Positions 1 to 58,414 of a stretch of DNA of 58,414 nucleotides are shown here, in pieces. The DNA comes from Haloterrigena salina JCM 13891 (lineage in GTDB: Archaea; Halobacteriota; Halobacteria; Halobacteriales; Natrialbaceae), in NCBI RefSeq assembly GCF_000337495.1, contig NZ_AOIS01000022.1, positions 1-58,414 of the forward strand. Reading direction: 5' to 3'. The stretch's first letter is position 1. Each line of letters opens with the position of its first letter. Position numbers and translations under genes: made by a program. Under the pieces are notes generated by a model that was given only the letters and a program-made list of their open reading frames with translations, was not told where the DNA came from and made no database searches.

Positions 1-58
1 GCGTTTCGGTGAGTACTGGAGTGCGCGAGCCTCTGGGAGAGCCGATTCGCCGCCATCC
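1..58 (+). rRNA. rrf: 5S ribosomal RNA, 3' part
   Basis: The first 58 or so bases match the end of haloarchaeal 5S rRNA, including the block 'gtactggagtgcgcgagcct' and the closing helix strand 'ttcgccgcc'. The 5' half lies off the window. The gene is followed by tRNA-Cys, the usual order at the end of a haloarchaeal rRNA operon (16S, tRNA-Ala, 23S, 5S, tRNA-Cys). The contig probably starts here because rRNA operons are repeated in the genome. Confidence 0.9.
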
Positions 59-77
59 ACTCATACTTCATCATCAC

Positions 78-105
78 GCCCCGCACAGCGCCGGCTGTGC
101 GGGGC
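78..105 (+). terminator. Hairpin between 5S rRNA and tRNA-Cys
   Basis: An 11-bp perfect stem (gccccgcacag paired with ctgtgcggggc) encloses a 6-base loop about 20 bases after the 5S gene. It could be a terminator or a processing signal separating 5S from tRNA-Cys. There is no strong T tract directly after it, so the role is inferred from position. Confidence 0.55.
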
Positions 106-193
106 TACTCGTATTTATCGCAGGTACTGTCGCACAGTAACGACTGTGCCGTACCGCTATGCTTAAACGACCGCAGTGATAAGGGACAAACGC

Positions 194-269
194 GCCAAGG
201 TGGCAGAGTCCGGCCGAACGCAGCGGCCTGCAGAGCCGCCTACCGCCGGTTCAAATCCGGCCCTTGGCT
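194..269 (+). tRNA. tRNA-Cys (anticodon GCA)
   Basis: Cloverleaf of 76 bases. The acceptor strands gccaagg and ccttggc pair perfectly, the anticodon loop reads ctgcaga (GCA), and the T arm contains ggttcaaatcc. There is no encoded CCA. The discriminator base is T. It lies in the usual place after 5S rRNA. Its 3' end is also the left attachment site of the integrated element, which leaves the tRNA intact. Confidence 0.95.
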
Positions 270-270
270 T
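257..270 (+). repeat. Left attachment site (attL) in the tRNA-Cys 3' end
   Basis: The 14 bases ccggcccttggctt cover the T-arm/acceptor 3' strand of tRNA-Cys. They recur exactly and in the same orientation at 44687-44700, just outside the start of a tyrosine integrase. Tyrosine integrases of archaeal elements commonly use tRNA 3' ends as target sites, so this is read as attL. Confidence 0.8.
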
Positions 271-518
271 ACACCCGTTACCCCAAATCCCAAAACGACA
301 TTCCCTATTGGGGTCTTTGCGGCGCGATATTGACGAATCAGCACCCGTTTTCACTTGCTGTCGTCGCCGGTGTTCTCTCTTCGCTTCAGGACGTCCCGTA
401 AAGTTCCGACGGTGTTCCGTGGCCCTTGCCGTCGTACCCGTAGGCTTCGAAACTGACGGTGAGTGCGTACGTCTGCGGAATTCGTCGAGAAACCTACCTC
501 GTTGCTCTGCATTAACCA

Positions 519-547
519 GCAACTGTTAGCGAATCTTCGCTCCCGGG
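519..547. repeat. Diverged 29-base repeat, copy 1
   Basis: This segment matches 5653-5681 at 24 of 29 positions, in the same orientation, and all five differences are transitions. The two copies bracket the large helicase-nuclease gene at 764-5566. A short inverted repeat, tcccg with cggga (541-557), overlaps this copy. They may be remnants of mobile-element ends, but no transposase is nearby. Confidence 0.4.
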
Positions 548-562
548 TATCTCGGGAAGTAT

Positions 563-697
563 ATGCGTGGAGACGCGATCGGCGACGCAGCAGTCGACTA
601 CGGAGAAACGATCGACGTGTATCTCCACACGTGCTACGACGACATCGAAGACATCTATCGTGAGAACGTCTTCAAGTTAGAAATTGAGCCGTATTAA
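563..697 (+). pseudogene. Small open frame, possible gene remnant (44 aa)
   Basis: An ATG at 563 opens a 44-residue acidic frame rich in D, E and Y that ends at TAA 695-697. Its composition is haloarchaeal, unlike the noncoding frames around it, which suggests a real small gene or the 3' fragment of one. I do not recognise the family and see no clear ribosome binding site. It ends 67 bases before the stop of the converging helicase-nuclease gene. Confidence 0.25.
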
Positions 698-763
698 ATT
701 CCGGTTGGCGGTTTTAGTTCCCCTTGTTGTTTGGCAGAACTTCTGCCACTAATGATTCCTGGA

Positions 764-3700
764 CTAATATTCGTTCAGATCCGCATGATATATTTCAAAG
801 CGGGCATCCTCTTCGAGGTCAGAGTTAATATCCTGAACTGGTCCTTCAAGCGCAGGCTCCACGTCTTCGTCAAGCGCACCGATTCGCTGATATAGCTGCT
901 TCCAAGCAAGCTGGTCCTCATAACGATCCGCATCAGGATGCGAGGTCTGGAAGATAGATTCTGAAGCGACGATAATGAGTTTCCGTTTCATCCGACTCGC
1001 GGCCACGTTGAACCGATATGGACTCAAGAGGAACTCACTGAGTAGGTTTACGTATCCGGGTTCGCTGGCGACCATCGACATGAGGATGAGGTCCCGTTCT
1101 CCACCCTGGAACTTCTCGACTGTTTGGGCTTGGACTGCGTCATCAAGTTCCCCTTGTAGCAGATCGCGTTGTGCCGTGAACGGTATAACAACTCCGGCGG
1201 ATATTTGGTCGTTTTCGATGTCTTCGTCGTCCGACTCGACGACATCGAACGCATTGACGACTTCTTCCGCAAGCGAACTTTCGATTTCGCTTGTCCGCTC
1301 ATCACGATCACCCGAGTGGATTAAAACCGAGATCCACTGATCTGGAGCGGTGAGTTCCTCGACGACTGCTGAGTCACAGTCCCCTTCGGGAATCGGGTCT
1401 CGGTCATCAAGACCGCCGAGCTCAATTCCATCTTGGTCATAAAATAGGTCCGTTAGGAGTGCCGCGACCGGTTCCGGAAGACGGAAGGATTGGTCCAATG
1501 GATAGATTGGCAGCACTGCCTGTTCTTGCTCGTCAGTACCTAACCCTTCGTCAAGAGATGGCGATTCTCTTTCGATGAAGTCCATCTCCTCGATGTCCCC
1601 CTTAAGGAACCTGATGAAATCGAGAGCGGACAGGAAGGGAACTGTTTCCTCGATAGTCTCTCGGGTTTCTTCCTCCCACCCGTGGGCGCGAATTGGTTGC
1701 ATCTGACGGTGATCTCCCGCGAGTAGCAGTTGACCAGAGTCCCGAAGGAACGCACCAACAAGGAATAACTGCGGAAGACTCATCATGCTCGCCTCGTCGA
1801 CAACAGCCAAATCGAAGAGGTCGCCCCGCTCCAACTCGAGTAGTTCCCATACTGTTGGGTCCCAGTCACCGTCACGCTCCAGTTCGTCAATGTCGATGTG
1901 GAGTGGTGCGATCTTATCGACTGCGCCCCTGATGGAAGTCGGGGGACCGAAGATTATGAATTGCGTCGTACTTTGCTCGTTGAGGACGAACTCATCGTAG
2001 AGGTCACGGAGTCGCTGAGCACCATCGTCGTGGTGGTAAGCAATGTGCTCTACAAGTTGGTCGTCTGCCCTCTCGTCGTATGGTTGAGCATCGTCGGGAA
2101 GATCACTTGGTCGAACACGCACGAGTTTCATCTGCTGGAAGCAGTCCTCATCTCGACAATCCTCTGCCACCGCTCGCACGTTCGAAAATACCTCATCGAC
2201 GGCATCGTGAGAGAGCGCAGATACCGCACTACTGAACGACCGATCTTTCTGCTCGAACGCGTAAGCACGGCCGAGCACCGCCGGTGTCGTCGTGTAGCTT
2301 GTCTTTCCTGTTCCTGGGGGGCCTTGAACTACGACGAGGTGATTGTCTACCTCTCGGATGAACCGCTGCTGTGGTTCGTTCGGTGTGTTATCGATGGATT
2401 CTGCCTCCACAAACTGGGTTTCGATGAAACTCCCTGGTCCATTGTCTGGTTCGGGATTCCCTTCAATCAGGTTCTGATTGCAAAACTCAGTGTTCATCTC
2501 TTCCCGGTCACCAGTCAGGAGGTCATTCAACCAGTGGAGGACATGATTGTTGTCGCTCCGACCAAGGGCTCGAGAACAGTGATAGCTTACAACGTCGTCG
2601 TGAGCCTCATCGAGGATGAACGATGCCCCTTCGTCAATGACGATCTGATTTGCGTCGCCGTCGATTTCCTGAAACCGTGGGGCGTCCGGCCCAGCTTCTG
2701 CGCGCGAGACATATCGGTGATGATTATGGAGGTAGTCGTGGTAGGAGCGGGGCCACCTATCCCAATCGTTCCAAGGGGCTGCGACGGTAATCTGTCCGTC
2801 CTCAATTTCGACAACATGGACTAGCGGCATCCGGGCGATGTCGCTCGCCTTGCCGACCGCCTCCTCGTTTTCAATCGGTGGATGCTGATCGTCGCTAACC
2901 GGCGTCATTACAACCCAGTCCCCCTCTGAAATACTACTTTCCGTATGCGTCACGTCGTCCGCTCCGGGTTCCCAGAGCTCTCCTTCAATTTCATTTGTTT
3001 CGTCATCTGGTTCCGGCGTGCTCGTACAGCGGAAGAGAACAGAATTCCCCTCAGAGACCCGGTAGGGAATCGATTGTCGCCAATCGCGGCGCAGTTGCCG
3101 GTCTCGTGCCCCATGTTCTAGATCCATATACTCCCGCGATGTCAGCGCCAGTTCGGGTTCGTCGAACTCCAGTTCTAGTAATTGATCAAGCGGAAGCGCC
3201 TGCTTTGGGACGGTCGAACTCTTATGCCACTCGACAATCGACGCCTCAATGTGTTCAACGGCCTCTGCCATCTTTTCGGCGAGGGCACGAAGATGTCGGG
3301 GTTCGAACCGTCTGCCCTCCCCCTCACCATCGCCGGTCCATCGGAACCGATGAATCAATTCCTGGAGTTCTTGCCCCTTCTCCGTGTCGTCGAAGGACTC
3401 TGGTTCGATCCAGTCGGGCGTTAGTTCATCGAAGGCACCCCAGATATACTCAAGTGGGATGTCGTCCGTGTGACGATGAGCGAACGGGAACTGGTCTTCA
3501 TAATTTTCCCCGACTTCCGTTAGCTCCAGTCCAGAGTCGAGGTCGAACGATACCCGGTTACCTTGATTGTAACTGACTACGTTTTCGAAGAGGTGCTCGT
3601 CGAACAACGGCGCCAGCGGAAGTTCAACAGGTTCACCGTCGACCTCGTGTTGCCAGGAAAATCTTCGTGGTCCCCATGTTCGGTATCCTGGTGGCCCGTC

Positions 3701-5566
3701 ATCGAAATCTGGATCCGGCCGTTCGAACTGCTCGACTGTTTGTACGATGCCGAATCCAAGGAATCGTAAGAGGTGGCGCGTAACAAACTCCTCCTGAAGA
3801 ACGGATACCATTTCTTGGTCAATATCCTGTTGACCGATTTCTGTTCGCAATCCAAGTAGTGTCCGTAGTGCCTCAAACTCGTCGCCACCGTCTTCGACGT
3901 GCCGCTTCACCGCACGAGTAAGCGCCTGTCGCTGGGCAGGGCTGTAGAGGTAAAGGTGGACGAATCCGGGTTCATCCAGTTGTGAACCGTAGTCGTCATC
4001 ATCCAGTTCGTCCGCGATTCCGTCTGGTGCGACCGCCTGGATTGCGTCAACGAGGCCGTCTCTGTCTTCGTCCCCCCGTAAGAATCGCTGGATCAGCTCC
4101 TCTTCGGCATCGTCCTTCGCGTCAGAGGCCTCTTCTCCTGGCTGAGCGCCGGGCAGTCCGTCACTGATTGCGGACACATAACGACGCTCTTCAGTGCGAT
4201 GATTCGTCACATATCCGCCTAGAAGAACCAGACGTTCGCGAATGTTGTCTTCCTGTATGAAGAGATAGACACGAATGAGAGATCGATCTGGATAAGAGAT
4301 CATCGAGTCAGGAAGGTTTGGATGTGCTGGCTCGCCAGCGGGCAGATTGTAGCCGCTGTCCGGTATCATCGATCGATGGTAGGGGCGGTCACGAGCTCCC
4401 TCTCCGGAAAAGACATCCGCTGCGATGGAGTACCGCTCTAAATCTTTAAGACCGACATCATCTCTCACTCGTTCGAATCCATCTTCGTCAGCGATCGTGA
4501 CCTCCTCGTTCGCCCTGTTGGTCGGACTGACGTACCCCCTGTCGTCATATTCAACTAGATCACCCAAGTCACGTAACGTCTCGACACCAACCTCGGCGAG
4601 GTCCTCTTGGGTGCCCTCGGGGAACCCTAGTAATTCGGGGCGATCTTCTTGGACAGCGCGCGTGTAACAGACATCGTGAAATTCACAACCGGCACATCGT
4701 CGCGACATCCGGTTTGTCATTTCCCAGGCATCGACAGCCGTGACAGCCTCTAGATCGAGGTCGTCTCCCTCAGACTCGAATAGGGTTCTGTCGAGGCGTC
4801 CTGCCCGCTGTAAAAGCATCTGCACGTCTGTTTCGGTTGGTTGAAGATCAAAGCCCTCAACGTTCTGGTAACCCATCTCGGAGATAGCATTAGATCGCGT
4901 GACGACACGACCACGGAACGTTGTATTGTCAGACAGTTCCGTTGCATTGGAGAGCGCATTGCGAATGAGTTTGCTGTAGCAGGCCGCCTGAATTCGATGG
5001 TGGGTCTGTTCGTCCCGTGAGGCCTTCACCTCAAGAATATCGACGACGACCTCACCAGATTCATTTCGGGTTGAACGCGCCGGCCTGATGACGATGATGT
5101 CCGCCTTCCCCCCAACATCCCAAGCACCCAGGGTGCCCTCGAGTGTTGGCTGGAAACAAACTACGGTGTAGTCACCTGATTCTTCGTGCGCCTTTCGTAC
5201 CTTCTCGACCATCAGATCGAGTGCCGTATCCGAAAGTCCCGCTGCGTCGCCAGTAGCCTCCCCCCATGTATCATCGAGTGGGATGTCGTCCGGTGTCTCA
5301 TCTTTCGAGCCGATCATTTCGTCGACACGGCGCTGGTCGAGAAGTGCGCGTAGTTCTTCGACTTCGAACTGTGTTCCTGTCTCAGAGTATAGAGGACTAA
5401 GCAGGGATTCGTCGAAGGGACTATCTTCCTCAAGGAGATCCTCTGCGAGGTACTTCCAGCCCAGAAATTGACCACATCGTTCAAGCTTAACGAATGAACC
5501 AAGCGCGGTTGGACTGATCGGACCAAGTTCCGACCGGAGGGTGGTGGCAGGTTGCACTGCGCCCAC
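764..5566 (-). CDS. Cas4-like Fe-S nuclease fused to SF1 (Dna2/Upf1-type) helicase
   Basis: A 1600-aa fusion. Residues about 1-330 are a RecB/Cas4-type PD-(D/E)XK nuclease: D156 in GKADIIVI, E179 and K181 in LEVKAS, and the Q193/Y197 motif. Four cysteines (C31, C291, C294, C300) are placed to bind a 4Fe-4S cluster as in Cas4, AddB and Dna2. Around residue 1080 is a Walker A, QGPPGTGKT, and around 1260 a Walker B, VVDEAS. After these come SF1 motifs including QSFRLP and KFQGGERD, near the C terminus. It is therefore predicted to unwind and cut DNA. The start is GTG at 5566; no in-frame ATG keeps C31. It is transcribed alone, towards tRNA-Cys. It may be a separate defence module or part of the island's restriction arm. 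The domain calls are firm; the role is inferred. Confidence 0.85.
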   Translation of the reverse strand: MGAVQPATTLRSELGPISPTALGSFVKLERCGQFLGWKYLAEDLLEEDSPFDESLLSPLYSETGTQFEVEELRALLDQRRVDEMIGSKDETPDDIPLDDTWGEATGDAAGLSDTALDLMVEKVRKAHEESGDYTVVCFQPTLEGTLGAWDVGGKADIIVIRPARSTRNESGEVVVDILEVKASRDEQTHHRIQAACYSKLIRNALSNATELSDNTTFRGRVVTRSNAISEMGYQNVEGFDLQPTETDVQMLLQRAGRLDRTLFESEGDDLDLEAVTAVDAWEMTNRMSRRCAGCEFHDVCYTRAVQEDRPELLGFPEGTQEDLAEVGVETLRDLGDLVEYDDRGYVSPTNRANEEVTIADEDGFERVRDDVGLKDLERYSIAADVFSGEGARDRPYHRSMIPDSGYNLPAGEPAHPNLPDSMISYPDRSLIRVYLFIQEDNIRERLVLLGGYVTNHRTEERRYVSAISDGLPGAQPGEEASDAKDDAEEELIQRFLRGDEDRDGLVDAIQAVAPDGIADELDDDDYGSQLDEPGFVHLYLYSPAQRQALTRAVKRHVEDGGDEFEALRTLLGLRTEIGQQDIDQEMVSVLQEEFVTRHLLRFLGFGIVQTVEQFERPDPDFDDGPPGYRTWGPRRFSWQHEVDGEPVELPLAPLFDEHLFENVVSYNQGNRVSFDLDSGLELTEVGENYEDQFPFAHRHTDDIPLEYIWGAFDELTPDWIEPESFDDTEKGQELQELIHRFRWTGDGEGEGRRFEPRHLRALAEKMAEAVEHIEASIVEWHKSSTVPKQALPLDQLLELEFDEPELALTSREYMDLEHGARDRQLRRDWRQSIPYRVSEGNSVLFRCTSTPEPDDETNEIEGELWEPGADDVTHTESSISEGDWVVMTPVSDDQHPPIENEEAVGKASDIARMPLVHVVEIEDGQITVAAPWNDWDRWPRSYHDYLHNHHRYVSRAEAGPDAPRFQEIDGDANQIVIDEGASFILDEAHDDVVSYHCSRALGRSDNNHVLHWLNDLLTGDREEMNTEFCNQNLIEGNPEPDNGPGSFIETQFVEAESIDNTPNEPQQRFIREVDNHLVVVQGPPGTGKTSYTTTPAVLGRAYAFEQKDRSFSSAVSALSHDAVDEVFSNVRAVAEDCRDEDCFQQMKLVRVRPSDLPDDAQPYDERADDQLVEHIAYHHDDGAQRLRDLYDEFVLNEQSTTQFIIFGPPTSIRGAVDKIAPLHIDIDELERDGDWDPTVWELLELERGDLFDLAVVDEASMMSLPQLFLVGAFLRDSGQLLLAGDHRQMQPIRAHGWEEETRETIEETVPFLSALDFIRFLKGDIEEMDFIERESPSLDEGLGTDEQEQAVLPIYPLDQSFRLPEPVAALLTDLFYDQDGIELGGLDDRDPIPEGDCDSAVVEELTAPDQWISVLIHSGDRDERTSEIESSLAEEVVNAFDVVESDDEDIENDQISAGVVIPFTAQRDLLQGELDDAVQAQTVEKFQGGERDLILMSMVASEPGYVNLLSEFLLSPYRFNVAASRMKRKLIIVASESIFQTSHPDADRYEDQLAWKQLYQRIGALDEDVEPALEGPVQDINSDLEEDARFEIYHADLNEY

Positions 5567-5932
5567 ATTCTACACGATAGCCCTTAATGATGCATTAGAT
5601 ATGGACAATAGTTTACATAATCGGCGAGTCATACAGGCCCCGCCTTCAGGCGGCAACTGCTAGTGGATCTTCGTTCCCGAGCGAGTGATCTGCGTCACTT
5701 CTGAATCGTGGCTACGCCGGTACGCTATTCGAATCCGACGACTCGAGCAAACGCTTCCGAACCGGGTATTCAAACCAAACCCCGATCACTCCATCGCAAA
5801 CGAAGATGTGCAAGTGGTCAATGCCGAGATTGAAATAGTATTGTATGCGTTGGAGCGTCTGTCGCAACTTTTGATGTCTCACTGGGCTCTGTTGAAACTC
5901 CGGAGAAAGAATTTGTGCATTCACTTTGTTGC
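5567..5932. other. Intergenic region with possible insertion-sequence scars
   Basis: No convincing gene. It holds a hairpin at 5640-5653 (ccgcc/ggcgg, loop ttca) that runs into the second copy of the 29-base repeat. At 5885-5898 is ggctctgttgaaac, which resembles the terminal inverted repeat of IS6-type elements. No partner end or transposase was found. It separates two divergent genes and must carry their promoters. Confidence 0.35.
5653..5681. repeat. Diverged 29-base repeat, copy 2
   Basis: Second copy of the segment at 519-547 (24 of 29 identical, differences all transitions). It directly follows a small stable hairpin at 5640-5653, an arrangement seen at ends of IS200/IS605-type elements. 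That link is only a guess. Confidence 0.4.
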
Positions 5933-6592
5933 ATGAGCCGTATGTCGGCCGGAAACGTTGTAGAGTCGATCGAGGAACTGAATCGAGTTTTCCATCACGA
6001 AGCAGATTTCCAGCATGCATTAGCCTGGCACATTCACCAGCAGTACCCAGACGCTCGATTGCGATTAGAAAGGCGCTTTCCAGGAGAAAAGTTTCCGGGT
6101 TTAACAGAAGACGTCTATATCGACATTTGGTTAGAACTCGATGGGGATGCCATCCCGATCGAACTCAAGTATAAGCCCGACACTTTTCGTGGAGAATGGG
6201 GTGACGAATCGTTCGATCTTCGCCGGCACTCAGCACAGGATGTTGCTCGCTATGACTTCATTAGTGACATCGCACGGGTTGAGACCGCCGTAGCTGCTGA
6301 GGAGTGCAGTTACGGCGCCGTCGTGCTCCTGACAAATGACCATTTGTACTGGCAGCCACCAACTCGAGACGATGTTGTCGATTACGAGTTCCGTCTCAAT
6401 GACGGGAAGATACTGGAAGGCGAGTTATCGTGGGCTGAAGATGTCGGTGCTGGTACGGTTGGAAAGAAGCGTGATCAGCCGATCAAATTAAATGAGACGT
6501 ACGAGCTAGACTGGCGAAACTATGACTACGACATCCCATCGGACCCTGAGGAGAGCGACGATTTCCGTTATCTGTTCGTAAAAGTCGAATGA
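5933..6592 (+). CDS. PD-(D/E)XK nuclease-like protein of unknown role
   Basis: A 219-aa acidic protein. The segment YIDIWLELDGDAIPIELKYK has the order D, then beta strand, then E-x-K, which is the catalytic pattern of the restriction-endonuclease fold. The rest predicts mixed alpha/beta. No second domain is evident. Starts at ATG 5933 and ATG 5942 are both possible; a GTG at 5915 is less likely because it would add a cysteine-rich run. It is divergent from the helicase-nuclease and convergent with the DUF429 gene. It may act on foreign DNA or be a decayed nuclease of the island. I do not recognise a named family. Confidence 0.65.
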   Translation: MSRMSAGNVVESIEELNRVFHHEADFQHALAWHIHQQYPDARLRLERRFPGEKFPGLTEDVYIDIWLELDGDAIPIELKYKPDTFRGEWGDESFDLRRHSAQDVARYDFISDIARVETAVAAEECSYGAVVLLTNDHLYWQPPTRDDVVDYEFRLNDGKILEGELSWAEDVGAGTVGKKRDQPIKLNETYELDWRNYDYDIPSDPEESDDFRYLFVKVE

Positions 6593-6624
6593 CGGTGTTC
6601 TAGAACTGAAGTTTGGAGTTCTGT

Positions 6625-7368
6625 TCACTCGTAGGACGGATAGACAATCTCCATCGGCAAGCCTTTACTATCAGTTTGGCCACCTAAGACCTCTATCCCG
6701 TGGTCAGCACACTCTCGCGCAGTCGCGGCGAGTACAAGCGCATCAACGACGTCATCTAGCATCCCCACACCGATTCGTCGCTTCCAAGCAGCCTTTGAGT
6801 TGACCTCCTCTTCCAGCCCTTGGAAGGCGTTCCGATATGAAGGAGACACAGCTTCTAAGATCGATAACCGTCTCTCCATTCCCTCGCTATCGTTCTTGTT
6901 GGACATAACCGGCCCAGATTCTGAGAGAGTAGCAAAACAGACCTCTGGATGGCTCTCCCGAACAGTGATGTTCGGGGATGATTCACGCATGAAGAGATCG
7001 ACTTCGTGAATCCGCTCCATGATGCCCCACGTTTGTGGACCAATATCGTCCCCTACCACTTTGAGATTCTGTTCACGGGCACTCTCGTAGGTTGCAGCTT
7101 GTACCGCTTGACGCGCTGGCACATCGAAAACAGACCTCTTTTGCGATGGATGAACGAGTTCGCGTGCTGCTTGGTCACAGTCTCTGGGACTCATGTCTGA
7201 TTCCCCAGGAAGCCCGATCGGTATGTCCACAAGGAGCAGATCGGCGTCGCTATGCCTATCGCACACCGCTTGAAAAGAGGGTTCAGTCGCAAAACTGAGC
7301 TTGCTATCGCGTTCTTCGGCAGTTACCCATCTCTTCCCGCCCCAATCTACACCGACGAACGTGCCCAT
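6625..7368 (-). CDS. DUF429 family protein (predicted RNase H-like nuclease)
   Basis: A 247-aa protein beginning MGTFVGVDWGGKRW, the D-containing first strand of the RNase H-like fold. LLVDIPIGLPG and the downstream DQAAREL and RSVFDVPARQAV segments follow, and LDDVVDALVLA near the C terminus supplies conserved aspartates. This matches the DUF429 family, usually annotated as predicted nuclease. Length is normal for the family. It stands alone and converges with the gene ending at 6592. DUF429 proteins occur both in chromosomes and in defence islands, and the substrate is not known. Confidence 0.8.
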   Translation of the reverse strand: MGTFVGVDWGGKRWVTAEERDSKLSFATEPSFQAVCDRHSDADLLLVDIPIGLPGESDMSPRDCDQAARELVHPSQKRSVFDVPARQAVQAATYESAREQNLKVVGDDIGPQTWGIMERIHEVDLFMRESSPNITVRESHPEVCFATLSESGPVMSNKNDSEGMERRLSILEAVSPSYRNAFQGLEEEVNSKAAWKRRIGVGMLDDVVDALVLAATARECADHGIEVLGGQTDSKGLPMEIVYPSYE

Positions 7369-7488
7369 ACAAACCGAATTTTTCTCTAGATTGATTATTC
7401 AAATGGTCTATACAGAGTCGATTTAGGTGTACCCTCCTTACGACCAGACTCTTGAAGTTCGCAGAGGAAACTCCTTGACCGACAGCAG

Positions 7489-7788
7489 TCACGGACGATG
7501 TTCGAACTCCAAGTGCTCGCTCAGTTGTGGCGCCTTGGTCGAACTTTCGTCGTCCTCCATATATTCAAGAGTCCGATTGACGAGGATCATGTCTTCCCGT
7601 GCAGCAAGCTTTAGGACCGGGGAGATGTCCGGTATCTCTTCCTCGGACGCGGCGGACCAATGAATGACCACAATCGGATCGTTGAACAGTTCGTCCAGCG
7701 GCCGATTCCAGTCGGAAAGAGGGCTCTTCGCCACCTTGAATCGGTCGAATACGCTATCGACGGTTGAAGCAAATTCTTTGATGCCCAT
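7489..7788 (-). CDS. Hypothetical protein (99 aa)
   Basis: A small acidic soluble protein with no membrane segment, cysteine cluster or motif I recognise. The middle, NDPIVVIHWSAASEEE, predicts a beta strand followed by a helix. It is the last gene of a three-gene minus-strand group (8541 down to 7489), 37 bases after the previous stop, so it is probably co-transcribed with the winged-helix gene at 8170-8541. No function is proposed. Confidence 0.55.
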   Translation of the reverse strand: MGIKEFASTVDSVFDRFKVAKSPLSDWNRPLDELFNDPIVVIHWSAASEEEIPDISPVLKLAAREDMILVNRTLEYMEDDESSTKAPQLSEHLEFEHRP

Positions 7789-7825
7789 GTTGACAGACGC
7801 TCACGATCGAAAATCTGGTCTGAAG

Positions 7826-8170
7826 TCAGTAGAGCGCATTTGGATCAGTGACATCGGAAAACACTGAACCACCACTCTCTCGAAGAGCGGAGACCGCATC
7901 GTCTGTGAGGTCGTCCTCTGACACCACGACAGAACCATACAACATATCGTTTGAGCTGTCGAGGGCGTCACAACCGTCTCCTTGGAAGATTGATGCGGGA
8001 TAGCGGACGGGGCCGAGTTCGACCACCGTCTTTGTCCCTCGCTTGCGTCGGGTTGCACCGGTAGATCGTGTCCCGATTAGAACGACCGGATCGTCGATGT
8101 TGATCCCGAACTCGTCCACATCAAGGTGGACATCCGACAACTCGTAGAGTCCGACAGGCGTCGCAAGCAT
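7826..8170 (-). CDS. Hypothetical protein (114 aa)
   Basis: Starts at ATG 8170, overlapping the upstream stop codon in a TGATG junction, so translation is probably coupled to the winged-helix gene. The sequence is acidic and mostly beta in appearance, with an RRKRGTK patch near residue 45. No known domain is recognised. A regulator-partner pair is plausible from the coupling alone. Confidence 0.6.
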   Translation of the reverse strand: MLATPVGLYELSDVHLDVDEFGINIDDPVVLIGTRSTGATRRKRGTKTVVELGPVRYPASIFQGDGCDALDSSNDMLYGSVVVSEDDLTDDAVSALRESGGSVFSDVTDPNALY

Positions 8171-8541
8171 CAGCGACCTCCGAAGTGCCTGTCGTAGAGT
8201 TCGTCGACAGCTGTAGCTATCTCAAGGTACGCTTCGAGATGGGCCCCTGGTCCGATCTTGTTGTAACCTGTGTCGGCCTCGATAACGTCGGAAGTCTCTA
8301 AAACGGGAAGGAAAATATCCAACATCAGGCCCCTCAGCACCGATGCACTGATTTCCCGATCAAATTCCTCGTCAAGGAGTGTCGCACGAGTGAGTTCCTC
8401 GAGCGATAGCGGCTCATCGGCATCCGCAAGAACTCGTAGGATGATCCGGTGTTCGGTATCGCCCAAGACGGAGTATATCTTCGCCTTTGGATAATCGTAC
8501 TGTCGCTCGTCGGGGGTTGGTGATTGCGTTACCTGTGTCAT
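8170..8541 (-). CDS. Winged-helix (DUF7344-like) transcriptional regulator
   Basis: A 123-aa protein. Residues about 20-100 have the haloarchaeal winged-helix layout: IYSVLGDTEHRIILRVLADA, then LSLEELTRATLLDEE, then a recognition-helix region ending in a wing with DVIEADTGYNKI. It resembles the DUF7344 group of small DNA-binding proteins that are frequent in haloarchaeal islands. It opens a three-gene operon. A strong inverted repeat at 8553-8584 sits 12 bases upstream of the start and could be its own operator. Confidence 0.7.
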   Translation of the reverse strand: MTQVTQSPTPDERQYDYPKAKIYSVLGDTEHRIILRVLADADEPLSLEELTRATLLDEEFDREISASVLRGLMLDIFLPVLETSDVIEADTGYNKIGPGAHLEAYLEIATAVDELYDRHFGGR

Positions 8542-8552
8542 TGTCAGTGATT

Positions 8553-8584
8553 GTAGTGGAGTATCGAAATCGATCCTCTACTAC
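8553..8584. promoter_or_regulatory. Inverted repeat upstream of a winged-helix gene
   Basis: The arms gtagtggag (8553-8561) and ctctactac (8576-8584) pair over 9 bp with one G-U. Inside them atcg and cgat pair around an aaat loop. The site ends 12 bases before the ATG at 8541 of the regulator, a typical place for an autoregulatory operator. It could also act as an RNA hairpin. Confidence 0.5.
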
Positions 8585-9295
8585 TGTTAGTAGGTGAAAT
8601 GGAATTAACAGCGGCGCCCACAGTACCCAATCGACTGCATACCGATCCTATACCTCGCAACGATACAATAACACCGTTCCGAAATCTGGTGGCGTCAACA
8701 GAACTCGATCACCTTCGACCACGACTTTGGAGGGACGTACTTACTCACTGTTGAGCTACAAAATAGTAAAATAGGAATCATGTATCTCTCTGGTGTTTCC
8801 TGTCGGGGCCCCTCTGCTGAGCAGGTAAATGACAACTAAATATAGTTTGTTCTATTATGGTGTACAAATTCTATTTTTTATAATTTGGACTAGGTCCAGT
8901 CTCCCGGTCTTGTTATCCGTGTGTGCAGATTGTGCGCAAAACAATAGTTTGAATTACAGAAATCACGACCCTACCTTTAGTATATATTACTATTTTGTGC
9001 AGAGATAGGTCATATCACTATTCTTATTTGGGGATCGAAACACCGTCTGCCGGTTTTCAACCTGCTGTGGGCAAATTGCACACAAAAACATCATCCCGAG
9101 AAGGTATACTAGCGAGAGAATGAAATAATCGAACTCAATTGGTAGAAAAGAAGGTATATGGATTTGTTTGGGTTCTATTCGGCGCTTAGAATCTGTGAGA
9201 TTGGATTCGGATAGATGGGGAAATTCTCTCACACTTTCTATGACCCGTTACCACAGTTTCCTACTCTTAGCAGAGCGATACCACAGATACCACAA

Positions 9296-9341
9296 GGCGT
9301 GAGGGTGGGATAGAGTCCGTAAGTTACCCGGGGCTCACGCC
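9296..9341. repeat. Nested inverted repeat
   Basis: ggcgtgag (9296-9303) is the exact reverse complement of ctcacgcc (9334-9341). Inside, gggt (9303-9306) can pair with accc (9326-9329), and gga with tcc around tagag. It lies in the non-coding stretch upstream of the gene at 9605 and could fold as a bulged hairpin in RNA. Confidence 0.45.
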
Positions 9342-9365
9342 ATTAAGGCAATACCAGAGGCAAAA

Positions 9366-9421
9366 GATCGTGGTGGTGGTGTTCAGACGCCAGTTGGCTC
9401 ATTCTCAGATGAACCACGATC
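9366..9421. repeat. 9-bp inverted repeat enclosing a small hairpin
   Basis: gatcgtggt (9366-9374) and accacgatc (9413-9421) are perfect reverse complements 38 bases apart. A gcc-agtt-ggc hairpin lies between them. With the repeat at 9296-9341 it makes this non-coding stretch notably structured. Confidence 0.45.
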
Positions 9422-9604
9422 GCAATTCTATCAGTATTCAGTCATAGCTTGGATGTACCTGTTTCGGCTGAAGCATATACTCACACGCGTCTATGTATGG
9501 TCTGTTTGAGGGTCTCGAGAATCCTCTCCCTGCTAGTCCGAATGAGAATTTTCGGACGTTTGCTTAGGGGGTGCTCAGGTTTTTACCGAACGATAAGTGA
9601 CCTC

Positions 9605-10276
9605 ATGGTAGAAGAGATGAGTCACGCAAATCAGGTCGACAAAGAGGTCCTCCACAGATTGGAATCTGCGGCTGAGCGAGTTGCAAGGGGCGATGCTCAC
9701 CCAGCACACCTGCGTCGCCCAACTGCTCAATATTTATCGCGAGCACATATCCCGTCAGCCGTCATGACTGCGAGGTCTCTTGGTCGGGTATCCTTCGGGC
9801 GTGCAAATGAGCACAAACAGGGTGTCGTGGTGTTTCTATCAGGTGATCGGGTCGATCTGGACGAGTTGCAGAGACTCAATAAAGTAGATACGTTGACTCC
9901 GAAATCGATGGAAGTGTACCGGAACCTCGCAGACACAGAGTTCAAGGAGATCGAATTTGCCGCGGAAGCAATCACTGAGGCCGTTTCAGACGAGATATTG
10001 CTCGCAGAAGATTTAGAAATGGACAACGACAGGAGAATATGCAATCACCTCCTTCCGGCTATAATCATTGTTCTTGAGCACCTGACCCATGCGAACCTCC
10101 GCTGGCGTGGGCCGGGTTCAGAAGGACGGGTCCAGATCGACGAGACTCTTGAGGGTGTTCGCGGGTTCGCCGCTTGGATTCCCCCATCATGCCTACCTTC
10201 CGATGCGACACTGGAAGACATCGCCCACGCCTGCGGTGCTGAAAAACAAGGTCGATCGTTAGCGCTGGATGTCTAG
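9605..10276 (+). CDS. Hypothetical protein (223 aa)
   Basis: An acidic alpha-rich protein; no recognised domain. I chose ATG 9605 (MVEEMSHANQ) because the open frame upstream to 9449 has non-haloarchaeal composition; ATG 9617 is an alternative. The N-terminal half looks helical (VLHRLESAAERVARG), the C-terminal half ends in an AWIPPSCLP segment. It converges with the winged-helix gene ending at 10305. Function unknown. Confidence 0.6.
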   Translation: MVEEMSHANQVDKEVLHRLESAAERVARGDAHPAHLRRPTAQYLSRAHIPSAVMTARSLGRVSFGRANEHKQGVVVFLSGDRVDLDELQRLNKVDTLTPKSMEVYRNLADTEFKEIEFAAEAITEAVSDEILLAEDLEMDNDRRICNHLLPAIIIVLEHLTHANLRWRGPGSEGRVQIDETLEGVRGFAAWIPPSCLPSDATLEDIAHACGAEKQGRSLALDV

Positions 10277-10304
10277 TGACTGCGTTCGGTGTCCTGCGCT
10301 GTCG

Positions 10305-10688
10305 TTAGATCCGGGGGTCGTTGCGAACTAACTGCTCTACTGCTGCCCCGAACTCTGGACCGGGACAGATCGTATTGTCCTCGAACCTGACGACATCGTG
10401 TTTCGCGAGGCGGGGAAGATGACGTCGGCGCAGCGTCTGTCGAACGTCGTCGTAATCCGGATCTTGATCCGAGAATTCATCGATATGGTCTCGAATATTC
10501 TGCGCAAGGGCTTTGAGCGACATCTCCCTGTTCGGAGCAGCTAATACTTGCAGTACGACGTGCTGGCGACGAGGGTTAGTCCACAATTTGGCCCTCTCCG
10601 AGATCACCACAGCACTATCGTCGAAATGTTGGCGCCCCTCTCTAAACGGCTTGGTGCCGTGTTGTTCGTCTTCATCATCAGACGTCAT
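10305..10688 (-). CDS. Winged-helix (DUF7344-like) protein
   Basis: A 127-aa protein with the pattern VISERAKLWTNPRRQHVVLQVL, MSLKALAQNIRDHID, VRQTLRRRHLPRLAKHDVVRF, ending in a hydrophobic tail. This is the layout of the small haloarchaeal DUF7344 winged-helix regulators. It lies downstream of the DpdA/ATPase operon on the same strand but is separated from it by about 250 bases holding five tandem hairpins. It may regulate that operon or be transcribed from a separate promoter in the gap. Confidence 0.7.
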   Translation of the reverse strand: MTSDDEDEQHGTKPFREGRQHFDDSAVVISERAKLWTNPRRQHVVLQVLAAPNREMSLKALAQNIRDHIDEFSDQDPDYDDVRQTLRRRHLPRLAKHDVVRFEDNTICPGPEFGAAVEQLVRNDPRI

Positions 10689-10772
10689 CGAGGGTCCTCC
10701 TCTCTGGTTGTCTTCTGATTACGATGCGTCCAGCGAGCGTAGGATTCAGAACGCGTGGGAACGTATCGGATC

Positions 10773-10897
10773 ATGCGGTCGGGTTGGTCTGACCGCATCG
10801 AGGTCAGAGCACCCACGGGCCTAGCGTGGGTGTATCGCCTCTTTCGAGGCGGCCCTGTACTCGACGCGGTCGAGTAGTTTTGAGGGGAAGAAACCCC
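10773..10897. ncRNA. Candidate structured RNA: five tandem hairpins
   Basis: Five perfect stems follow one another in 125 bases. They are atgcggtc/gaccgcat (10773-10780 with 10791-10798), cacccacg/cgtgggtg (10810-10817 with 10825-10832) and cgcctc/gaggcg (10836-10841 with 10846-10851). Next are tactcgac/gtcgagta (10858-10865 with 10869-10876) and gggg/cccc (10884-10887 with 10894-10897). The strand cannot be decided from stems alone. It lies between the stop of the ATPase gene and the next gene. It could be a small RNA, the scaffold RNA left behind by a lost IS200/IS605-TnpB element, or a strong terminator array. Confidence 0.55.
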
Positions 10898-10937
10898 ATA
10901 ACTAGTTGGATGTTCGCTCAGTCCTCGGCGTTTTCAT

Positions 10938-12095
10938 TCACATCGACTCTTGAACGAACTCGGGAGTGACCATCTCTTGGTTCTCCTCAACAGCAGCATC
11001 TAAAACTCGGCTACAGATAGCGAGTGCTTGGCGGACATTACCCTGCGAACGTTGTAGAATCTCGTCCAACCCTTCATCAGTAAACGGGGCTATCGAAGAA
11101 CCCTCGTTCGATCCGTTACGCTCTCGTCTGAGGTAGTTCGACACAAGATCGTTCAGATGGTCGTTCGTGAGAGGCTTCAGAGCCACTTCCTCGCCGATGC
11201 GCTCAGAGAACGCGTGATACTCGCTCATGACATCCTGCCAGACTTCGGGAGCACAGCCGAACAGCATGCAGAGGCCCGAACTGTTCTGGTCCATCAGGTG
11301 TCGGATGCTGTTGAGCGTCGCCTGCTCGTCCTTGGGAGAGAGCCGTGCGATGCTCTCGAACTCGTCGACGAAGACGAAAATACCGGTATAGCCGAGTTCG
11401 AGCAGCATATTTTTGAGTGCAGTGAAGGCCCGAACACCCATCGTGTCGTCGTCGAGTGCGCTGTGAATTTCCATCTCCTTGCGCTGTTCGTATCGAATCC
11501 CCTCTGCGGTGAGCCACTGCCATGCGTAGAGATTCGTGTCTTCGTACACCATGTGGATGATGGCACGCGCAAAGTCGGCGAACTTCGTCACATCGCTGAG
11601 GCGGCGAATTGCCTCGGGGACAATTTCCGAGAGCAGCACGTCGCCGTCGTCTATCAGCGACTCCATTGCACTAGCACCGATAGGGTTCGTCTCGGTGACA
11701 TCTCTCGCCACCGATGCAAGGAACTCGTACGCGAGCTCTTGGAGTCGGTTGAAGCCCAGATCGTAGATGAATTCGTGGTAGATGTCGAGGAATCCTTCGC
11801 CAGGCTGGGCAACGTATCCTACGACGACGTCATCGCGGTCGCGGAGGAGTGAACGGGTATACTTGAGCGTGTGTGACTTTCCGTTGCCGTACTTCCCCGT
11901 GACTACCAGGTGCTTGGACTTGCCGGTAGAGAGCATCGACGAGACTGTCGAGCTAATCTTATCCGAGACGTGCTGCTGGCCACAGTATATCTCGGGATCT
12001 TCGGAAGGTACTGGACTGTACGGAAAGGGGTTCGCGTTCAAGTCGTACTGTGAGTAGTCTTGCTGCTCGTCGGTGATCGTGAATGCGTCGGACAT
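10938..12095 (-). CDS. ORC-like AAA+ ATPase of the DpdA operon
   Basis: A 385-aa P-loop ATPase. The N terminus, NANPFPYSPV...YCGQQ, is like ORC/BrxD-type ATPases. Walker A is GKYGNGKSHT near residue 70 and Walker B is FVFVDEFES near 248, followed by an ORC-like helical C terminus with GNVRQALAIC. It is the last gene of an operon with a DpdA-like transglycosylase and a winged-helix protein; its start lies at the stop of the latter. The pairing suggests it assists target choice or loading of the DNA-modifying enzyme. A similar pair recurs at 22792-26944. Specific role inferred. Confidence 0.8.
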   Translation of the reverse strand: MSDAFTITDEQQDYSQYDLNANPFPYSPVPSEDPEIYCGQQHVSDKISSTVSSMLSTGKSKHLVVTGKYGNGKSHTLKYTRSLLRDRDDVVVGYVAQPGEGFLDIYHEFIYDLGFNRLQELAYEFLASVARDVTETNPIGASAMESLIDDGDVLLSEIVPEAIRRLSDVTKFADFARAIIHMVYEDTNLYAWQWLTAEGIRYEQRKEMEIHSALDDDTMGVRAFTALKNMLLELGYTGIFVFVDEFESIARLSPKDEQATLNSIRHLMDQNSSGLCMLFGCAPEVWQDVMSEYHAFSERIGEEVALKPLTNDHLNDLVSNYLRRERNGSNEGSSIAPFTDEGLDEILQRSQGNVRQALAICSRVLDAAVEENQEMVTPEFVQESM

Positions 12096-12991
12096 TATGT
12101 AGCCTCCTGTGTGTATTCGATGTCGCGGTCGTGCACCGCGAGGTAGTAGTATTTCTTACCGTACTGTTCGACACCGGCCATGACCTGCTGAGTGGACTGC
12201 GAAGTGCTAACTAAACCGTCCTCTTCGGAGAGCGCAATACGCTTGATACCGAGGGTGGCATCCTTTGCAGCCGTATCCATCGGTGCCCCCGATAGCTCGA
12301 GTTTACCGACATTCTGTTGGCAGAGATCGAGCAGCGCTTGGTTGAAATCATCACGAGTGCAGCCGAGTCGTTCACAAGTCTCCTCGCGGAGACGTGGAAT
12401 CGACAGGTAGCGCTGGCGCAGGTCGACGCCCGCTCTTTCTTCGAGGTCGTCGTACACGCCCAAGAGCAGGTAGTGGAAGTTAGTGGGTATCGCCGCCTGA
12501 TCTGTCAAGTAGTAGTTTCCCGTGAACGCGTTTCGTTGGACCCGACCCAGCCGCTCAGCCCAATCACCGAGCACCTCCACACTCGTTTGGTTATACGAAT
12601 ATGGGCTGAATTCTCGAGCCTCTTCTAACTGAGCCAGGAGTGTGTCTAAACCAGCGTTTTCGAGGTCTCCGAGAACCTCGATGAAGGTTCCGTAATGTGG
12701 GCTTCGTGTCTCGAGGATTGTGCTCACTTGATGCCAATCTTCGTCACGAATCGCACTGAGGAACGACAAACCAACATCAGTCGTCGTGTAGACTGGTTCC
12801 TCGCCAGAGTCATCTTCCTCGAGCAAGGAGATGCGCTTCGCTTCGAGGATCGTTTCACGCGCACGGCGGTGACTGACGTCCAATTCGTCTTCGAGATCCT
12901 CAGTGGACCTGCTGACTCCTTCACAGGCGTGGGTCAGTTCAGCCATCCGGCTGAGAGTGACTGGCCTTACAGTCGGCCTCTCGTCGCTCAT
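12095..12991 (-). CDS. Winged-helix partner protein of the DpdA operon
   Basis: A 298-aa acidic protein. The N-terminal 80 residues look like a winged helix (LEDELDVSHRRARETILEAKRISLL, then a YTTTDVGLSFL wing). The C-terminal half contains a second helix-turn-helix-like stretch (CERLGCTRDDFNQALLDLC). The layout, N-terminal wing, middle helical part, C-terminal helix-turn-helix, is the same as in the 255-aa protein at 22792-23559. It overlaps the DpdA-like gene by 4 bases and is followed at once by the ATPase gene, so the three are co-translated. Probably an adaptor for the ATPase; DpdG is a possible counterpart, unverified. Confidence 0.65.
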   Translation of the reverse strand: MSDERPTVRPVTLSRMAELTHACEGVSRSTEDLEDELDVSHRRARETILEAKRISLLEEDDSGEEPVYTTTDVGLSFLSAIRDEDWHQVSTILETRSPHYGTFIEVLGDLENAGLDTLLAQLEEAREFSPYSYNQTSVEVLGDWAERLGRVQRNAFTGNYYLTDQAAIPTNFHYLLLGVYDDLEERAGVDLRQRYLSIPRLREETCERLGCTRDDFNQALLDLCQQNVGKLELSGAPMDTAAKDATLGIKRIALSEEDGLVSTSQSTQQVMAGVEQYGKKYYYLAVHDRDIEYTQEAT

Positions 12992-14022
12992 GTGAGCCTC
13001 CGCACCTGTTGCTTGGCGGTTTCGTATGCGCGCTTGGTAACCTCGTTCCCACTGAAGCGCAAGTCGAGATACTCCTCGATGTCTCGACCAGATTCGGCGA
13101 CATACCGGAAGCGACGCAGTTCGGTCGCAAGTGCCCAGAGGTTATGCTGGGTCAGGGCAGTTCGGTCTTCACGAATCTCGTCAAGTTCCCTTTGTCCACA
13201 CACTGGGCAGGGACAGGGGAGCCTGTCTAATTCCTCAATATTCCGCAGTTCTTCCCCACCAAAGCCCGGAATCAAGTAGTTCCGGTTGCCTGCACTGCGG
13301 ATGAAGGCCGAAGAGTCGAAACTGTCGACCCCCAAGTAGAGCAGAAGTGGTTGATAGACGAGACCCCCGAGCCCGTACACGTGCAGGTGCTTGTCTGTCG
13401 CGTTTCGTGCAGACAGTATCAGTTTTGTTACTTTTTTATAATCGGTTCGTATCGGAACCATACTTCCGAGGGCATACCCATCGAATTCGCCGTTCTTCTC
13501 CAGGTATTGTATGTTATTCCGAATCGTCTCTGGATCGTAACCGTGGACACTCGCGAAGAGAAGTCCATCTCCATCGTGGTGGTCGCTCGCTTTGAGTGCG
13601 TACTCGATGCTTTGGTCGATTCGTCGTTGATTTTCTGCTGCCCGGTTGTCCTTTGAGAGAGGAATGTCGACTGTACCGAGGATGTCCGCGTCCAATTGAC
13701 TCTGGGTCTCAAGCGTTTTTACTGGGGTAGTGTCCACTTCTTCGTTGGCGAAATCGAACCCACCACTGTCAGCAAAAACGATAGTGTCCTCGGGGACGTC
13801 CATTTCCTCTCGTAACGTTACACCATTCGATATTCTCTGCCACATTGGGTCTCGGTTGCGGATTGACCTCGCGTTGATCATCGCTGCCGAGAACTCTGGA
13901 ATCGTGCCGACGTACGTCGGTGTATTGTCACTCGACCGCTTCCCGATGTTTCGGACGGGAAAGAGAACAGGGGTGTCTAGTTCCCCTCGGGGGAGGTCGA
14001 GTTTCCGGCGTCGATACAACAT
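12988..14022 (-). CDS. dpdA: DpdA-like DNA-guanine transglycosylase (TGT family, 344 aa)
   Basis: The N terminus GELDTPVLFPVRNIG matches the TGT barrel start. FADSGGFDF carries the substrate-binding aspartate (D85), GVDSFDSSAF carries the nucleophile region (D233/D236), and LPCPCPVC with a later HN (C270, C272, C275, H293) is the TGT zinc site. It lacks the PUA and other tRNA-binding domains of archaeal tRNA TGT. DpdA enzymes of this family replace guanine in DNA with preQ0. The island has its own preQ0 genes at 17939-20469, which supports that role over tRNA modification. First gene of a three-gene operon. Two transglycosylases in one island is unusual. Confidence 0.85.
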   Translation of the reverse strand: MLYRRRKLDLPRGELDTPVLFPVRNIGKRSSDNTPTYVGTIPEFSAAMINARSIRNRDPMWQRISNGVTLREEMDVPEDTIVFADSGGFDFANEEVDTTPVKTLETQSQLDADILGTVDIPLSKDNRAAENQRRIDQSIEYALKASDHHDGDGLLFASVHGYDPETIRNNIQYLEKNGEFDGYALGSMVPIRTDYKKVTKLILSARNATDKHLHVYGLGGLVYQPLLLYLGVDSFDSSAFIRSAGNRNYLIPGFGGEELRNIEELDRLPCPCPVCGQRELDEIREDRTALTQHNLWALATELRRFRYVAESGRDIEEYLDLRFSGNEVTKRAYETAKQQVRRLT

Positions 14023-14163
14023 GCCTCCCGCTCGGATAGGCTGTCCTCTTATTTAGTGAATGGGGCGATATGATCTAATCACTCATCTGAAACATATCCT
14101 CGGAACAGGAGAACAATTCTTAGGATCGAAAGAACACGGATGATTCCATCTGGTAGTGGAAGA

Positions 14164-17067
14164 TCATTCAGACTCGAATTCCGCTTGTGGTGGTACTTCC
14201 TCTACTCGCCGACACAGTTCTTCGATAGTTTCCGGTCGAAGAGTATCGACGCTGCCGATGTATCGAGCGAAGTTCTTCATATAGTGTCCCTTGAGTCCAA
14301 TAACGATCGTGCCATGTTCTTTTGCGTCCTCTGTCCGGGCGGGGATGGATTCGATATTGTCAAACTGGTCTTCGACAAGTTCGCGGTTGAACACCACACC
14401 AATCCGGTCGGAACGCACTTCCTGAACCATCTCGTCGATATTGATGCTGGTGTAGTAGTCCTTCCCGAGGGTAAAGAAGACGACATCGTAGTCGGCATCT
14501 TGGAGGAGGCGTCGTAGGTCTTTTTGAATGTTGAGTTTCGCAGATCGCTCTCTAATATCGCTAACATTCATTGAGCTGAACGTTACGTCGTAGGGTGGGA
14601 GATACTCGTCTTCTGCGACAAGGCCAAATCCTGCACTCACGAAGTAGCGATCGACATCGTGGCCTTGGCGCATGAGCCATCTAACTGCACTCTTGACGTG
14701 ATTTTGCTGGCGTCCAGTGTACAGGTCCCGTGCCGCGATACCCGGCACATTATCACGAGCGAGGAGGTCCTCGCGAGAGAACTGAAGAGTTTCCTCCTCA
14801 CCGAAGGTGGGCGCGTCGTCTGGTACCTCCTTCGATCCTGAACACTGGTCGATGACAAGGATGTCCAATCCGTTCTCGGTATCGATCTCAGGTGGATGAG
14901 GCACGAAGTCGTCACTGGCGGCATAGTTCTGCCCGCAGACCTCGAGTATTTGATCTCGCAACTCTCGGGGGTTGCTATTGGTGTGAACCTCGCAACCGTT
15001 TTCACGAGCAGCCGCTATGGCTTCTTCGTCAAGCTCGCCGTCCAATGTGTGTACGAAGAGGTGTTGGTACCTCGCTGCTTGTTCGCTGACGTTTGCTGCC
15101 ATACGGTCTGGGGCGAACGAGACGAGCGACGGGGTTTCTTCCCACCACTCACTCACGCCGTTCGCATCTAGTACACCAATCTCTGCGACCGGAAGGTCGT
15201 GTGTCTGGGCCCAGAACGAGGAGTGTTTGTCGCACAGATAGTCTTCAACAGTTTCGTAGCCACTGAGGGCCGCATCACCCTGGGTCGCGACGAGGATCTT
15301 CGGAAGGTCTTCTTCGAATTCATCGTAGAAGCGACGTGTGTTGTGGAACCCTCGTCTCCGATTTCGATCGTTCCCTCGGAAGATGCAAACCTCGATACCA
15401 TGCTCTCTACAGATTGGACAGTCACATTTCTCCCACGGACGACTTCGAAGGGTGTCTTGATACTCTTGGAGCAGGTCGTCGTCACCGATCCAAGTAGCAT
15501 AATCCCTGACAATCGCCCAGACTCGGTCATAGTCACTGACGACATACGGCTCGTCCAAAACGGTCTTCGCGTGTGGGAACGCCTCGAATACGTCTACCGC
15601 CGTGCTAAGCAGTTCGTCGTATTCCTCGAACGGTACTGGGGCAGCCGAGGTATCTTTCCGCAGGAGCTTGACTAGCTTACTACGTAGATTATCGCTGAAG
15701 CTCGCCTGAAGCTCACGGCCATACTCGAAATCCTCTCGGAACGCTCTTTCTATGTCCTGTAGGAGTGACTCGTCGTACTGGTCCTCGTGGCGGTGTTCCC
15801 GCAGGTATTCTCTAGTCGCTGGTAGCACCTTCTCGGCCCGCTCGTACCAACTCTCGAGAGCATCACGAATCGAATCTCCTGCATCGTATGCTCGGAGCGC
15901 TACCAGTGTTTCACGACCGCGTAGGGATTTCTCGACAGCTTCGTCGAGATCGTCTCGGCTCGATGGATAGCGAACTCGAATGGCATCGTAGCGTTCGCCG
16001 TTATCAAGGCGATAGTTCTGTCCACCCGTCCACGCCGAACGAAGCATACTGGCGCTGTCGAAACTAGTCATCCCCGAGCGACCGATCGTCTCGAACGCCT
16101 CAGTCTTCGCGAAGCCGAAGACGTGTGAGTCGATACGTGTGTTGTGTTCCCGTTCGAACTGCTTGATCGTCTTTCCGACGCTCTTAACGATTCCACGGAC
16201 GTCGTGAGTTGGACTACCTGCAACGCCCCCAATTCCGAGGTAGTCGTAGCCAATATCAAGCACCTCCTCAGCAGCCTTACTGTATGTGGCGGGGTTCCAG
16301 CCCTGGATGGCAACCATCAATCGGAATGGGTAGTCACGACGCTGGTAGAGATCATACATCTCTTGGGCGTTCCGCAGCGTCAGGTCGTAGCGGAACTCGG
16401 CGTCGTGTTTACGGTAGACCGCACGTGGATCCTCTGCGAGACGAGCTAGAACTGTGTCAATATCTCCTTGGAAGTCCTCTGCAACAAACGACTCAACATC
16501 TGTGTCCGAACCGGTACGAATCGTCGGCTCATACTCGTCGACGTATGAGGGCCATTCTTCCGGCCATTCATCGACCATTACGTCGACGACATCGGCGATG
16601 GCATCAGGGACATCGCTTTTGCTGAGTTCTTCGTCGAACGCTCGTTCATCAAGGTAGAGTCGCCCCCTGTCCTTGCCCGAACCGAGGACGAGATGGTCGA
16701 TTGTGACGCCGACAGTAACGTCCAGCGTCTCGTAGAAGCCAAGCATATCTTCGTTCCCGTACGGCGGGAAGGGGAGTGATTTGTAGCCCCAAGCCCCGCA
16801 GTCACTGATCGTGGGGAGCCAATTCGGGACAGAAAGAACTGGGTCGTCGTAGACGCCGTGTTTCGCGAGTCTTTCGGCTTTACGGTCAGTTTCTTCGACC
16901 TGCTCTCGGGAGATGAGAACCCCATCGACTGGTGTTGTTTCTGGATCGAAAATATCCCATATATAATCCAAATCGCGTTCTTGACGGTCCAGCGTAGAGA
17001 GTTCGTCGTGCTCAAAATCGTAGTGGGCGTCGACTGCGTCGTCCCACTCGGGAACGTAGAACCGCAC
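14164..17067 (-). CDS. Second DpdA-like transglycosylase with C-terminal DUF6884-like domain (967 aa)
   Basis: Residues about 80-600 are a diverged TGT-type barrel: SDCGAWGY at 88-95 replaces DSGGF, IGGVAG stands at the usual GG motif, TSFDSASMLRSAW matches the nucleophile region, and CDCPIC with a later FHN (about 547-580) is the zinc site. Residues about 735-880 (DILVIDQCSGSK, ARDLYTGRQ, YFVSAGFGLV, YDVTF) resemble DUF6884. The gene lies 141 bases upstream of the 344-aa DpdA on the same strand. The two may act as a heteromer or on different sequences. Fold assignment is good; activity and substrate are inferred, since the first catalytic aspartate motif is altered. Confidence 0.75.
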   Translation of the reverse strand: MRFYVPEWDDAVDAHYDFEHDELSTLDRQERDLDYIWDIFDPETTPVDGVLISREQVEETDRKAERLAKHGVYDDPVLSVPNWLPTISDCGAWGYKSLPFPPYGNEDMLGFYETLDVTVGVTIDHLVLGSGKDRGRLYLDERAFDEELSKSDVPDAIADVVDVMVDEWPEEWPSYVDEYEPTIRTGSDTDVESFVAEDFQGDIDTVLARLAEDPRAVYRKHDAEFRYDLTLRNAQEMYDLYQRRDYPFRLMVAIQGWNPATYSKAAEEVLDIGYDYLGIGGVAGSPTHDVRGIVKSVGKTIKQFEREHNTRIDSHVFGFAKTEAFETIGRSGMTSFDSASMLRSAWTGGQNYRLDNGERYDAIRVRYPSSRDDLDEAVEKSLRGRETLVALRAYDAGDSIRDALESWYERAEKVLPATREYLREHRHEDQYDESLLQDIERAFREDFEYGRELQASFSDNLRSKLVKLLRKDTSAAPVPFEEYDELLSTAVDVFEAFPHAKTVLDEPYVVSDYDRVWAIVRDYATWIGDDDLLQEYQDTLRSRPWEKCDCPICREHGIEVCIFRGNDRNRRRGFHNTRRFYDEFEEDLPKILVATQGDAALSGYETVEDYLCDKHSSFWAQTHDLPVAEIGVLDANGVSEWWEETPSLVSFAPDRMAANVSEQAARYQHLFVHTLDGELDEEAIAAARENGCEVHTNSNPRELRDQILEVCGQNYAASDDFVPHPPEIDTENGLDILVIDQCSGSKEVPDDAPTFGEEETLQFSREDLLARDNVPGIAARDLYTGRQQNHVKSAVRWLMRQGHDVDRYFVSAGFGLVAEDEYLPPYDVTFSSMNVSDIRERSAKLNIQKDLRRLLQDADYDVVFFTLGKDYYTSINIDEMVQEVRSDRIGVVFNRELVEDQFDNIESIPARTEDAKEHGTIVIGLKGHYMKNFARYIGSVDTLRPETIEELCRRVEEVPPQAEFESE

Positions 17068-17158
17068 GTTAGATAGTCACCAGTAGTAGGGATGGGTGGG
17101 CATCCTATAAATCCGTTTGAAGTACCTCACTCAGAGCTATGCTGGTATATGGCACTCT

Positions 17159-17842
17159 CTAACCGAAGTCCGACAGTGTCGGGCCTGTGTGGATCTGTAT
17201 AGAATCCCAATGGTCTGGGCACTCTGCCTCAACTTGCTCAAGGACACTGTCACCATTACTTGTCAGTACGTAACTGTTTGAGCGAACCTTCGCGAATCCC
17301 AAGTGAACTAGCCACTTGTAGTGGACTTTTGCACGCGGCACCCAGGAACTCTCACTATCGACACCGGGATAGAGATGATTGATTCGCTCTGCGAGTCTCT
17401 GTGCTGCCGGTGAGTCTTGTGTAACGGGAACGGTCTCGACAGAAAGTTGGTGGAGAACCGCCAGCATTGGCAGACGGTGTTCGTGATAAATAACCATCCA
17501 GAGGAGAGCCTGCTCACGACGTGAGAGTGAATCCTTCACCCCGATACCTAGCGTTGCTCTTGGTCGACTCTGCTGCATAGCGGGTTCATACGCTTCGGCC
17601 AGCCATCGACCTCGGTCAGTCAGCTCACCGTCTTCCAATAGTTCGAGTAGGTGCAGAAGTCGAGTCACGTGCTGAACTTTTCTGGCCCCTACGACACCTC
17701 TGTTTAGAGCTAAGGTCCTCAAATCCTCGCTCGGCTCACGATGCCGTAGCTCAAGCAACTCGCAAGCCAGCGGAAGATCATCCCAATCCGGTTGGATTGT
17801 CTCTATGTACCTAACTGACGAGATTTCCGCCACTTTTGGCAT
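17159..17842 (-). CDS. Predicted helix-turn-helix protein of the Dpd-like locus (227 aa)
   Basis: A mostly helical protein with two helix-turn-helix-like stretches: VTRLLHLLELLEDGELTDRGRWLAEA near residue 70, and a C-terminal HYKWLVHLGFAKVRSNSYVLTSNG that looks like a final helix and wing. No catalytic motif. It is divergent from queD and upstream of the large TGT-like gene on the same strand. Its promoter has a TATA-like tttatatt about 20 bases before the ATG. It may regulate the divergent operons or be a system subunit. Not recognised by family. Confidence 0.6.
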   Translation of the reverse strand: MPKVAEISSVRYIETIQPDWDDLPLACELLELRHREPSEDLRTLALNRGVVGARKVQHVTRLLHLLELLEDGELTDRGRWLAEAYEPAMQQSRPRATLGIGVKDSLSRREQALLWMVIYHEHRLPMLAVLHQLSVETVPVTQDSPAAQRLAERINHLYPGVDSESSWVPRAKVHYKWLVHLGFAKVRSNSYVLTSNGDSVLEQVEAECPDHWDSIQIHTGPTLSDFG

Positions 17843-17938
17843 TAATATGGCAACTACAATATAAATTCCCCAGAGATTTGACCATCTGGGAGTATGCTAC
17901 CGATAATACTTAGTGAATACTGCGAGAGCCTGTTTAAT

Positions 17939-18394
17939 ATGCACTCCGACCCAGAATCGATCTCTAATCTCGCTGAGCGCGATGAGCGAATGCTAGTCGT
18001 AGGAAAGGACAACCCGATTCGCATCAGCACAGGCCATAGATTGCTTCACCATGATGGCAAGTGTAGTCGGCCGCACGGTCATAACTACGAAATTTCGGTA
18101 GAGATAACGGGGGCGCTTACTGAGGAAGGTTGGGTCGTTGACAAAGGAAATATTACACGGGTAATATCGGAATGGGACCACCGATTTCTTCTCGAACAGG
18201 GGGACCCTCTCATTGAGGCCTTCGAGAAAAGCGGAGACAGTGATTCACTCATCGTTCTCGAACATCCTCCGACCGCAGAAGTGATGAGTCTCCTCCTTGA
18301 GCAGAAACTCTCCGAGGCGCTCCCTGACTCGGTCTCAGACATTTCGGTGACCGTTCGAGAGACATCGGAACTCTGTGCCGGGGGAACTCACTAA
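17939..18394 (+). CDS. queD: QueD, 6-carboxytetrahydropterin synthase
   Basis: Converts dihydroneopterin triphosphate to 6-carboxy-tetrahydropterin in preQ0 synthesis. STGHRLLHHDGKCSRPHGHNY holds the zinc histidines and the catalytic cysteine; EWDHRFLL and PPTAEVM are also family motifs, and the end VRETSELCAGG is typical. I prefer ATG 17939, giving 151 aa, over 17894: the extra residues are hydrophobic and unlike haloarchaeal QueD, and a TATA-like gataatactt lies about 27 bases before 17939, fitting a leaderless transcript. First gene of the preQ0 operon; its stop overlaps the queE start. Confidence 0.9.
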   Translation: MHSDPESISNLAERDERMLVVGKDNPIRISTGHRLLHHDGKCSRPHGHNYEISVEITGALTEEGWVVDKGNITRVISEWDHRFLLEQGDPLIEAFEKSGDSDSLIVLEHPPTAEVMSLLLEQKLSEALPDSVSDISVTVRETSELCAGGTH

Positions 18395-19167
18395 TGCCCG
18401 TCAGTTCCACTGCCGACGATCAAACAGCGGATGATGTCGACGGCGCAGCGCTGCCGATCAACGAACTCTTTTATTCGCTTCAGGGCGAGGGCAAACTCAC
18501 AGGAACTCCGTCAGTATTCGTCCGTACGAGCGGCTGTAATCTCCGATGTTGGTTCTGTGACTCTTACCACACTTCCTGGGAGCCCACCCACGGCACCATG
18601 AGCATCAACGACATTATCGAGGGGATCCAGTCACATGGCGACGCCGATCACGTCGTCCTCACTGGTGGTGAACCGCTCATCCATGACGAAGCGGTCACTC
18701 TCCTCGAGCGCCTCGACGATCTCGGCTACCACACCACCGTTGAAACCAACGGTACCATCCATCGCGACGCACCGATCGACCTAGCAAGCATTAGCCCGAA
18801 ACTCGCATCTAGTACACCCACTGCCGAGAAAGACCCCAAGGGAGACGGCGAGTGGGCAGATCGTCACAAGGACCGTCGCATCGACTTCGATGCGCTCGGT
18901 GCGCTCGTCGACGACTACGACACTCAACTCAAGTTCGTCGTCACTGGTCCCGACGACTTGCCCGAGATTGAATCCCTCCTCGCCGACATCCGCTCGACAG
19001 CAGCAAGTCGCATTCCAGACTCCGACGTGCTACTGATGCCGGAGGGAACGACCCGGGATGAAGTCGACGCAAGACGGAACGAGGTCGCTGACCTCGCGAT
19101 GGAATACGGCTACCGGTACACGCCGCGGTTGCACGTCGATTTGTGGAACGACGCTCCCGAAACATAA
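18394..19167 (+). CDS. queE: QueE, 7-carboxy-7-deazaguanine synthase
   Basis: Radical SAM enzyme that contracts the pterin ring to 7-carboxy-7-deazaguanine. CNLRCWFCDS is the C-x3-C-x2-C iron-sulfur motif, preceded by FYSLQGEGKLTGTPSVFVR, the QueE signature. TGGEP (SAM binding) and ETNGT follow. 257 aa, normal length. Starts in a TAATG overlap with queD, so the genes are coupled. Haloarchaeal chromosomes normally already carry queC/D/E for archaeosine, so this set is probably a dedicated second copy for DNA modification. Confidence 0.92.
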   Translation: MPVSSTADDQTADDVDGAALPINELFYSLQGEGKLTGTPSVFVRTSGCNLRCWFCDSYHTSWEPTHGTMSINDIIEGIQSHGDADHVVLTGGEPLIHDEAVTLLERLDDLGYHTTVETNGTIHRDAPIDLASISPKLASSTPTAEKDPKGDGEWADRHKDRRIDFDALGALVDDYDTQLKFVVTGPDDLPEIESLLADIRSTAASRIPDSDVLLMPEGTTRDEVDARRNEVADLAMEYGYRYTPRLHVDLWNDAPET

Positions 19168-19168
19168 C

Positions 19169-19777
19169 ATGACGAGCACGCACTCGCAACTTACGACGGA
19201 AGACACTGAATCGGACATCGACCACGAGAAGGCCCAGCGAGGTGTTCGACTCCTGCTGGAGGCTGTCGGCGAAGATCCGGACAGCGATGCGCTCGCTGAG
19301 ACTTGGCAGCGACGCGTTCCGGACGCATTCGCAACACTCACTGAAGGCCAACGGGAGACCGCGAAGCCGACGATGCGCACCTTCGATGCCGAGACAACTG
19401 ACTTAGTGGTGAAAACGGGGATTCCCGTATACTCCCTGTGTGAGCACCACCTACTACCGTTCTTCGGTACGGTACACCTCGCGTACAGGCCGACCGACGA
19501 AGTGGTGGGGCTTTCCAAGTTAACGCGGTACGTCCGCTGGCAGTCACGGCAACTCACGATGCAGGAACGGTTGACGAACGACATTGCGTCGGGTCTCCAA
19601 GAGGAACTCGACGCAGGCACGGTTCTCGTAGAAATGAACGCGACGCACCTTTGTGAAGCGATGCGCGGCATCGAAACCGAGAGTACGACCACCACCAGAG
19701 CGACCATCGGTGAACCAAGTGAGGCCGAACGCGAGCGGTTCCAAGCAGCGGTCAACCGTACGGAGGATCAACAATGA
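19169..19777 (+). CDS. folE: FolE, GTP cyclohydrolase I (bacterial type)
   Basis: Makes dihydroneopterin triphosphate from GTP, the first step to preQ0. CEHHLLPFFGTVHLAY is the zinc and active-site motif, GLSKLTRYV follows, and MNATHLCEAMRGI gives the second zinc cysteine region. 202 aa, the usual length. It is the FolE (type IA) family rather than the MptA/FolE2 type used by most archaea, which points to transfer from bacteria with the operon. It starts one base after the queE stop. Confidence 0.9.
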   Translation: MTSTHSQLTTEDTESDIDHEKAQRGVRLLLEAVGEDPDSDALAETWQRRVPDAFATLTEGQRETAKPTMRTFDAETTDLVVKTGIPVYSLCEHHLLPFFGTVHLAYRPTDEVVGLSKLTRYVRWQSRQLTMQERLTNDIASGLQEELDAGTVLVEMNATHLCEAMRGIETESTTTTRATIGEPSEAERERFQAAVNRTEDQQ

Positions 19778-20469
19778 GTGAGAAGAGGGCGGTCATTCTG
19801 GCATCCGGAGGGATGGATAGTGCAACGGCAGCGGCTGTCGCTCAGGATGCTGGTTACGAGTTGTACATGCTGCACACGTCCTACGGACAGCAAACAGAGA
19901 CGAAGGAGTACGAGTGTGCAAAGGCTCAGGCCAAGGCCTTCGGCGCCGCCGACTTCCTCCACTTGACGACGGACCACCTCTCAAAAATCGGCGCGTCGAG
20001 TCTTACTGACGACGAGATGGATGTCGAGGATGCGGACATGGATAGTGACGAGATCCCCTCAAGCTACGTGCCGTTCCGGAACGCGAACCTCCTGTCAATG
20101 GCGACGTCGTATGCGGAAGCCAACGACTGTGAGGCCGTGTTCATCGGTGCGCACAGCGAGGACTTCTCTGGGTATCCTGACTGCCGGCCAGAGTTCTTCG
20201 AGGCATTCCAGCAGGTCGTCGACGTCGGTACGAAACCAGAGACCAAGATCAGCATCGAAGCGCCGTTCGTCGAGGCTTCGAAGACGGACATCGCTGAACG
20301 CGGCCTCGAACTTGATGTTCCCTACGAACATACCTGGAGCTGCTACCGCGATGAAACACCGGCGTGTGGCACGTGCGACGCGTGTGCGTTCCGCCTCCAG
20401 GCATTCCAGAACCTGGGCGAGCGAGACCCGATTGAATATGCCGAGCGTCCAGCCTATATTGAATCGTAA
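19774..20469 (+). CDS. queC: QueC, 7-cyano-7-deazaguanine (preQ0) synthase
   Basis: ATP-dependent last step making preQ0. ASGGMDSATAA is the PP-loop, YVPFRNANLL and FIGAHSEDFSGYPDCR are QueC signatures, and CYRDETPACGTCDACAFR supplies four zinc cysteines. 231 aa, a single domain without the amidotransferase part found in Gat-QueC, so the operon should stop at preQ0. Overlaps the folE stop by 4 bases (ATGA). Last gene of the operon; a hairpin follows. Confidence 0.92.
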   Translation: MSEKRAVILASGGMDSATAAAVAQDAGYELYMLHTSYGQQTETKEYECAKAQAKAFGAADFLHLTTDHLSKIGASSLTDDEMDVEDADMDSDEIPSSYVPFRNANLLSMATSYAEANDCEAVFIGAHSEDFSGYPDCRPEFFEAFQQVVDVGTKPETKISIEAPFVEASKTDIAERGLELDVPYEHTWSCYRDETPACGTCDACAFRLQAFQNLGERDPIEYAERPAYIES

Positions 20470-20476
20470 CGCCGCT

Positions 20477-20506
20477 GAGCCGATTTACCTACGGTTAAGT
20501 CGGCTC
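20477..20506 (+). terminator. Possible terminator after queC
   Basis: gagccga (20477-20483) pairs with tcggctc (20500-20506) over 7 bp, 8 bases after the queC stop. There is no T tract directly after it. Confidence 0.4.
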
Positions 20507-20525
20507 CACCGCTAATATTCCTTGA

Positions 20526-20576
20526 CGCGGGTGGTCCACGAAGAGTGGGCCCGGTGGTGGAAGCACCGACCCCGCG
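20526..20576 (+). ncRNA. Candidate structured RNA: compact three-way junction
   Basis: 51 bases fold almost completely. P1 is cgcggg/cccgcg (20526-20531 with 20571-20576). P2 is ggtccac/gtgggcc with one G-U (20533-20539 with 20545-20551, loop gaaga). P3 is cggtg/caccg (20552-20556 with 20564-20568, loop gtggaag). Only three bases at the junction stay unpaired. It lies between queC and a winged-helix gene. The blocks acgaag, gtggg and ggtggtggaag recur in order at 21119-21172. It may be a cis-regulatory leader or a small RNA; the strand is assumed to follow the genes. Confidence 0.55.
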
Positions 20577-20670
20577 CTGCCTGAATAGACAGCATGTGTA
20601 CTAACGACGACGATTCGCAAAAATTCGACGGTCGTGTCGCATCGTTGCCGCCGGAAGCTTCGAGGAAGAG

Positions 20671-21045
20671 GTGGTCCCTTTGAGCGCAGTTGATAGTGAC
20701 TCTCCGGGTGTCGCTGACGTGCTCAATTTCCTCGGTAACCGACGACGTTTGCTCACACTACAGTACCTCGCTCTGTTCGAGCCGGGGACCACTATTGAGG
20801 TGCGCCACTTAGCACGTGTCATCCGAGGCGTCGAAACAGGGAGTCCACCTAGAAACGTCGGGACTGCTGATTACGAATCCGCGTACAACGGGTTGATACA
20901 GACGCATCTGCCGAAAATAGACCAGCGGGGCCTCATTCAGTACGACGAACGGCGAAAGACAGTGACGGTAGAAGAGTCGATTGAACGGTATATTGTCCTC
21001 ACGACACTCGTGCAGTTCGTCCTCTCGACTGGGAGGGTTGTCTAA
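20671..21045 (+). CDS. Winged-helix (DUF7344-like) regulator
   Basis: A 124-aa protein with the DUF7344 pattern: VLNFLGNRRRLLTLQYLAL, TTIEVRHLARVI, YNGLIQTHLPKIDQRGLIQYDERRKTVTV, then a hydrophobic tail. The start is GTG 20671 or, better placed after a purine-rich gaggaagagg, TTG 20680. A 29-codon reading frame from ATG 20594 ends across that TTG and could couple translation. It lies between the two structured RNA candidates, so it may be controlled by the first. Confidence 0.65.
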   Translation: MVPLSAVDSDSPGVADVLNFLGNRRRLLTLQYLALFEPGTTIEVRHLARVIRGVETGSPPRNVGTADYESAYNGLIQTHLPKIDQRGLIQYDERRKTVTVEESIERYIVLTTLVQFVLSTGRVV

Positions 21046-21118
21046 CCACAGAACCTGATGCTAAACCAAGGGATATAGCCTGCGAATATCTATGATTGTC
21101 TCTCCCGTTTGTCCAGTC

Positions 21119-21172
21119 GGACGACGAAGCGCCGCGTAGTGGGATGCGTGGTGGTGGAAGTGCCCGTCGTCC
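21119..21172 (+). ncRNA. Candidate structured RNA related to 20526-20576
   Basis: The outer stem ggacgacg/cgtcgtcc (21119-21126 with 21165-21172) is 8 bp and perfect. Inside, the blocks acgaag, gtggg and ggtggtggaag occur in the same order as in the element at 20526. The P3 stem is retained as ggtg/tgcc, with two G-U pairs replacing G-C and U-A. Pairing kept despite base changes suggests homologous RNA. It lies 95 bases before the start of the gene at 21267. Confidence 0.5.
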
Positions 21173-21266
21173 TCCACCTGGGATGCTTGGGAACTGCCAA
21201 CTCGATCGGTGGCACTCTTCTCTGAAGTGGCGGACATTGATTATCGTAGCCGAATGAGAGTGATTC

Positions 21267-21542
21267 ATGGCTAGAATCACGCAACCGACCCGACTAGATC
21301 GGGTTGAGCATATCATCGGTAGCGGGACCGGAATGCTGGACTTCGCAGTAGAGGGGGAGAACGATTACTACACGTGGGACGGCGGTGAGGACGCTGATTG
21401 GAAGATTGAAGATGTGGATTCAGTCGAGAATATCGACGAAGATCGGTTCATTATGTATCCTGACGGCGAGGCCTTTGTCTGTGACATCGCATCAGAGGGG
21501 GAGGAGGGGAACACAGGACCAGTACGCTGCTGGTGCGAGTAA
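21267..21542 (+). CDS. Hypothetical protein (91 aa)
   Basis: A small very acidic protein (DYYTWDGGEDADWKIEDVDSVENIDEDRF) that ends in CWCE. No known domain. The composition is coding-like and the start ATG 21267 is clear. It sits 42 bases before the long restriction-like operon and may be its first gene. Its pattern of W, Y and D/E recalls small acidic inhibitor-like proteins, but that is not evidence of function. Confidence 0.5.
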   Translation: MARITQPTRLDRVEHIIGSGTGMLDFAVEGENDYYTWDGGEDADWKIEDVDSVENIDEDRFIMYPDGEAFVCDIASEGEEGNTGPVRCWCE

Positions 21543-21584
21543 GACAGGAACAGAAATATTTGTCAGCGAGAGTTAGCCATCAAT

Positions 21585-22739
21585 ATGTATGCTGATAATG
21601 TCGATTTCTACTCCCTCTCCGAAACCAAACAACGACGCTTGGTTCATAACAAGCGCGTTGCGACTACTGACCAGTTGCTAAAGGAACTACCAGAGGGAAA
21701 GCCTGCGGTTCGGATATTTGAAGGCTCTCTCGACCAATTAGTGTTGGATCAACTGGAGCAAAGTCAATACACTATCGAAGAATTGGCGAACCACTTTAGC
21801 GTACAACCCGCTGATGTTCGACGTGTACTCCATAAGTATCGCCGACGTGGGTCAGACGACTTTACGAACGAGAATTTCAAACTGAACCTTCTTGAGGAGC
21901 GGCACGGTGTGATACGTGGTGTCGACAGTGATGGGAGGTCACTCTATTATACTCTCCAAACAATCCCATTCTTCGCCCGTGTTGTCGATCCAACGTTGAT
22001 GTTTTCTCTATTGGGACTGGACGAGTATGTCGATACGTTCCCTCACATCGCCGAACATATTCCTAGTGGAAAAGCTACTGAACTGGATGAAGACTACGCC
22101 TTCGTGATCGGTGAATACTGGAACATTGACGCGGAGGAAGTATTCGAATACCTGACTGAGTTTGACCGCGCATATGTCGATACATCATTACTTCCACTAC
22201 CTTATATCGAAGACGACGAGCATTATGAGCGCGTGTCTCGTCGGTTTAGACAGGTCGACGAGGTCTACCGTATGTTTCGTGGGACCTCAGATCACGTCCA
22301 GGAAGTCGGTGAAGAATTCATGGGTCGTGTCGAACAGAACCAAGCGGGGATAGCTACTTATCAAGTAATGAGCATCGATTTTGCTGATTTTGAGTGGTAT
22401 GTGGACCAATCTGGCGACTATGCCCTTCACAACGTAATCGGGGATTGGGTAGAACAGATAACCCGATCGCTTCATCCCGATGAACCATCTATGGATGTCG
22501 ACGATTCGATAGAGGATGCAGAAATCAATCTCCGAGATGAAATCCAGTTAATCCTCTCGGAGAAACCTCGAACTCCTGCCGAGATACACGATGAACTCCC
22601 TCGTGATGTTCAATTGGGAACGGAGCAATCAGAAATCAAGGCAGTTCTAGAACGATTGGCCAATACAGGTGTTATCAGCAAAAAGGACGAGGTGTCTACA
22701 TCTCGGTACTTCCAGCGACAGAGAAAAACGTGGGAGTAG
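21585..22739 (+). CDS. Winged-helix protein, paralogue of the 35098-36333 protein (384 aa)
   Basis: The N terminus has FYSLSETKQRRLV, then an HTH-like FEGSLDQLVLDQLEQSQYTIEELANHF, a shared core LLEERHGVIRGVDSDGRSLYYTLQTIPFFARVVDPTL, and a C-terminal winged helix (ILSEKPRTPAEIHDELP...VLERLANTGVISKKDE). The core and N terminus clearly match the 411-aa protein that closes the same operon. No catalytic motif. Probably a DNA-binding or assembly subunit. First or second gene of the operon. Confidence 0.7.
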   Translation: MYADNVDFYSLSETKQRRLVHNKRVATTDQLLKELPEGKPAVRIFEGSLDQLVLDQLEQSQYTIEELANHFSVQPADVRRVLHKYRRRGSDDFTNENFKLNLLEERHGVIRGVDSDGRSLYYTLQTIPFFARVVDPTLMFSLLGLDEYVDTFPHIAEHIPSGKATELDEDYAFVIGEYWNIDAEEVFEYLTEFDRAYVDTSLLPLPYIEDDEHYERVSRRFRQVDEVYRMFRGTSDHVQEVGEEFMGRVEQNQAGIATYQVMSIDFADFEWYVDQSGDYALHNVIGDWVEQITRSLHPDEPSMDVDDSIEDAEINLRDEIQLILSEKPRTPAEIHDELPRDVQLGTEQSEIKAVLERLANTGVISKKDEVSTSRYFQRQRKTWE

Positions 22740-22791
22740 TCGGGGAAAGGCTTTATCTACTTATGACCGAGACCAACAATATCTCACTCGA

Positions 22792-23559
22792 ATGACCCTC
22801 CAGTATGCGCGCCTCTTCCAACTACGGGCCGGCATTCAACTGATCGCAGAATCTGGTCCGATGTCCAAGGAGGAGCTTACAGAAGCACTTAGACAGCGGA
22901 AAACGATCGGTGCTGATGAAACCGCTACCGAAGGAGCAGACGATATAATCGAACAACTTCGGGATGCAAACCTCATAAAAAATAGCGAAGAGGGCTACCA
23001 ACTAACATCTGAAGAGGGATTCAACGACAAAGGGGTCGTGTTGACTTATTCAGGTGAAGAAGTCGTTGGTGCAGAAGATCAGCGAGCGCAAGCAGACCGA
23101 ATACTCGCAAATATCATGTACCAACACCCTATGCTGCTCGTCCTCTCGAAATTCATCTACCGGAAAGGCCCAGTCAAGGACTACGAAGTGATGCGGGAAT
23201 TTGATGGCGATGCGTTCATTGGTGACAAGATGAATCAATTCACAATTGACATGGGTCTCGATCTACTGGAAGATGCCGACGTTATTGAACCCACAGACAA
23301 TGGCTACATCCAGGGGAGGTGGCCTGTTCGCCTGTTCGCACACGTTATCTACGAAGAATATTCGGATTTGATTGGTGACGGGGGCAGCGTTCGAGAACCT
23401 GAACTCTTCGAGAGATTAGAAACTTTGTACGGTATCCCTCGAAGCACGTTCGATAACTACATTACGAGACTGCATACTGCCGGTATCGTTTCTGAAGGTA
23501 GCTACAAACAGTTGATCCTCAACGAAGACGTCCTTGAAGGAGCCAAAATCCATGAGTGA
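22792..23559 (+). CDS. Winged-helix adaptor paired with the large ATPase (255 aa)
   Basis: Starts at ATG 22792 (MTLQYARLFQLRAG). The N-terminal winged helix is LIAESGPMSKEELTEALRQR...IIEQLRDANLIKNSEEGYQLT. After it come LLVLSKFIYRKGPVKDYEVM and a C-terminal HTH-like LYGIPRSTFDNYITRLHTAGIV. The layout matches the 298-aa protein at 12095-12991, which is also followed by an ATPase. A TATA-like tttatcta lies about 35 bases upstream, so this gene may open a sub-operon. It overlaps the ATPase gene by 8 bases. Possible counterpart of DpdG, unverified. Confidence 0.7.
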   Translation: MTLQYARLFQLRAGIQLIAESGPMSKEELTEALRQRKTIGADETATEGADDIIEQLRDANLIKNSEEGYQLTSEEGFNDKGVVLTYSGEEVVGAEDQRAQADRILANIMYQHPMLLVLSKFIYRKGPVKDYEVMREFDGDAFIGDKMNQFTIDMGLDLLEDADVIEPTDNGYIQGRWPVRLFAHVIYEEYSDLIGDGGSVREPELFERLETLYGIPRSTFDNYITRLHTAGIVSEGSYKQLILNEDVLEGAKIHE

Positions 23560-26500
23560 ACCAGCAAGCAAATTCAACGAACTAGGGTTGGAACGAGACC
23601 CATTCTCGACGACTATCGCGGATGAGGAGATTGCGGCACAGTATAGTTTGGTCGGAAGAGATGATCAGGAGTACCGCCTGCGTGAATTCGTCCAATCGGG
23701 CATTCGTGAGCCCGACCTCATGAAACGTCGGCTGATTTTCGGAGAATATGGGACAGGTAAGTCCCACCATCTCATCGAACTGCGGGACGAGGTAAGAGAA
23801 GGCGTTGAAGTCGATGGGGAAACGTATGAATCACTAGCAGTATACGTCGGCAACTTAGGTCTGAGTATTCGTCGGCTGTATGAGAAAATCGTTGAGGAGA
23901 TACTAGAAGACGAACCTGGTCTTCAGGACTACGTGGAGTCACTTCCTGATGTCGAACCGGACAGTAGTGTTGACGAAGCCTATCAATATGAACGTCTGCA
24001 AGACAACGTTGCCACAAACCTTCGGAAAATCGTCACACATGCCAGAGAAGAATTAGGATACCGCTCAGTCTACCTCTTCATCGACGAAGCAGAAGACATT
24101 GAGGCAGAAAATGACGAGCAGAAAGTACAGCGGTTTATTCGCTCGTTCCTTCATTTGGTTAACGAACTGAACACCTCGGGTCTGCACATTCTTCTAGGGT
24201 TTTCTCAAGGTGCACGGATGGCGATTACCCAATACGAGGATGACGATGACTCGCTTGGTAATGCGTTGGTTCAAAGGTTCCAGGGAGACGATATTTATCT
24301 TGGCGATCTTACTGAATCAGACGTCAAAGAGATGCTAATCGACCGGATGGATGCCCACCGAACTTCTAACCGTGGTGAAATTTCACCAATTGTGGAAGAC
24401 ACTGTCGATGTTGTAACTGAGGTTACGGGAGGCCATCCACGATCGATCCTTCAGATATACTCTGAGGCCCTCAACTACGCAGCGAAAGTGGATGCGGACC
24501 GGATTGATGGCGATGCTATCGTTTACGCTCTTAGAGATTTCACCTCTCTTGTGCGTGACGAGGACCTCCTGAGTGGAGAAGCACTTACCTCACTCAAGAA
24601 GGCCCTTGAGGATGCACACCCTGACGCACGAGATGACTTCGAGCGCTTGGAGGGGCGCCTCATTGGAGAAGGAGATGCGATTCCAGAGAATTCCTTCTCG
24701 GATGGCGTTCCTGGCGCTCTCATGAGTCCGATTACTGTTGAAGGAGAGGATGCTGGCGAAATTCGTGTCCTTGAAAAACGCGACCGGCACGGTCGATACT
24801 ACTATGTTTTGAGTGAAGAGGCCAAGGACTTCCTCTTCCGCGGAAAAGGTGACGAAGGGACGGAGACACAGAAGTTGGATCTCCAAGCGACGAATGCCCC
24901 TGACAAATACCAAAGAGACCTTTCACGTGGGCTAGCGCTGGCTGTTCAATCGATGGGCAAAGGGAGTCTGCATAAGGATCCCGTCACCATCGCTGCCGGT
25001 CGATACGAATACGCTCTTCACTTAATCGACGTTGACCGAGGACCGGGGAAGCGAGAACAAACTGTCGCCGTTGGTGTGTATAACGGCCAGGAAATACCCG
25101 TAGAATTACTCAAACTCTACGTCGAGGCCTACCAATCTCGTGGGGCTACATTCGGTGCGTTGGTAAAACAAAACCAGCAGCAATCTGCGGAGGCAAATAA
25201 GTACGTTAACGGGCTAGATAGCGAAGAACGACAGTTTGTCACCGACCGTATTATAGAGGTCAATCTCTCTACTGAACAACGTGACAACTTCATTTATGGT
25301 AGGCTGTTGGCTCTTGGCGATTCTGAGATTCAAGCAGAGGGGATGGTCGATGGCCACACGCTGATCTCTGAAATTGGCATAATCGGTGGCTTGCAAGAAA
25401 CCTTCACAGAGACGATCCTTCCGTATCCCGACAAGGTTCATCGTGATGTCATCGAGCATCTTGAAAAGAATGATGCACGAGAGTTCACAATTGGTGACCT
25501 AAAGGACGAGCTCGACATTCAAAGCTATAACCTGAATGGGGACATAATGGGTGGGCTTCGAGACCAAAATCTCGTAGCGAAATCAGGAAATCGCTGGGTC
25601 TATCCGGACATCGAGAACGACAAGCCGCCGTGGTATGAGATTTACCGGCGTCTTAACGAGCGCGGGGCCCTCACCGTGGATGAGATCCAGGATCAGTTAA
25701 CCACCGAGTTCGCTCTGGGTTGTTCACGTGGTGATGAGAATGCGATGATTCAGTGGTATTTGGACCATCTCCAGAGACAGAACTACGTGGAGCCCACCAC
25801 AGTAGAACGGGAGGGAGAGATTCACGACGCGTACGACATAGTTAGTGTTGAGGACCAGTATAATGAAGCTAGATCCCGAGCCCAATCTAGGCTGGATGCG
25901 GCGCAGGAGCTCTACGACGAAGCGGTTTCGCTTGACGCCAAGAGCATCAATAGCTACAAGAATCGGATTGAGGACTACTCCACCCAACTCGAACAGTTTG
26001 ATGAAGTTTTCAACCCGACACACAACGACCTGAACGAGGTTCGTAGCCTCATCGACGATATTGTGGAACTGGAGGAAGACCTAGAAGATGCTGTCTCTGA
26101 CCGCAAAGAGAAGATTGTCGGTGACGCAGTTTCAGTTCGAGACGATATTGACGATCTTCAACGGAAGATTTCGAAATCCGATGTAGAGGGTTCATTCGGG
26201 TCTCAGCTTGATGACTACGATGAGGAGTTGGGAGAACTGGATACGGAACTTGAGTCGCTCGTAGATAACGAGCAGTATGAGCGGCTTGCGAAACGAACCG
26301 GGAACATCGATGACCGGGTAGATACGATAGACGATGAAGTTGAACAGCTTCTGGGCGTCAAGTCAAAATGTACTGAGAAATTCAAGCAACTGCGTGATGT
26401 AGCAGACAGCGCGGAGGATCACATCGACGCTATTGCAGCAGAGAACTCTTCGCACACGGAACTGGAAGCGGAACTTGAGACAATTGAATCTCGATTTGAC

Positions 26501-26944
26501 GATTATCGAGATCAGTTCAATAGTGGCGAATTCAAGGTTGCCCTCAGCACGCTCGAAGAGATTGGACCAGACCTCAAATCTCTCAAAGAGCAGGCGCAAG
26601 GGATTGAGCAGCAGCAACAACAGTATCTAAAACAACTCGATGATCTTGATCCGGAAATCTCCGACGAGGAAGGAAAAGAACTGCTCGAAGAAGCACGGAA
26701 AACCGTAAAGAAGGGCGACTTCGCCACGGCGCCGACACTCATTGACGACCTTCGTGAACGAGCAAAAGGGCCGACCCGACGTGAGCAGTTTGTCGCTGCC
26801 TTGCGTGAGTACAATGGAAGTTTCAGGAAGATCGTCACTGAGACAGACTTCGATGAGGCAGAAGCGTTTAGTCAACTCAAAGATGTCTACTCGGACTCTA
26901 CGAGCGACATTGAGGACATAACGGTCGTGATGGCTAATGAGTAA
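23552..26944 (+). CDS. Large ORC/BrxC-like ATPase with coiled coil (1130 aa)
   Basis: Starts at ATG 23552; an in-frame TTG 18 bases earlier is less likely. The N terminus FNELGLERDPFSTTIADEEI is ORC-like. Walker A is FGEYGTGKSHH near residue 66 and Walker B is LFIDEAED near 173. The middle holds winged-helix-like stretches. Residues about 770-1090 are long charged coiled coil. This architecture recalls BREX BrxC and the ATPase DpdH of Dpd systems, and it is the large counterpart of the 385-aa ATPase at 10938. It overlaps both neighbours by 8 bases. Likely the motor or sensor of the restriction arm; the DpdH match is inferred. Confidence 0.75.
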   Translation: MSEPASKFNELGLERDPFSTTIADEEIAAQYSLVGRDDQEYRLREFVQSGIREPDLMKRRLIFGEYGTGKSHHLIELRDEVREGVEVDGETYESLAVYVGNLGLSIRRLYEKIVEEILEDEPGLQDYVESLPDVEPDSSVDEAYQYERLQDNVATNLRKIVTHAREELGYRSVYLFIDEAEDIEAENDEQKVQRFIRSFLHLVNELNTSGLHILLGFSQGARMAITQYEDDDDSLGNALVQRFQGDDIYLGDLTESDVKEMLIDRMDAHRTSNRGEISPIVEDTVDVVTEVTGGHPRSILQIYSEALNYAAKVDADRIDGDAIVYALRDFTSLVRDEDLLSGEALTSLKKALEDAHPDARDDFERLEGRLIGEGDAIPENSFSDGVPGALMSPITVEGEDAGEIRVLEKRDRHGRYYYVLSEEAKDFLFRGKGDEGTETQKLDLQATNAPDKYQRDLSRGLALAVQSMGKGSLHKDPVTIAAGRYEYALHLIDVDRGPGKREQTVAVGVYNGQEIPVELLKLYVEAYQSRGATFGALVKQNQQQSAEANKYVNGLDSEERQFVTDRIIEVNLSTEQRDNFIYGRLLALGDSEIQAEGMVDGHTLISEIGIIGGLQETFTETILPYPDKVHRDVIEHLEKNDAREFTIGDLKDELDIQSYNLNGDIMGGLRDQNLVAKSGNRWVYPDIENDKPPWYEIYRRLNERGALTVDEIQDQLTTEFALGCSRGDENAMIQWYLDHLQRQNYVEPTTVEREGEIHDAYDIVSVEDQYNEARSRAQSRLDAAQELYDEAVSLDAKSINSYKNRIEDYSTQLEQFDEVFNPTHNDLNEVRSLIDDIVELEEDLEDAVSDRKEKIVGDAVSVRDDIDDLQRKISKSDVEGSFGSQLDDYDEELGELDTELESLVDNEQYERLAKRTGNIDDRVDTIDDEVEQLLGVKSKCTEKFKQLRDVADSAEDHIDAIAAENSSHTELEAELETIESRFDDYRDQFNSGEFKVALSTLEEIGPDLKSLKEQAQGIEQQQQQYLKQLDDLDPEISDEEGKELLEEARKTVKKGDFATAPTLIDDLRERAKGPTRREQFVAALREYNGSFRKIVTETDFDEAEAFSQLKDVYSDSTSDIEDITVVMANE

Positions 26945-29726
26945 TGCAGAGATGAGACAGCATGAGCACCTCGATGCTGTCAAGGAGATGTGGGAGGTTC
27001 TAGTCGACGGGGAAGATCATGATGGCCTCCAACAACACGTTCTTAGATGGGTCGACAATGCCTGTAAGCAGCAGATCAACGCCGGTAACTACGATGCTAC
27101 GGTAGCACTGTCAGACCTATTCGATCGGTTCCACCGAACATTCGTACTCGGTGAAGATGAACCGGATACTGGCGAAAACATCGACATTACCTACGCATTC
27201 CCTGCTCAGCTATCTACTAAGACGGCCAGCCAACTACTCTTTCAGCATGTCATCGACAAACTTGTCGAAAGGGATGTTCTACTCTACGTCTACGATAAAC
27301 AACGCGTCCGGAGTCGTGTAGCAGAAGTCACTAGGTACTTCGCGCTGCTTCGCCAGCGGTTCGCTGACCAAAGTGGATACGAGCATGCTCCCAGTCTCAC
27401 GAAGATGGTCAAGATGGACATTCAATCCCGTGAGAAGCCTAAATGGGGTGACCAAGGAATTGACCTGGGTGACAAAATTAGAGAGATTTTACAGCGCTCG
27501 AGCACTGGCGAACCTGCTTCTGAGTTTGGGTCCGTGGGACGGGCAGACTGGCGAGACGCCACGAACGACGCGCTCACTCTGATATACAGACTCTGTAAGC
27601 GCCGGGGTATGACCGGGTTAGCTGCATTCCAGGGCAGATCCCTCGATGAACTCTATCGCCGGGCGGTTACCGAACGAGACGAAGAACGAGCCCACGTTAT
27701 CACCGCGAGTACCGGCGGTGGTAAGACAGAGGCCTTCTTGTTCCCGATACTCGCCTACAGTCTGACGGCGAACCATGACAACATTCGGGTAGGTGGTGTT
27801 GATGCTGTTCTTGCATACCCACGAAAAGACCTGTGTGATAACCAGTTTGAGCGCATCGTCGAGTATCTCTACGAGATTGAACAGATCATCGCTGCGGACG
27901 ACGAACTGCCCTATGATTCGCTCCCGATAACGGTTGCCCTCCAACACGGTAGTGCAAGCCAATCTGAGATCAGCTGCCCCGTCGACGGCTGTGATGGAGG
28001 AATGCCGACGGATGACATGGTCTGTGATAAGGATCCCGCGCATAAGGCTGACTTTGCCCGATCAGATAAGGGGGCCACAGCCGACATCATCGTAGTTACC
28101 CCCGATACGCTTCATCGACGATTGATGGATCACCGGGGCTACGATCAGTTCTGGAAACACGCGTCACCGCCAAAGTTCGTTGTCCTCGACGAGGTTCACG
28201 TCTATACGAATCAGTACGGAATGCACGTTGCAAACGTAATGCGGCGGTTCCAAGCAGCAATGCGGGAAGTCGATCCAGACCAGCAACCCAACTTGGTTGC
28301 CTCCAGTGCAACTATCTCAAACGCTGAACAGTTCACAGAGGCAATCTTTGGGGCTCCCAGTGCTAGAGAGATCACTCCCCGGGGGAAGAACGAAGACATC
28401 CCATGGAAGGAGACGAGTAAGGAATTTAGAAAAGAGAGTGAGATTGAAGAAATTGGGTGGGAATATCTCGTATTTATAAAAGCTACAGACCCCCGTGAGG
28501 TCCAGGTTCCACAGGGAGAAGCAAAGTACAAACCTCGGCGTGAATGGGGACCAGAGGATTTCGAAGAGACGAACGTAACGAATCTCTCGTCCATGATTCA
28601 GGTCGCCTTCACGATGTACCATACGATCCTCAAACAGGAGTCTGATGAGGGGCAACTGAAGAACAAAATTCTGGGGTTCGTTGACTCTATTGATTCTGTC
28701 AAACGACTAGGCGATTATATCCAAGACGCAGAGTCTGGACGAGGTGTCGAGGGTCAGGAGTTATTCACTCTCCGTACTCCTGATGCTTTCCTGCGAGACG
28801 AAGATGAACCAGGGACTAATCCAGACTGCCCCAAGCACCAGTTCAGATCGAATGCAGCATCCCATGAACGGGCTGTCTGTGAACCACTCCCTCCGAACAA
28901 GAATCTGAATCCGTGTCCAGTCTATGAGGCCGGTGAGTGCTGGTGGACGATGACTGATGAGCTGGACCTTGAGCCGATGGATGTCTACCTACACAAGAGT
29001 GGCCGAACCGAGACTCCGGACGGGACCCGCATTGAAGACGACAATTGGGATCTTATGGTCACTACTAGCGCACTGGAAGTTGGGTTCGATCATCCCGGCA
29101 TAATTGGAACCTTCCAGTACCGAGCACCGATGAACATCCCTGGATTCGTACAACGGAAAGGGAGGGGAGGCCGTGATCCTGATGACCAACCGATTTCAGT
29201 AGTCGTTCTCGGTTCACGTCCTGAAGACGCATTCTACTTCCACCATGAAAACCTCCTTTCCGACCCAGATGAGCGGTACCTCGAAATCAATCTGGATGAA
29301 GAGAATAGGTTCGTTCGAACAGAGCATCTCGTCTCTGCCATCTTCGATTACTTGAATGTCACTGACAACGAGACCGCAGACGAGATATACCGAAGATTAG
29401 ACATCGAGGAGTTAGACGAAAAATTCACACATGAGCAAGATGAGATCGCCAACTGGCTCCGCAAGGCGTTCCCGATGGTGCCTGAGGAGCAGATTACTGC
29501 CGTGATCGATGAAATTGGAGATTACATTAATCTAACACAGGCCCCTTTGACACCTGCAAGTGTAGGTGGAGGAGACATCCAAGAATTCTGGGAGGCAGCA
29601 CGCTTCCCTAGAGGAACTCGTCAGGCCGATCTTGAGGAGAGTCTTGATGACCTGAAGTTCAAGCGACGGCTTTTCCAGGAGATTGCGGCGGGGAACCTCG
29701 ACTTGGAGAATACTTCCAACAAATGA
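26937..29726 (+). CDS. DEAD/DEAH-type SF2 helicase, DrmA/DpdJ-like (929 aa)
   Basis: Residues about 256-266 carry the P-loop TGGGKTEAFLFP, about 417 the DEVH box in FVVLDEVHVY, about 454 SSATIS, and near 738 motif VI, QRKGRGGRD. An insertion around 340-360 and another before the last third hold CxxxC-type cysteines (ISCPVDGC...CDKDPAH; DCPKHQF...CPVYEAGECWW) that may bind zinc. Such long helicases followed by a DUF1998 protein are found in DISARM (DrmA/DrmB); Dpd systems have a comparable helicase, DpdJ. It overlaps its neighbours by 8 and 4 bases. Predicted ATP-driven DNA translocase of the restriction arm. Confidence 0.8.
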   Translation: MSNAEMRQHEHLDAVKEMWEVLVDGEDHDGLQQHVLRWVDNACKQQINAGNYDATVALSDLFDRFHRTFVLGEDEPDTGENIDITYAFPAQLSTKTASQLLFQHVIDKLVERDVLLYVYDKQRVRSRVAEVTRYFALLRQRFADQSGYEHAPSLTKMVKMDIQSREKPKWGDQGIDLGDKIREILQRSSTGEPASEFGSVGRADWRDATNDALTLIYRLCKRRGMTGLAAFQGRSLDELYRRAVTERDEERAHVITASTGGGKTEAFLFPILAYSLTANHDNIRVGGVDAVLAYPRKDLCDNQFERIVEYLYEIEQIIAADDELPYDSLPITVALQHGSASQSEISCPVDGCDGGMPTDDMVCDKDPAHKADFARSDKGATADIIVVTPDTLHRRLMDHRGYDQFWKHASPPKFVVLDEVHVYTNQYGMHVANVMRRFQAAMREVDPDQQPNLVASSATISNAEQFTEAIFGAPSAREITPRGKNEDIPWKETSKEFRKESEIEEIGWEYLVFIKATDPREVQVPQGEAKYKPRREWGPEDFEETNVTNLSSMIQVAFTMYHTILKQESDEGQLKNKILGFVDSIDSVKRLGDYIQDAESGRGVEGQELFTLRTPDAFLRDEDEPGTNPDCPKHQFRSNAASHERAVCEPLPPNKNLNPCPVYEAGECWWTMTDELDLEPMDVYLHKSGRTETPDGTRIEDDNWDLMVTTSALEVGFDHPGIIGTFQYRAPMNIPGFVQRKGRGGRDPDDQPISVVVLGSRPEDAFYFHHENLLSDPDERYLEINLDEENRFVRTEHLVSAIFDYLNVTDNETADEIYRRLDIEELDEKFTHEQDEIANWLRKAFPMVPEEQITAVIDEIGDYINLTQAPLTPASVGGGDIQEFWEAARFPRGTRQADLEESLDDLKFKRRLFQEIAAGNLDLENTSNK

Positions 29727-31855
29727 GCGATCAAACTCCTCTCTCGGAAGCAGATGACCTGACGCAAGAAGAGCGATTGCTGGCACGACTTAATGGCCTG
29801 ATTCAATACCAATCTGACCTGCTTGATAAGGTCCAGCGCAATCGTTTCCGTCCATATTGCCATATACCAGACCTTTTTGAGCTTGATCCAGAGGCAACAA
29901 GGCCATTTAGCGTTCCGGGTACATTCATCTCTGAGCAAGTTGGTGGTAACATCAGTGTTGTCAACGCGAATGGCGGCTTTTTGGCGAATGAGCCTCTCGA
30001 TCTTATGTTGGGGAGCTTTCTGCCCGGTGGCTACAAACGCCGATGGGAATTCGACCTATGGACTGGAGATTTCGGGCCTTCATCGAGAAGAGGATTTGCA
30101 GATATTAACGACGGGCTGCGCATTCGAACATCCAGTCAACTATCCGAGATCCTACCACAGAGTGATGAAGAGCGGTACACCCCATTTGAGCACCCTGTAG
30201 ACGAGGTAAGCGTCTACATTCCACAACAGTTCATCGTCTGGAATCCGAGCGTAGGTGAGAACGGAGAGCATACGCACTACTATTGGGATTCTGCGAACGG
30301 GGTTGTAAGGAATCAGAAACCAGAGGATGTCTCAGAGGAGGAACTCACGAAGTTGAAAAGTGATCCGACCTCGCAGTTCCTCTGGTTCAAACATCCCCTT
30401 GGACGAGGCGACAGTCCGGAGTCACTGGATTTGTCGACGATGACCGGTGGCCTCATTGAGCAGGGAGAGTTCAACAGCGACGCGACATTCCTTAAAGCGT
30501 ACTATGCCACCCTGTTGACTCTATACGGCGAAGAGAGGACCTTCTCTGAAGTAATTCGCTATCGTCATGAGGAAGATGATGCCACGGCATTCGTTGGTAG
30601 CCGTGAGGAGAGCCAGGTTCTGATGTTTGATATAGACCGGTCGATGGTCACCGAGTTACTTGACAAAGTCTTCCAGAAAGAAACGCCGCTTTTCCGAGAC
30701 CTCCAATTTTCGCTCTTATATCGCCGATTATGGGACCGACTGTTCTTCCAAGAGGAGGCCCTCGAGCACGCATTTAGCGTTACCCCGTTCTATCGTGCCC
30801 TAATTGCGGTCGACTATCTCTTTTCGATGGGATCTGACGGGCCAGACTCGCTATTTGAAGCCAGTGTTAACGACATTGCAGCACGTCTTCCAAGCCTCCT
30901 ACCGTCTAGAGACAGGCGGTTAGGGCTGCTTGATTACGATGACGGGAAAATTTCGACTTATGAGACGCTTCTGGATGAATATGGAGATTCGTTGAAAGCC
31001 ATTATTGAGGAGTGCACTGATGGCGATTCAGTGAGACAATTTGCTGAGCATGTCTTCGTCCACTCACTCAAACATGGACTTGCTTCGTGGGCGGCAGAAT
31101 ACAGTGCCGGTGGTGGTGACTTCGAAGCTTGGTACGACGTGAACTTCGTAGAGACAAACGGCGAAACCGTTGAGATCGGTATCTATGACTCAATTCAAGG
31201 CGGTGCCGGTGTAAGCCGTGAAGTCTTCGATGACTTACGTGAGCTCTCCGATACTGAACTGCTAAGCGGGCTTGCTAAACAGGCAAGCTGCCATATCGGT
31301 GCTACAGAAGAGACGTTGGTCTCCTTGCTGGAGGAATACTCTGGAGAGTACGTGTTTGACCTCGCTCAAACGAGCGAAATTGCATCTGGGCGCGATGTAT
31401 CCGAGTTCAATGATGCGTTTCAGAGCCTTGGAGCCGACTTCTCGTACGCTCGGTACGACGACGTCAAACCGCTACTTCACCGGCGTCTTAACCGAATAGC
31501 TGAGACACGGGAAATGGCCCGCTTCTATAGTGTTGTTGCTGAGACATATACGACAGTGAAGGAACAACTAAACCGCACACCACGGCCGGTAGACTTGGTA
31601 TTTGCTCTGGAGGACCGAACGTTCTTCGACACTCGGGTCAGAGAGACGTACCGTAGATTTGCGAATAGGCGTTCTCAGCGCCGTGATCTCAGTGAACTGG
31701 CTGAACGAATAGAAGAGGTGACTAAGCAGTGTATTCATGCATGTCCGGACTGTCTAAAACGTGATTCCTGCACACACCAATATCGGTATCAGGAACAGAT
31801 GCTCGACCGCCGTCTCCTCGCACGCTCACTAGCGTCACTTGATGGAGGTAAGTGA
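29723..31855 (+). CDS. DUF1998-type protein, DrmB-like (710 aa)
   Basis: The C-terminal part has YDSIQGGAGVSREVF near residue 490 and four cysteines at CIHACPDCLKRDSC near 670. These are the signature of DUF1998, a zinc-binding domain that is the C terminus of MrfA-type helicases or a separate protein (DrmB) in DISARM. The N terminus (PFSVPGTFISEQVGGNISVVNANGGFL) also fits DrmB-like proteins. The ATGA overlap with the helicase gene suggests the two form a complex. No nuclease motif of its own. Assignment to the family is fairly sure; calling it DrmB is by analogy. Confidence 0.75.
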   Translation: MSDQTPLSEADDLTQEERLLARLNGLIQYQSDLLDKVQRNRFRPYCHIPDLFELDPEATRPFSVPGTFISEQVGGNISVVNANGGFLANEPLDLMLGSFLPGGYKRRWEFDLWTGDFGPSSRRGFADINDGLRIRTSSQLSEILPQSDEERYTPFEHPVDEVSVYIPQQFIVWNPSVGENGEHTHYYWDSANGVVRNQKPEDVSEEELTKLKSDPTSQFLWFKHPLGRGDSPESLDLSTMTGGLIEQGEFNSDATFLKAYYATLLTLYGEERTFSEVIRYRHEEDDATAFVGSREESQVLMFDIDRSMVTELLDKVFQKETPLFRDLQFSLLYRRLWDRLFFQEEALEHAFSVTPFYRALIAVDYLFSMGSDGPDSLFEASVNDIAARLPSLLPSRDRRLGLLDYDDGKISTYETLLDEYGDSLKAIIEECTDGDSVRQFAEHVFVHSLKHGLASWAAEYSAGGGDFEAWYDVNFVETNGETVEIGIYDSIQGGAGVSREVFDDLRELSDTELLSGLAKQASCHIGATEETLVSLLEEYSGEYVFDLAQTSEIASGRDVSEFNDAFQSLGADFSYARYDDVKPLLHRRLNRIAETREMARFYSVVAETYTTVKEQLNRTPRPVDLVFALEDRTFFDTRVRETYRRFANRRSQRRDLSELAERIEEVTKQCIHACPDCLKRDSCTHQYRYQEQMLDRRLLARSLASLDGGK

Positions 31856-31857
31856 AA

Positions 31858-34800
31858 ATGATCTATCCGATTCAGGACATCGTTGACAACGAGACGTACT
31901 ATGGCCGGGAAGTCACTATCCGATGTACAGTCGTTGGTGAACCAAGAAGAGGGCAACAAGGCGGAGACAAGGCACTTTATCCGGTTCGGGTGTCTGGTCA
32001 GTTCGAAGGTGATGCCTTCCTCTCGATCTGGCATGAGGATCCTGCTTGGACGGACTCGTTCGGGCGAACCGCGTCGTATCTTCGCGAAATAATCGACGAG
32101 GTACCGTTACAGCAAGACGAGTCGGTCGTCGTCAGGGGTATCCCTAACACACACAACGACAAGTGGTATTTCAACGTCACTGGAATCATAATTCGAGACC
32201 CGGATACCGCAATCGGCAAAAGTGAGATGCGCTCCGCTAGCGAGTGCCCCCGTATTTACGACCTTCTTTACGAGAAGAACGTGTATTCGCCTGGTCGATA
32301 CGATCTTTCTCCCGGAGCAATCAAAGGGAGAATAGTTCACACATTAGTAGAACGCGCCATCGAAGAAGGGAACCAAGCTCAATTCAAAGGTGGTTGGTCG
32401 GAAGCACAAGTTGAGGCGTCTCTTGAAGAGTTAATTGAGTCGGAATATTCTATTGAGATGGCTTTGTGTCGGTTGGCATGGGTGAGCCCCAACCGAATTC
32501 AGGAGAATGCGTTGAATGCTGCTACTAGTCTTCTGACGGACGACGAATTTGCAAATCGAATCGCTTCAGCAACAGATGTTAGTGCAGAAGTCGGCCTCTC
32601 TGCCTCTGTCGGCTTTAATGGCCGCGTTGATCTAATCATCGATGGAATCCCTTATGATCTCAAGACTAACTACAAGCTGACCGATAAAACACGGAATCAG
32701 CATCGATTCCAGCTCCGGGTCTATCTCCTAGCGTTCCTCCTCGAAACTCTTGAAACAGGAGAGCGTCTCCATGAGCGGATTGACGAGGGAGTTAGCGGCT
32801 ATCTCGTTTATCCGAACCTAGCGAACGAATCGGGCGTCGTGTTGGAAGAAGTCGAATTGCGGCGCGGCGATGTAGAAGACATTCTCTCTCTCCGGAACGA
32901 GGCATCTGTTCTTCGCGATGGATTCGGTGTGCCGACGACTTACGGCCGGGATTGTGCTGGCTGTACGTTCAAGTCGCCGACAACCGACCAGGAGGAAAAT
33001 GAGATTCTGCCATCACCTTGTCAATACTACTGTCAGTCTGAGCGCCGGTGGCCGTGTTTTGAATCAGACGATGAAGGGAACATCATATCCCAGTGTCCAC
33101 TTTTCGACGAGTGTGACCAACGACTTGAATTCCGAAACCCCGCTGTCACCGATCATTACACGGGTCTTCGTCAAGGATTGAATACTGAGCGAGACCACCG
33201 GAAGCGATTAGGCTACGAACTTGAGCAATTAGCTCCAGAGACCCTGTCGGAAGCAGGGTTACGAATCCCTGATCTCGAGCTTAAAGCCTTAGAGGGCCAA
33301 CGGAGGATGGTCTTCACGTCAGATACGGGGATAGTTCCGTCTTTTACTCCAGGTTCGGGCGTACGTCTCAAGCAGACCGGCACGGAATACTATCAAGAAG
33401 CCATATACTATGGCCAGATTGAGAACAAGTACATCTTCCAACTGAAATCAACACCCAATTCAGCGTTTCTTGATCCCACAGAGACGTATGAAGCCGTCCG
33501 TACCGTAGCTGCTGATTCTCTACCGCGTGAGCTGTTGTCACAACTGGACTACGCTCAGCGAGGGGAGGTGTCTCCCCTTCTTGAGACGACAGGAAAGGCG
33601 GGCGATAACGAGGACAGTCTTGACCCTTCGAACCTAAATCATCTTTCCGAGTACGCTGACGCAAAGGAACTCTATCTGGATGTTCCAGTCCGTCGTGACC
33701 GGACTACGCTCGTTACAGACATTATTACAAAACTCGCCACGCAGCAGTATCCAACCCCGACTAGTGACGAAGAGATACCTGATGATGAACAACGTACATT
33801 AGTTCTCTGTACGCGGCCTGAGATGACCGACTCAGTTGAAGAGCGACTTTCTTCAGTCGAGGGGGCAACTAGAATGGACGGATTCGCTGGTGGGGCAACG
33901 ATGGGTCTTACTGGAACATCTGATGGGCACGAAATTTATGAGGCGCTTCGTGACGCATCTGTCGTCATTTCGTCGGCACGCTATGCGCTTAGTGAGCAGA
34001 TATTCCACGCTATGCGCGATGGAGATGAGTCAGTTCGGTCCCATACTGACAAATTCTTCGACACAGTCGTAATTGCGGGTGCGGAAAGCCTCGCAGAACC
34101 CCAGTTCCATTTCCTCCAGGTTCTTGGCGATCGAGTAGCAGCAATTGGTGACACTCGACGGTCTGGTCCTGAGATAGTCAGCGGGGAGGCTAGAGAGGCC
34201 CGTCTCGACGAGGCGTATTTCAACCGTCTATACCGGCGGTTTGCGAACGTTGAGAGCGGCGACAGTCAGAGCATTCGGGTGAAAGCAGAACTCACTCCTG
34301 CAATGCAATCTGCATTTTCGGGACTGGAACTTGACGCAGAGACCATTGACGGAAGTTTCGAATTTAGAGATACGGATGGTGCGATAGCGACGGCCATCGG
34401 CGAAACCTCGTTAGAGTATCAAGTACCAACGTCCACTGAAGAAGACGAAACCCGCTTCATCCGGCTAGAACCAGTTGAACAAGTTGATGCGGTCCATATC
34501 TCTCAGTCTCTACAACAGCTTAGAACCCTTGACGCGAGCGCACTGACGTTCGGCGAGACGTACACAATCCAGGACATCAGATTCAAAGTCCGTACCAGTA
34601 ATCCTATTGATAGTGATCATCATCGTCTGAAGGTCAGTATCCCCGTACATGCGACACCATATCTCCATCAGCGCCTGACGAAAAATAAAGCCGAAGCCGA
34701 AAAGGTAGCTGAAGTTTGCACAAACGTCTCTCCAGATTTGGTTGTTACTCCCTTTGTCGCCCATGCAAATGCAATTCGGGAAGAATTGGAAGAAACAGGG

Positions 34801-35025
34801 GAGGACATAGCGGTCCGTCTCCCCGATCAGCTACCCGGAACTCATGTAGACTCGGCTGTAGTCAGTCTCGCCGTTACAGGTGAAGAACGAGTGGTCACTC
34901 CGCCCGTGAGTGAGATTGAGCAACTCTACACCTGCTTCAACTGCGCACAAGACGTCACATTAGTTGGCGATCGGGAAACTTTGGAACGGAACTCACTCAT
35001 CAGTCGATTGATTGAATCTATCTAA
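31858..35025 (+). CDS. Cas4/Dna2-like nuclease with a degenerate helicase half (1055 aa)
   Basis: ATG 31858 is preferred over GTG 31852 because ggaggt at 31844-31849 is 8 bases upstream of it. An N-terminal beta-rich part (about 1-115) resembles an OB fold. The nuclease core has GRIVHTLVE, D in GRVDLIID near 256, DLKT (D-x-K) near 266, and Q..Y in QLRVYLL. Cysteines at SECPR near 129 and CAGC near 366 plus a later C could hold 4Fe-4S. The C-terminal third follows Dna2-type SF1 order but has lost the Walker A, and the DEAS box is VVIAGAES. So it is probably an active nuclease with a dead helicase domain. Coupled to the DUF1998 gene. Confidence 0.75.
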   Translation: MIYPIQDIVDNETYYGREVTIRCTVVGEPRRGQQGGDKALYPVRVSGQFEGDAFLSIWHEDPAWTDSFGRTASYLREIIDEVPLQQDESVVVRGIPNTHNDKWYFNVTGIIIRDPDTAIGKSEMRSASECPRIYDLLYEKNVYSPGRYDLSPGAIKGRIVHTLVERAIEEGNQAQFKGGWSEAQVEASLEELIESEYSIEMALCRLAWVSPNRIQENALNAATSLLTDDEFANRIASATDVSAEVGLSASVGFNGRVDLIIDGIPYDLKTNYKLTDKTRNQHRFQLRVYLLAFLLETLETGERLHERIDEGVSGYLVYPNLANESGVVLEEVELRRGDVEDILSLRNEASVLRDGFGVPTTYGRDCAGCTFKSPTTDQEENEILPSPCQYYCQSERRWPCFESDDEGNIISQCPLFDECDQRLEFRNPAVTDHYTGLRQGLNTERDHRKRLGYELEQLAPETLSEAGLRIPDLELKALEGQRRMVFTSDTGIVPSFTPGSGVRLKQTGTEYYQEAIYYGQIENKYIFQLKSTPNSAFLDPTETYEAVRTVAADSLPRELLSQLDYAQRGEVSPLLETTGKAGDNEDSLDPSNLNHLSEYADAKELYLDVPVRRDRTTLVTDIITKLATQQYPTPTSDEEIPDDEQRTLVLCTRPEMTDSVEERLSSVEGATRMDGFAGGATMGLTGTSDGHEIYEALRDASVVISSARYALSEQIFHAMRDGDESVRSHTDKFFDTVVIAGAESLAEPQFHFLQVLGDRVAAIGDTRRSGPEIVSGEAREARLDEAYFNRLYRRFANVESGDSQSIRVKAELTPAMQSAFSGLELDAETIDGSFEFRDTDGAIATAIGETSLEYQVPTSTEEDETRFIRLEPVEQVDAVHISQSLQQLRTLDASALTFGETYTIQDIRFKVRTSNPIDSDHHRLKVSIPVHATPYLHQRLTKNKAEAEKVAEVCTNVSPDLVVTPFVAHANAIREELEETGEDIAVRLPDQLPGTHVDSAVVSLAVTGEERVVTPPVSEIEQLYTCFNCAQDVTLVGDRETLERNSLISRLIESI

Positions 35026-35097
35026 GCGCTTACCGGCACGCATACCAATAATGCACCGACTGGATAAGGGAACAACCAACCGATACACGCGAAAGCT

Positions 35098-36333
35098 ATG
35101 ATTCCAACAGACGAATTCTATGACAAACCCGAGGTGGAAAGGCAAGAGCTTGTGGACGCAGGCCACGTCGTAATCGACGGCAAAATTGCAGAAACAGTAC
35201 CTTCAAACAGACGTGGCGGAATTCACGTTTTTGAAGAACCGGTCACCGATCTCGTTGTCGATCGCCTCAAGGGTGCCCGATACACTGCAAATGAACTCGC
35301 TCCAGACTTCCCCATCGACAAGGAGGAGCTGGATGACCTGTTCAATTGGATGAAGTATGAGCCAATGGATCTTCTTACGGACCACTTCGGTGTTCTGAGG
35401 GTCGTGGATACCGAAGGTGCAGAATATGTCTACACTGTAGAAGCCATACCATTTTCGGCACGGTGTGTTGACCCAACCCTAAGTGGATACCTGTTAGACG
35501 CTAACGATCGATGTCCGATTTCCCGTCCTGAAATCACAACGAAGCGCAGTTCTACTTCTTGGGATGAATACGTAGATCAAGCAACCGATTACTGGGGAAT
35601 CCCAGAAGACGAGCTGACGATGGATCTTGATGATCAAGTCGGATTCGCAAAATCAACCCTCGGACCTCTGCCGGTTATTAGCGATTTGTCGGACACAGAA
35701 CGGGTTGTAGAGCGGTTCCAGAGCACTGAGGACAGTTACCGCAGGAAACAGCATACAGTCCAGAGCGTTAAAAAGAGCATTAGCTTCCACAAATCTCGTT
35801 GCCGACGTAATCCTTCACTGGGTGCATTTCAATCATTCAGTCTGTTTCTGATGGATGTTAGCGAATATGCGTCAATTGAGAACGACAGCCAGCTACGAGA
35901 GTTAGTTACACAGGGGGGACAGATTCTCTATCGATGCCTGTACGGAAATCTCTGGCCAGGCGGATCGACGGATTGGCGACCGTTCGAAATCACGATTCAA
36001 GACAGAAGTATAGATACGTTTGACCGACGGGTGATCGACATTGTAGAGCAACAACCCACATCAAACGGACAGTTATCCGACCGCTGGGGATTTTCGGATG
36101 GGCGAGAGGTATGGGATCACCTTCAGTCTGAGCTCAGTCAGTATGTAACCCGGAACACCGACAAGTTTGCTTGTGCCACCGAATCAGCCCGTCGTTACGT
36201 AAGTGGACTTGAACAGGATGGCAAAATCACTCTCAGTAAAGAGCCCCCCAGAATCCCAGGTAAAGGAAGAATCACCCTCGCAGTCTCGGATTCCCAGCAA
36301 AACGATAGCGGCGGCGTTAACTGGAGCAGGTGA
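35098..36333 (+). CDS. Winged-helix protein, paralogue of the 21585-22739 protein (411 aa)
   Basis: Shares with the 384-aa protein the order FY-x-n-LV, FEEPVTDLVVDRLKGARYTANELAPDF, LLTDHFGVLRVVDTEGAEYVYTVEAIPF-ARCVDPTL and a C-terminal winged helix (VIDIVEQQPTSNGQLSDRWGFSDG). No catalytic motif. It ends the operon that its paralogue begins, 72 bases after the nuclease gene. The two may form a heterodimer or recognise different sites. Family not recognised. Confidence 0.7.
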   Translation: MIPTDEFYDKPEVERQELVDAGHVVIDGKIAETVPSNRRGGIHVFEEPVTDLVVDRLKGARYTANELAPDFPIDKEELDDLFNWMKYEPMDLLTDHFGVLRVVDTEGAEYVYTVEAIPFSARCVDPTLSGYLLDANDRCPISRPEITTKRSSTSWDEYVDQATDYWGIPEDELTMDLDDQVGFAKSTLGPLPVISDLSDTERVVERFQSTEDSYRRKQHTVQSVKKSISFHKSRCRRNPSLGAFQSFSLFLMDVSEYASIENDSQLRELVTQGGQILYRCLYGNLWPGGSTDWRPFEITIQDRSIDTFDRRVIDIVEQQPTSNGQLSDRWGFSDGREVWDHLQSELSQYVTRNTDKFACATESARRYVSGLEQDGKITLSKEPPRIPGKGRITLAVSDSQQNDSGGVNWSR

Positions 36334-36585
36334 TTGTAGGAGTTTTACTACTCTGTTTGATCTTGTTTTCCGGTTAGTTCTATAGCAATTTCACGTCGAT
36401 GACCAACACCCCGGTGTGGTTACCAACGACGCACCACCCGAAGATGTGAAGACAGTTACTGTTGATAATTCTTGCTTGCTAAGACCTTGAGAACAGTTGA
36501 TCTCGCTCTAGGTCTCCACCTCAAGCAAGAAACCAACATATGACATTACCCCTTTTACCAGCATACCACTATCGTCGGGTGAAGA

Positions 36586-37680
36586 ATGAAATGGGCAAAT
36601 AAATCGCTTGAGGAACTCGAGGAGGTGTACTGGGAAGAGATTGCACCCGAGTTCCGCGACGACGGCTACGATCCAACCACTGAGTATCCCTCCTATCAGT
36701 GGCTCGTTGAACACGGGTACCGTGGTTTTCGGTACCCCTTCAGCGGCCAGCAGAACTCCCACAATATGACGTTGGCCGGTTTCTTTGCCGACCATGTCGG
36801 TCTCTCTTCGCCCAGTGGTTCCACATTCGAATGGCAGGGTGATCATCAGGCCACGCATGATGCATTGAATCAGTACCTAGAGTCACTTGCTCAGTCAGGC
36901 CTGTCCCAGACAACAATCGAGACGTACCAGTACGAGCTTTCTACACTTCTCCGGCTCTATCAAGAGGAACACGGCCATGTAGACATTGTCAGCATCGCCG
37001 ATGAGGGGCCTTCTTCACTTCGAGACCATTGGGAACCGATTTTGTCCGATTTGGATCGAGAGCTTGGCAGCCGGGAGTCCAAACAGAAGTATGCACTGAG
37101 GCTGAAAGCGTTCTATGACCTCTTCTATGACGACAACAATCCTTTTGCCACCCTACTCTCCGAAGTTGAGTGGACTGACCACGATGTTTCCGACCCGGGG
37201 AACCTCGATGTGAGTCAAGTTGCGGGAATTTACCACAGCACTGCGTCACTTGATGAACAGCTTGTTGTATTGCTCACAGCTGGGTGTGGTCTCTCTACTA
37301 GTGACTGTGCAACTCTGCGGACGGACCGGGTCCAGTTCACTGATCTGGACGAGGGTTTAGATGAGGTTGGATTCTACATCGAAGGACGGGCAAACTCCCT
37401 GGTCCCTATCGAGAAAAATGTCGAAGCAATCAAACGACGACTGAACGAGCATTCGTACGTTTTTGAAAGCCACGAGGCGGGACGTACCCACGTAACAACT
37501 GAGACAGTCCGTCGGTGGTTCAAGGCTGCTGCGCGGCGTGCGGGAGTTTCTCTTCGAGGGGACACACCCACCCCTCGGGACGCACGGAAATTCTTCGGAA
37601 ATGTTCAGGACGACTCTCCTATACTCGCAGCACTCCAAACTGCTGCGGCGTTCTATAGTGGTGGTGAGGAGGATGACTGA
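36586..37680 (+). CDS. Tyrosine recombinase-like protein, catalytic residues missing (364 aa)
   Basis: The middle has an N-terminal core-binding (SAM-like) domain, QYLESLAQSGLSQTTIETYQYELSTLL, and a catalytic-like domain. The arginine of the usual GLR motif is absent: LLTAGCGLSTSDCATLR has S. The H-x-x-R box reads TPRDARKFF, and no clear tyrosine nucleophile follows except FYSGG at the end. It is therefore probably inactive or altered. It overlaps a 66-aa gene by 8 bases. It is distinct from the element's main integrase at 43344. It could be a DNA-binding protein derived from a recombinase. Confidence 0.65.
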   Translation: MKWANKSLEELEEVYWEEIAPEFRDDGYDPTTEYPSYQWLVEHGYRGFRYPFSGQQNSHNMTLAGFFADHVGLSSPSGSTFEWQGDHQATHDALNQYLESLAQSGLSQTTIETYQYELSTLLRLYQEEHGHVDIVSIADEGPSSLRDHWEPILSDLDRELGSRESKQKYALRLKAFYDLFYDDNNPFATLLSEVEWTDHDVSDPGNLDVSQVAGIYHSTASLDEQLVVLLTAGCGLSTSDCATLRTDRVQFTDLDEGLDEVGFYIEGRANSLVPIEKNVEAIKRRLNEHSYVFESHEAGRTHVTTETVRRWFKAAARRAGVSLRGDTPTPRDARKFFGNVQDDSPILAALQTAAAFYSGGEEDD

Positions 37681-37873
37681 TTCTACCGATCCTGATGTAT
37701 ACGTCCGCAAAAACAAGGAGTCCCTCGTTCGAGTCATCAAACACAGCAACGACGAGTTCGTTCGAGCGCTCTGCTTGGCTGCCCTCGTTAAGTACGGCGA
37801 TGAGCCCCCTGAAGCAGTCGTCGAGAAAGACATTGACCGCCTCGATCAGCTTCGCGATTGTCTCGACCAGTAG
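37673..37873 (+). CDS. Small helical protein coupled to the recombinase-like gene (66 aa)
   Basis: ATG 37673 lies inside the end of the recombinase-like gene, an 8-base overlap, so the two are translationally coupled. The sequence VYVRKNKESLVRVIKHSNDEFVRALCLAALVKYG predicts two or three helices. No known domain. Probably a partner of the upstream protein. Confidence 0.6.
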   Translation: MTDSTDPDVYVRKNKESLVRVIKHSNDEFVRALCLAALVKYGDEPPEAVVEKDIDRLDQLRDCLDQ

Positions 37874-38279
37874 TCGTGTTTTCTGGGTAGCGTTCTGCTG
37901 GCCACGGTTGGATCCATCAGTAGCTGGGATTACAGGTTCGGTGAAAATACCAGTGGATGATACAAATAGAGTGCTACATTCAGAGGATATAGTCAGCAAG
38001 CGAACGCATTCCTTTTGCCTCATCCGGAATGAAACAGCCGGTAAGTAGGTCTGCGAAGTGATTGCCATCGATTCTCCCTGCTCCGATAGATTTTCTCCGC
38101 GGTGTGCAGCATGCAGGGCGCGAATCAGGTACTTCGTGGACGGTCTCGGGATTAAACTATGAGGCTCTCGGCCTGCACCGCCTGTAGACGTGACGAACTG
38201 GCCCACCGCTGACTATGCCATCAAGCCGTCATCGAAGTAGCAGTGGAAGATACTTGTGTTTTCACTCACACTGCCACTT
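37874..38279. other. Intergenic region before the sacsin-like gene
   Basis: About 400 bases without a gene that I can support. It should contain the promoter of the large gene that starts at 38280. No clear repeat or hairpin was seen. Confidence 0.4.
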
Positions 38280-41200
38280 ATGCAACAGGACCCGCCCCGT
38301 TCTATCGGCGAGATCCAGAAGCGGCAACTCCAGGGGTACTGTGGCCATCCGAATCGTATCGTCGTGGATGCGAACAACGAACGGCAGGATCGGGCGGGGT
38401 ACGATGGCCGATTCATATTCGAACTCCTACAGAATGCAGCTGACGAAATGGCGGATTCTGACGAGCCTGCGATTCATATCGAACTTTCAGAGGAGACTCT
38501 CTACGTCGCCAACAACGGACGTGCATTCGACTACAAGGACCTGTACGCGCTGACGATGATCGCCGAGACGACGAAAGCGGGTGAGAGAACCATCGGTCAC
38601 AAGGGCCGTGGCTTTACCTCGGTTCTCGGTGTAACAGACCAACCATCCGTGTTCTCCTCCGAGGGAGTCTCAGCGAAATTCGACCGGGAGGAGACTCGCG
38701 ATCTCTTGCTCTCAGAAGTTGAGATCGAGAGTGCCTTAGAGAACGGTCTTGAGCTGGACGACATCCCAATTCTGAGCATCCCGACTCAGATTGACACGAC
38801 ACCGCCAGAAGTCGAGACACTCCTCTCGAACCGGTATGATACGGTCTTTAAGCTCCCTCTCAGAGATCCAGACCACCACCGGGTCCTCATAGAGGAGCGA
38901 CTGCGATCACTCGATGAGAACACGATTGGTCTCCTCCCCGAGTTAGAACACGTCGAAATCGTATGTGAGGAGTGGAATCAAGTGTGGCACATAGAGCGTA
39001 CTGGATTCGGCAATCCGGACGATCCCGGCCTCGTCGAGATTACCGAGTGTCGCCATCTGGAAGAAGAGACGCTGCGAGAGCAGCATCGATTTCTACTGTT
39101 CGAGGGTAACGAGATCAACCGCGACGAGATCGTTGAGCGAGCGAGTCTCGAAGAGAAGGAAGTCGAAGCAATGGGGGAGCTCTCAGTCACGGTCGGGTTT
39201 CGGGCAGTGCCGAGAGCCGAAGACCCAGATGGGCCAACCGACTGGGCACTCGCGCCCGTCTCCTCCGAGGACAAAGAAGAACCACCGTATCTCCACGTGT
39301 TCCTACCGACGCACGAACGCAATCCAATGCCCGCACTCGTCTCGGGGACCTTCCAGACAGACTCCTCCAGACGGAACCTACCCCTTGATTACGAGCCCGA
39401 GGTCGGCTACCAACGACAGTTCAACGCTCTTCTCTTCGAAGAGGTGGCCGAGCTGATTGCGGAGTCGGTCGTCAGCTTCGTGAACGAGTCGGCGACCGAG
39501 CCTCGAGAATTCGTCGCTGCCATGGATCCGACATTCGGTGGCCAGCTAGACCCGTCGTACCCGGTGGGTTCGGTGGAGCACTGCCTCCTCGAGAATGTCA
39601 GAGAGAAGCTCTCTGATCGACCGTTCGTCCCGATCCTCGAAGGATCCGACCTTCGACCGATCGAGGATATCGTTCTGCCACACACGTCCGACCAGTTTGC
39701 GAATCTGGGGCAACAATACGCGGATGCAATCGGCCAGCCAAGCGTGTCCATCGACGAGAGCCAGCGTTGGATTCCGGCACGATCGCTCCTCGATCACACG
39801 ACGATTCGAGCGCTCAACCACCTCAGAGCAGATAAAATTGATGTTCGAGAGATCCCACATACTATTGCAGAGAGTTCCGGTGAGCCCGATCTAAACGAGT
39901 ATAGGACAACGACCAAGAAGGAGAACGGGCAGATGGAACGAGGCACTCTGTTGGTTGACCCCGTGCTGAGGGTACTGACCAAAATTCGGAAGACACTCGA
40001 GGCCGACGAAGATCGAGAGGAACTCGACGAAGCATGCCGATCGGCTGCCGTGTTCCCAAGTGCAATCGAACGCGACGGTGACAGATACGAGGTGGGCAAT
40101 CGAATCCCGACAGACGAGGAGCCGCCGTTCCTTCCGCCTAGAGAAGACGTTCACAGCGACGCACTACCTGGGATTCAGTTCCTACCGCGGGAGCTGTATC
40201 ATGGGACAAACCCCGACTTAGGACAGTCTCTACGAGATGAACACGTTCCGGAATTGAAACCACAGCTCGAAGCTACCTGGGAGGTTCGAAGGTACGAGTT
40301 CGACAGTGTCTTCGGTAGTGCAATCAGCCCCCACCTCCCAGGTCCGGGATCACCCGATGCAGATCCATCACAACTACAGGAGAGAGATACTCTTGAGTCC
40401 ATACGAGAGCTGGCCGCTGTAGGATCTGGGGAGAATGGCCGAAGCCCAGACGAACCGTTACTCTACGAGTCGAGCCGGAGGCCGTACCAAGCGCTCGCAA
40501 GGCTACGAGTTCCTGCACGACCGATATCAAACGAAGAAGAGATCCAGTGGCGACCAGCTCACGAGGTGTACTTCAGTGCAGCGTGGCCAACCGAGCTGTA
40601 CGACGACAAGCGGGTTCATGCAGAGTTACTGCTTCACAAGTTATCAGATCACATTGGAGGGTTCAATCCAGCGCTTCTGGTAGAGCCAGCCTGGTTCGAT
40701 CTAGAGGGCGACGAAGAGCCCATGCGCTCCTGGTACGACTTCTTCCGCTGGCTCGGCGTCGCCGAGCATCTTCGTCCGCTTCCTTTCTTCCCGCCTAACG
40801 CGCAACATCAGTACAAGAGCACCGGTTCTCTCAGTCGGCCTGGCGGGTCGGCTATCGATGAGGACACCCCCCCACGGTACAGCAAGCTATCAGAGGACGA
40901 GTGGCAGGACTACCGCGATCATCTGCAGAAGGCGTTGGACGTCCCCGAGTCGGATCAGTACATCCATCAAATCAACCCCCTCGAGTACGGTGAAGAGATC
41001 AGAGACGTTCTCACCTCCGACGAGGTTCCGAATCGTGTACAACACCTCTTTCTCGATCACCTCGCCGACTGGTGGGATGGAGGATTCGACCGGTTTCGAC
41101 GTCCACAGCTCGCAGAGTTCACGAACGACAACTGGCGTGGACGATCGACGAACAGATACTTCAAGAAGGGGGAGTTGCGAGAGATCGGCTCAAACCTGTG

Positions 41201-43118
41201 GCTATGGCAGCTACAGCGTGCAGCTTGGTTACCGACAACACATGGGAAGGTGGAACCACGTCGTGCGTGGCACCTGGAGAAGAATGACGAAAGTCGATTC
41301 ACGATAGGGGAGACGACCTTGCTACCAATCGTCAACTACCGGGATACCGATGTTCGAACGGTCGCACCTGCCTTAGAAATCGGTTTCAACCTGGAAGAGT
41401 CATTCACACCGTCGGATGCGGTCTACGTACTCCGGCAAGTAGCCGAGGCGTACGAGAAGCACGGACGTGGAGTGGAGGGAGCGATCGAAGGCATCTACGG
41501 TCGTGTCGCACGCCACATGGGCAATCGCGACGAGGAGCCAGCGTGGGACCTCTCAGAACACGACCTCAGGGTCCTGTGTCACCAAGGGCCCGGTTCCTAT
41601 ACCCTCGATCCCGAGTCGGGGCCTTACTATGCCCGATCTCATCGGGAGCGGGAACTGTACGAGAAACTCGGCGTTCCGATGCTTAATCTCTTTAAGGAAC
41701 ATTTATCGATCCGCTTTGGTGAGTGCATCGGTGCTACCGACGTTCGCGACGGTAACCAGATGGACCCCGAAACTGGAGTAGTTCACGAGGAACTGTCAGT
41801 GGATGTAGATGGGTTCGAACTGACGCCGGAATGGATAGAGACGGTCCTCGCAGGGTTCCTCCTTCGGTTACGGATTGATCGAGACCCAGAGTCGGAGGAT
41901 CTGCGTCGTACACAACTGTTCTACCAGAAACTGACCTTCGTCGAGGATCTCGTATTGACACCAAGCGGGACTGTCTCAGACGCGTCGGCGATCACTTCCA
42001 GAAACTACTACATCGAGCGTGATACAAACGACAACAGGATACTGATCGATCGTTGTTCGAGAGAGGACGAATTCAAGAAGGCCCTTGCGAAGGCGTATAC
42101 GGAGTATCTCGACGTTTCCTCGCATTACGAGGGGGTGATCAGGATCGTGGATACAGCTTTCCAGAAACACGAACCCACGGTGGCGATCATCGACGATCTT
42201 GCCGCAGTTGGCAGCAGTGCGTCCGTCCCTGAATTACAGGATGTACCGATTGGCGAGGCGCCAGATGAGTCGGATGGTGCCTCCGAACCCAAGACCGGAA
42301 TATCAGAAGCGGAAGACAAGGAGAAGACCGACGAAAGGCCGATCACGGAGACATCCGATACGTCCGAGCCGAGGCAAAAGACAGTACGGGCCGACAGGGT
42401 CCCTGATCCGGCCTCGATACGACGAATCGGTGATGGAAGCGTAGCTGCCATCGACTTCGGTGGGAGCCAGAGCCACCGGGGCTCTGGTGGCTCTGGTGGT
42501 AGCGATCGCCCGCCACGGGTACCGACGGGAGATTATAGAGAAAAAATCGACTCGTTCGGAATGGAAACCGTCCAACGGTGGGAAGCGAAGAGAATCGAGG
42601 GTGACCCCGAAAAGTGCATATGGGACGTCAGCGTGGCCGAAAAGTATGAGGATCTGCTGGACAAGGAAACGGAGTCCGGACCCTCGAGGGATACAGAGCC
42701 GCTGCGGGAGGCAATCGAGAACTTCGGCGAAAAACTTGAGGATTCGAGGCCCAACCCTCTCGAAGCACCGTGGCCGGGATTCGACGTGCTGACGCTCAAG
42801 TGTGACAATGGGCAGTACGAAATCAACCGGTGTATCGAGCTAAAGACGACAGCCCGGAAGACATACAAACCGGGTATATCGTGGAATCAGTGGAAGGCTG
42901 CGAGCGGTTCTCTGCGAGATCACTACTATCTTTACGTCGTCCGAAACGTCCGAAAGGGAAAGAGTGGTGAGGCTGAACTGCTCGAGGTTCCACACCCCTT
43001 CCGGACACTTGACCGGAAGACGACGGAACAGAGGACCCTACAGGTTCAGTTCGATCTCCGGGATTTCGACTCCGAGACGAGTGATATCTGGCAGCACGCT
43101 ATCGAGTGGGGCAACTGA
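38280..43118 (+). CDS. Sacsin-like GHKL ATPase with C-terminal DUF3883-like domain (1612 aa)
   Basis: ATG 38280 (MQQDPPRSIGEIQ) is preferred to GTG 38256. Near residues 48-100 are Hsp90-type ATP motifs: FELLQNAADEM (N box), VANNGRAF, and IGHKGRGFTSVL. The long middle has no recognised domain. Residues about 1410-1450 are low complexity with a GSGGSGGS linker. The last ~130 residues, with INRCIELKTTARKTYKPGISWNQWKAAS and YYLYVVRNV, resemble DUF3883, a restriction-endonuclease-like fold (I-E-L-K). Proteins of this architecture occur in defence islands. Likely a stand-alone nucleic-acid defence protein; function inferred. Confidence 0.75.
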   Translation: MQQDPPRSIGEIQKRQLQGYCGHPNRIVVDANNERQDRAGYDGRFIFELLQNAADEMADSDEPAIHIELSEETLYVANNGRAFDYKDLYALTMIAETTKAGERTIGHKGRGFTSVLGVTDQPSVFSSEGVSAKFDREETRDLLLSEVEIESALENGLELDDIPILSIPTQIDTTPPEVETLLSNRYDTVFKLPLRDPDHHRVLIEERLRSLDENTIGLLPELEHVEIVCEEWNQVWHIERTGFGNPDDPGLVEITECRHLEEETLREQHRFLLFEGNEINRDEIVERASLEEKEVEAMGELSVTVGFRAVPRAEDPDGPTDWALAPVSSEDKEEPPYLHVFLPTHERNPMPALVSGTFQTDSSRRNLPLDYEPEVGYQRQFNALLFEEVAELIAESVVSFVNESATEPREFVAAMDPTFGGQLDPSYPVGSVEHCLLENVREKLSDRPFVPILEGSDLRPIEDIVLPHTSDQFANLGQQYADAIGQPSVSIDESQRWIPARSLLDHTTIRALNHLRADKIDVREIPHTIAESSGEPDLNEYRTTTKKENGQMERGTLLVDPVLRVLTKIRKTLEADEDREELDEACRSAAVFPSAIERDGDRYEVGNRIPTDEEPPFLPPREDVHSDALPGIQFLPRELYHGTNPDLGQSLRDEHVPELKPQLEATWEVRRYEFDSVFGSAISPHLPGPGSPDADPSQLQERDTLESIRELAAVGSGENGRSPDEPLLYESSRRPYQALARLRVPARPISNEEEIQWRPAHEVYFSAAWPTELYDDKRVHAELLLHKLSDHIGGFNPALLVEPAWFDLEGDEEPMRSWYDFFRWLGVAEHLRPLPFFPPNAQHQYKSTGSLSRPGGSAIDEDTPPRYSKLSEDEWQDYRDHLQKALDVPESDQYIHQINPLEYGEEIRDVLTSDEVPNRVQHLFLDHLADWWDGGFDRFRRPQLAEFTNDNWRGRSTNRYFKKGELREIGSNLWLWQLQRAAWLPTTHGKVEPRRAWHLEKNDESRFTIGETTLLPIVNYRDTDVRTVAPALEIGFNLEESFTPSDAVYVLRQVAEAYEKHGRGVEGAIEGIYGRVARHMGNRDEEPAWDLSEHDLRVLCHQGPGSYTLDPESGPYYARSHRERELYEKLGVPMLNLFKEHLSIRFGECIGATDVRDGNQMDPETGVVHEELSVDVDGFELTPEWIETVLAGFLLRLRIDRDPESEDLRRTQLFYQKLTFVEDLVLTPSGTVSDASAITSRNYYIERDTNDNRILIDRCSREDEFKKALAKAYTEYLDVSSHYEGVIRIVDTAFQKHEPTVAIIDDLAAVGSSASVPELQDVPIGEAPDESDGASEPKTGISEAEDKEKTDERPITETSDTSEPRQKTVRADRVPDPASIRRIGDGSVAAIDFGGSQSHRGSGGSGGSDRPPRVPTGDYREKIDSFGMETVQRWEAKRIEGDPEKCIWDVSVAEKYEDLLDKETESGPSRDTEPLREAIENFGEKLEDSRPNPLEAPWPGFDVLTLKCDNGQYEINRCIELKTTARKTYKPGISWNQWKAASGSLRDHYYLYVVRNVRKGKSGEAELLEVPHPFRTLDRKTTEQRTLQVQFDLRDFDSETSDIWQHAIEWGN

Positions 43119-43264
43119 GCCGACAGGCCACTTGTCGTAACCGACATGGTCAGCTTTCGGATCGCACTGTCACTGCCAATGAGCCACGCTATACGTATCA
43201 ATTCGACTGCCTCAGGTTAAGAGACATAACTGACCGATTCGCGCCCTGTATTCAGCACTACCTC

Positions 43265-43292
43265 TGAAACCTGTCTCCGACCCAGGGTTTCA
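43265..43292. terminator. Hairpin between two convergent genes
   Basis: tgaaacc (43265-43271) pairs with ggtttca (43286-43292) over 7 bp, between the sacsin-like gene and the convergent integrase gene. It could serve as a two-way terminator. Confidence 0.4.
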
Positions 43293-43343
43293 ACAACGCC
43301 ACATAAAACGCCCCTATTGCAAGAACAATTGCTGGTAGTTCTA

Positions 43344-44636
43344 CTACTCAGTCGCTTCAGTGAACTCCTTTGCGGCGCTGATCACGTCTGCATCCCCGCC
43401 CAGCGAACTGATCAACGGTTCCAGTTCTTCTAACGTATCCAGTAGTTCAGGGTTCTCTTTTGCGACTTTCAGGAGCTTACGCCGATGTTCCTTTTCTTCT
43501 GCCTCCAACTCGTCGACTGCTTCTGGCTCCATCGCTTGATGGCACCAGACGCAGAACGACTCGTCGCGAGGTGTCTCTTTTCCACAGCGCGGGCAAGTGA
43601 GGGGGGTCCTGTCTTCGGTCTTCTCTGTTTCGACCTCAAGACCCTGAAGTTCGGCATACATGTTGTTCTCGTTTTCAGGGCCGAACTTGGCCAGATAGCG
43701 CCGCGCATGGTCTGAAGTCTGTTTCCGACCCTGGCGCTGATTGATGATTGACTCTTTCGCGCCCTGCTTGGCGAGCCAGTAGGTGTTCGACTTTCGGAAG
43801 TTTGTCGGCGTTACCGGCTTGTCGATTTCAGCTCGTCTCCCGCAGTCTTTGAACCTGCCAAGGAACGAATGATAAGATGCGTTGTCATGCGGGTCGTCGA
43901 TTTTACACCAGAGATACGCCGAGGGGTCATCTGGGGCAGGATGGTCAGAGAGCCATTGTTGGAGGTATGGAACGCTGTTGATCAGCGTCACGGAGTGCTC
44001 ACCTTGCTTGCCATCGAGGTAGATTTGTAGCCCGTGATCGGCGTCCTGAATTTGTCGCATCTTAACCTCGTGCATTTCTTCTCCTCTTGGCCCGAGTTCG
44101 TGGGCGACAGGAAACAGTGCTGCATCGCGTGAGTTTAGTGCGCCCTCCTCAGACATCTTCACCGCCTCTTCCCACTCCAGCATGTCCGCTCTGCTGGGAA
44201 CCGGATCGTAGCTGTTGCTGGTTCCGGTCGGAACCCACGCCAGTGTGTCGGGGACCTCGTCAAGTCTCAGAGTTCTCTTACCGAAGATACGAAGCGCAAT
44301 TCGGTAGTCCTGGTTGGTCTCTTCGCTGTAATCTTCTGTATTCCTTTCAGTGTTGATCCACGCTACGACACGCTCAGCATCTTCACGGCTTTCTAAAGCA
44401 GCGGCGAGCCCGCCGACTTGTTCAGCCATGATTGTACAGTGTCGTAGCAGCTTTTCGTGACGGTAATCAGTGTACTCAGAATTGAGCAGGTCTAATTGTT
44501 TGGAGAACTTGAGAAGTTTGTCTGCGTCCTCATCTGCTATTGTCGGTGCATCTTCGTCTTCTGGCTCGTCGTCGGAGAGATTCGACCGCGTCTTGATGCG
44601 GGTTCTCAGGTTCTCGATTCGCGACCGGGTGGACAT
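43344..44636 (-). CDS. int: Tyrosine integrase of the element, with zinc ribbon (430 aa)
   Basis: HELGPRGEEMHEVKM carries the first catalytic arginine; TPTNFRKSNTYWLAKQG is box II (the usual histidine replaced by T/N, R kept); the tyrosine is in HARRYLAKFG. A zinc ribbon, LTCPRCGKETPRDESFCVWC, follows, then an acidic helical tail. This is the layout of haloarchaeal phage-type integrases. It starts 50 bases from the right att repeat with an AT-rich promoter (tttaatc-like and gaatataaaa) in between. It should recombine the 14-bp site in tRNA-Cys. Confidence 0.85.
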   Translation of the reverse strand: MSTRSRIENLRTRIKTRSNLSDDEPEDEDAPTIADEDADKLLKFSKQLDLLNSEYTDYRHEKLLRHCTIMAEQVGGLAAALESREDAERVVAWINTERNTEDYSEETNQDYRIALRIFGKRTLRLDEVPDTLAWVPTGTSNSYDPVPSRADMLEWEEAVKMSEEGALNSRDAALFPVAHELGPRGEEMHEVKMRQIQDADHGLQIYLDGKQGEHSVTLINSVPYLQQWLSDHPAPDDPSAYLWCKIDDPHDNASYHSFLGRFKDCGRRAEIDKPVTPTNFRKSNTYWLAKQGAKESIINQRQGRKQTSDHARRYLAKFGPENENNMYAELQGLEVETEKTEDRTPLTCPRCGKETPRDESFCVWCHQAMEPEAVDELEAEEKEHRRKLLKVAKENPELLDTLEELEPLISSLGGDADVISAAKEFTEATE

Positions 44637-44686
44637 GCTCTATTTATCAATTTTATATTCTTGGGCTTTAACCCTTAGCCACATAG

Positions 44687-44700
44687 CCGGCCCTTGGCTT
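44687..44700 (+). repeat. Right attachment site (attR)
   Basis: An exact direct copy of ccggcccttggctt from the 3' end of tRNA-Cys (257-270). It lies 50 bases upstream of the integrase start, at the point where the sequence turns towards chromosomal composition. Confidence 0.8.
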
Positions 44701-45123
44701 TCTGTCGTGATCGGCTCGAAGAGCGATCGCTCTAAGGTTATCTCTAGACACTGGTTCGCAAAGTAGATCCGGATCCCAGTTTCATACTGTGATGATTTTG
44801 TGCGTACCACGTGAGGAGTCCGTGATCAGCTGGTGGCTCGACAACAGTGATCCACCAGTCGGTTGATCACGATCTTCTCGATCACGGCGTTGCTCTTGAG
44901 GAGTCGGCTATCGAAAAAGAAGGACGAGCCAGTGATGAACTCTGTCGAGATATCCTGGTCGCGCCACTCGCATAACCGCGGTCTGCTACAGATTCCTCAT
45001 CCGTCGAAATCTGAACACACGGTCGATCGCTTCCTGGATCACGTCGTTCGCGAGACTGGGCTCTCCCTGCGATTAAAATCACTCTGGCCGCTTTGCTCCT
45101 CACGAAATTGGTCGTCGCAAAAG
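44701..45123. other. Chromosomal flank between attR and tRNA-Lys
   Basis: About 420 bases that probably followed tRNA-Cys before the insertion. A 42-codon frame from GTG 44847 to TAA 44975 (MIHQSVDHDLLDHG...) has coding-like composition and may be the end of a decayed gene. The word gatcacg occurs twice at about 44865-44885. No other feature seen. Confidence 0.4.
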
Positions 45124-45197
<74 letters not shown>

Positions 45198-45293
45198 TGT
45201 GGATGCTACTTTCGGGGAGTGATGGTTAAACGTTTCTTTCTCTGCCTACCCGATGACCGGGTCGGGGTGTTGGGCGTACTCGAGCAACTTTGC

Positions 45294-45989
45294 TCAGTCG
45301 AAGTACTCTTCGAGTGCCTCGGTGACGATTTTACCGGGGAGAACGCCGTCGACAGAGGCGCGGCGGCGGAGATCCCGGTACGTCGACGGTGAGAGCGTGA
45401 GTTCGAGTTGGCCCAGTGTGACGCCGTGATCGGCCAGCGCCTGCTCGATCGGGGTGCCGTCGTTGATGGTGCTGGCGACGCTTCGGACCTCGCGGACGGT
45501 GAGGTTGCCGTCGAGGGTCGCCCAGGCGAGAAGGAGTCGCGCTTCGCCGCCGACGCGAGCGATGTGTTTGGCGGCGGTAGGTGCGATGCGGCCGAGCGCG
45601 ACCTGTTTGCGGACCGACCGCGGGAGGTCGTGGACGCGAGCCCACTTCCGGATAAACGAGACCGTCGCGTCGCCGCCGGCGCGTTCGGCTGCGGCCTTGT
45701 AGGAGCCTTCGCCGCGGACGAGCGCGGCACAGGCGGCGGCGCCGCGCAGCATATAGAGGTGGTCGTCGTTCGTCGAGCCGCTGGCGAACTCGCGGACGGT
45801 TTCGGCGGCGTCGGCGAGGCTCTCGGGATCGTCGGGATCGAACTGGACGGCCTCGCGGGCGCGCGTGCCGGCGACCGATTCGTCGCCCCGGATAACTGGT
45901 GCACCGACGGGCGATTCGCGGTCCGTCGGGATCGAACGACCATCCGCACGACGGCGGTGTGAGCGGTCACCGGGCCGATTGTCGGTCAT
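45294..45989 (-). CDS. Conserved haloarchaeal protein (DUF7119-like, 231 aa)
   Basis: Starts at ATG 45989 (MTDNRPGDR); the frame continues upstream but in non-coding composition. The core, SPVGAPVIRGDESVAGTRAREAVQFDPDDPESLADAAE, SFIRKWARVHDLPRSVRKQVALGRIAPTAAKHIARVGG and a C-terminal ribbon-helix-like LSPSTYRDLRRRASVDG, is shared by a protein family that I know only from haloarchaea. The VRKQVALGRIAPTAAKHIARV segment recalls the ParB-type helix-turn-helix. It is upstream of tRNA-Lys on the same strand. The DUF number is from memory. Confidence 0.75.
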   Translation of the reverse strand: MTDNRPGDRSHRRRADGRSIPTDRESPVGAPVIRGDESVAGTRAREAVQFDPDDPESLADAAETVREFASGSTNDDHLYMLRGAAACAALVRGEGSYKAAAERAGGDATVSFIRKWARVHDLPRSVRKQVALGRIAPTAAKHIARVGGEARLLLAWATLDGNLTVREVRSVASTINDGTPIEQALADHGVTLGQLELTLSPSTYRDLRRRASVDGVLPGKIVTEALEEYFD

Positions 45990-46041
45990 GGCTTCCGATA
46001 AGGACTTGAACGCTAAAAAAGCCGCTGCCGTGGCGAATCTC

Positions 46042-46188
46042 TCACTCGTCGCGTTTTTCGGCGAGATGCTCCCAGATTTCCGTGCAGCCGGCCCCTTCCT
46101 CGATGTCGTCGAGGTGGGCATCGTCGCGCTCTTCGTCGTCCTGCTCGGGTTCAATTGTCTCCGGTTTGCATTCGGCCGCGTCAGTCAT
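46042..46188 (-). CDS. Small acidic conserved haloarchaeal protein (48 aa)
   Basis: ATG 46188, MTDAAECKPETIEPEQDDEERDD..., ending GCTEIWEHLAEKRDE. Nearly identical short proteins are common in haloarchaeal chromosomes. No known function. It lies 52 bases upstream of the gene at 45294-45989 on the same strand, so they may be co-transcribed. Confidence 0.75.
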   Translation of the reverse strand: MTDAAECKPETIEPEQDDEERDDAHLDDIEEGAGCTEIWEHLAEKRDE

Positions 46189-46976
46189 GGATCCCTTTTC
46201 GAACGCAGCGGGCATAAGTACCACCTCGGCTGCAAGCGATACCCGTGCTCGGTCTTACAGGTTAGTTATGCCGCTATCTCCGACGCCCTACTGCTTCGAT
46301 TCGTGATGCTGGCGGGTGATTTCGTTCGAAACGCGCGTCACGGATCGGCGCCGTGAGAGCGAACGCTCGAGAAAGAAACCAGTTAGAGCGGCCGAGCGTC
46401 CAGTTCGAGAGAACGAGTCCGATCCGACTGTCGACGACTCGAGCGAGAGTGGGCTGAAGGCGGGTATCGAGACGGTTGGGTGGTGGTACGGGCGGTGGAG
46501 TGGGTCTCGTGAAGACTCGTTTTCCCGCCGGTTGCCGAGCGTCGACCGATGAAAACCGGCTGCGCCGCATCGAGAATCCGCGGGTGATGACGGTCTGGAA
46601 AGACTGACGGTGGATGTCGCAGGCCGTCTGGGAAGGCGAAGCGCCCTCTCTGGAGGGAGTGACGGCTACCGGCCGCCGAGTCGCACATCGGAGGCAAAAT
46701 AATCCGGTAGACGAGGCACCGAATCGGGGATTATTGTGCAGTGTGTACGGGCAGCAGAGATTGATCGGGAGCGGGCCGATATCGATCGGATCTGTCGGTC
46801 CGACGCGTGGTTCGGATCTGTTGGAACGCAGTCTGCCGTCTCGAGTCCACGATCGACGGATGTGATCGGTGTCGACGCGTTTCGGTCGGCAGTCGTCGCT
46901 GTACAAGAGTTCCTCCCGATCGGTTCGCGAGCGCGCTCTCGCGGCCCCTAAGTGGGTTCGTCGTGAGCGTTCTCGT
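46189..46976. other. Non-coding chromosomal stretch
   Basis: Nearly 790 bases without a supported gene. The open frames in it are rich in R, S and P and look like noncoding GC-rich frames. No RNA gene, repeat or array was recognised. Confidence 0.5.
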
Positions 46977-47264
46977 ATGTCAGATCGACTGATGACGGTT
47001 AACGCGGACACGACCTTAGACTACGTCGAGGCCGTCGCGGAGGGGGCGGCGTTCGAGTGGGAATCGGTCGCCGTCGTGAACGCGACCGCCGACACGGAGG
47101 ATCCCGACTGCGTCCACCTCAAACTCGAGTTGGACAACCTTGCCGAGGAACATCTGCCCAAACACATGGAAGACCTCGAGTTGACGCCCGATCAGGCGCG
47201 GGCGCTGGCGGCCGACCTCGAGAAACACGCCGACCGGGTCGACGACGCGCAGGCCGACGAGTGA
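46977..47264 (+). CDS. DUF6360 family protein (95 aa)
   Basis: MSDRLMTVNADTTLDYVEAVAEGAAFEWESVAVVNATADTED-PDCVHLKLELDNL, ending LTPDQARALAADLEKHADRV. This matches a small haloarchaeal family of unknown function. ATG 46977 is chosen because residues upstream in frame are unlike the family. Confidence 0.75.
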   Translation: MSDRLMTVNADTTLDYVEAVAEGAAFEWESVAVVNATADTEDPDCVHLKLELDNLAEEHLPKHMEDLELTPDQARALAADLEKHADRVDDAQADE

Positions 47265-47363
47265 GAGGGCTCCCTCGCGAATCGAGAAAATCGGCCGCTC
47301 GCGGGCGCCTGCCGTCGCAGGCTGGCGATTTTTTCACGGCGCCGGCGAATCGCCGGCCGGATC

Positions 47364-47858
47364 ATGAGCATGGACACGATTCAGGACCTGTTCGAGCACG
47401 GCCTCGAAGACATCTACCACGCCGAGCACCAGCTGCTCGACGCGCTCGAGGATCTGGAGAGCAACACCGAGCGCGAGGAGATCGCGCAGGCGTTTTCGGA
47501 GCACCGCGAGGAGACGCAGGACCAGATCGATCGGCTCGAGGAGGTCTTCGACATGTTCGGCGAGCCCCCGGAGAAGGAGGAGTGCGAAGGGATCGAGGGC
47601 CTGATCGAGGAGTACGAGGAGTTCGAATCGATGGACCCCTCTCAGGAGGTCATGGACTACCACAACATGGCGGCCGCCGAGAAGACCGAGCACTACGAAA
47701 TCGCCGCCTACGGCAATCTAATTCCGCTGGCCGACCAGCTCGGCATGGACGAGGCCGCCGACCTGCTCGAGGAGAACCTTCGGGAGGAACAGGACGCGCT
47801 GGACGAACTGACGGAACTCACCGAAGAGTTCGAGATGGACGCCATTCCGGCGGAGTGA
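47364..47858 (+). CDS. YciE/YciF-type ferritin-like protein (DUF892)
   Basis: A 164-aa four-helix protein. TIQDLFEHGLEDIYHAEHQLLDALEDL is the family start, with E and H residues of a di-iron site (E-x2-Y-x-AE-x2-L, later EKTEHYEIAAYGNL and REEQDALDELTEL). DUF892 proteins are ferritin-like and linked to stress response. ATG 47364 or 47370. Followed 5 bases later by a small acidic gene. Confidence 0.85.
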   Translation: MSMDTIQDLFEHGLEDIYHAEHQLLDALEDLESNTEREEIAQAFSEHREETQDQIDRLEEVFDMFGEPPEKEECEGIEGLIEEYEEFESMDPSQEVMDYHNMAAAEKTEHYEIAAYGNLIPLADQLGMDEAADLLEENLREEQDALDELTELTEEFEMDAIPAE

Positions 47859-47863
47859 TTCCG

Positions 47864-48004
47864 GTGGCTGACGAGAACGACGACACCGACGAGGAACAGA
47901 CCCAGTACGGCGGGACCGAAGACCAGGAGCCGACGACCAATATCGACGAGGACGAGGACGAAGACGAGCGCGCCGAGACGGACAACGAGGGCGTCGACAA
48001 GTAG
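47864..48004 (+). CDS. Small acidic protein after the DUF892 gene (46 aa)
   Basis: A GTG start at 47864 gives MADENDDTDEEQTQYGGTEDQ..., almost all acidic or polar and probably disordered. It follows the DUF892 stop by 5 bases. The frame lies in the normal GC3 pattern of haloarchaeal coding DNA. Function unknown. Confidence 0.55.
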   Translation: MADENDDTDEEQTQYGGTEDQEPTTNIDEDEDEDERAETDNEGVDK

Positions 48005-48164
48005 CTGTCCCGTCCGTCGCTTCTCTTGTCGTCTCGCGCGTCGGTGAGCCGCTGGTTCCGTTCGCTTCAGTCACGGACCTGTTCGGCAAGCTGGCGGGGC
48101 GCGTTCGCGTGCCGTGGACGGAAACGGTCGATAATTGAGCGCTTAGTATCGCGCAACAGAATGA

Positions 48165-48191
48165 TATTTGTTGACACACAGCAAACAAATA
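48165..48191. promoter_or_regulatory. AT-rich palindrome upstream of the transporter
   Basis: tatttgtt (48165-48172) and aacaaata (48184-48191) are perfect 8-bp reverse complements, 11 bases apart. They end 37 bases before the ATG of the SNF transporter. They stand out in GC-rich DNA. Likely an operator overlapping the promoter. Confidence 0.6.
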
Positions 48192-48228
48192 GGTGGCTGC
48201 GCGTGGTGGTATCGCGGGTGATCGAACG

Positions 48229-49689
48229 ATGGCGGAAGTTCCATCCAAGACGGCTCGAGCGGAGTGGGGAACTCGCTTCGGCTTCCTGATGGCGATGATC
48301 GGCGCGATGGTCGGCGCCGGGAACATCTGGCGGTTCCCGTACGTGATGGGGAACAACGGCGGCGGGGCGTTCGTGCTCGCCTTCCTCTCGCTGCTGTTCC
48401 TCCTCGCGGCACCGGGACTGATGGCCGAGGTCGCGCTCGGCCGGTACACCAAGAAGGGCGTCATCGGTGCCTTCCGGGACGTCGTCGGTCGAGGTGGAAT
48501 GGTCGGACTCGGGGTCGTGGTCCTGATGGTCAACGTCGCCCTGATGTCGTACTACTCGCCGGTGATCGCGTGGACGCTGTACTACGCGATCCACTCGCTG
48601 CTGTTCACGTTCACGGCGGCGGGCTTCGAGGCCGAGGCGTTCATGACCGGGCTCTTCGAGAACTCGGCGCTGATGATCGGCCTCCACACGGTCGTGATGG
48701 GCTCGATCGCGGCAATCCTCGCGCTGGGGATCCGTCGCGGCGTCGAGCGGATCGTCGTCTACGCCGTCCCGGCGCTGGTGACCGCGCTCGTGATCATGAC
48801 GATCCGGGGACTCACGCTGCCGGGCGCCAGCGAGGGGATCGCCTTCGCGTTCGACGTCCAGTGGGAGTACCTGACCTACAGCGACACGTGGATCGCGGCG
48901 CTGGGACAGGCGCTGTTCTCGACCGGACTGGGCTGGGGGATCGCGCTGACGATCGGCAGCTACCTCCGGGAGTACGACGACGTCCCGCTCGGCGGCGGCG
49001 TCTTCACGGCGATCGGTGAGTCGAGCGTCGGCATCCTCGCGGCGCTGGCCATCTTCCCGATCGTCTTCGCCGTCGGTGTGGAACCGGACGCCGGTGCCGG
49101 ACTGGCGTTCGTCTCGCTCGTGCAGGTCTTCCCCGAGATCCCGTTCGGTGGGCTCGTCGCGATCCTCTTCTTCGTCGGCTTCTTCCTCGCGACGTTCACG
49201 TCGGGGCTGCTCATCACCGAGGTCGGCGTGACGACGGTCAGCGAGGAGACACGCCTCGATCGGACTCAGACGACGCTGGTCGTCTGCGGAGCGATCTGGC
49301 TGCTCGGCCTTCCCAGCGCCTACTCCGTCGATGTCCTCGACTACCTCGACTTCGTCTTCGGGAACTGGGGGCTCCCGCTGGCGACGCTGGCTATCATCGG
49401 CGTCATCGGCTGGGTCGTCGGTCCGAGACGACTCCGCCTGCTCGCGGTCAACCGAAACGCGGGCGTCTACGTCGGCCGCTGGTGGGATCCGCTGATCAAG
49501 TACGTCATCCCCACCGTCATGATCTTCATCATGGCGTACTTCGCGTGGGAGAACTTCGGCACTCCCGAGATGATCGGCGGCATGCTCGTGATCGCGTTGT
49601 TCCCGATCATCGGCTACGCGATTATGTCGGTCCTCGAGGGCCGGGGCGGTCGACCCGACACGGCCGGGGTCACCGGAGGTGACGACTGA
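48229..49689 (+). CDS. Sodium-dependent transporter, SNF/NSS family
   Basis: A 486-aa polytopic membrane protein. GAMVGAGNIWRFPYVMGNNGGGAF is the unwound TM1 sodium- and substrate-binding segment of the LeuT-fold NSS family; about 11-12 hydrophobic spans follow. It should import amino acids or related osmolytes with sodium. ATG 48229 (MAEVPSKTARAEWGTRFGF) is chosen because the family begins with a short tail before R-F-G-F. The stop overlaps the next start; the two are an operon. Confidence 0.9.
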   Translation: MAEVPSKTARAEWGTRFGFLMAMIGAMVGAGNIWRFPYVMGNNGGGAFVLAFLSLLFLLAAPGLMAEVALGRYTKKGVIGAFRDVVGRGGMVGLGVVVLMVNVALMSYYSPVIAWTLYYAIHSLLFTFTAAGFEAEAFMTGLFENSALMIGLHTVVMGSIAAILALGIRRGVERIVVYAVPALVTALVIMTIRGLTLPGASEGIAFAFDVQWEYLTYSDTWIAALGQALFSTGLGWGIALTIGSYLREYDDVPLGGGVFTAIGESSVGILAALAIFPIVFAVGVEPDAGAGLAFVSLVQVFPEIPFGGLVAILFFVGFFLATFTSGLLITEVGVTTVSEETRLDRTQTTLVVCGAIWLLGLPSAYSVDVLDYLDFVFGNWGLPLATLAIIGVIGWVVGPRRLRLLAVNRNAGVYVGRWWDPLIKYVIPTVMIFIMAYFAWENFGTPEMIGGMLVIALFPIIGYAIMSVLEGRGGRPDTAGVTGGDD

Positions 49690-50012
49690 TGGCGTTCGGA
49701 CTGTCTACCGAGGTCATCGGTATGCTCGCGTTCACCCTGCTGGCGTTCTGGGGCGTCGCCGGGTGGGCGCTCGTCCGGACCCTGCGTCAGGAGGGCCGCA
49801 AGGTCGAGATCCTCCGCCATCAGGACCGCATGGACACCTACTCGCCGCGGGCGCTCGCGGAACTTGGCGAGTGGATCGAAGAGAACCCCGACGATCCGCT
49901 GGTCGACGACGCGCGCGACCGGTACAACGAGTGCGTCGAGACCCTGCGACGGACCGACCGGCACTTCTACGACTGGTCTGACGAGGAGATCGCGCGCCTC
50001 GAGCGTCGCTGA
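49689..50012 (+). CDS. Small membrane protein paired with the SNF transporter (107 aa)
   Basis: One N-terminal membrane span (EVIGMLAFTLLAFWGVAGWALVRTL) followed by a charged cytoplasmic part ending HFYDWSDEEIARLERR. Its ATG shares the last base of the transporter's stop codon. Short one-span partners are known for some NSS transporters (MetS type), so an accessory role is likely. Confidence 0.7.
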   Translation: MAFGLSTEVIGMLAFTLLAFWGVAGWALVRTLRQEGRKVEILRHQDRMDTYSPRALAELGEWIEENPDDPLVDDARDRYNECVETLRRTDRHFYDWSDEEIARLERR

Positions 50013-50058
50013 CCGCGCGCCGCTACTTCTTTTACCGCTGGGTGTGCTACCGATAGCT

Positions 50059-50541
50059 GTGACAACACCGGCGTTCGGAGCGGCCGACGGTGACGGCGGG
50101 CTCTCGATCCGTCCAGCGGAGCGGGCGGATCTGCTCGCGATCGTCCGTATCGAGAACGAGTCGTTTTCCCAGCCGTGGCCCTACGACGCCTTCGAGCGGT
50201 TTCTCGGCGACGACGGGTTTCTCGTCGCTGTCGAGGGGGGCGCGATCGCCGGCTACATCGTCGCCGACGTGAGCACGCAGTTCGGACGGGAACTCGGCCA
50301 CATCAAGGACATCGCCGTCCATCCGGACCACCGCGACTCGGGGATCGGAACCGCCTTGCTCACCCGGGGAATGGCCGTGCTCACCGCCCGCGGTGCCGAT
50401 TCGGTCAAACTCGAGGTTCGCCGGACCAACGACGGTGCGAAGCGACTCTACCGCCAGTTCGGCTTCGAACCGCTCCGGCGCGTGCCGGGCTACTACGGGA
50501 ACGGCGAGGACGCGATCATCATGCTCCGGAAACTCGAGTAG
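50059..50541 (+). CDS. rimI: RimI-type N-acetyltransferase
   Basis: A 160-aa GNAT protein. IRPAERADLLAIVRIENESFSQPWPYDAFE is the RimI/ArdA-type start; HIKDIAVHPDHRDSGIGTALL is the acetyl-CoA motif with the R/Q-x-x-G-x-G/A loop; VRRTNDGAKRLYRQFGFEPLRRVPGYYGNGEDAIIM is typical of RimI. GTG 50059 is chosen. Acetylates protein N termini. It follows the transporter pair by 46 bases. Confidence 0.88.
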   Translation: MTTPAFGAADGDGGLSIRPAERADLLAIVRIENESFSQPWPYDAFERFLGDDGFLVAVEGGAIAGYIVADVSTQFGRELGHIKDIAVHPDHRDSGIGTALLTRGMAVLTARGADSVKLEVRRTNDGAKRLYRQFGFEPLRRVPGYYGNGEDAIIMLRKLE

Positions 50542-50664
50542 TCGAGCGAGAGTCCCGCGAGAACGGGCGTACGGCTCGATGGCTGTCGAAGACCGTTTCG
50601 ACCCACGGTCGCGCTCGCGACCGCGGACGTGGCCGTTTTACCGCCGGCGTTCCTACCCGCGAGC

Positions 50665-51171
50665 ATGGGATACGCCTGCCCCGTCTGCGACGTCGAACAG
50701 GCCGACGCGGAGCACCTCGCGAACCACCTCGCGATCACCGCCTCGCTGGGCCGCGAGGACCACCGCGCCTGGCTCGAGGAGCACGCGCCCGACTGGAGCG
50801 ACTGCAGCCCCGAGGAACTGGGCGAGATCGTCGGCCAGTACGCGCCCGACATCGACACGCCGGAGTTCGAATCGCCGAGCCACGGACACGACCACGGCCG
50901 ACCGGGGGGCCTCGAGGAGGGACTGGCCCGCCAGAGCCGCCAACCGGGTCGAGGAGACCAGCTCGGCGGCCGGTCGGGCCGGGGCGGCATGAGCGCCGAA
51001 GCCGAGAGCGCCCTCGAGGAGGCGCGGGAGCTGACCCGGCAAATGCAGGAACCGACGGAGGCGGGCGAAGGGGGAGAAGCGTCGGACGACGAGACGGGAG
51101 CCGCCGAAACGACCGACGGCGACACAGCCGCTGACGACGACGGGCCGTCGGAACGCGAAACTGGTAACTGA
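50665..51171 (+). CDS. DUF5810 family zinc-finger-like protein (168 aa)
   Basis: MGYACPVCDVEQADAEHLANHLAITASLGREDHRAWLEEHAPDW has a C-x2-C...H-x-x-x-H pattern like a single zinc finger. The C-terminal half is acidic and low-complexity. This matches the haloarchaeal DUF5810 family. It is followed, 21 bases later, by a DUF5809 gene, a common pair. Function unknown. Confidence 0.78.
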   Translation: MGYACPVCDVEQADAEHLANHLAITASLGREDHRAWLEEHAPDWSDCSPEELGEIVGQYAPDIDTPEFESPSHGHDHGRPGGLEEGLARQSRQPGRGDQLGGRSGRGGMSAEAESALEEARELTRQMQEPTEAGEGGEASDDETGAAETTDGDTAADDDGPSERETGN

Positions 51172-51192
51172 CTACCGCGAGCACGTCGAGGT

Positions 51193-51612
51193 ATGCACAC
51201 TGACGGGACGTTTGCGCCGGCGTCGGCCGAGGAGGCCCGGGACCGCTACGAGGAGGTCGGTCCCGCGGCCCAGACCGTCGTTCGCGAGGTCGCCAAGGCC
51301 ATGGAGTTCGACCGCGAGGAGTACGACGACCGCGTCACCGGCGACGTCGTCGAGACCGCCCGCGACGCGCTGTTCGCGAGCCTGCTCGAGGTCCGCGTCG
51401 GCACGCGCGAGGAGTTCGAAGATTGGCACGAGGAGTACGACGGCGAGGTTACGGTCGTCGGGAGCGAGAACGTCGACTCCGTCGTCTGGCACGCCGGTCC
51501 CGAGGGCGACGCCGTCGCCGCGACCTTCCAGAACGAGGAGGAAGCGGCGGTCGCGACCCTCCGACGGCAGGCGTTCGGGCGGCTCTATCGGGACCTGGTC
51601 GAGGCGAACTGA
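51193..51612 (+). CDS. DUF5809 family protein (139 aa)
   Basis: MHTDGTFAPASAEEARDRYEEVGPAAQTVVREVAKAMEFDREEYDDRV and the C-terminal VWHAGPEGDAVAATFQNEEEAAVATLRRQAFGRLY match the haloarchaeal DUF5809 family. Acidic, soluble, no catalytic motif. Pairs with the DUF5810 gene just upstream. Confidence 0.78.
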   Translation: MHTDGTFAPASAEEARDRYEEVGPAAQTVVREVAKAMEFDREEYDDRVTGDVVETARDALFASLLEVRVGTREEFEDWHEEYDGEVTVVGSENVDSVVWHAGPEGDAVAATFQNEEEAAVATLRRQAFGRLYRDLVEAN

Positions 51613-51693
51613 GCGTCGGTCGCCGCGGAACCGCTCTTCTCTCCCGATCGCCGAACGGCACCTATTACCCGCTCGAGGCCGACACACCGGTCG

Positions 51694-52281
51694 ATGACTG
51701 CACCCGACGAGTGGACGCTCCGCGAGGAGGTCACCGAGTACGAGACGTCCTGGTACGACGGCGGGTACGATCTGCTCGAGCAGCCCGACGGCACCGAAAA
51801 GCGCTACTACTGGGCGGACCTGCCGGACGCGGTAATCGTCGTCGCCAAGATCGACGGCACCGCCGTGGCGGCTCTCGACGGCGAGACGACCGACAAGACC
51901 GAGGGCGAGCACCTCCTGTTCGTCGAGCAGTACCGGCCGACGATCCGCGAGACGCACCTCGAACTCCCCGCGGGTATCGTCGAGGACGGCGAATCCTACA
52001 CGCACGCGGCCGCCCGCGAACTCGAGGAGGAGACCGGATTCAAACCCTCGAGCACCGCCTTGCTCCAGGAGTACGCGGTCGCGACCGGCGTCCTCCGCCA
52101 CGATCGGGGAATCGTCTTCGCCGAGGGGCTCGAGCCCGGCGAGCGCGAACTCGACAGTAACGAGTTCCTCGAGGTGATGACGGTGCCCGTCGACGAGGCC
52201 ATAGAGCGCGCCCGCGAACTGCCGGCCAACGACTCGACGCTGTCGGCGCTGTTGCTGGCGAAGGAGGACGGGCTGCTCTGA
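51694..52281 (+). CDS. NUDIX hydrolase
   Basis: A 195-aa protein. The Nudix box is complete: GIVEDGESYTHAAARELEEETGF. It resembles ADP-ribose pyrophosphatase-type members (EQYRPTIRETHLELPAGIVEDGE). Cleaves a nucleoside diphosphate linked to another group; exact substrate unknown. ATG 51694. Confidence 0.87.
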   Translation: MTAPDEWTLREEVTEYETSWYDGGYDLLEQPDGTEKRYYWADLPDAVIVVAKIDGTAVAALDGETTDKTEGEHLLFVEQYRPTIRETHLELPAGIVEDGESYTHAAARELEEETGFKPSSTALLQEYAVATGVLRHDRGIVFAEGLEPGERELDSNEFLEVMTVPVDEAIERARELPANDSTLSALLLAKEDGLL

Positions 52282-52424
52282 CGCTCGTCGGGAGCGATCG
52301 ATCTCGTTGTCGAACGCGGGCGGCCTCGACGCGTCGTGCTGGAACGGCGAGTCAAGACGACCCGCCGCTCGCGAGCGGGACTCGACCCGTGGGCTTATTC
52401 TGTCCGCGTCCCAATCCCGGCGTG

Positions 52425-52790
52425 ATGGACGGCGAAATCTCCCCCGACGAGGTCAAGGAACTCCTCGAGGACGGCGCGGACGTCCGCGTCATCGATATCC
52501 GCGACGAGCAGAGCTTCAACCACAGCCGGATTCCCGACAGCGAGAACATCCCGTTTCACGAACTCACGAGCCGTGTCGAAGAACTCGAGGGCGAGGACCG
52601 CATCGTGACGGTCTGCCCCCACGGCAAGGCCAGCGTGCAGGCGGCCCAGCTCATCGGCTCCTACGAGGGGACCGCCGACGCGACCGTCGAGAGCATGGCG
52701 GGCGGCCTCGAGAAGTACGGGCTGAAGTTCGGCCTCGTCGGCAACGAGGACGAGGCGGACGAGTCGGCGAACGCCGAATCTCCCTTCTGA
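52425..52790 (+). CDS. Rhodanese-domain protein
   Basis: A 121-aa single rhodanese domain. ISPDEVKELLEDGADVRVIDIRDEQSFNHSRIPDSENIP is the family start; CPHGKAS carries the active-site cysteine (near residue 65); SMAGGLEKYG follows. Sulfur transfer or sensing. ATG 52425 chosen because the upstream frame is not rhodanese-like. Confidence 0.85.
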   Translation: MDGEISPDEVKELLEDGADVRVIDIRDEQSFNHSRIPDSENIPFHELTSRVEELEGEDRIVTVCPHGKASVQAAQLIGSYEGTADATVESMAGGLEKYGLKFGLVGNEDEADESANAESPF

Positions 52791-52988
52791 TCTCGCGACC
52801 GCGGTTCTCCCGCGGCTTCGCTTTTCCGTATCGACGGTATCGTGACAAAGACGGCTCTCCGCGAGGATGGACCGGCGGCGAAATCAACGCGAGACCGGTC
52901 GCTCGTGGAGGTGAAAACCGAAGTCGGTGAAGAAGCGATACGGAAGGCAGCCGCGGGGTTCGGAAGTCGTCTCAGAGCATCGCGGGCA

Positions 52989-53282
52989 TTATGCGACGTT
53001 GAAGCCGCGGTCCCGAAGGAACTCTTCGATGCGGCCGGTGTGATTGCCTTGCAGCTCGATCTGGTCGTCTTCGACGGTCCCGCCGCAGGCGAATTTTGAT
53101 TTGAGATCCGACGAGAGACTGTCCAGATCGACGTCCTTCGGATCGAATCCTTCGACGATCGTTACCTCTTTACCGTATCTGCGCTCGTCAATGCGGATGT
53201 TGAGTTGCTGTTGTCCCTTGGCCACGTCCTCGCAGACGCAGAGTTCCTCGGGCAGCCCGCACGTCGAGCAGACTTCCGACAT
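52989..53282 (-). CDS. SUI1/eIF1-type translation initiation factor
   Basis: A 97-aa protein. [20 protein letters not shown] has two CxxC-type pairs, and the SUI1 core [44 protein letters not shown] is typical (YciH-type). Helps select the start codon. ATG 53282, with a TATA-like tttaatatg about 28 bases upstream, fits a leaderless transcript. Confidence 0.9.
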
Positions 53283-53366
53283 TACGTTCACTGGTACGAA
53301 TCGGCCATATTAAACACTATCGGGACCCGTATGCCGTCTCGCGGTTCTTTTTGAGTGAGCGGGCGC

Positions 53367-55685
53367 TCAATTCCCCCGTTGACCGCGGCCAGGGAGGCGC
53401 TCCCGCGCGAGTTCGTCGACGATCGCCATCGACTCGTCGGCTCCCTCGCGATCGACGCCACCGCCGTACACCGCCCGTTCGTACCGCTCGAGGACGGTCT
53501 CCGCCCGCGGATCGACCCCTTCGTCGGATTCCTCGGCCAGCGCCTCGAGGTAGCCGCGCGCGGACTCCGAGCGCTCGCGGGGGCGATGGGAGACGGCCAG
53601 CAGGCGCTCGAGGCGCCGGTAGGCGCGTTCGGCGTCGCGGTCGGGATCGTCGCTGCGCCGTTGCCAGTAGAGGCCGACGGTCCGGCGGAGCCGCCCGACC
53701 GCGCCGGTGCGGTGAACGCTCGCGACCAGTCCAGTGAGGGCCACGAGGGCGACGGTGGCCGCCTCGCGGGAGATCGAAAGCCGCTCGACGAGCGCCGCGA
53801 GCCAGCCGTCGTCGTCCTCCTCGTCGGTGACCGAACTGTCGTTCGCCGCCGGTTCGACCGGTTCGGGCTCCGGAGACGAGTCGTTTCCGTCGGTCTCGTT
53901 GTCCGGTCCGTACCCGGTGTCGGGGTCGGAGTCGTTCCAGTCCTCGCTCTCGTTGTTGCCGACGATCTCCGACGGGGTCTCGCTGGGTTCGTCCTCCGGT
54001 TCCTCCTCGGAGAGCGGCACGTCCTCGCTCGAGTCGGTGTCGACGTCCTCGGCGCCGTCCTCGCGGGCCCGCTCGACCTGCTCGTTGTGGGCCGAATCGC
54101 GGGGACCGGACGGCGTCGGTTCGAAAGCGACCCAGCCGTGGCCGGGGAAGTAGACCTCGACCCAGGCGTGGGCGTCGGTCCCGCGGACGACGTACTCGTC
54201 GTCGTCGACCTGCTGGCCGCTCGTGTAGCCGGTGACGTAGCGCGTCGGCACGTCCTCGGCCCGCAGCATCTGGGCCATCGTCGTCGCGAAGTAGACGCAG
54301 TAGCCCTCGTCCATCTCGAGCAAGAACGCCTCGGCGACGTTGCCGGTCGGTCGGTCGACTTCGAGGGAATAGCCCTTCGTCGACCGGAGGTAGTCCTCGA
54401 TCGCGACGGCCTTCTCGTAGGGCGTGTCGGCGTCGGCAGTGATCTCGGCCGTTCGGGCCTCGAACTCGTTGGAAGTGTCCTCGGGCGTCTGGAGGTACCG
54501 CTCGGCGATCGGGTCGGGGTAGTCCGTTCCCGCCCCCTGGAGGGCAGCGGCGCCGGGGTCGATCACCGCGCTCTCGACGGCGTACGTGTCGCCCTCCACG
54601 AGGGGGTTGTTCGGATGGATCTGCCCGTGGCTCGAGACCCGGGTGTGCTGGGTAAACTCACCGTCGACGGAGACCGGCTGCGGGGCGGCGGGCATGACGC
54701 CGAGCGTGGTTTCGGCCGTGACGAGCTGGCGCACCCGTTCGGTCTCGCCCGGCGGCCCCCCGATGGGCCCCGAGTAGTCGCTGCGGTCGCCGGTTCGAAC
54801 CCACTCGTCGCCGGCGAAGCGATCGTAGACGCCCGTCCGCCAGTAGGAGGCCTGATCGGCTTCGACCGTAAATCGGACCTCCGGCGAGAGGTCGACCGAG
54901 CCGCCGATGCGCGAGCGATCCGAGGCGTGATCGATGGTTCCCTCGAGCGTCCCGGCCTCGGTCCCGGCGAAGTGGCCCGGCGTCCCCGAGCCGCCGGGGA
55001 TGACCGTGACGGTCAGCGAGAGCACGACGATCAGCGCGAACAGGGCCGCGAGCAGGTCCGCCTGAGCGACCGAGCCGCCGCGGCGCTCGAGTTCGCCGCA
55101 GCCGACGGCGCCGATCCCAGCCAGCGTTCCCACCAGCGTGGGTATCGTCCCGGCGTCGCCGGTCAGGACGAGAAAGAGCAGCGCGATACCGCCGGGAACG
55201 ACGCCGAGCGCGTACCGTCCCCGGACGGCGAGATACCACGAGAGGAAGACGGGCGCGGGGACGAACGCGAGGGTCCAGACGCCCGCTTCGACCATCCGGA
55301 GCAGGGGGAGGCCGGTCGCGAGCGCGGCGGCGTCCGAGAGTAAGACGTCGCCGGCCGAGAGCAGCACCTCGACGCCGAGGCCGGTGTACTCGAGGTAGTA
55401 GGCGAAGCCGAGCGCGCCCGCGACAACCGCGGCGACCGTCGCGGTCCGCGGGCGGATCGCCCACGCGAGGACCGTCGCCGCGACCAGCATCGCCCCGACG
55501 AGGGTCAACAGCGTCTCGGTCCCGCCGACGACCCGCGTCACGTCTCGCAGGACGCTCACGTACGATGCCGTCAACACCAGCACGCAACAGCACGCGAGCA
55601 GCCGGAAGGTTCCGGGACCGACCGATCCGTCCGTCGCGATCTCGATCGTCCGGTCGCTCGTCTGAGAATCGGATTTCGTACTCAT
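53367..55685 (-). CDS. Transglutaminase-domain membrane protein (TgpA-like)
   Basis: A 772-aa protein starting at ATG 55685 (MSTKSDSQTSDRTIEI), overlapping the DUF58 stop by 4 bases. Several N-terminal membrane spans are followed by an extracellular transglutaminase-like core with the DEGYCVYFATTMAQMLRAEDVPTRYVTGY (catalytic cysteine) and DAHAWVEVYFPGHGWVAFEPTP (H and D) motifs. An acidic linker and a final span follow. Such proteins occur with MoxR and DUF58 and are thought to process surface proteins. Confidence 0.87.
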   Translation of the reverse strand: MSTKSDSQTSDRTIEIATDGSVGPGTFRLLACCCVLVLTASYVSVLRDVTRVVGGTETLLTLVGAMLVAATVLAWAIRPRTATVAAVVAGALGFAYYLEYTGLGVEVLLSAGDVLLSDAAALATGLPLLRMVEAGVWTLAFVPAPVFLSWYLAVRGRYALGVVPGGIALLFLVLTGDAGTIPTLVGTLAGIGAVGCGELERRGGSVAQADLLAALFALIVVLSLTVTVIPGGSGTPGHFAGTEAGTLEGTIDHASDRSRIGGSVDLSPEVRFTVEADQASYWRTGVYDRFAGDEWVRTGDRSDYSGPIGGPPGETERVRQLVTAETTLGVMPAAPQPVSVDGEFTQHTRVSSHGQIHPNNPLVEGDTYAVESAVIDPGAAALQGAGTDYPDPIAERYLQTPEDTSNEFEARTAEITADADTPYEKAVAIEDYLRSTKGYSLEVDRPTGNVAEAFLLEMDEGYCVYFATTMAQMLRAEDVPTRYVTGYTSGQQVDDDEYVVRGTDAHAWVEVYFPGHGWVAFEPTPSGPRDSAHNEQVERAREDGAEDVDTDSSEDVPLSEEEPEDEPSETPSEIVGNNESEDWNDSDPDTGYGPDNETDGNDSSPEPEPVEPAANDSSVTDEEDDDGWLAALVERLSISREAATVALVALTGLVASVHRTGAVGRLRRTVGLYWQRRSDDPDRDAERAYRRLERLLAVSHRPRERSESARGYLEALAEESDEGVDPRAETVLERYERAVYGGGVDREGADESMAIVDELARERLPGRGQRGN

Positions 55686-56800
55686 GACGTCACCTCCGGT
55701 TCGTCGGGACCGCCGCCGTGTCCGTCTCGACCCCGCCGATCGGGTGCGCCGAGCCCGTCGTAGGCGGTCGTGGCTCGGTCGCGTTCCTCGACGAGCCGCT
55801 CGAACGGGATCGATCGATCGTCGATCACGATCCGCGTCCCGTCGGCGTCGCTCCGGATCACCACGTCCGCCTCCGCTCGCCGACCCGCCTCGAGTTCGCC
55901 GGCCTCGAGACGGGCCGCCGCCGCTAGCAGCCGCCGGGAGTGCTCGCGGCCCGATCCCGGCTCGTAATCGGCGTTCGGGAGCGCGAGACCCACGTCGATG
56001 TCGGCCTCGAGGAGGTGTATCGCGACGCTCGCGACGGCCGTCGCCAGGTCGTCGTCCCGGTCGGGCGCGCACTCGGCGGCGATCGTCGCCGACCCGGTCT
56101 CCTCGGTGTCCGCGTACTCCGTGACGACGAGGTCGGCGTCGGGCCGTTTGGCGGCCGATTTCCAGTGGACGTCCCGCAGCGAGTCGCCGCGCTGGTACTC
56201 CCGGAGGTGGTCGAACGCCTCGCGATCCTGCCCCGCGAGCGCCTCGGTGACCGCTCGGATGTCGCTGCCGGGACCGGACCGAACCTCGTAGACGCGCGGG
56301 TAGACGAGGACGGTCGTCGTCCCCTCGTCGGCGAACCGGCGCCGAACGAGTCCGAAGAGGTCGCTGACGGTGATCGTCGCCGGCCCCAGTCGGTGTTCGC
56401 CCCGCTCCTCGAGTCGGATCTCGTACCCGACGCGGCCCTCGCCCACGAGGGTCGTCTCGACGACGGGTGCGCCGTCCTCGATCGCGGTCGTCTCGTCGTC
56501 GCTCTCGAGGACCGTGACGCCCTCGCCGACGTCGTCGCAGACGGTCGCCGAAACCGCCGACGACGACTCGATCTCGAGTTCGACCGTCCGTCGGTCGCCG
56601 GCGAATCCTTCGGGAACGGGCGCGCGTCTGATCTCGGGGCGGTCGGCTCGGCCGACCGCGACCAGTCCGGCGAGCAACACGACCGCGAGCGGGACCACGA
56701 CGGCGTTGAGCGCCCGCGGGCCGAACGCCCAGCCCATCGCCAGCGAGACGACCGCGACGAACAGCGCCGTCCAGCCGCGGATCGTCAACCGCATCGTCAC
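55682..56800 (-). CDS. DUF58 domain protein
   Basis: A 372-aa protein with an N-terminal span (LFVAVVSLAMGWAFGP) and the DUF58 core REYQRGDSLRDVHWKSAAKR. Start is GTG 56800, overlapping the MoxR stop, or ATG 56794. Middle gene of a MoxR-DUF58-transglutaminase operon; probably a von Willebrand-like partner of the ATPase. Confidence 0.87.
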   Translation of the reverse strand: MTMRLTIRGWTALFVAVVSLAMGWAFGPRALNAVVVPLAVVLLAGLVAVGRADRPEIRRAPVPEGFAGDRRTVELEIESSSAVSATVCDDVGEGVTVLESDDETTAIEDGAPVVETTLVGEGRVGYEIRLEERGEHRLGPATITVSDLFGLVRRRFADEGTTTVLVYPRVYEVRSGPGSDIRAVTEALAGQDREAFDHLREYQRGDSLRDVHWKSAAKRPDADLVVTEYADTEETGSATIAAECAPDRDDDLATAVASVAIHLLEADIDVGLALPNADYEPGSGREHSRRLLAAAARLEAGELEAGRRAEADVVIRSDADGTRIVIDDRSIPFERLVEERDRATTAYDGLGAPDRRGRDGHGGGPDEPEVTS

Positions 56801-57759
56801 TCGACCGAGACGCGCTCGAGGGCGTTCTCGACGACCGTCGCGCCGTCGCGCTCGCGATCGCCCGCCTTGATCCGGTGGGGGAGGACGACGGACGCCTCCG
56901 TCTGGACGTCGTCGGGGATGACGTAGTCGCGGCCGTCGGTCACCGCGCGCGCCTGGGCCGCCCGCAGGAGGGCGATCGTCCCGCGGGGGCTGACGCCGAC
57001 GCGGGCGTGTTCGCGGGTGTAGCCCGCCAGCCGCGTCGCGTACTCCCGGACCGGCCGCTCGACGCGCGTTTCCGCGACGGTCTCGCGGGCCGCGACGATC
57101 GTCGCGCGGTCGGTCACCGGCTCGAGCGACTCGATGGGGTGGTGCCCGACGGTCCGACCGAGCAGTTCGGCCTCCTCGTCGGGATCGGGGTAGCCCAGGT
57201 GGAGCTTCTTCATGAAGCGATCGAGCTCCGCGAAGGGCAGGTCGTAGGTCCGGTTCGGTTCGATCGCGTTCTGGGTCGCGATGACCGTGAACGGATCTGG
57301 CAGCTCGCGGGTGTCGCCGTCGACGGTCACCTGCTCTTCCTCCATGGCCTCGAGCAGCGCCGACTGGGTCTTCGGGGGCGCGCGATTGATCTCGTCACCC
57401 AAGACGACGTTGCCGAAGACGGGGCCGGGCTGGAACTCGAACTCGCGGCTCTGCTGATTGAAGACGTTCACGCCGGTGACGTCCGTCGGGAGGAGATCGG
57501 GCGTGAACTGGATCCGGCGGAACTCGCAGTCGATCGAGGTGGCGATCGAGCGGGCCAGCATCGTCTTGCCGACGCCGGGAACGTCGTCGAGCAGGACGTG
57601 GCCGCGGCCGAGCATCGCCGTCACGACGTGTTCGACCACGTCCTCGTGGCCGACGATCACCTCGGCGACGTTCGCCTCGAGTTCGGCACAGAGGTCGGCG
57701 ACCGTCGAGACTCCGAGGCGATCGGTCCCGGTCCGGGACGGCGGGTTCGCGTCAGTCAT
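56797..57759 (-). CDS. MoxR-family AAA+ ATPase
   Basis: A 320-aa ATPase. Walker A is DVPGVGKTMLARS, Walker B VLGDEINRAPP, and sensor 1 is VIATQNAIEPN. DRFMKKLHLGYPDPDEE is typical of MoxR. MoxR ATPases act as chaperones that help assemble or mature membrane-linked complexes. First gene of the operon, ATG 57759. Confidence 0.9.
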   Translation of the reverse strand: MTDANPPSRTGTDRLGVSTVADLCAELEANVAEVIVGHEDVVEHVVTAMLGRGHVLLDDVPGVGKTMLARSIATSIDCEFRRIQFTPDLLPTDVTGVNVFNQQSREFEFQPGPVFGNVVLGDEINRAPPKTQSALLEAMEEEQVTVDGDTRELPDPFTVIATQNAIEPNRTYDLPFAELDRFMKKLHLGYPDPDEEAELLGRTVGHHPIESLEPVTDRATIVAARETVAETRVERPVREYATRLAGYTREHARVGVSPRGTIALLRAAQARAVTDGRDYVIPDDVQTEASVVLPHRIKAGDRERDGATVVENALERVSVE

Positions 57760-58053
57760 GGCTCGAGCACGGATACGGCGAGGACCCAGTTAAACCGCTC
57801 ATCAGTACGTCAGTAGTGGCTCTGAAACATATGCTTTGCGTCGACATCGCACCCGTTCCGCTCCGAACGAGCTCTCGCGGTTCGGTGCCGTTCGTTCCCG
57901 TCGTCCCAGTGGCGGGGCAGTCGCTAACCGGTTGCGTCGCCGTCGCCGCGTCGATACCGGCACAAAGAACCGACGATCGGGCCGGACAGCGGACAGTACT
58001 GCCGTCGCTACCCGGCTAACGATCAGAGAACGATACCACTACACCGAACCGGC

Positions 58054-58248
58054 TTACAGGCGTTCGAGGTTCGTCGCTCGGGGGCCCTTTTCGGCCTCCT
58101 CGATCTCGAACTCGACCTCCTGACCCTCCTCGAGGTCGGGGCCGCCGACGTCCTCCATGTGGAAGAACACGTCCTCGTCCGCGTCGTCAGTTTCGATGAA
58201 TCCGTAGCCGCCAGTGTCGTTGAAGAATGCGACCGTACCTTGCGCCAT
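58054..58248 (-). CDS. cspA: Cold-shock protein (CspA family)
   Basis: A 64-aa single OB fold. MAQGTVAFFNDTGGYGFIETDDADEDVFFH carries the RNA-binding motifs (KGYGFI- and DVFFH-like). ATG 58248 has gaggtg just upstream and a TATA box about 27 bases further. A longer frame to 58410 runs into adapter sequence (MCIRDR) and is an artefact. Confidence 0.9.
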   Translation of the reverse strand: MAQGTVAFFNDTGGYGFIETDDADEDVFFHMEDVGGPDLEEGQEVEFEIEEAEKGPRATNLERL

Positions 58249-58271
58249 TGCACCTCTATAGAACCACGACG

Positions 58272-58281
58272 GAAATATAAA
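58272..58281 (-). promoter_or_regulatory. TATA box of the cold-shock gene
   Basis: On the minus strand the sequence reads tttatattt about 25-30 bases before the ATG at 58248, the standard archaeal TATA-box distance for a short-leader transcript. Confidence 0.6.
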
Positions 58282-58355
58282 GCTTCGGGAGCACACTCGC
58301 AGGCACCGCCGAGATATCGGACCTGTACCGGGTTCAGAGAGCGATTCGCGGGGGT

Positions 58356-58393
58356 TACCAGTTTTTGCAGTCCGGGCAGACGAGGTCTCCGTC
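58356..58393 (-). CDS. C-terminal end of a zinc-ribbon-like protein (partial)
   Basis: The minus strand encodes DGDLVCPDCKNW and then TAA (58356-58358). The C-x2-C pair suggests a short zinc-ribbon protein. The rest of the gene is cut off by the adapter at the contig end. Confidence 0.5.
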
Positions 58394-58414
58394 CTGTCTC
58401 TTATACACATCTCT
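58394..58414. other. Sequencing adapter contamination at the contig end
   Basis: ctgtctcttatacacatct (58394-58412) is the Tn5 mosaic-end sequence used in Nextera libraries. Its reverse complement translates to MCIRDR, a known contamination signature. These bases are not part of the genome. Confidence 0.97.

Follow-up and report, generated by a model that had tools for sequence, protein, structure and literature searches.

The window analysed here is a stretch of 58,414 nucleotides (contig NZ_AOIS01000022.1, positions 1 to 58,414 of the forward strand) from the haloarchaeon Haloterrigena salina JCM 13891. It holds an island in which two genes of the TGT superfamily are neighbours on the minus strand, with 141 bp between them, at positions 12988 to 17067. 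Both open reading frames were checked at their coordinates, and this arrangement is as the preliminary description gave it. The two products are called TGT344 and DpdA967 below. The genes of the island are the following:

10938..12095, minus strand: BrxC/BrxD-like AAA+ ATPase, 385 aa (Pfam BrxC_BrxD, E 5e-17)
12095..12991, minus strand: 298-aa protein, possibly winged-helix; 4-bp overlap between its start and the stop of TGT344
12988..14022, minus strand: TGT344, second TGT-superfamily transglycosylase, 344 aa, ATG start, of a clade of its own and without PUA/C1/C2 domains
14164..17067, minus strand: DpdA967, DpdA with a fused C-terminal DUF6884/DpdC-like domain, 967 aa, GTG start
17894..18394, plus strand: QueD (TIGR03367, 70.7 bits, below the cut-off of 89)
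18394..19167, plus strand: QueE (QueE models, best E 8e-27, under the curated cut-offs)
19058..19777, plus strand: FolE, GTP cyclohydrolase I (NF006826, 170 bits, over the cut-off)
19774..20469, plus strand: QueC (TIGR00364, 190 bits, over the cut-off)
22669..23559, plus strand: 296-aa protein of the restriction module, conserved in three methanogens along with the four genes that follow
23534..26944, plus strand: 1136-aa AAA ATPase with a coiled coil, restriction module; same gene order in methanogens
26937..29726, plus strand: N-terminal part of a DpdJ-like (YprA-family) helicase (NF041067 DpdJ, 176 bits, cut-off 800; PADLOC DpdJ, E 5e-55)
29723..31855, plus strand: 710-aa protein with an MrfA zinc-binding (MZB) motif (Pfam MZB, E 1e-4, just under the cut-off)
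31852..35025, plus strand: 1057-aa PD-(D/E)XK nuclease, candidate restriction effector (Pfam PDDEXK_1, E 4.5e-14)

The profile matches to FolE, QueD, QueE and QueC show that genes of preQ0 synthesis accompany dpdA in the island. The 710-aa MZB protein, which adjoins the DpdJ-like helicase wherever it was found, is probably the split-off C-terminal part of this YprA/DpdJ helicase.

The two transglycosylases

The sequence of the 967-aa protein identifies it as an archaeal DpdA, that is, a predicted DNA preQ0 insertase: it scores 276.3 bits against the NCBIfam DpdA model NF041059 (cut-off 200) and matches the DNA preQ0 insertase DpdA of PDB 7ui4 with an E value of 2.8e-53. The same structure is the top fold match of its predicted structure, a model of low quality, which points to the presence of the TGT barrel. 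The motifs SDCGAWG (88-94) and SFDS (335-338) supply the catalytic aspartates D89 and D337, and C548, C550, C553 and H575 are the zinc ligands, all of them conserved. Of the 92 DpdA rows in the family alignment that span this site, 91 retain the catalytic Asp, and every row spanning the zinc site has its ligands. The preliminary description had rightly noted the zinc site and the SFDS region, and also that SDCGAWG stands in place of DSGGF; its reading of the latter as a departure from the TGT motif was wrong. DCGA(F/W) is the regular DpdA-family form of that motif and SDCGAWG retains the aspartate and the glycine, so a degenerate, noncatalytic 967-aa TGT is ruled out.

The C-terminal region of DpdA967 (residues ~735-955) matches DUF6884, and the PADLOC DpdC profile covers residues 735-842 (E 7e-8); this domain is a predicted preQ0-to-ADG hydrolase. 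In haloarchaeal carriers a DpdC-like domain is either fused to DpdA or encoded by the next gene, the latter in ~20 relatives. A methanogen DpdA likewise bears it at the C-terminus; in the DpdA of cyanobacteria and Paenibacillus it is found at the N-terminus.

TGT344 has the canonical TGT motifs that had been attributed to it: ADSGG (84-88) followed by F89, SFDS (234-237), the cysteine triplet C270/C272/C275 and H293. Judged from the sequences, the motif sets of both proteins are far above chance. TGT344 matches Pfam TGT with an E value of 1.5e-26, and its predicted structure (pLDDT 82, pTM 0.86) fits the archaeal tRNA enzyme ArcTGT (TgtA, PDB 1iq8) best, with a Z score of 36.7 over 328 residues and an rmsd of 2.3. 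TGT344 thus shares with ArcTGT the fold, the catalytic Asp pair and the zinc site, and with its barrel, two aspartates and zinc site it belongs to the TGT superfamily. Among the 69 TGT344 rows that span the catalytic Asp, 68 retain it, and the zinc ligands are present in every row that extends over them.

TGT344 is nevertheless neither a DpdA nor the tRNA enzyme ArcTGT. It reaches 134.4 bits against the arcTGT model TIGR00432 (cut-off 350), whereas the genuine TgtA of the same genome scores 625; it lacks the PUA/C1/C2 domains, and its score against the DpdA model NF041059 is 34.1 bits (cut-off 200). In the tree it falls outside the DpdA clade and forms a separate clade with support of 99/97. 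That TGT344 is the housekeeping ArcTGT is ruled out, as the latter is encoded on another contig. A pocket residue also differs, His160 in TGT344 corresponding to Gln169 in ArcTGT and Gln255 in archaeal DpdA. Five methanogen TGT344 have Gln at this position, as do all aligned archaeal DpdA and all aligned bacterial DpdA except that of Enterobacter (and 7ui4). This variation among TGT344 and DpdA rules out the pocket His as a fixed signature of DNA-directed TGTs.

Occurrence of the pair, its gene neighbours and DpdB

Among 391 Halobacteria genomes, 55 carry both TGT344 and DpdA, one has TGT344 only, one DpdA only and 334 neither; both genes are therefore present in 55 of 57 carriers, a count which overstates the independent support because the carriers share ancestry. 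Among 393 genomes of the phylum, TGT344 occurs in 16 and DpdA over the cut-off in 14, all 14 of which have TGT344. The genome with DpdA alone breaks off at a contig edge; the two with TGT344 alone, G034 and G462, have no gene for the ATPase and appear decayed. The co-occurrence rules out chance neighbours. Together with the DpdA, preQ0 and DpdJ neighbours, it supports the view that two TGT-type proteins act in one system whose likely substrate is DNA. Halosimplex salinum has a further island that holds two TGTs.

Methanogens carry the same pair, some of them with the same restriction genes. In three of them TGT344, the 298-aa protein, the ATPase, a complete helicase/nuclease module and DpdA are gathered in one island of ~20 kb, and the TGT344 and DpdA genes of methanogens are 14-23 kb apart. 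TGT344 is found also beside restriction modules of other types. No TGT344 relative was found in IMG/VR with the patterns used, nor in 50,697 phage records, and a horizontal capture from phages was dropped.

The 298-aa protein follows TGT344 directly throughout 40 haloarchaeal loci, and 39 of these have the ATPase gene. The three genes are contiguous in five methanogens and in nearly all of these loci; those that deviate are interrupted or decayed. Both Walker motifs of the ATPase are intact (A, GKYGNGKS; B, VFVDE), and a search by sequence gave no solved relative of it; the 298-aa protein has no Pfam, NCBIfam or PADLOC match. The distances of TGT344 agree better with those of the 298-aa protein and the ATPase (r 0.91 for the latter) than with those of DpdA (r 0.77), so the mirror-tree comparison fails as support for a tight TGT344-DpdA dimer. 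Between loci L079 and L126, TGT344 agrees at 97% but DpdA at only 56%; between the window and L126, DpdA agrees at 92% but TGT344 at 75%.

Bacterial DpdA requires DpdB, a DGQHR ATPase. The NCBIfam model NF041060 missed cyanobacterial DGQHR proteins and is too narrow a test for DpdB; a broader DpdB alignment was therefore used, whose profile detects DpdB in each of six DpdA genomes from cyanobacteria. With this profile none of 27 archaeal carriers has a full DpdB above 45 bits. The H. salina genome and 24 other archaeal carriers tested gave no match, and two carrier genomes have weak partial DGQHR matches close to the island.

Three bacterial Dpd plasmids carry a different second TGT, and DpdB was not detected on these plasmids (the search covered the whole Picosynechococcus plasmid, all but ~400 bp of the Nostoc plasmid and 94 kb in Paenibacillus). 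In 17 of 19 other bacterial DpdA loci, DpdB is present and no second TGT was found within ~10-14 kb. Two bacterial DpdA loci have neither within 10-12 kb. One genome, G898, combines DpdB with a second TGT that is DpdA-like, so the mutual exclusion is not absolute. The second TGTs derive from at least three separate branches of the tree. Those of cyanobacteria lack the zinc site, and second TGTs may therefore not all function alike.

Possible roles of the second transglycosylase

We propose, with about equal confidence for and against, that the island is a variant of a Dpd-type restriction-modification system in which TGT344 and the ATPase cassette substitute for DpdB. The island enzymes FolE, QueD, QueE and QueC would produce preQ0, DpdA would exchange guanine in DNA for it, and the fused DpdC-like domain would hydrolyse the nitrile to the amide (ADG). 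TGT344 would be a second, catalytically intact, DNA-directed transglycosylase. Gene order suggests that TGT344, the 298-aa protein and the AAA ATPase act as a unit that may load onto or select DNA and make the base exchange productive, the three together standing in for DpdB. Self DNA marked in this way would escape the adjacent DpdJ-helicase/PD-(D/E)XK module.

More tentatively, and with the balance somewhat against it, the mark may need two different TGTs, both catalytically active (e.g., one enzyme per strand, or a catalytic heteromer). The need for DpdB would then have given way to a recruited second TGT on independent occasions in archaea, cyanobacteria and Bacillota.

To our knowledge, the reason why DpdA needs DpdB and the way in which guanine exchange in DNA is targeted are unsolved. 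A natural system devoid of DpdB, in which a second TGT is almost always present, offers a direct genetic test of this need, and the tractable genera Haloferax, Haloarcula and Halorubrum are among the carriers. The proposed system predicts 7-deazaguanine in cellular archaeal DNA and, if true, would be the first case we know of in which two different TGTs serve one DNA modification.

An obligate heterodimer, with DpdA as the working subunit and TGT344 as a support that holds or orients the DNA, is rather improbable. TGTs are normally dimeric and the eukaryotic enzyme, QTRT1/QTRT2, is a heterodimer of related chains (PMC6165067). The near-obligate co-occurrence, the zinc subdomain retained in both proteins and the good structural match of TGT344 to the catalytic subunit QTRT1 (7b2i_C, Z 33.1) are consistent with such an arrangement. 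Unlike the noncatalytic QTRT2, however, TGT344 keeps both catalytic aspartates; as both families do so, neither subunit would be catalytically dead. The genes are far apart in methanogens, TGT344 tracks the ATPase better than DpdA, and the partners reassort between L079, L126 and the window, which makes a strict heterodimer less favoured than the replacement of DpdB by the cassette. Two independent writers, modifying different sequences or strands or using different 7-deazaguanines, would account for two intact active sites with differing pockets, for the separate operon modules of TGT344 and DpdA and for the two TGTs of the further Halosimplex salinum island. Independent enzymes, however, need not co-occur so strictly, the methanogen TGT344 with Gln blur the difference between the pockets, and no second tailoring enzyme was identified; we regard this explanation, too, as unlikely.

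The closest solved relatives of TGT344 are tRNA TGTs, ArcTGT first, and the preliminary description had envisaged that one of the pair acts in tRNA recognition. That TGT344 acts on tRNA or another RNA and merely travels with the island is very unlikely, since the host genome encodes a full-length ArcTGT and an ArcS of its own, and the C-terminal domains for tRNA binding are missing from TGT344, which accompanies DpdA even in methanogens. Still less credible is a role in the restriction arm, for example one in which TGT344 probes or removes modified bases and so distinguishes self from non-self. TGT344 does sit with a BrxD-like ATPase and its genes can adjoin the restriction module, but other types of restriction module accompany it as well, and it therefore goes with modification. 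We know of no precedent for base removal by a TGT.

The proposed system overlaps with published ones. The bacterial Dpd restriction-modification system, reportedly the subject of Thiaville 2016 and Gedara 2023, is the nearest by gene content. The island resembles it in having a DpdA over the curated cut-off, a DpdC-like domain, preQ0 genes and a DpdJ-like helicase; it differs by the second TGT, the 298-aa protein and the BrxD-like ATPase in place of a DpdB, by its split helicase, and by a PD-(D/E)XK nuclease, no PLD nuclease being recognised. BREX-related capture (BRC) systems likewise combine a TGT (with GNAT) and BREX-like ATPases, with no DpdB reported (PMC12839542), but their PglZ, HerA/FtsK, DUF6079 and DUF4007 are unmatched in the island proteins scanned.

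The BRIGADE systems of haloarchaea (Bell et al. 2025, PMC12458937) are Dpd-like hybrids that include a predicted 7-deazaguanine cluster. The main text of that paper mentions no transglycosylases, and paired TGTs seem to be undescribed, the BRIGADE supplements aside. BRIGADE usually has two YprA-family helicases (PMC12458937), and several relatives of the present island likewise have two DpdJ-like helicase ORFs ~5.5 kb apart, whereas the window shows one, split from its MZB part. BRIGADE was reported in halophiles only (PMC12458937), whereas the TGT344/DpdA core occurs also in methanogens.

Two adjacent transglycosylase genes and their products

The window, contig C22, belongs to a haloarchaeal genome of 4.84 Mb. 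Two adjacent ORFs of the TGT type lie on its minus strand, where the preliminary description had placed them:

14164–17067, minus strand: DpdA967, 967 aa; a 141-bp gap precedes the TGT344 gene
12988–14022, minus strand: TGT344, 344 aa

A 4-bp overlap joins the TGT344 stop to the next gene (298 aa), which is followed, with a 1-bp overlap, by the gene of a 385-aa AAA ATPase with intact Walker motifs.

DpdA967 scores 276 bits against the curated NCBIfam DpdA model, above the cut-off of 200, and its profile matches PDB 7ui4, the DNA preQ0 insertase DpdA (E 2.8e-53). Although the structural model is modest in quality (pLDDT 68.6, very low for residues 1–93), 7ui4 remains its top fold match (Foldseek E 3.7e-11). 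The SDCGAWG motif, presented earlier as replacing DSGGF, does differ from it, but it aligns with GDCGAF of DpdA. Because the aspartate is kept, SDCGAWG is, as judged from this alignment, the ordinary DpdA version of DSGGF. The DpdA of Enterobacter, Agrobacterium, Caulobacter, Nostoc and Paenibacillus have the same motif form.

Residues ~735–955 of DpdA967 correspond to DUF6884, with matches to DpdC. This fused form occurs in about 30 Halobacteria. About 20 have a split form, in which a DpdA of ~735 aa is followed by a separate gene of ~250 aa encoding the DUF6884/DpdC-like domain. The split genes naturally confirm the C-terminal part of DpdA967 as a DpdC-like partner. The domain is C-terminal in one methanogen DpdA, and N-terminal in cyanobacterial and Paenibacillus DpdA.

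TGT344 is a catalytic domain of the TGT superfamily (Pfam E 1.5e-26), and its model (pLDDT 82, pTM 0.86) best matches the structure of ArcTGT, 1iq8 (Z 36.7, rmsd 2.3 over 328 residues). It scores below the cut-offs for TgtA (134 vs 350 bits) and DpdA (34 vs 200 bits). A maximum-likelihood tree places it in a clade of its own (support 99/97) that splits into a haloarchaeal and a methanogen half; DpdA (100/99) and the two tRNA TGTs included, one archaeal and one bacterial, fall outside this clade. TgtA of full length (625 bits) and ArcS are encoded separately in the genome. Alignment to ArcTGT gives D85 and D236 as the catalytic pair and C270, C272, C275 and H293 as zinc ligands. The pocket Gln169 of ArcTGT becomes His160 in every haloarchaeal TGT344 aligned and in that of Methanoregula; the other five methanogens have Gln at this position.

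Association of DpdA with the TGT344 cassette

Among 391 Halobacteria genomes, TGT344 (called at ≥55% identity, ArcTGT being clearly separate at ~30%) is present in 56, DpdA in 56 and both in 55 (Fisher p 6e-65, kinship among genomes not corrected). In 393 genomes of the phylum, DpdA is above cut-off in 14, all of which have TGT344, itself present in 16. Over both sets, the genomes with TGT344 alone (G034 and G462) have no AAA gene and look decayed, and in the one with DpdA alone (G166) the sequence stops at a contig edge. The Natrinema pallidum locus (L103, in G034) retains TGT344 and a truncated 298-aa gene, without ATPase or DpdA.

In haloarchaeal and methanogen loci, TGT344 is joined by the 298-aa and AAA genes in a fixed cassette. 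DpdA directly adjoins it in most haloarchaea, is elsewhere several kb off or divergent, and lies 14–23 kb away in methanogens. In three methanogens (G515, G607, G591) a single island holds the cassette, DpdA and a complete restriction set: a 296-aa protein, an 1136-aa ATPase, a DpdJ-like helicase, a 710-aa MZB protein and a PD-(D/E)XK nuclease. The window carries the same set, and the whole thus looks like an old, complete system. Elsewhere among haloarchaea, this modification core goes with a pair of DpdJ-like helicase ORFs ~5.5 kb apart, which fits the published description of BRIGADE (PMC12458937).

TGT344 is 97% identical between loci L079 and L126 and DpdA only 56%, while the window and L126 share 92% in DpdA and 75% in TGT344. 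The distances of TGT344 correlate better with those of the ATPase (0.91) and the 298-aa protein (0.89) than with those of DpdA (0.77). These mismatches and correlations indicate that TGT344 belongs primarily to the cassette, around which DpdA is swapped.

An integrase gene of the phage type (36586–37680) and a tRNA-Lys (45123–45197) lie near the right island edge, past which the GC content rises from ~0.52 to 0.70. This suggests that the island is an integrated element. A conserved acidic protein of 91 aa (K91, pI 4.05; 21267–21542 in the window) neighbours DpdA or queC in 18 of 40 loci. A Halospeciosus flavus plasmid carries the whole modification cassette in two similar copies (L115, L135), in which frame breaks interrupt DpdA and further genes.

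DpdB and the possible role of the second transglycosylase

Gedara reportedly found in 2023 (cited in PMC12839542) that the ATPase DpdB is required for preQ0 insertion in bacterial Dpd systems. With a broad DpdB alignment, full-length DpdB is found in all six cyanobacterial DpdA genomes (340–433 bits), and none of 27 archaeal carriers exceeds 45 bits (two have weak partial DGQHR matches). On three bacterial plasmids (Nostoc NIES-3756, Picosynechococcus PCC 73109 and Paenibacillus sp. 37) DpdA is accompanied by a second TGT of ~310 aa, and DpdB is not detectable. Among the other bacterial DpdA loci, 17 have DpdB and no second TGT within ~10–14 kb of DpdA; G898 has both, and two loci have neither. 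The second TGTs fall on at least three tree branches, archaeal, cyanobacterial and DpdA-side, the last (Paenibacillus and G898) being long branches of unsure placement. It is proposed, chiefly because of this recurrent recruitment where DpdB is missing, that the second TGT replaces the function of DpdB. One cyanobacterial locus (L278, 8551–11638) has two DpdA-family genes (697 and 341 aa) in opposite orientation, with DpdB ~5 kb off.

Most likely, DpdA inserts preQ0 with the aid of the TGT344 cassette, before hydrolysis to ADG. Island enzymes would supply preQ0, and TGT344 with its ATPase, which would hydrolyze ATP in archaea, could load, select or co-catalyze during insertion by DpdA. The fused DpdC-like domain would then hydrolyze inserted preQ0 to ADG, and unmarked DNA would be restricted by the helicase/nuclease module. 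Families, conservation, co-occurrence, operon and DpdB absence are the computed part of the case; we infer every enzymatic step. DpdA and TGT344 may instead form a catalytic heteromer, or may be two independent writers. The reassortment of partners counts against a narrowly co-evolved interface between them, not against their cooperation.

A 2025 study described archaeal Dpd-like systems, in classes named BRIGADE and Dpd-like; its main text refers to a predicted 7-deazaguanine cluster but to no transglycosylase (PMC12458937). BRC systems combine a TGT with BREX parts, likewise with no DpdB reported, but have other components (PMC12839542). The literature searched, with supplements and several core papers outside its scope, yielded no description of paired intact TGTs, of a DpdA-DpdC fusion, of the extension to methanogens or of the DpdB replacement pattern.

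Other transglycosylase islands and possible defence genes

Halosimplex salinum has a two-TGT island of another kind (L140, 4302–11908). It encodes QueC, QueE and QueD, TGTs of 419 and 663 aa, a DUF6884 protein and a GHKL ATPase; the larger TGT is fused to an ArcS-like domain, which predicts archaeosine in DNA. TGT-ArcS-like proteins of ~570–680 aa from Planktothrix, Nostoc, Oscillatoriales and Poribacteria (L139, L141–L149) share one clade with the Halosimplex protein, and are possible bacterial makers of DNA archaeosine. The ArcS part is matched in L141, the sole one scanned, where the gene adjoins GmrSD-like and HEPN genes.

In the window, a 1620-aa protein (38256–43118; sacsin-like N-terminal and NOV C-terminal domains, TmtA by PADLOC) is possibly a separate defence gene. 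A 1600-aa MkoA-like protein (764–5566), which weakly matches Cas4/PD-(D/E)XK and has an SF1 (IGHMBP2-like) helicase, could be a further one; G038 has a split homologue of it between DpdA and TGT344.
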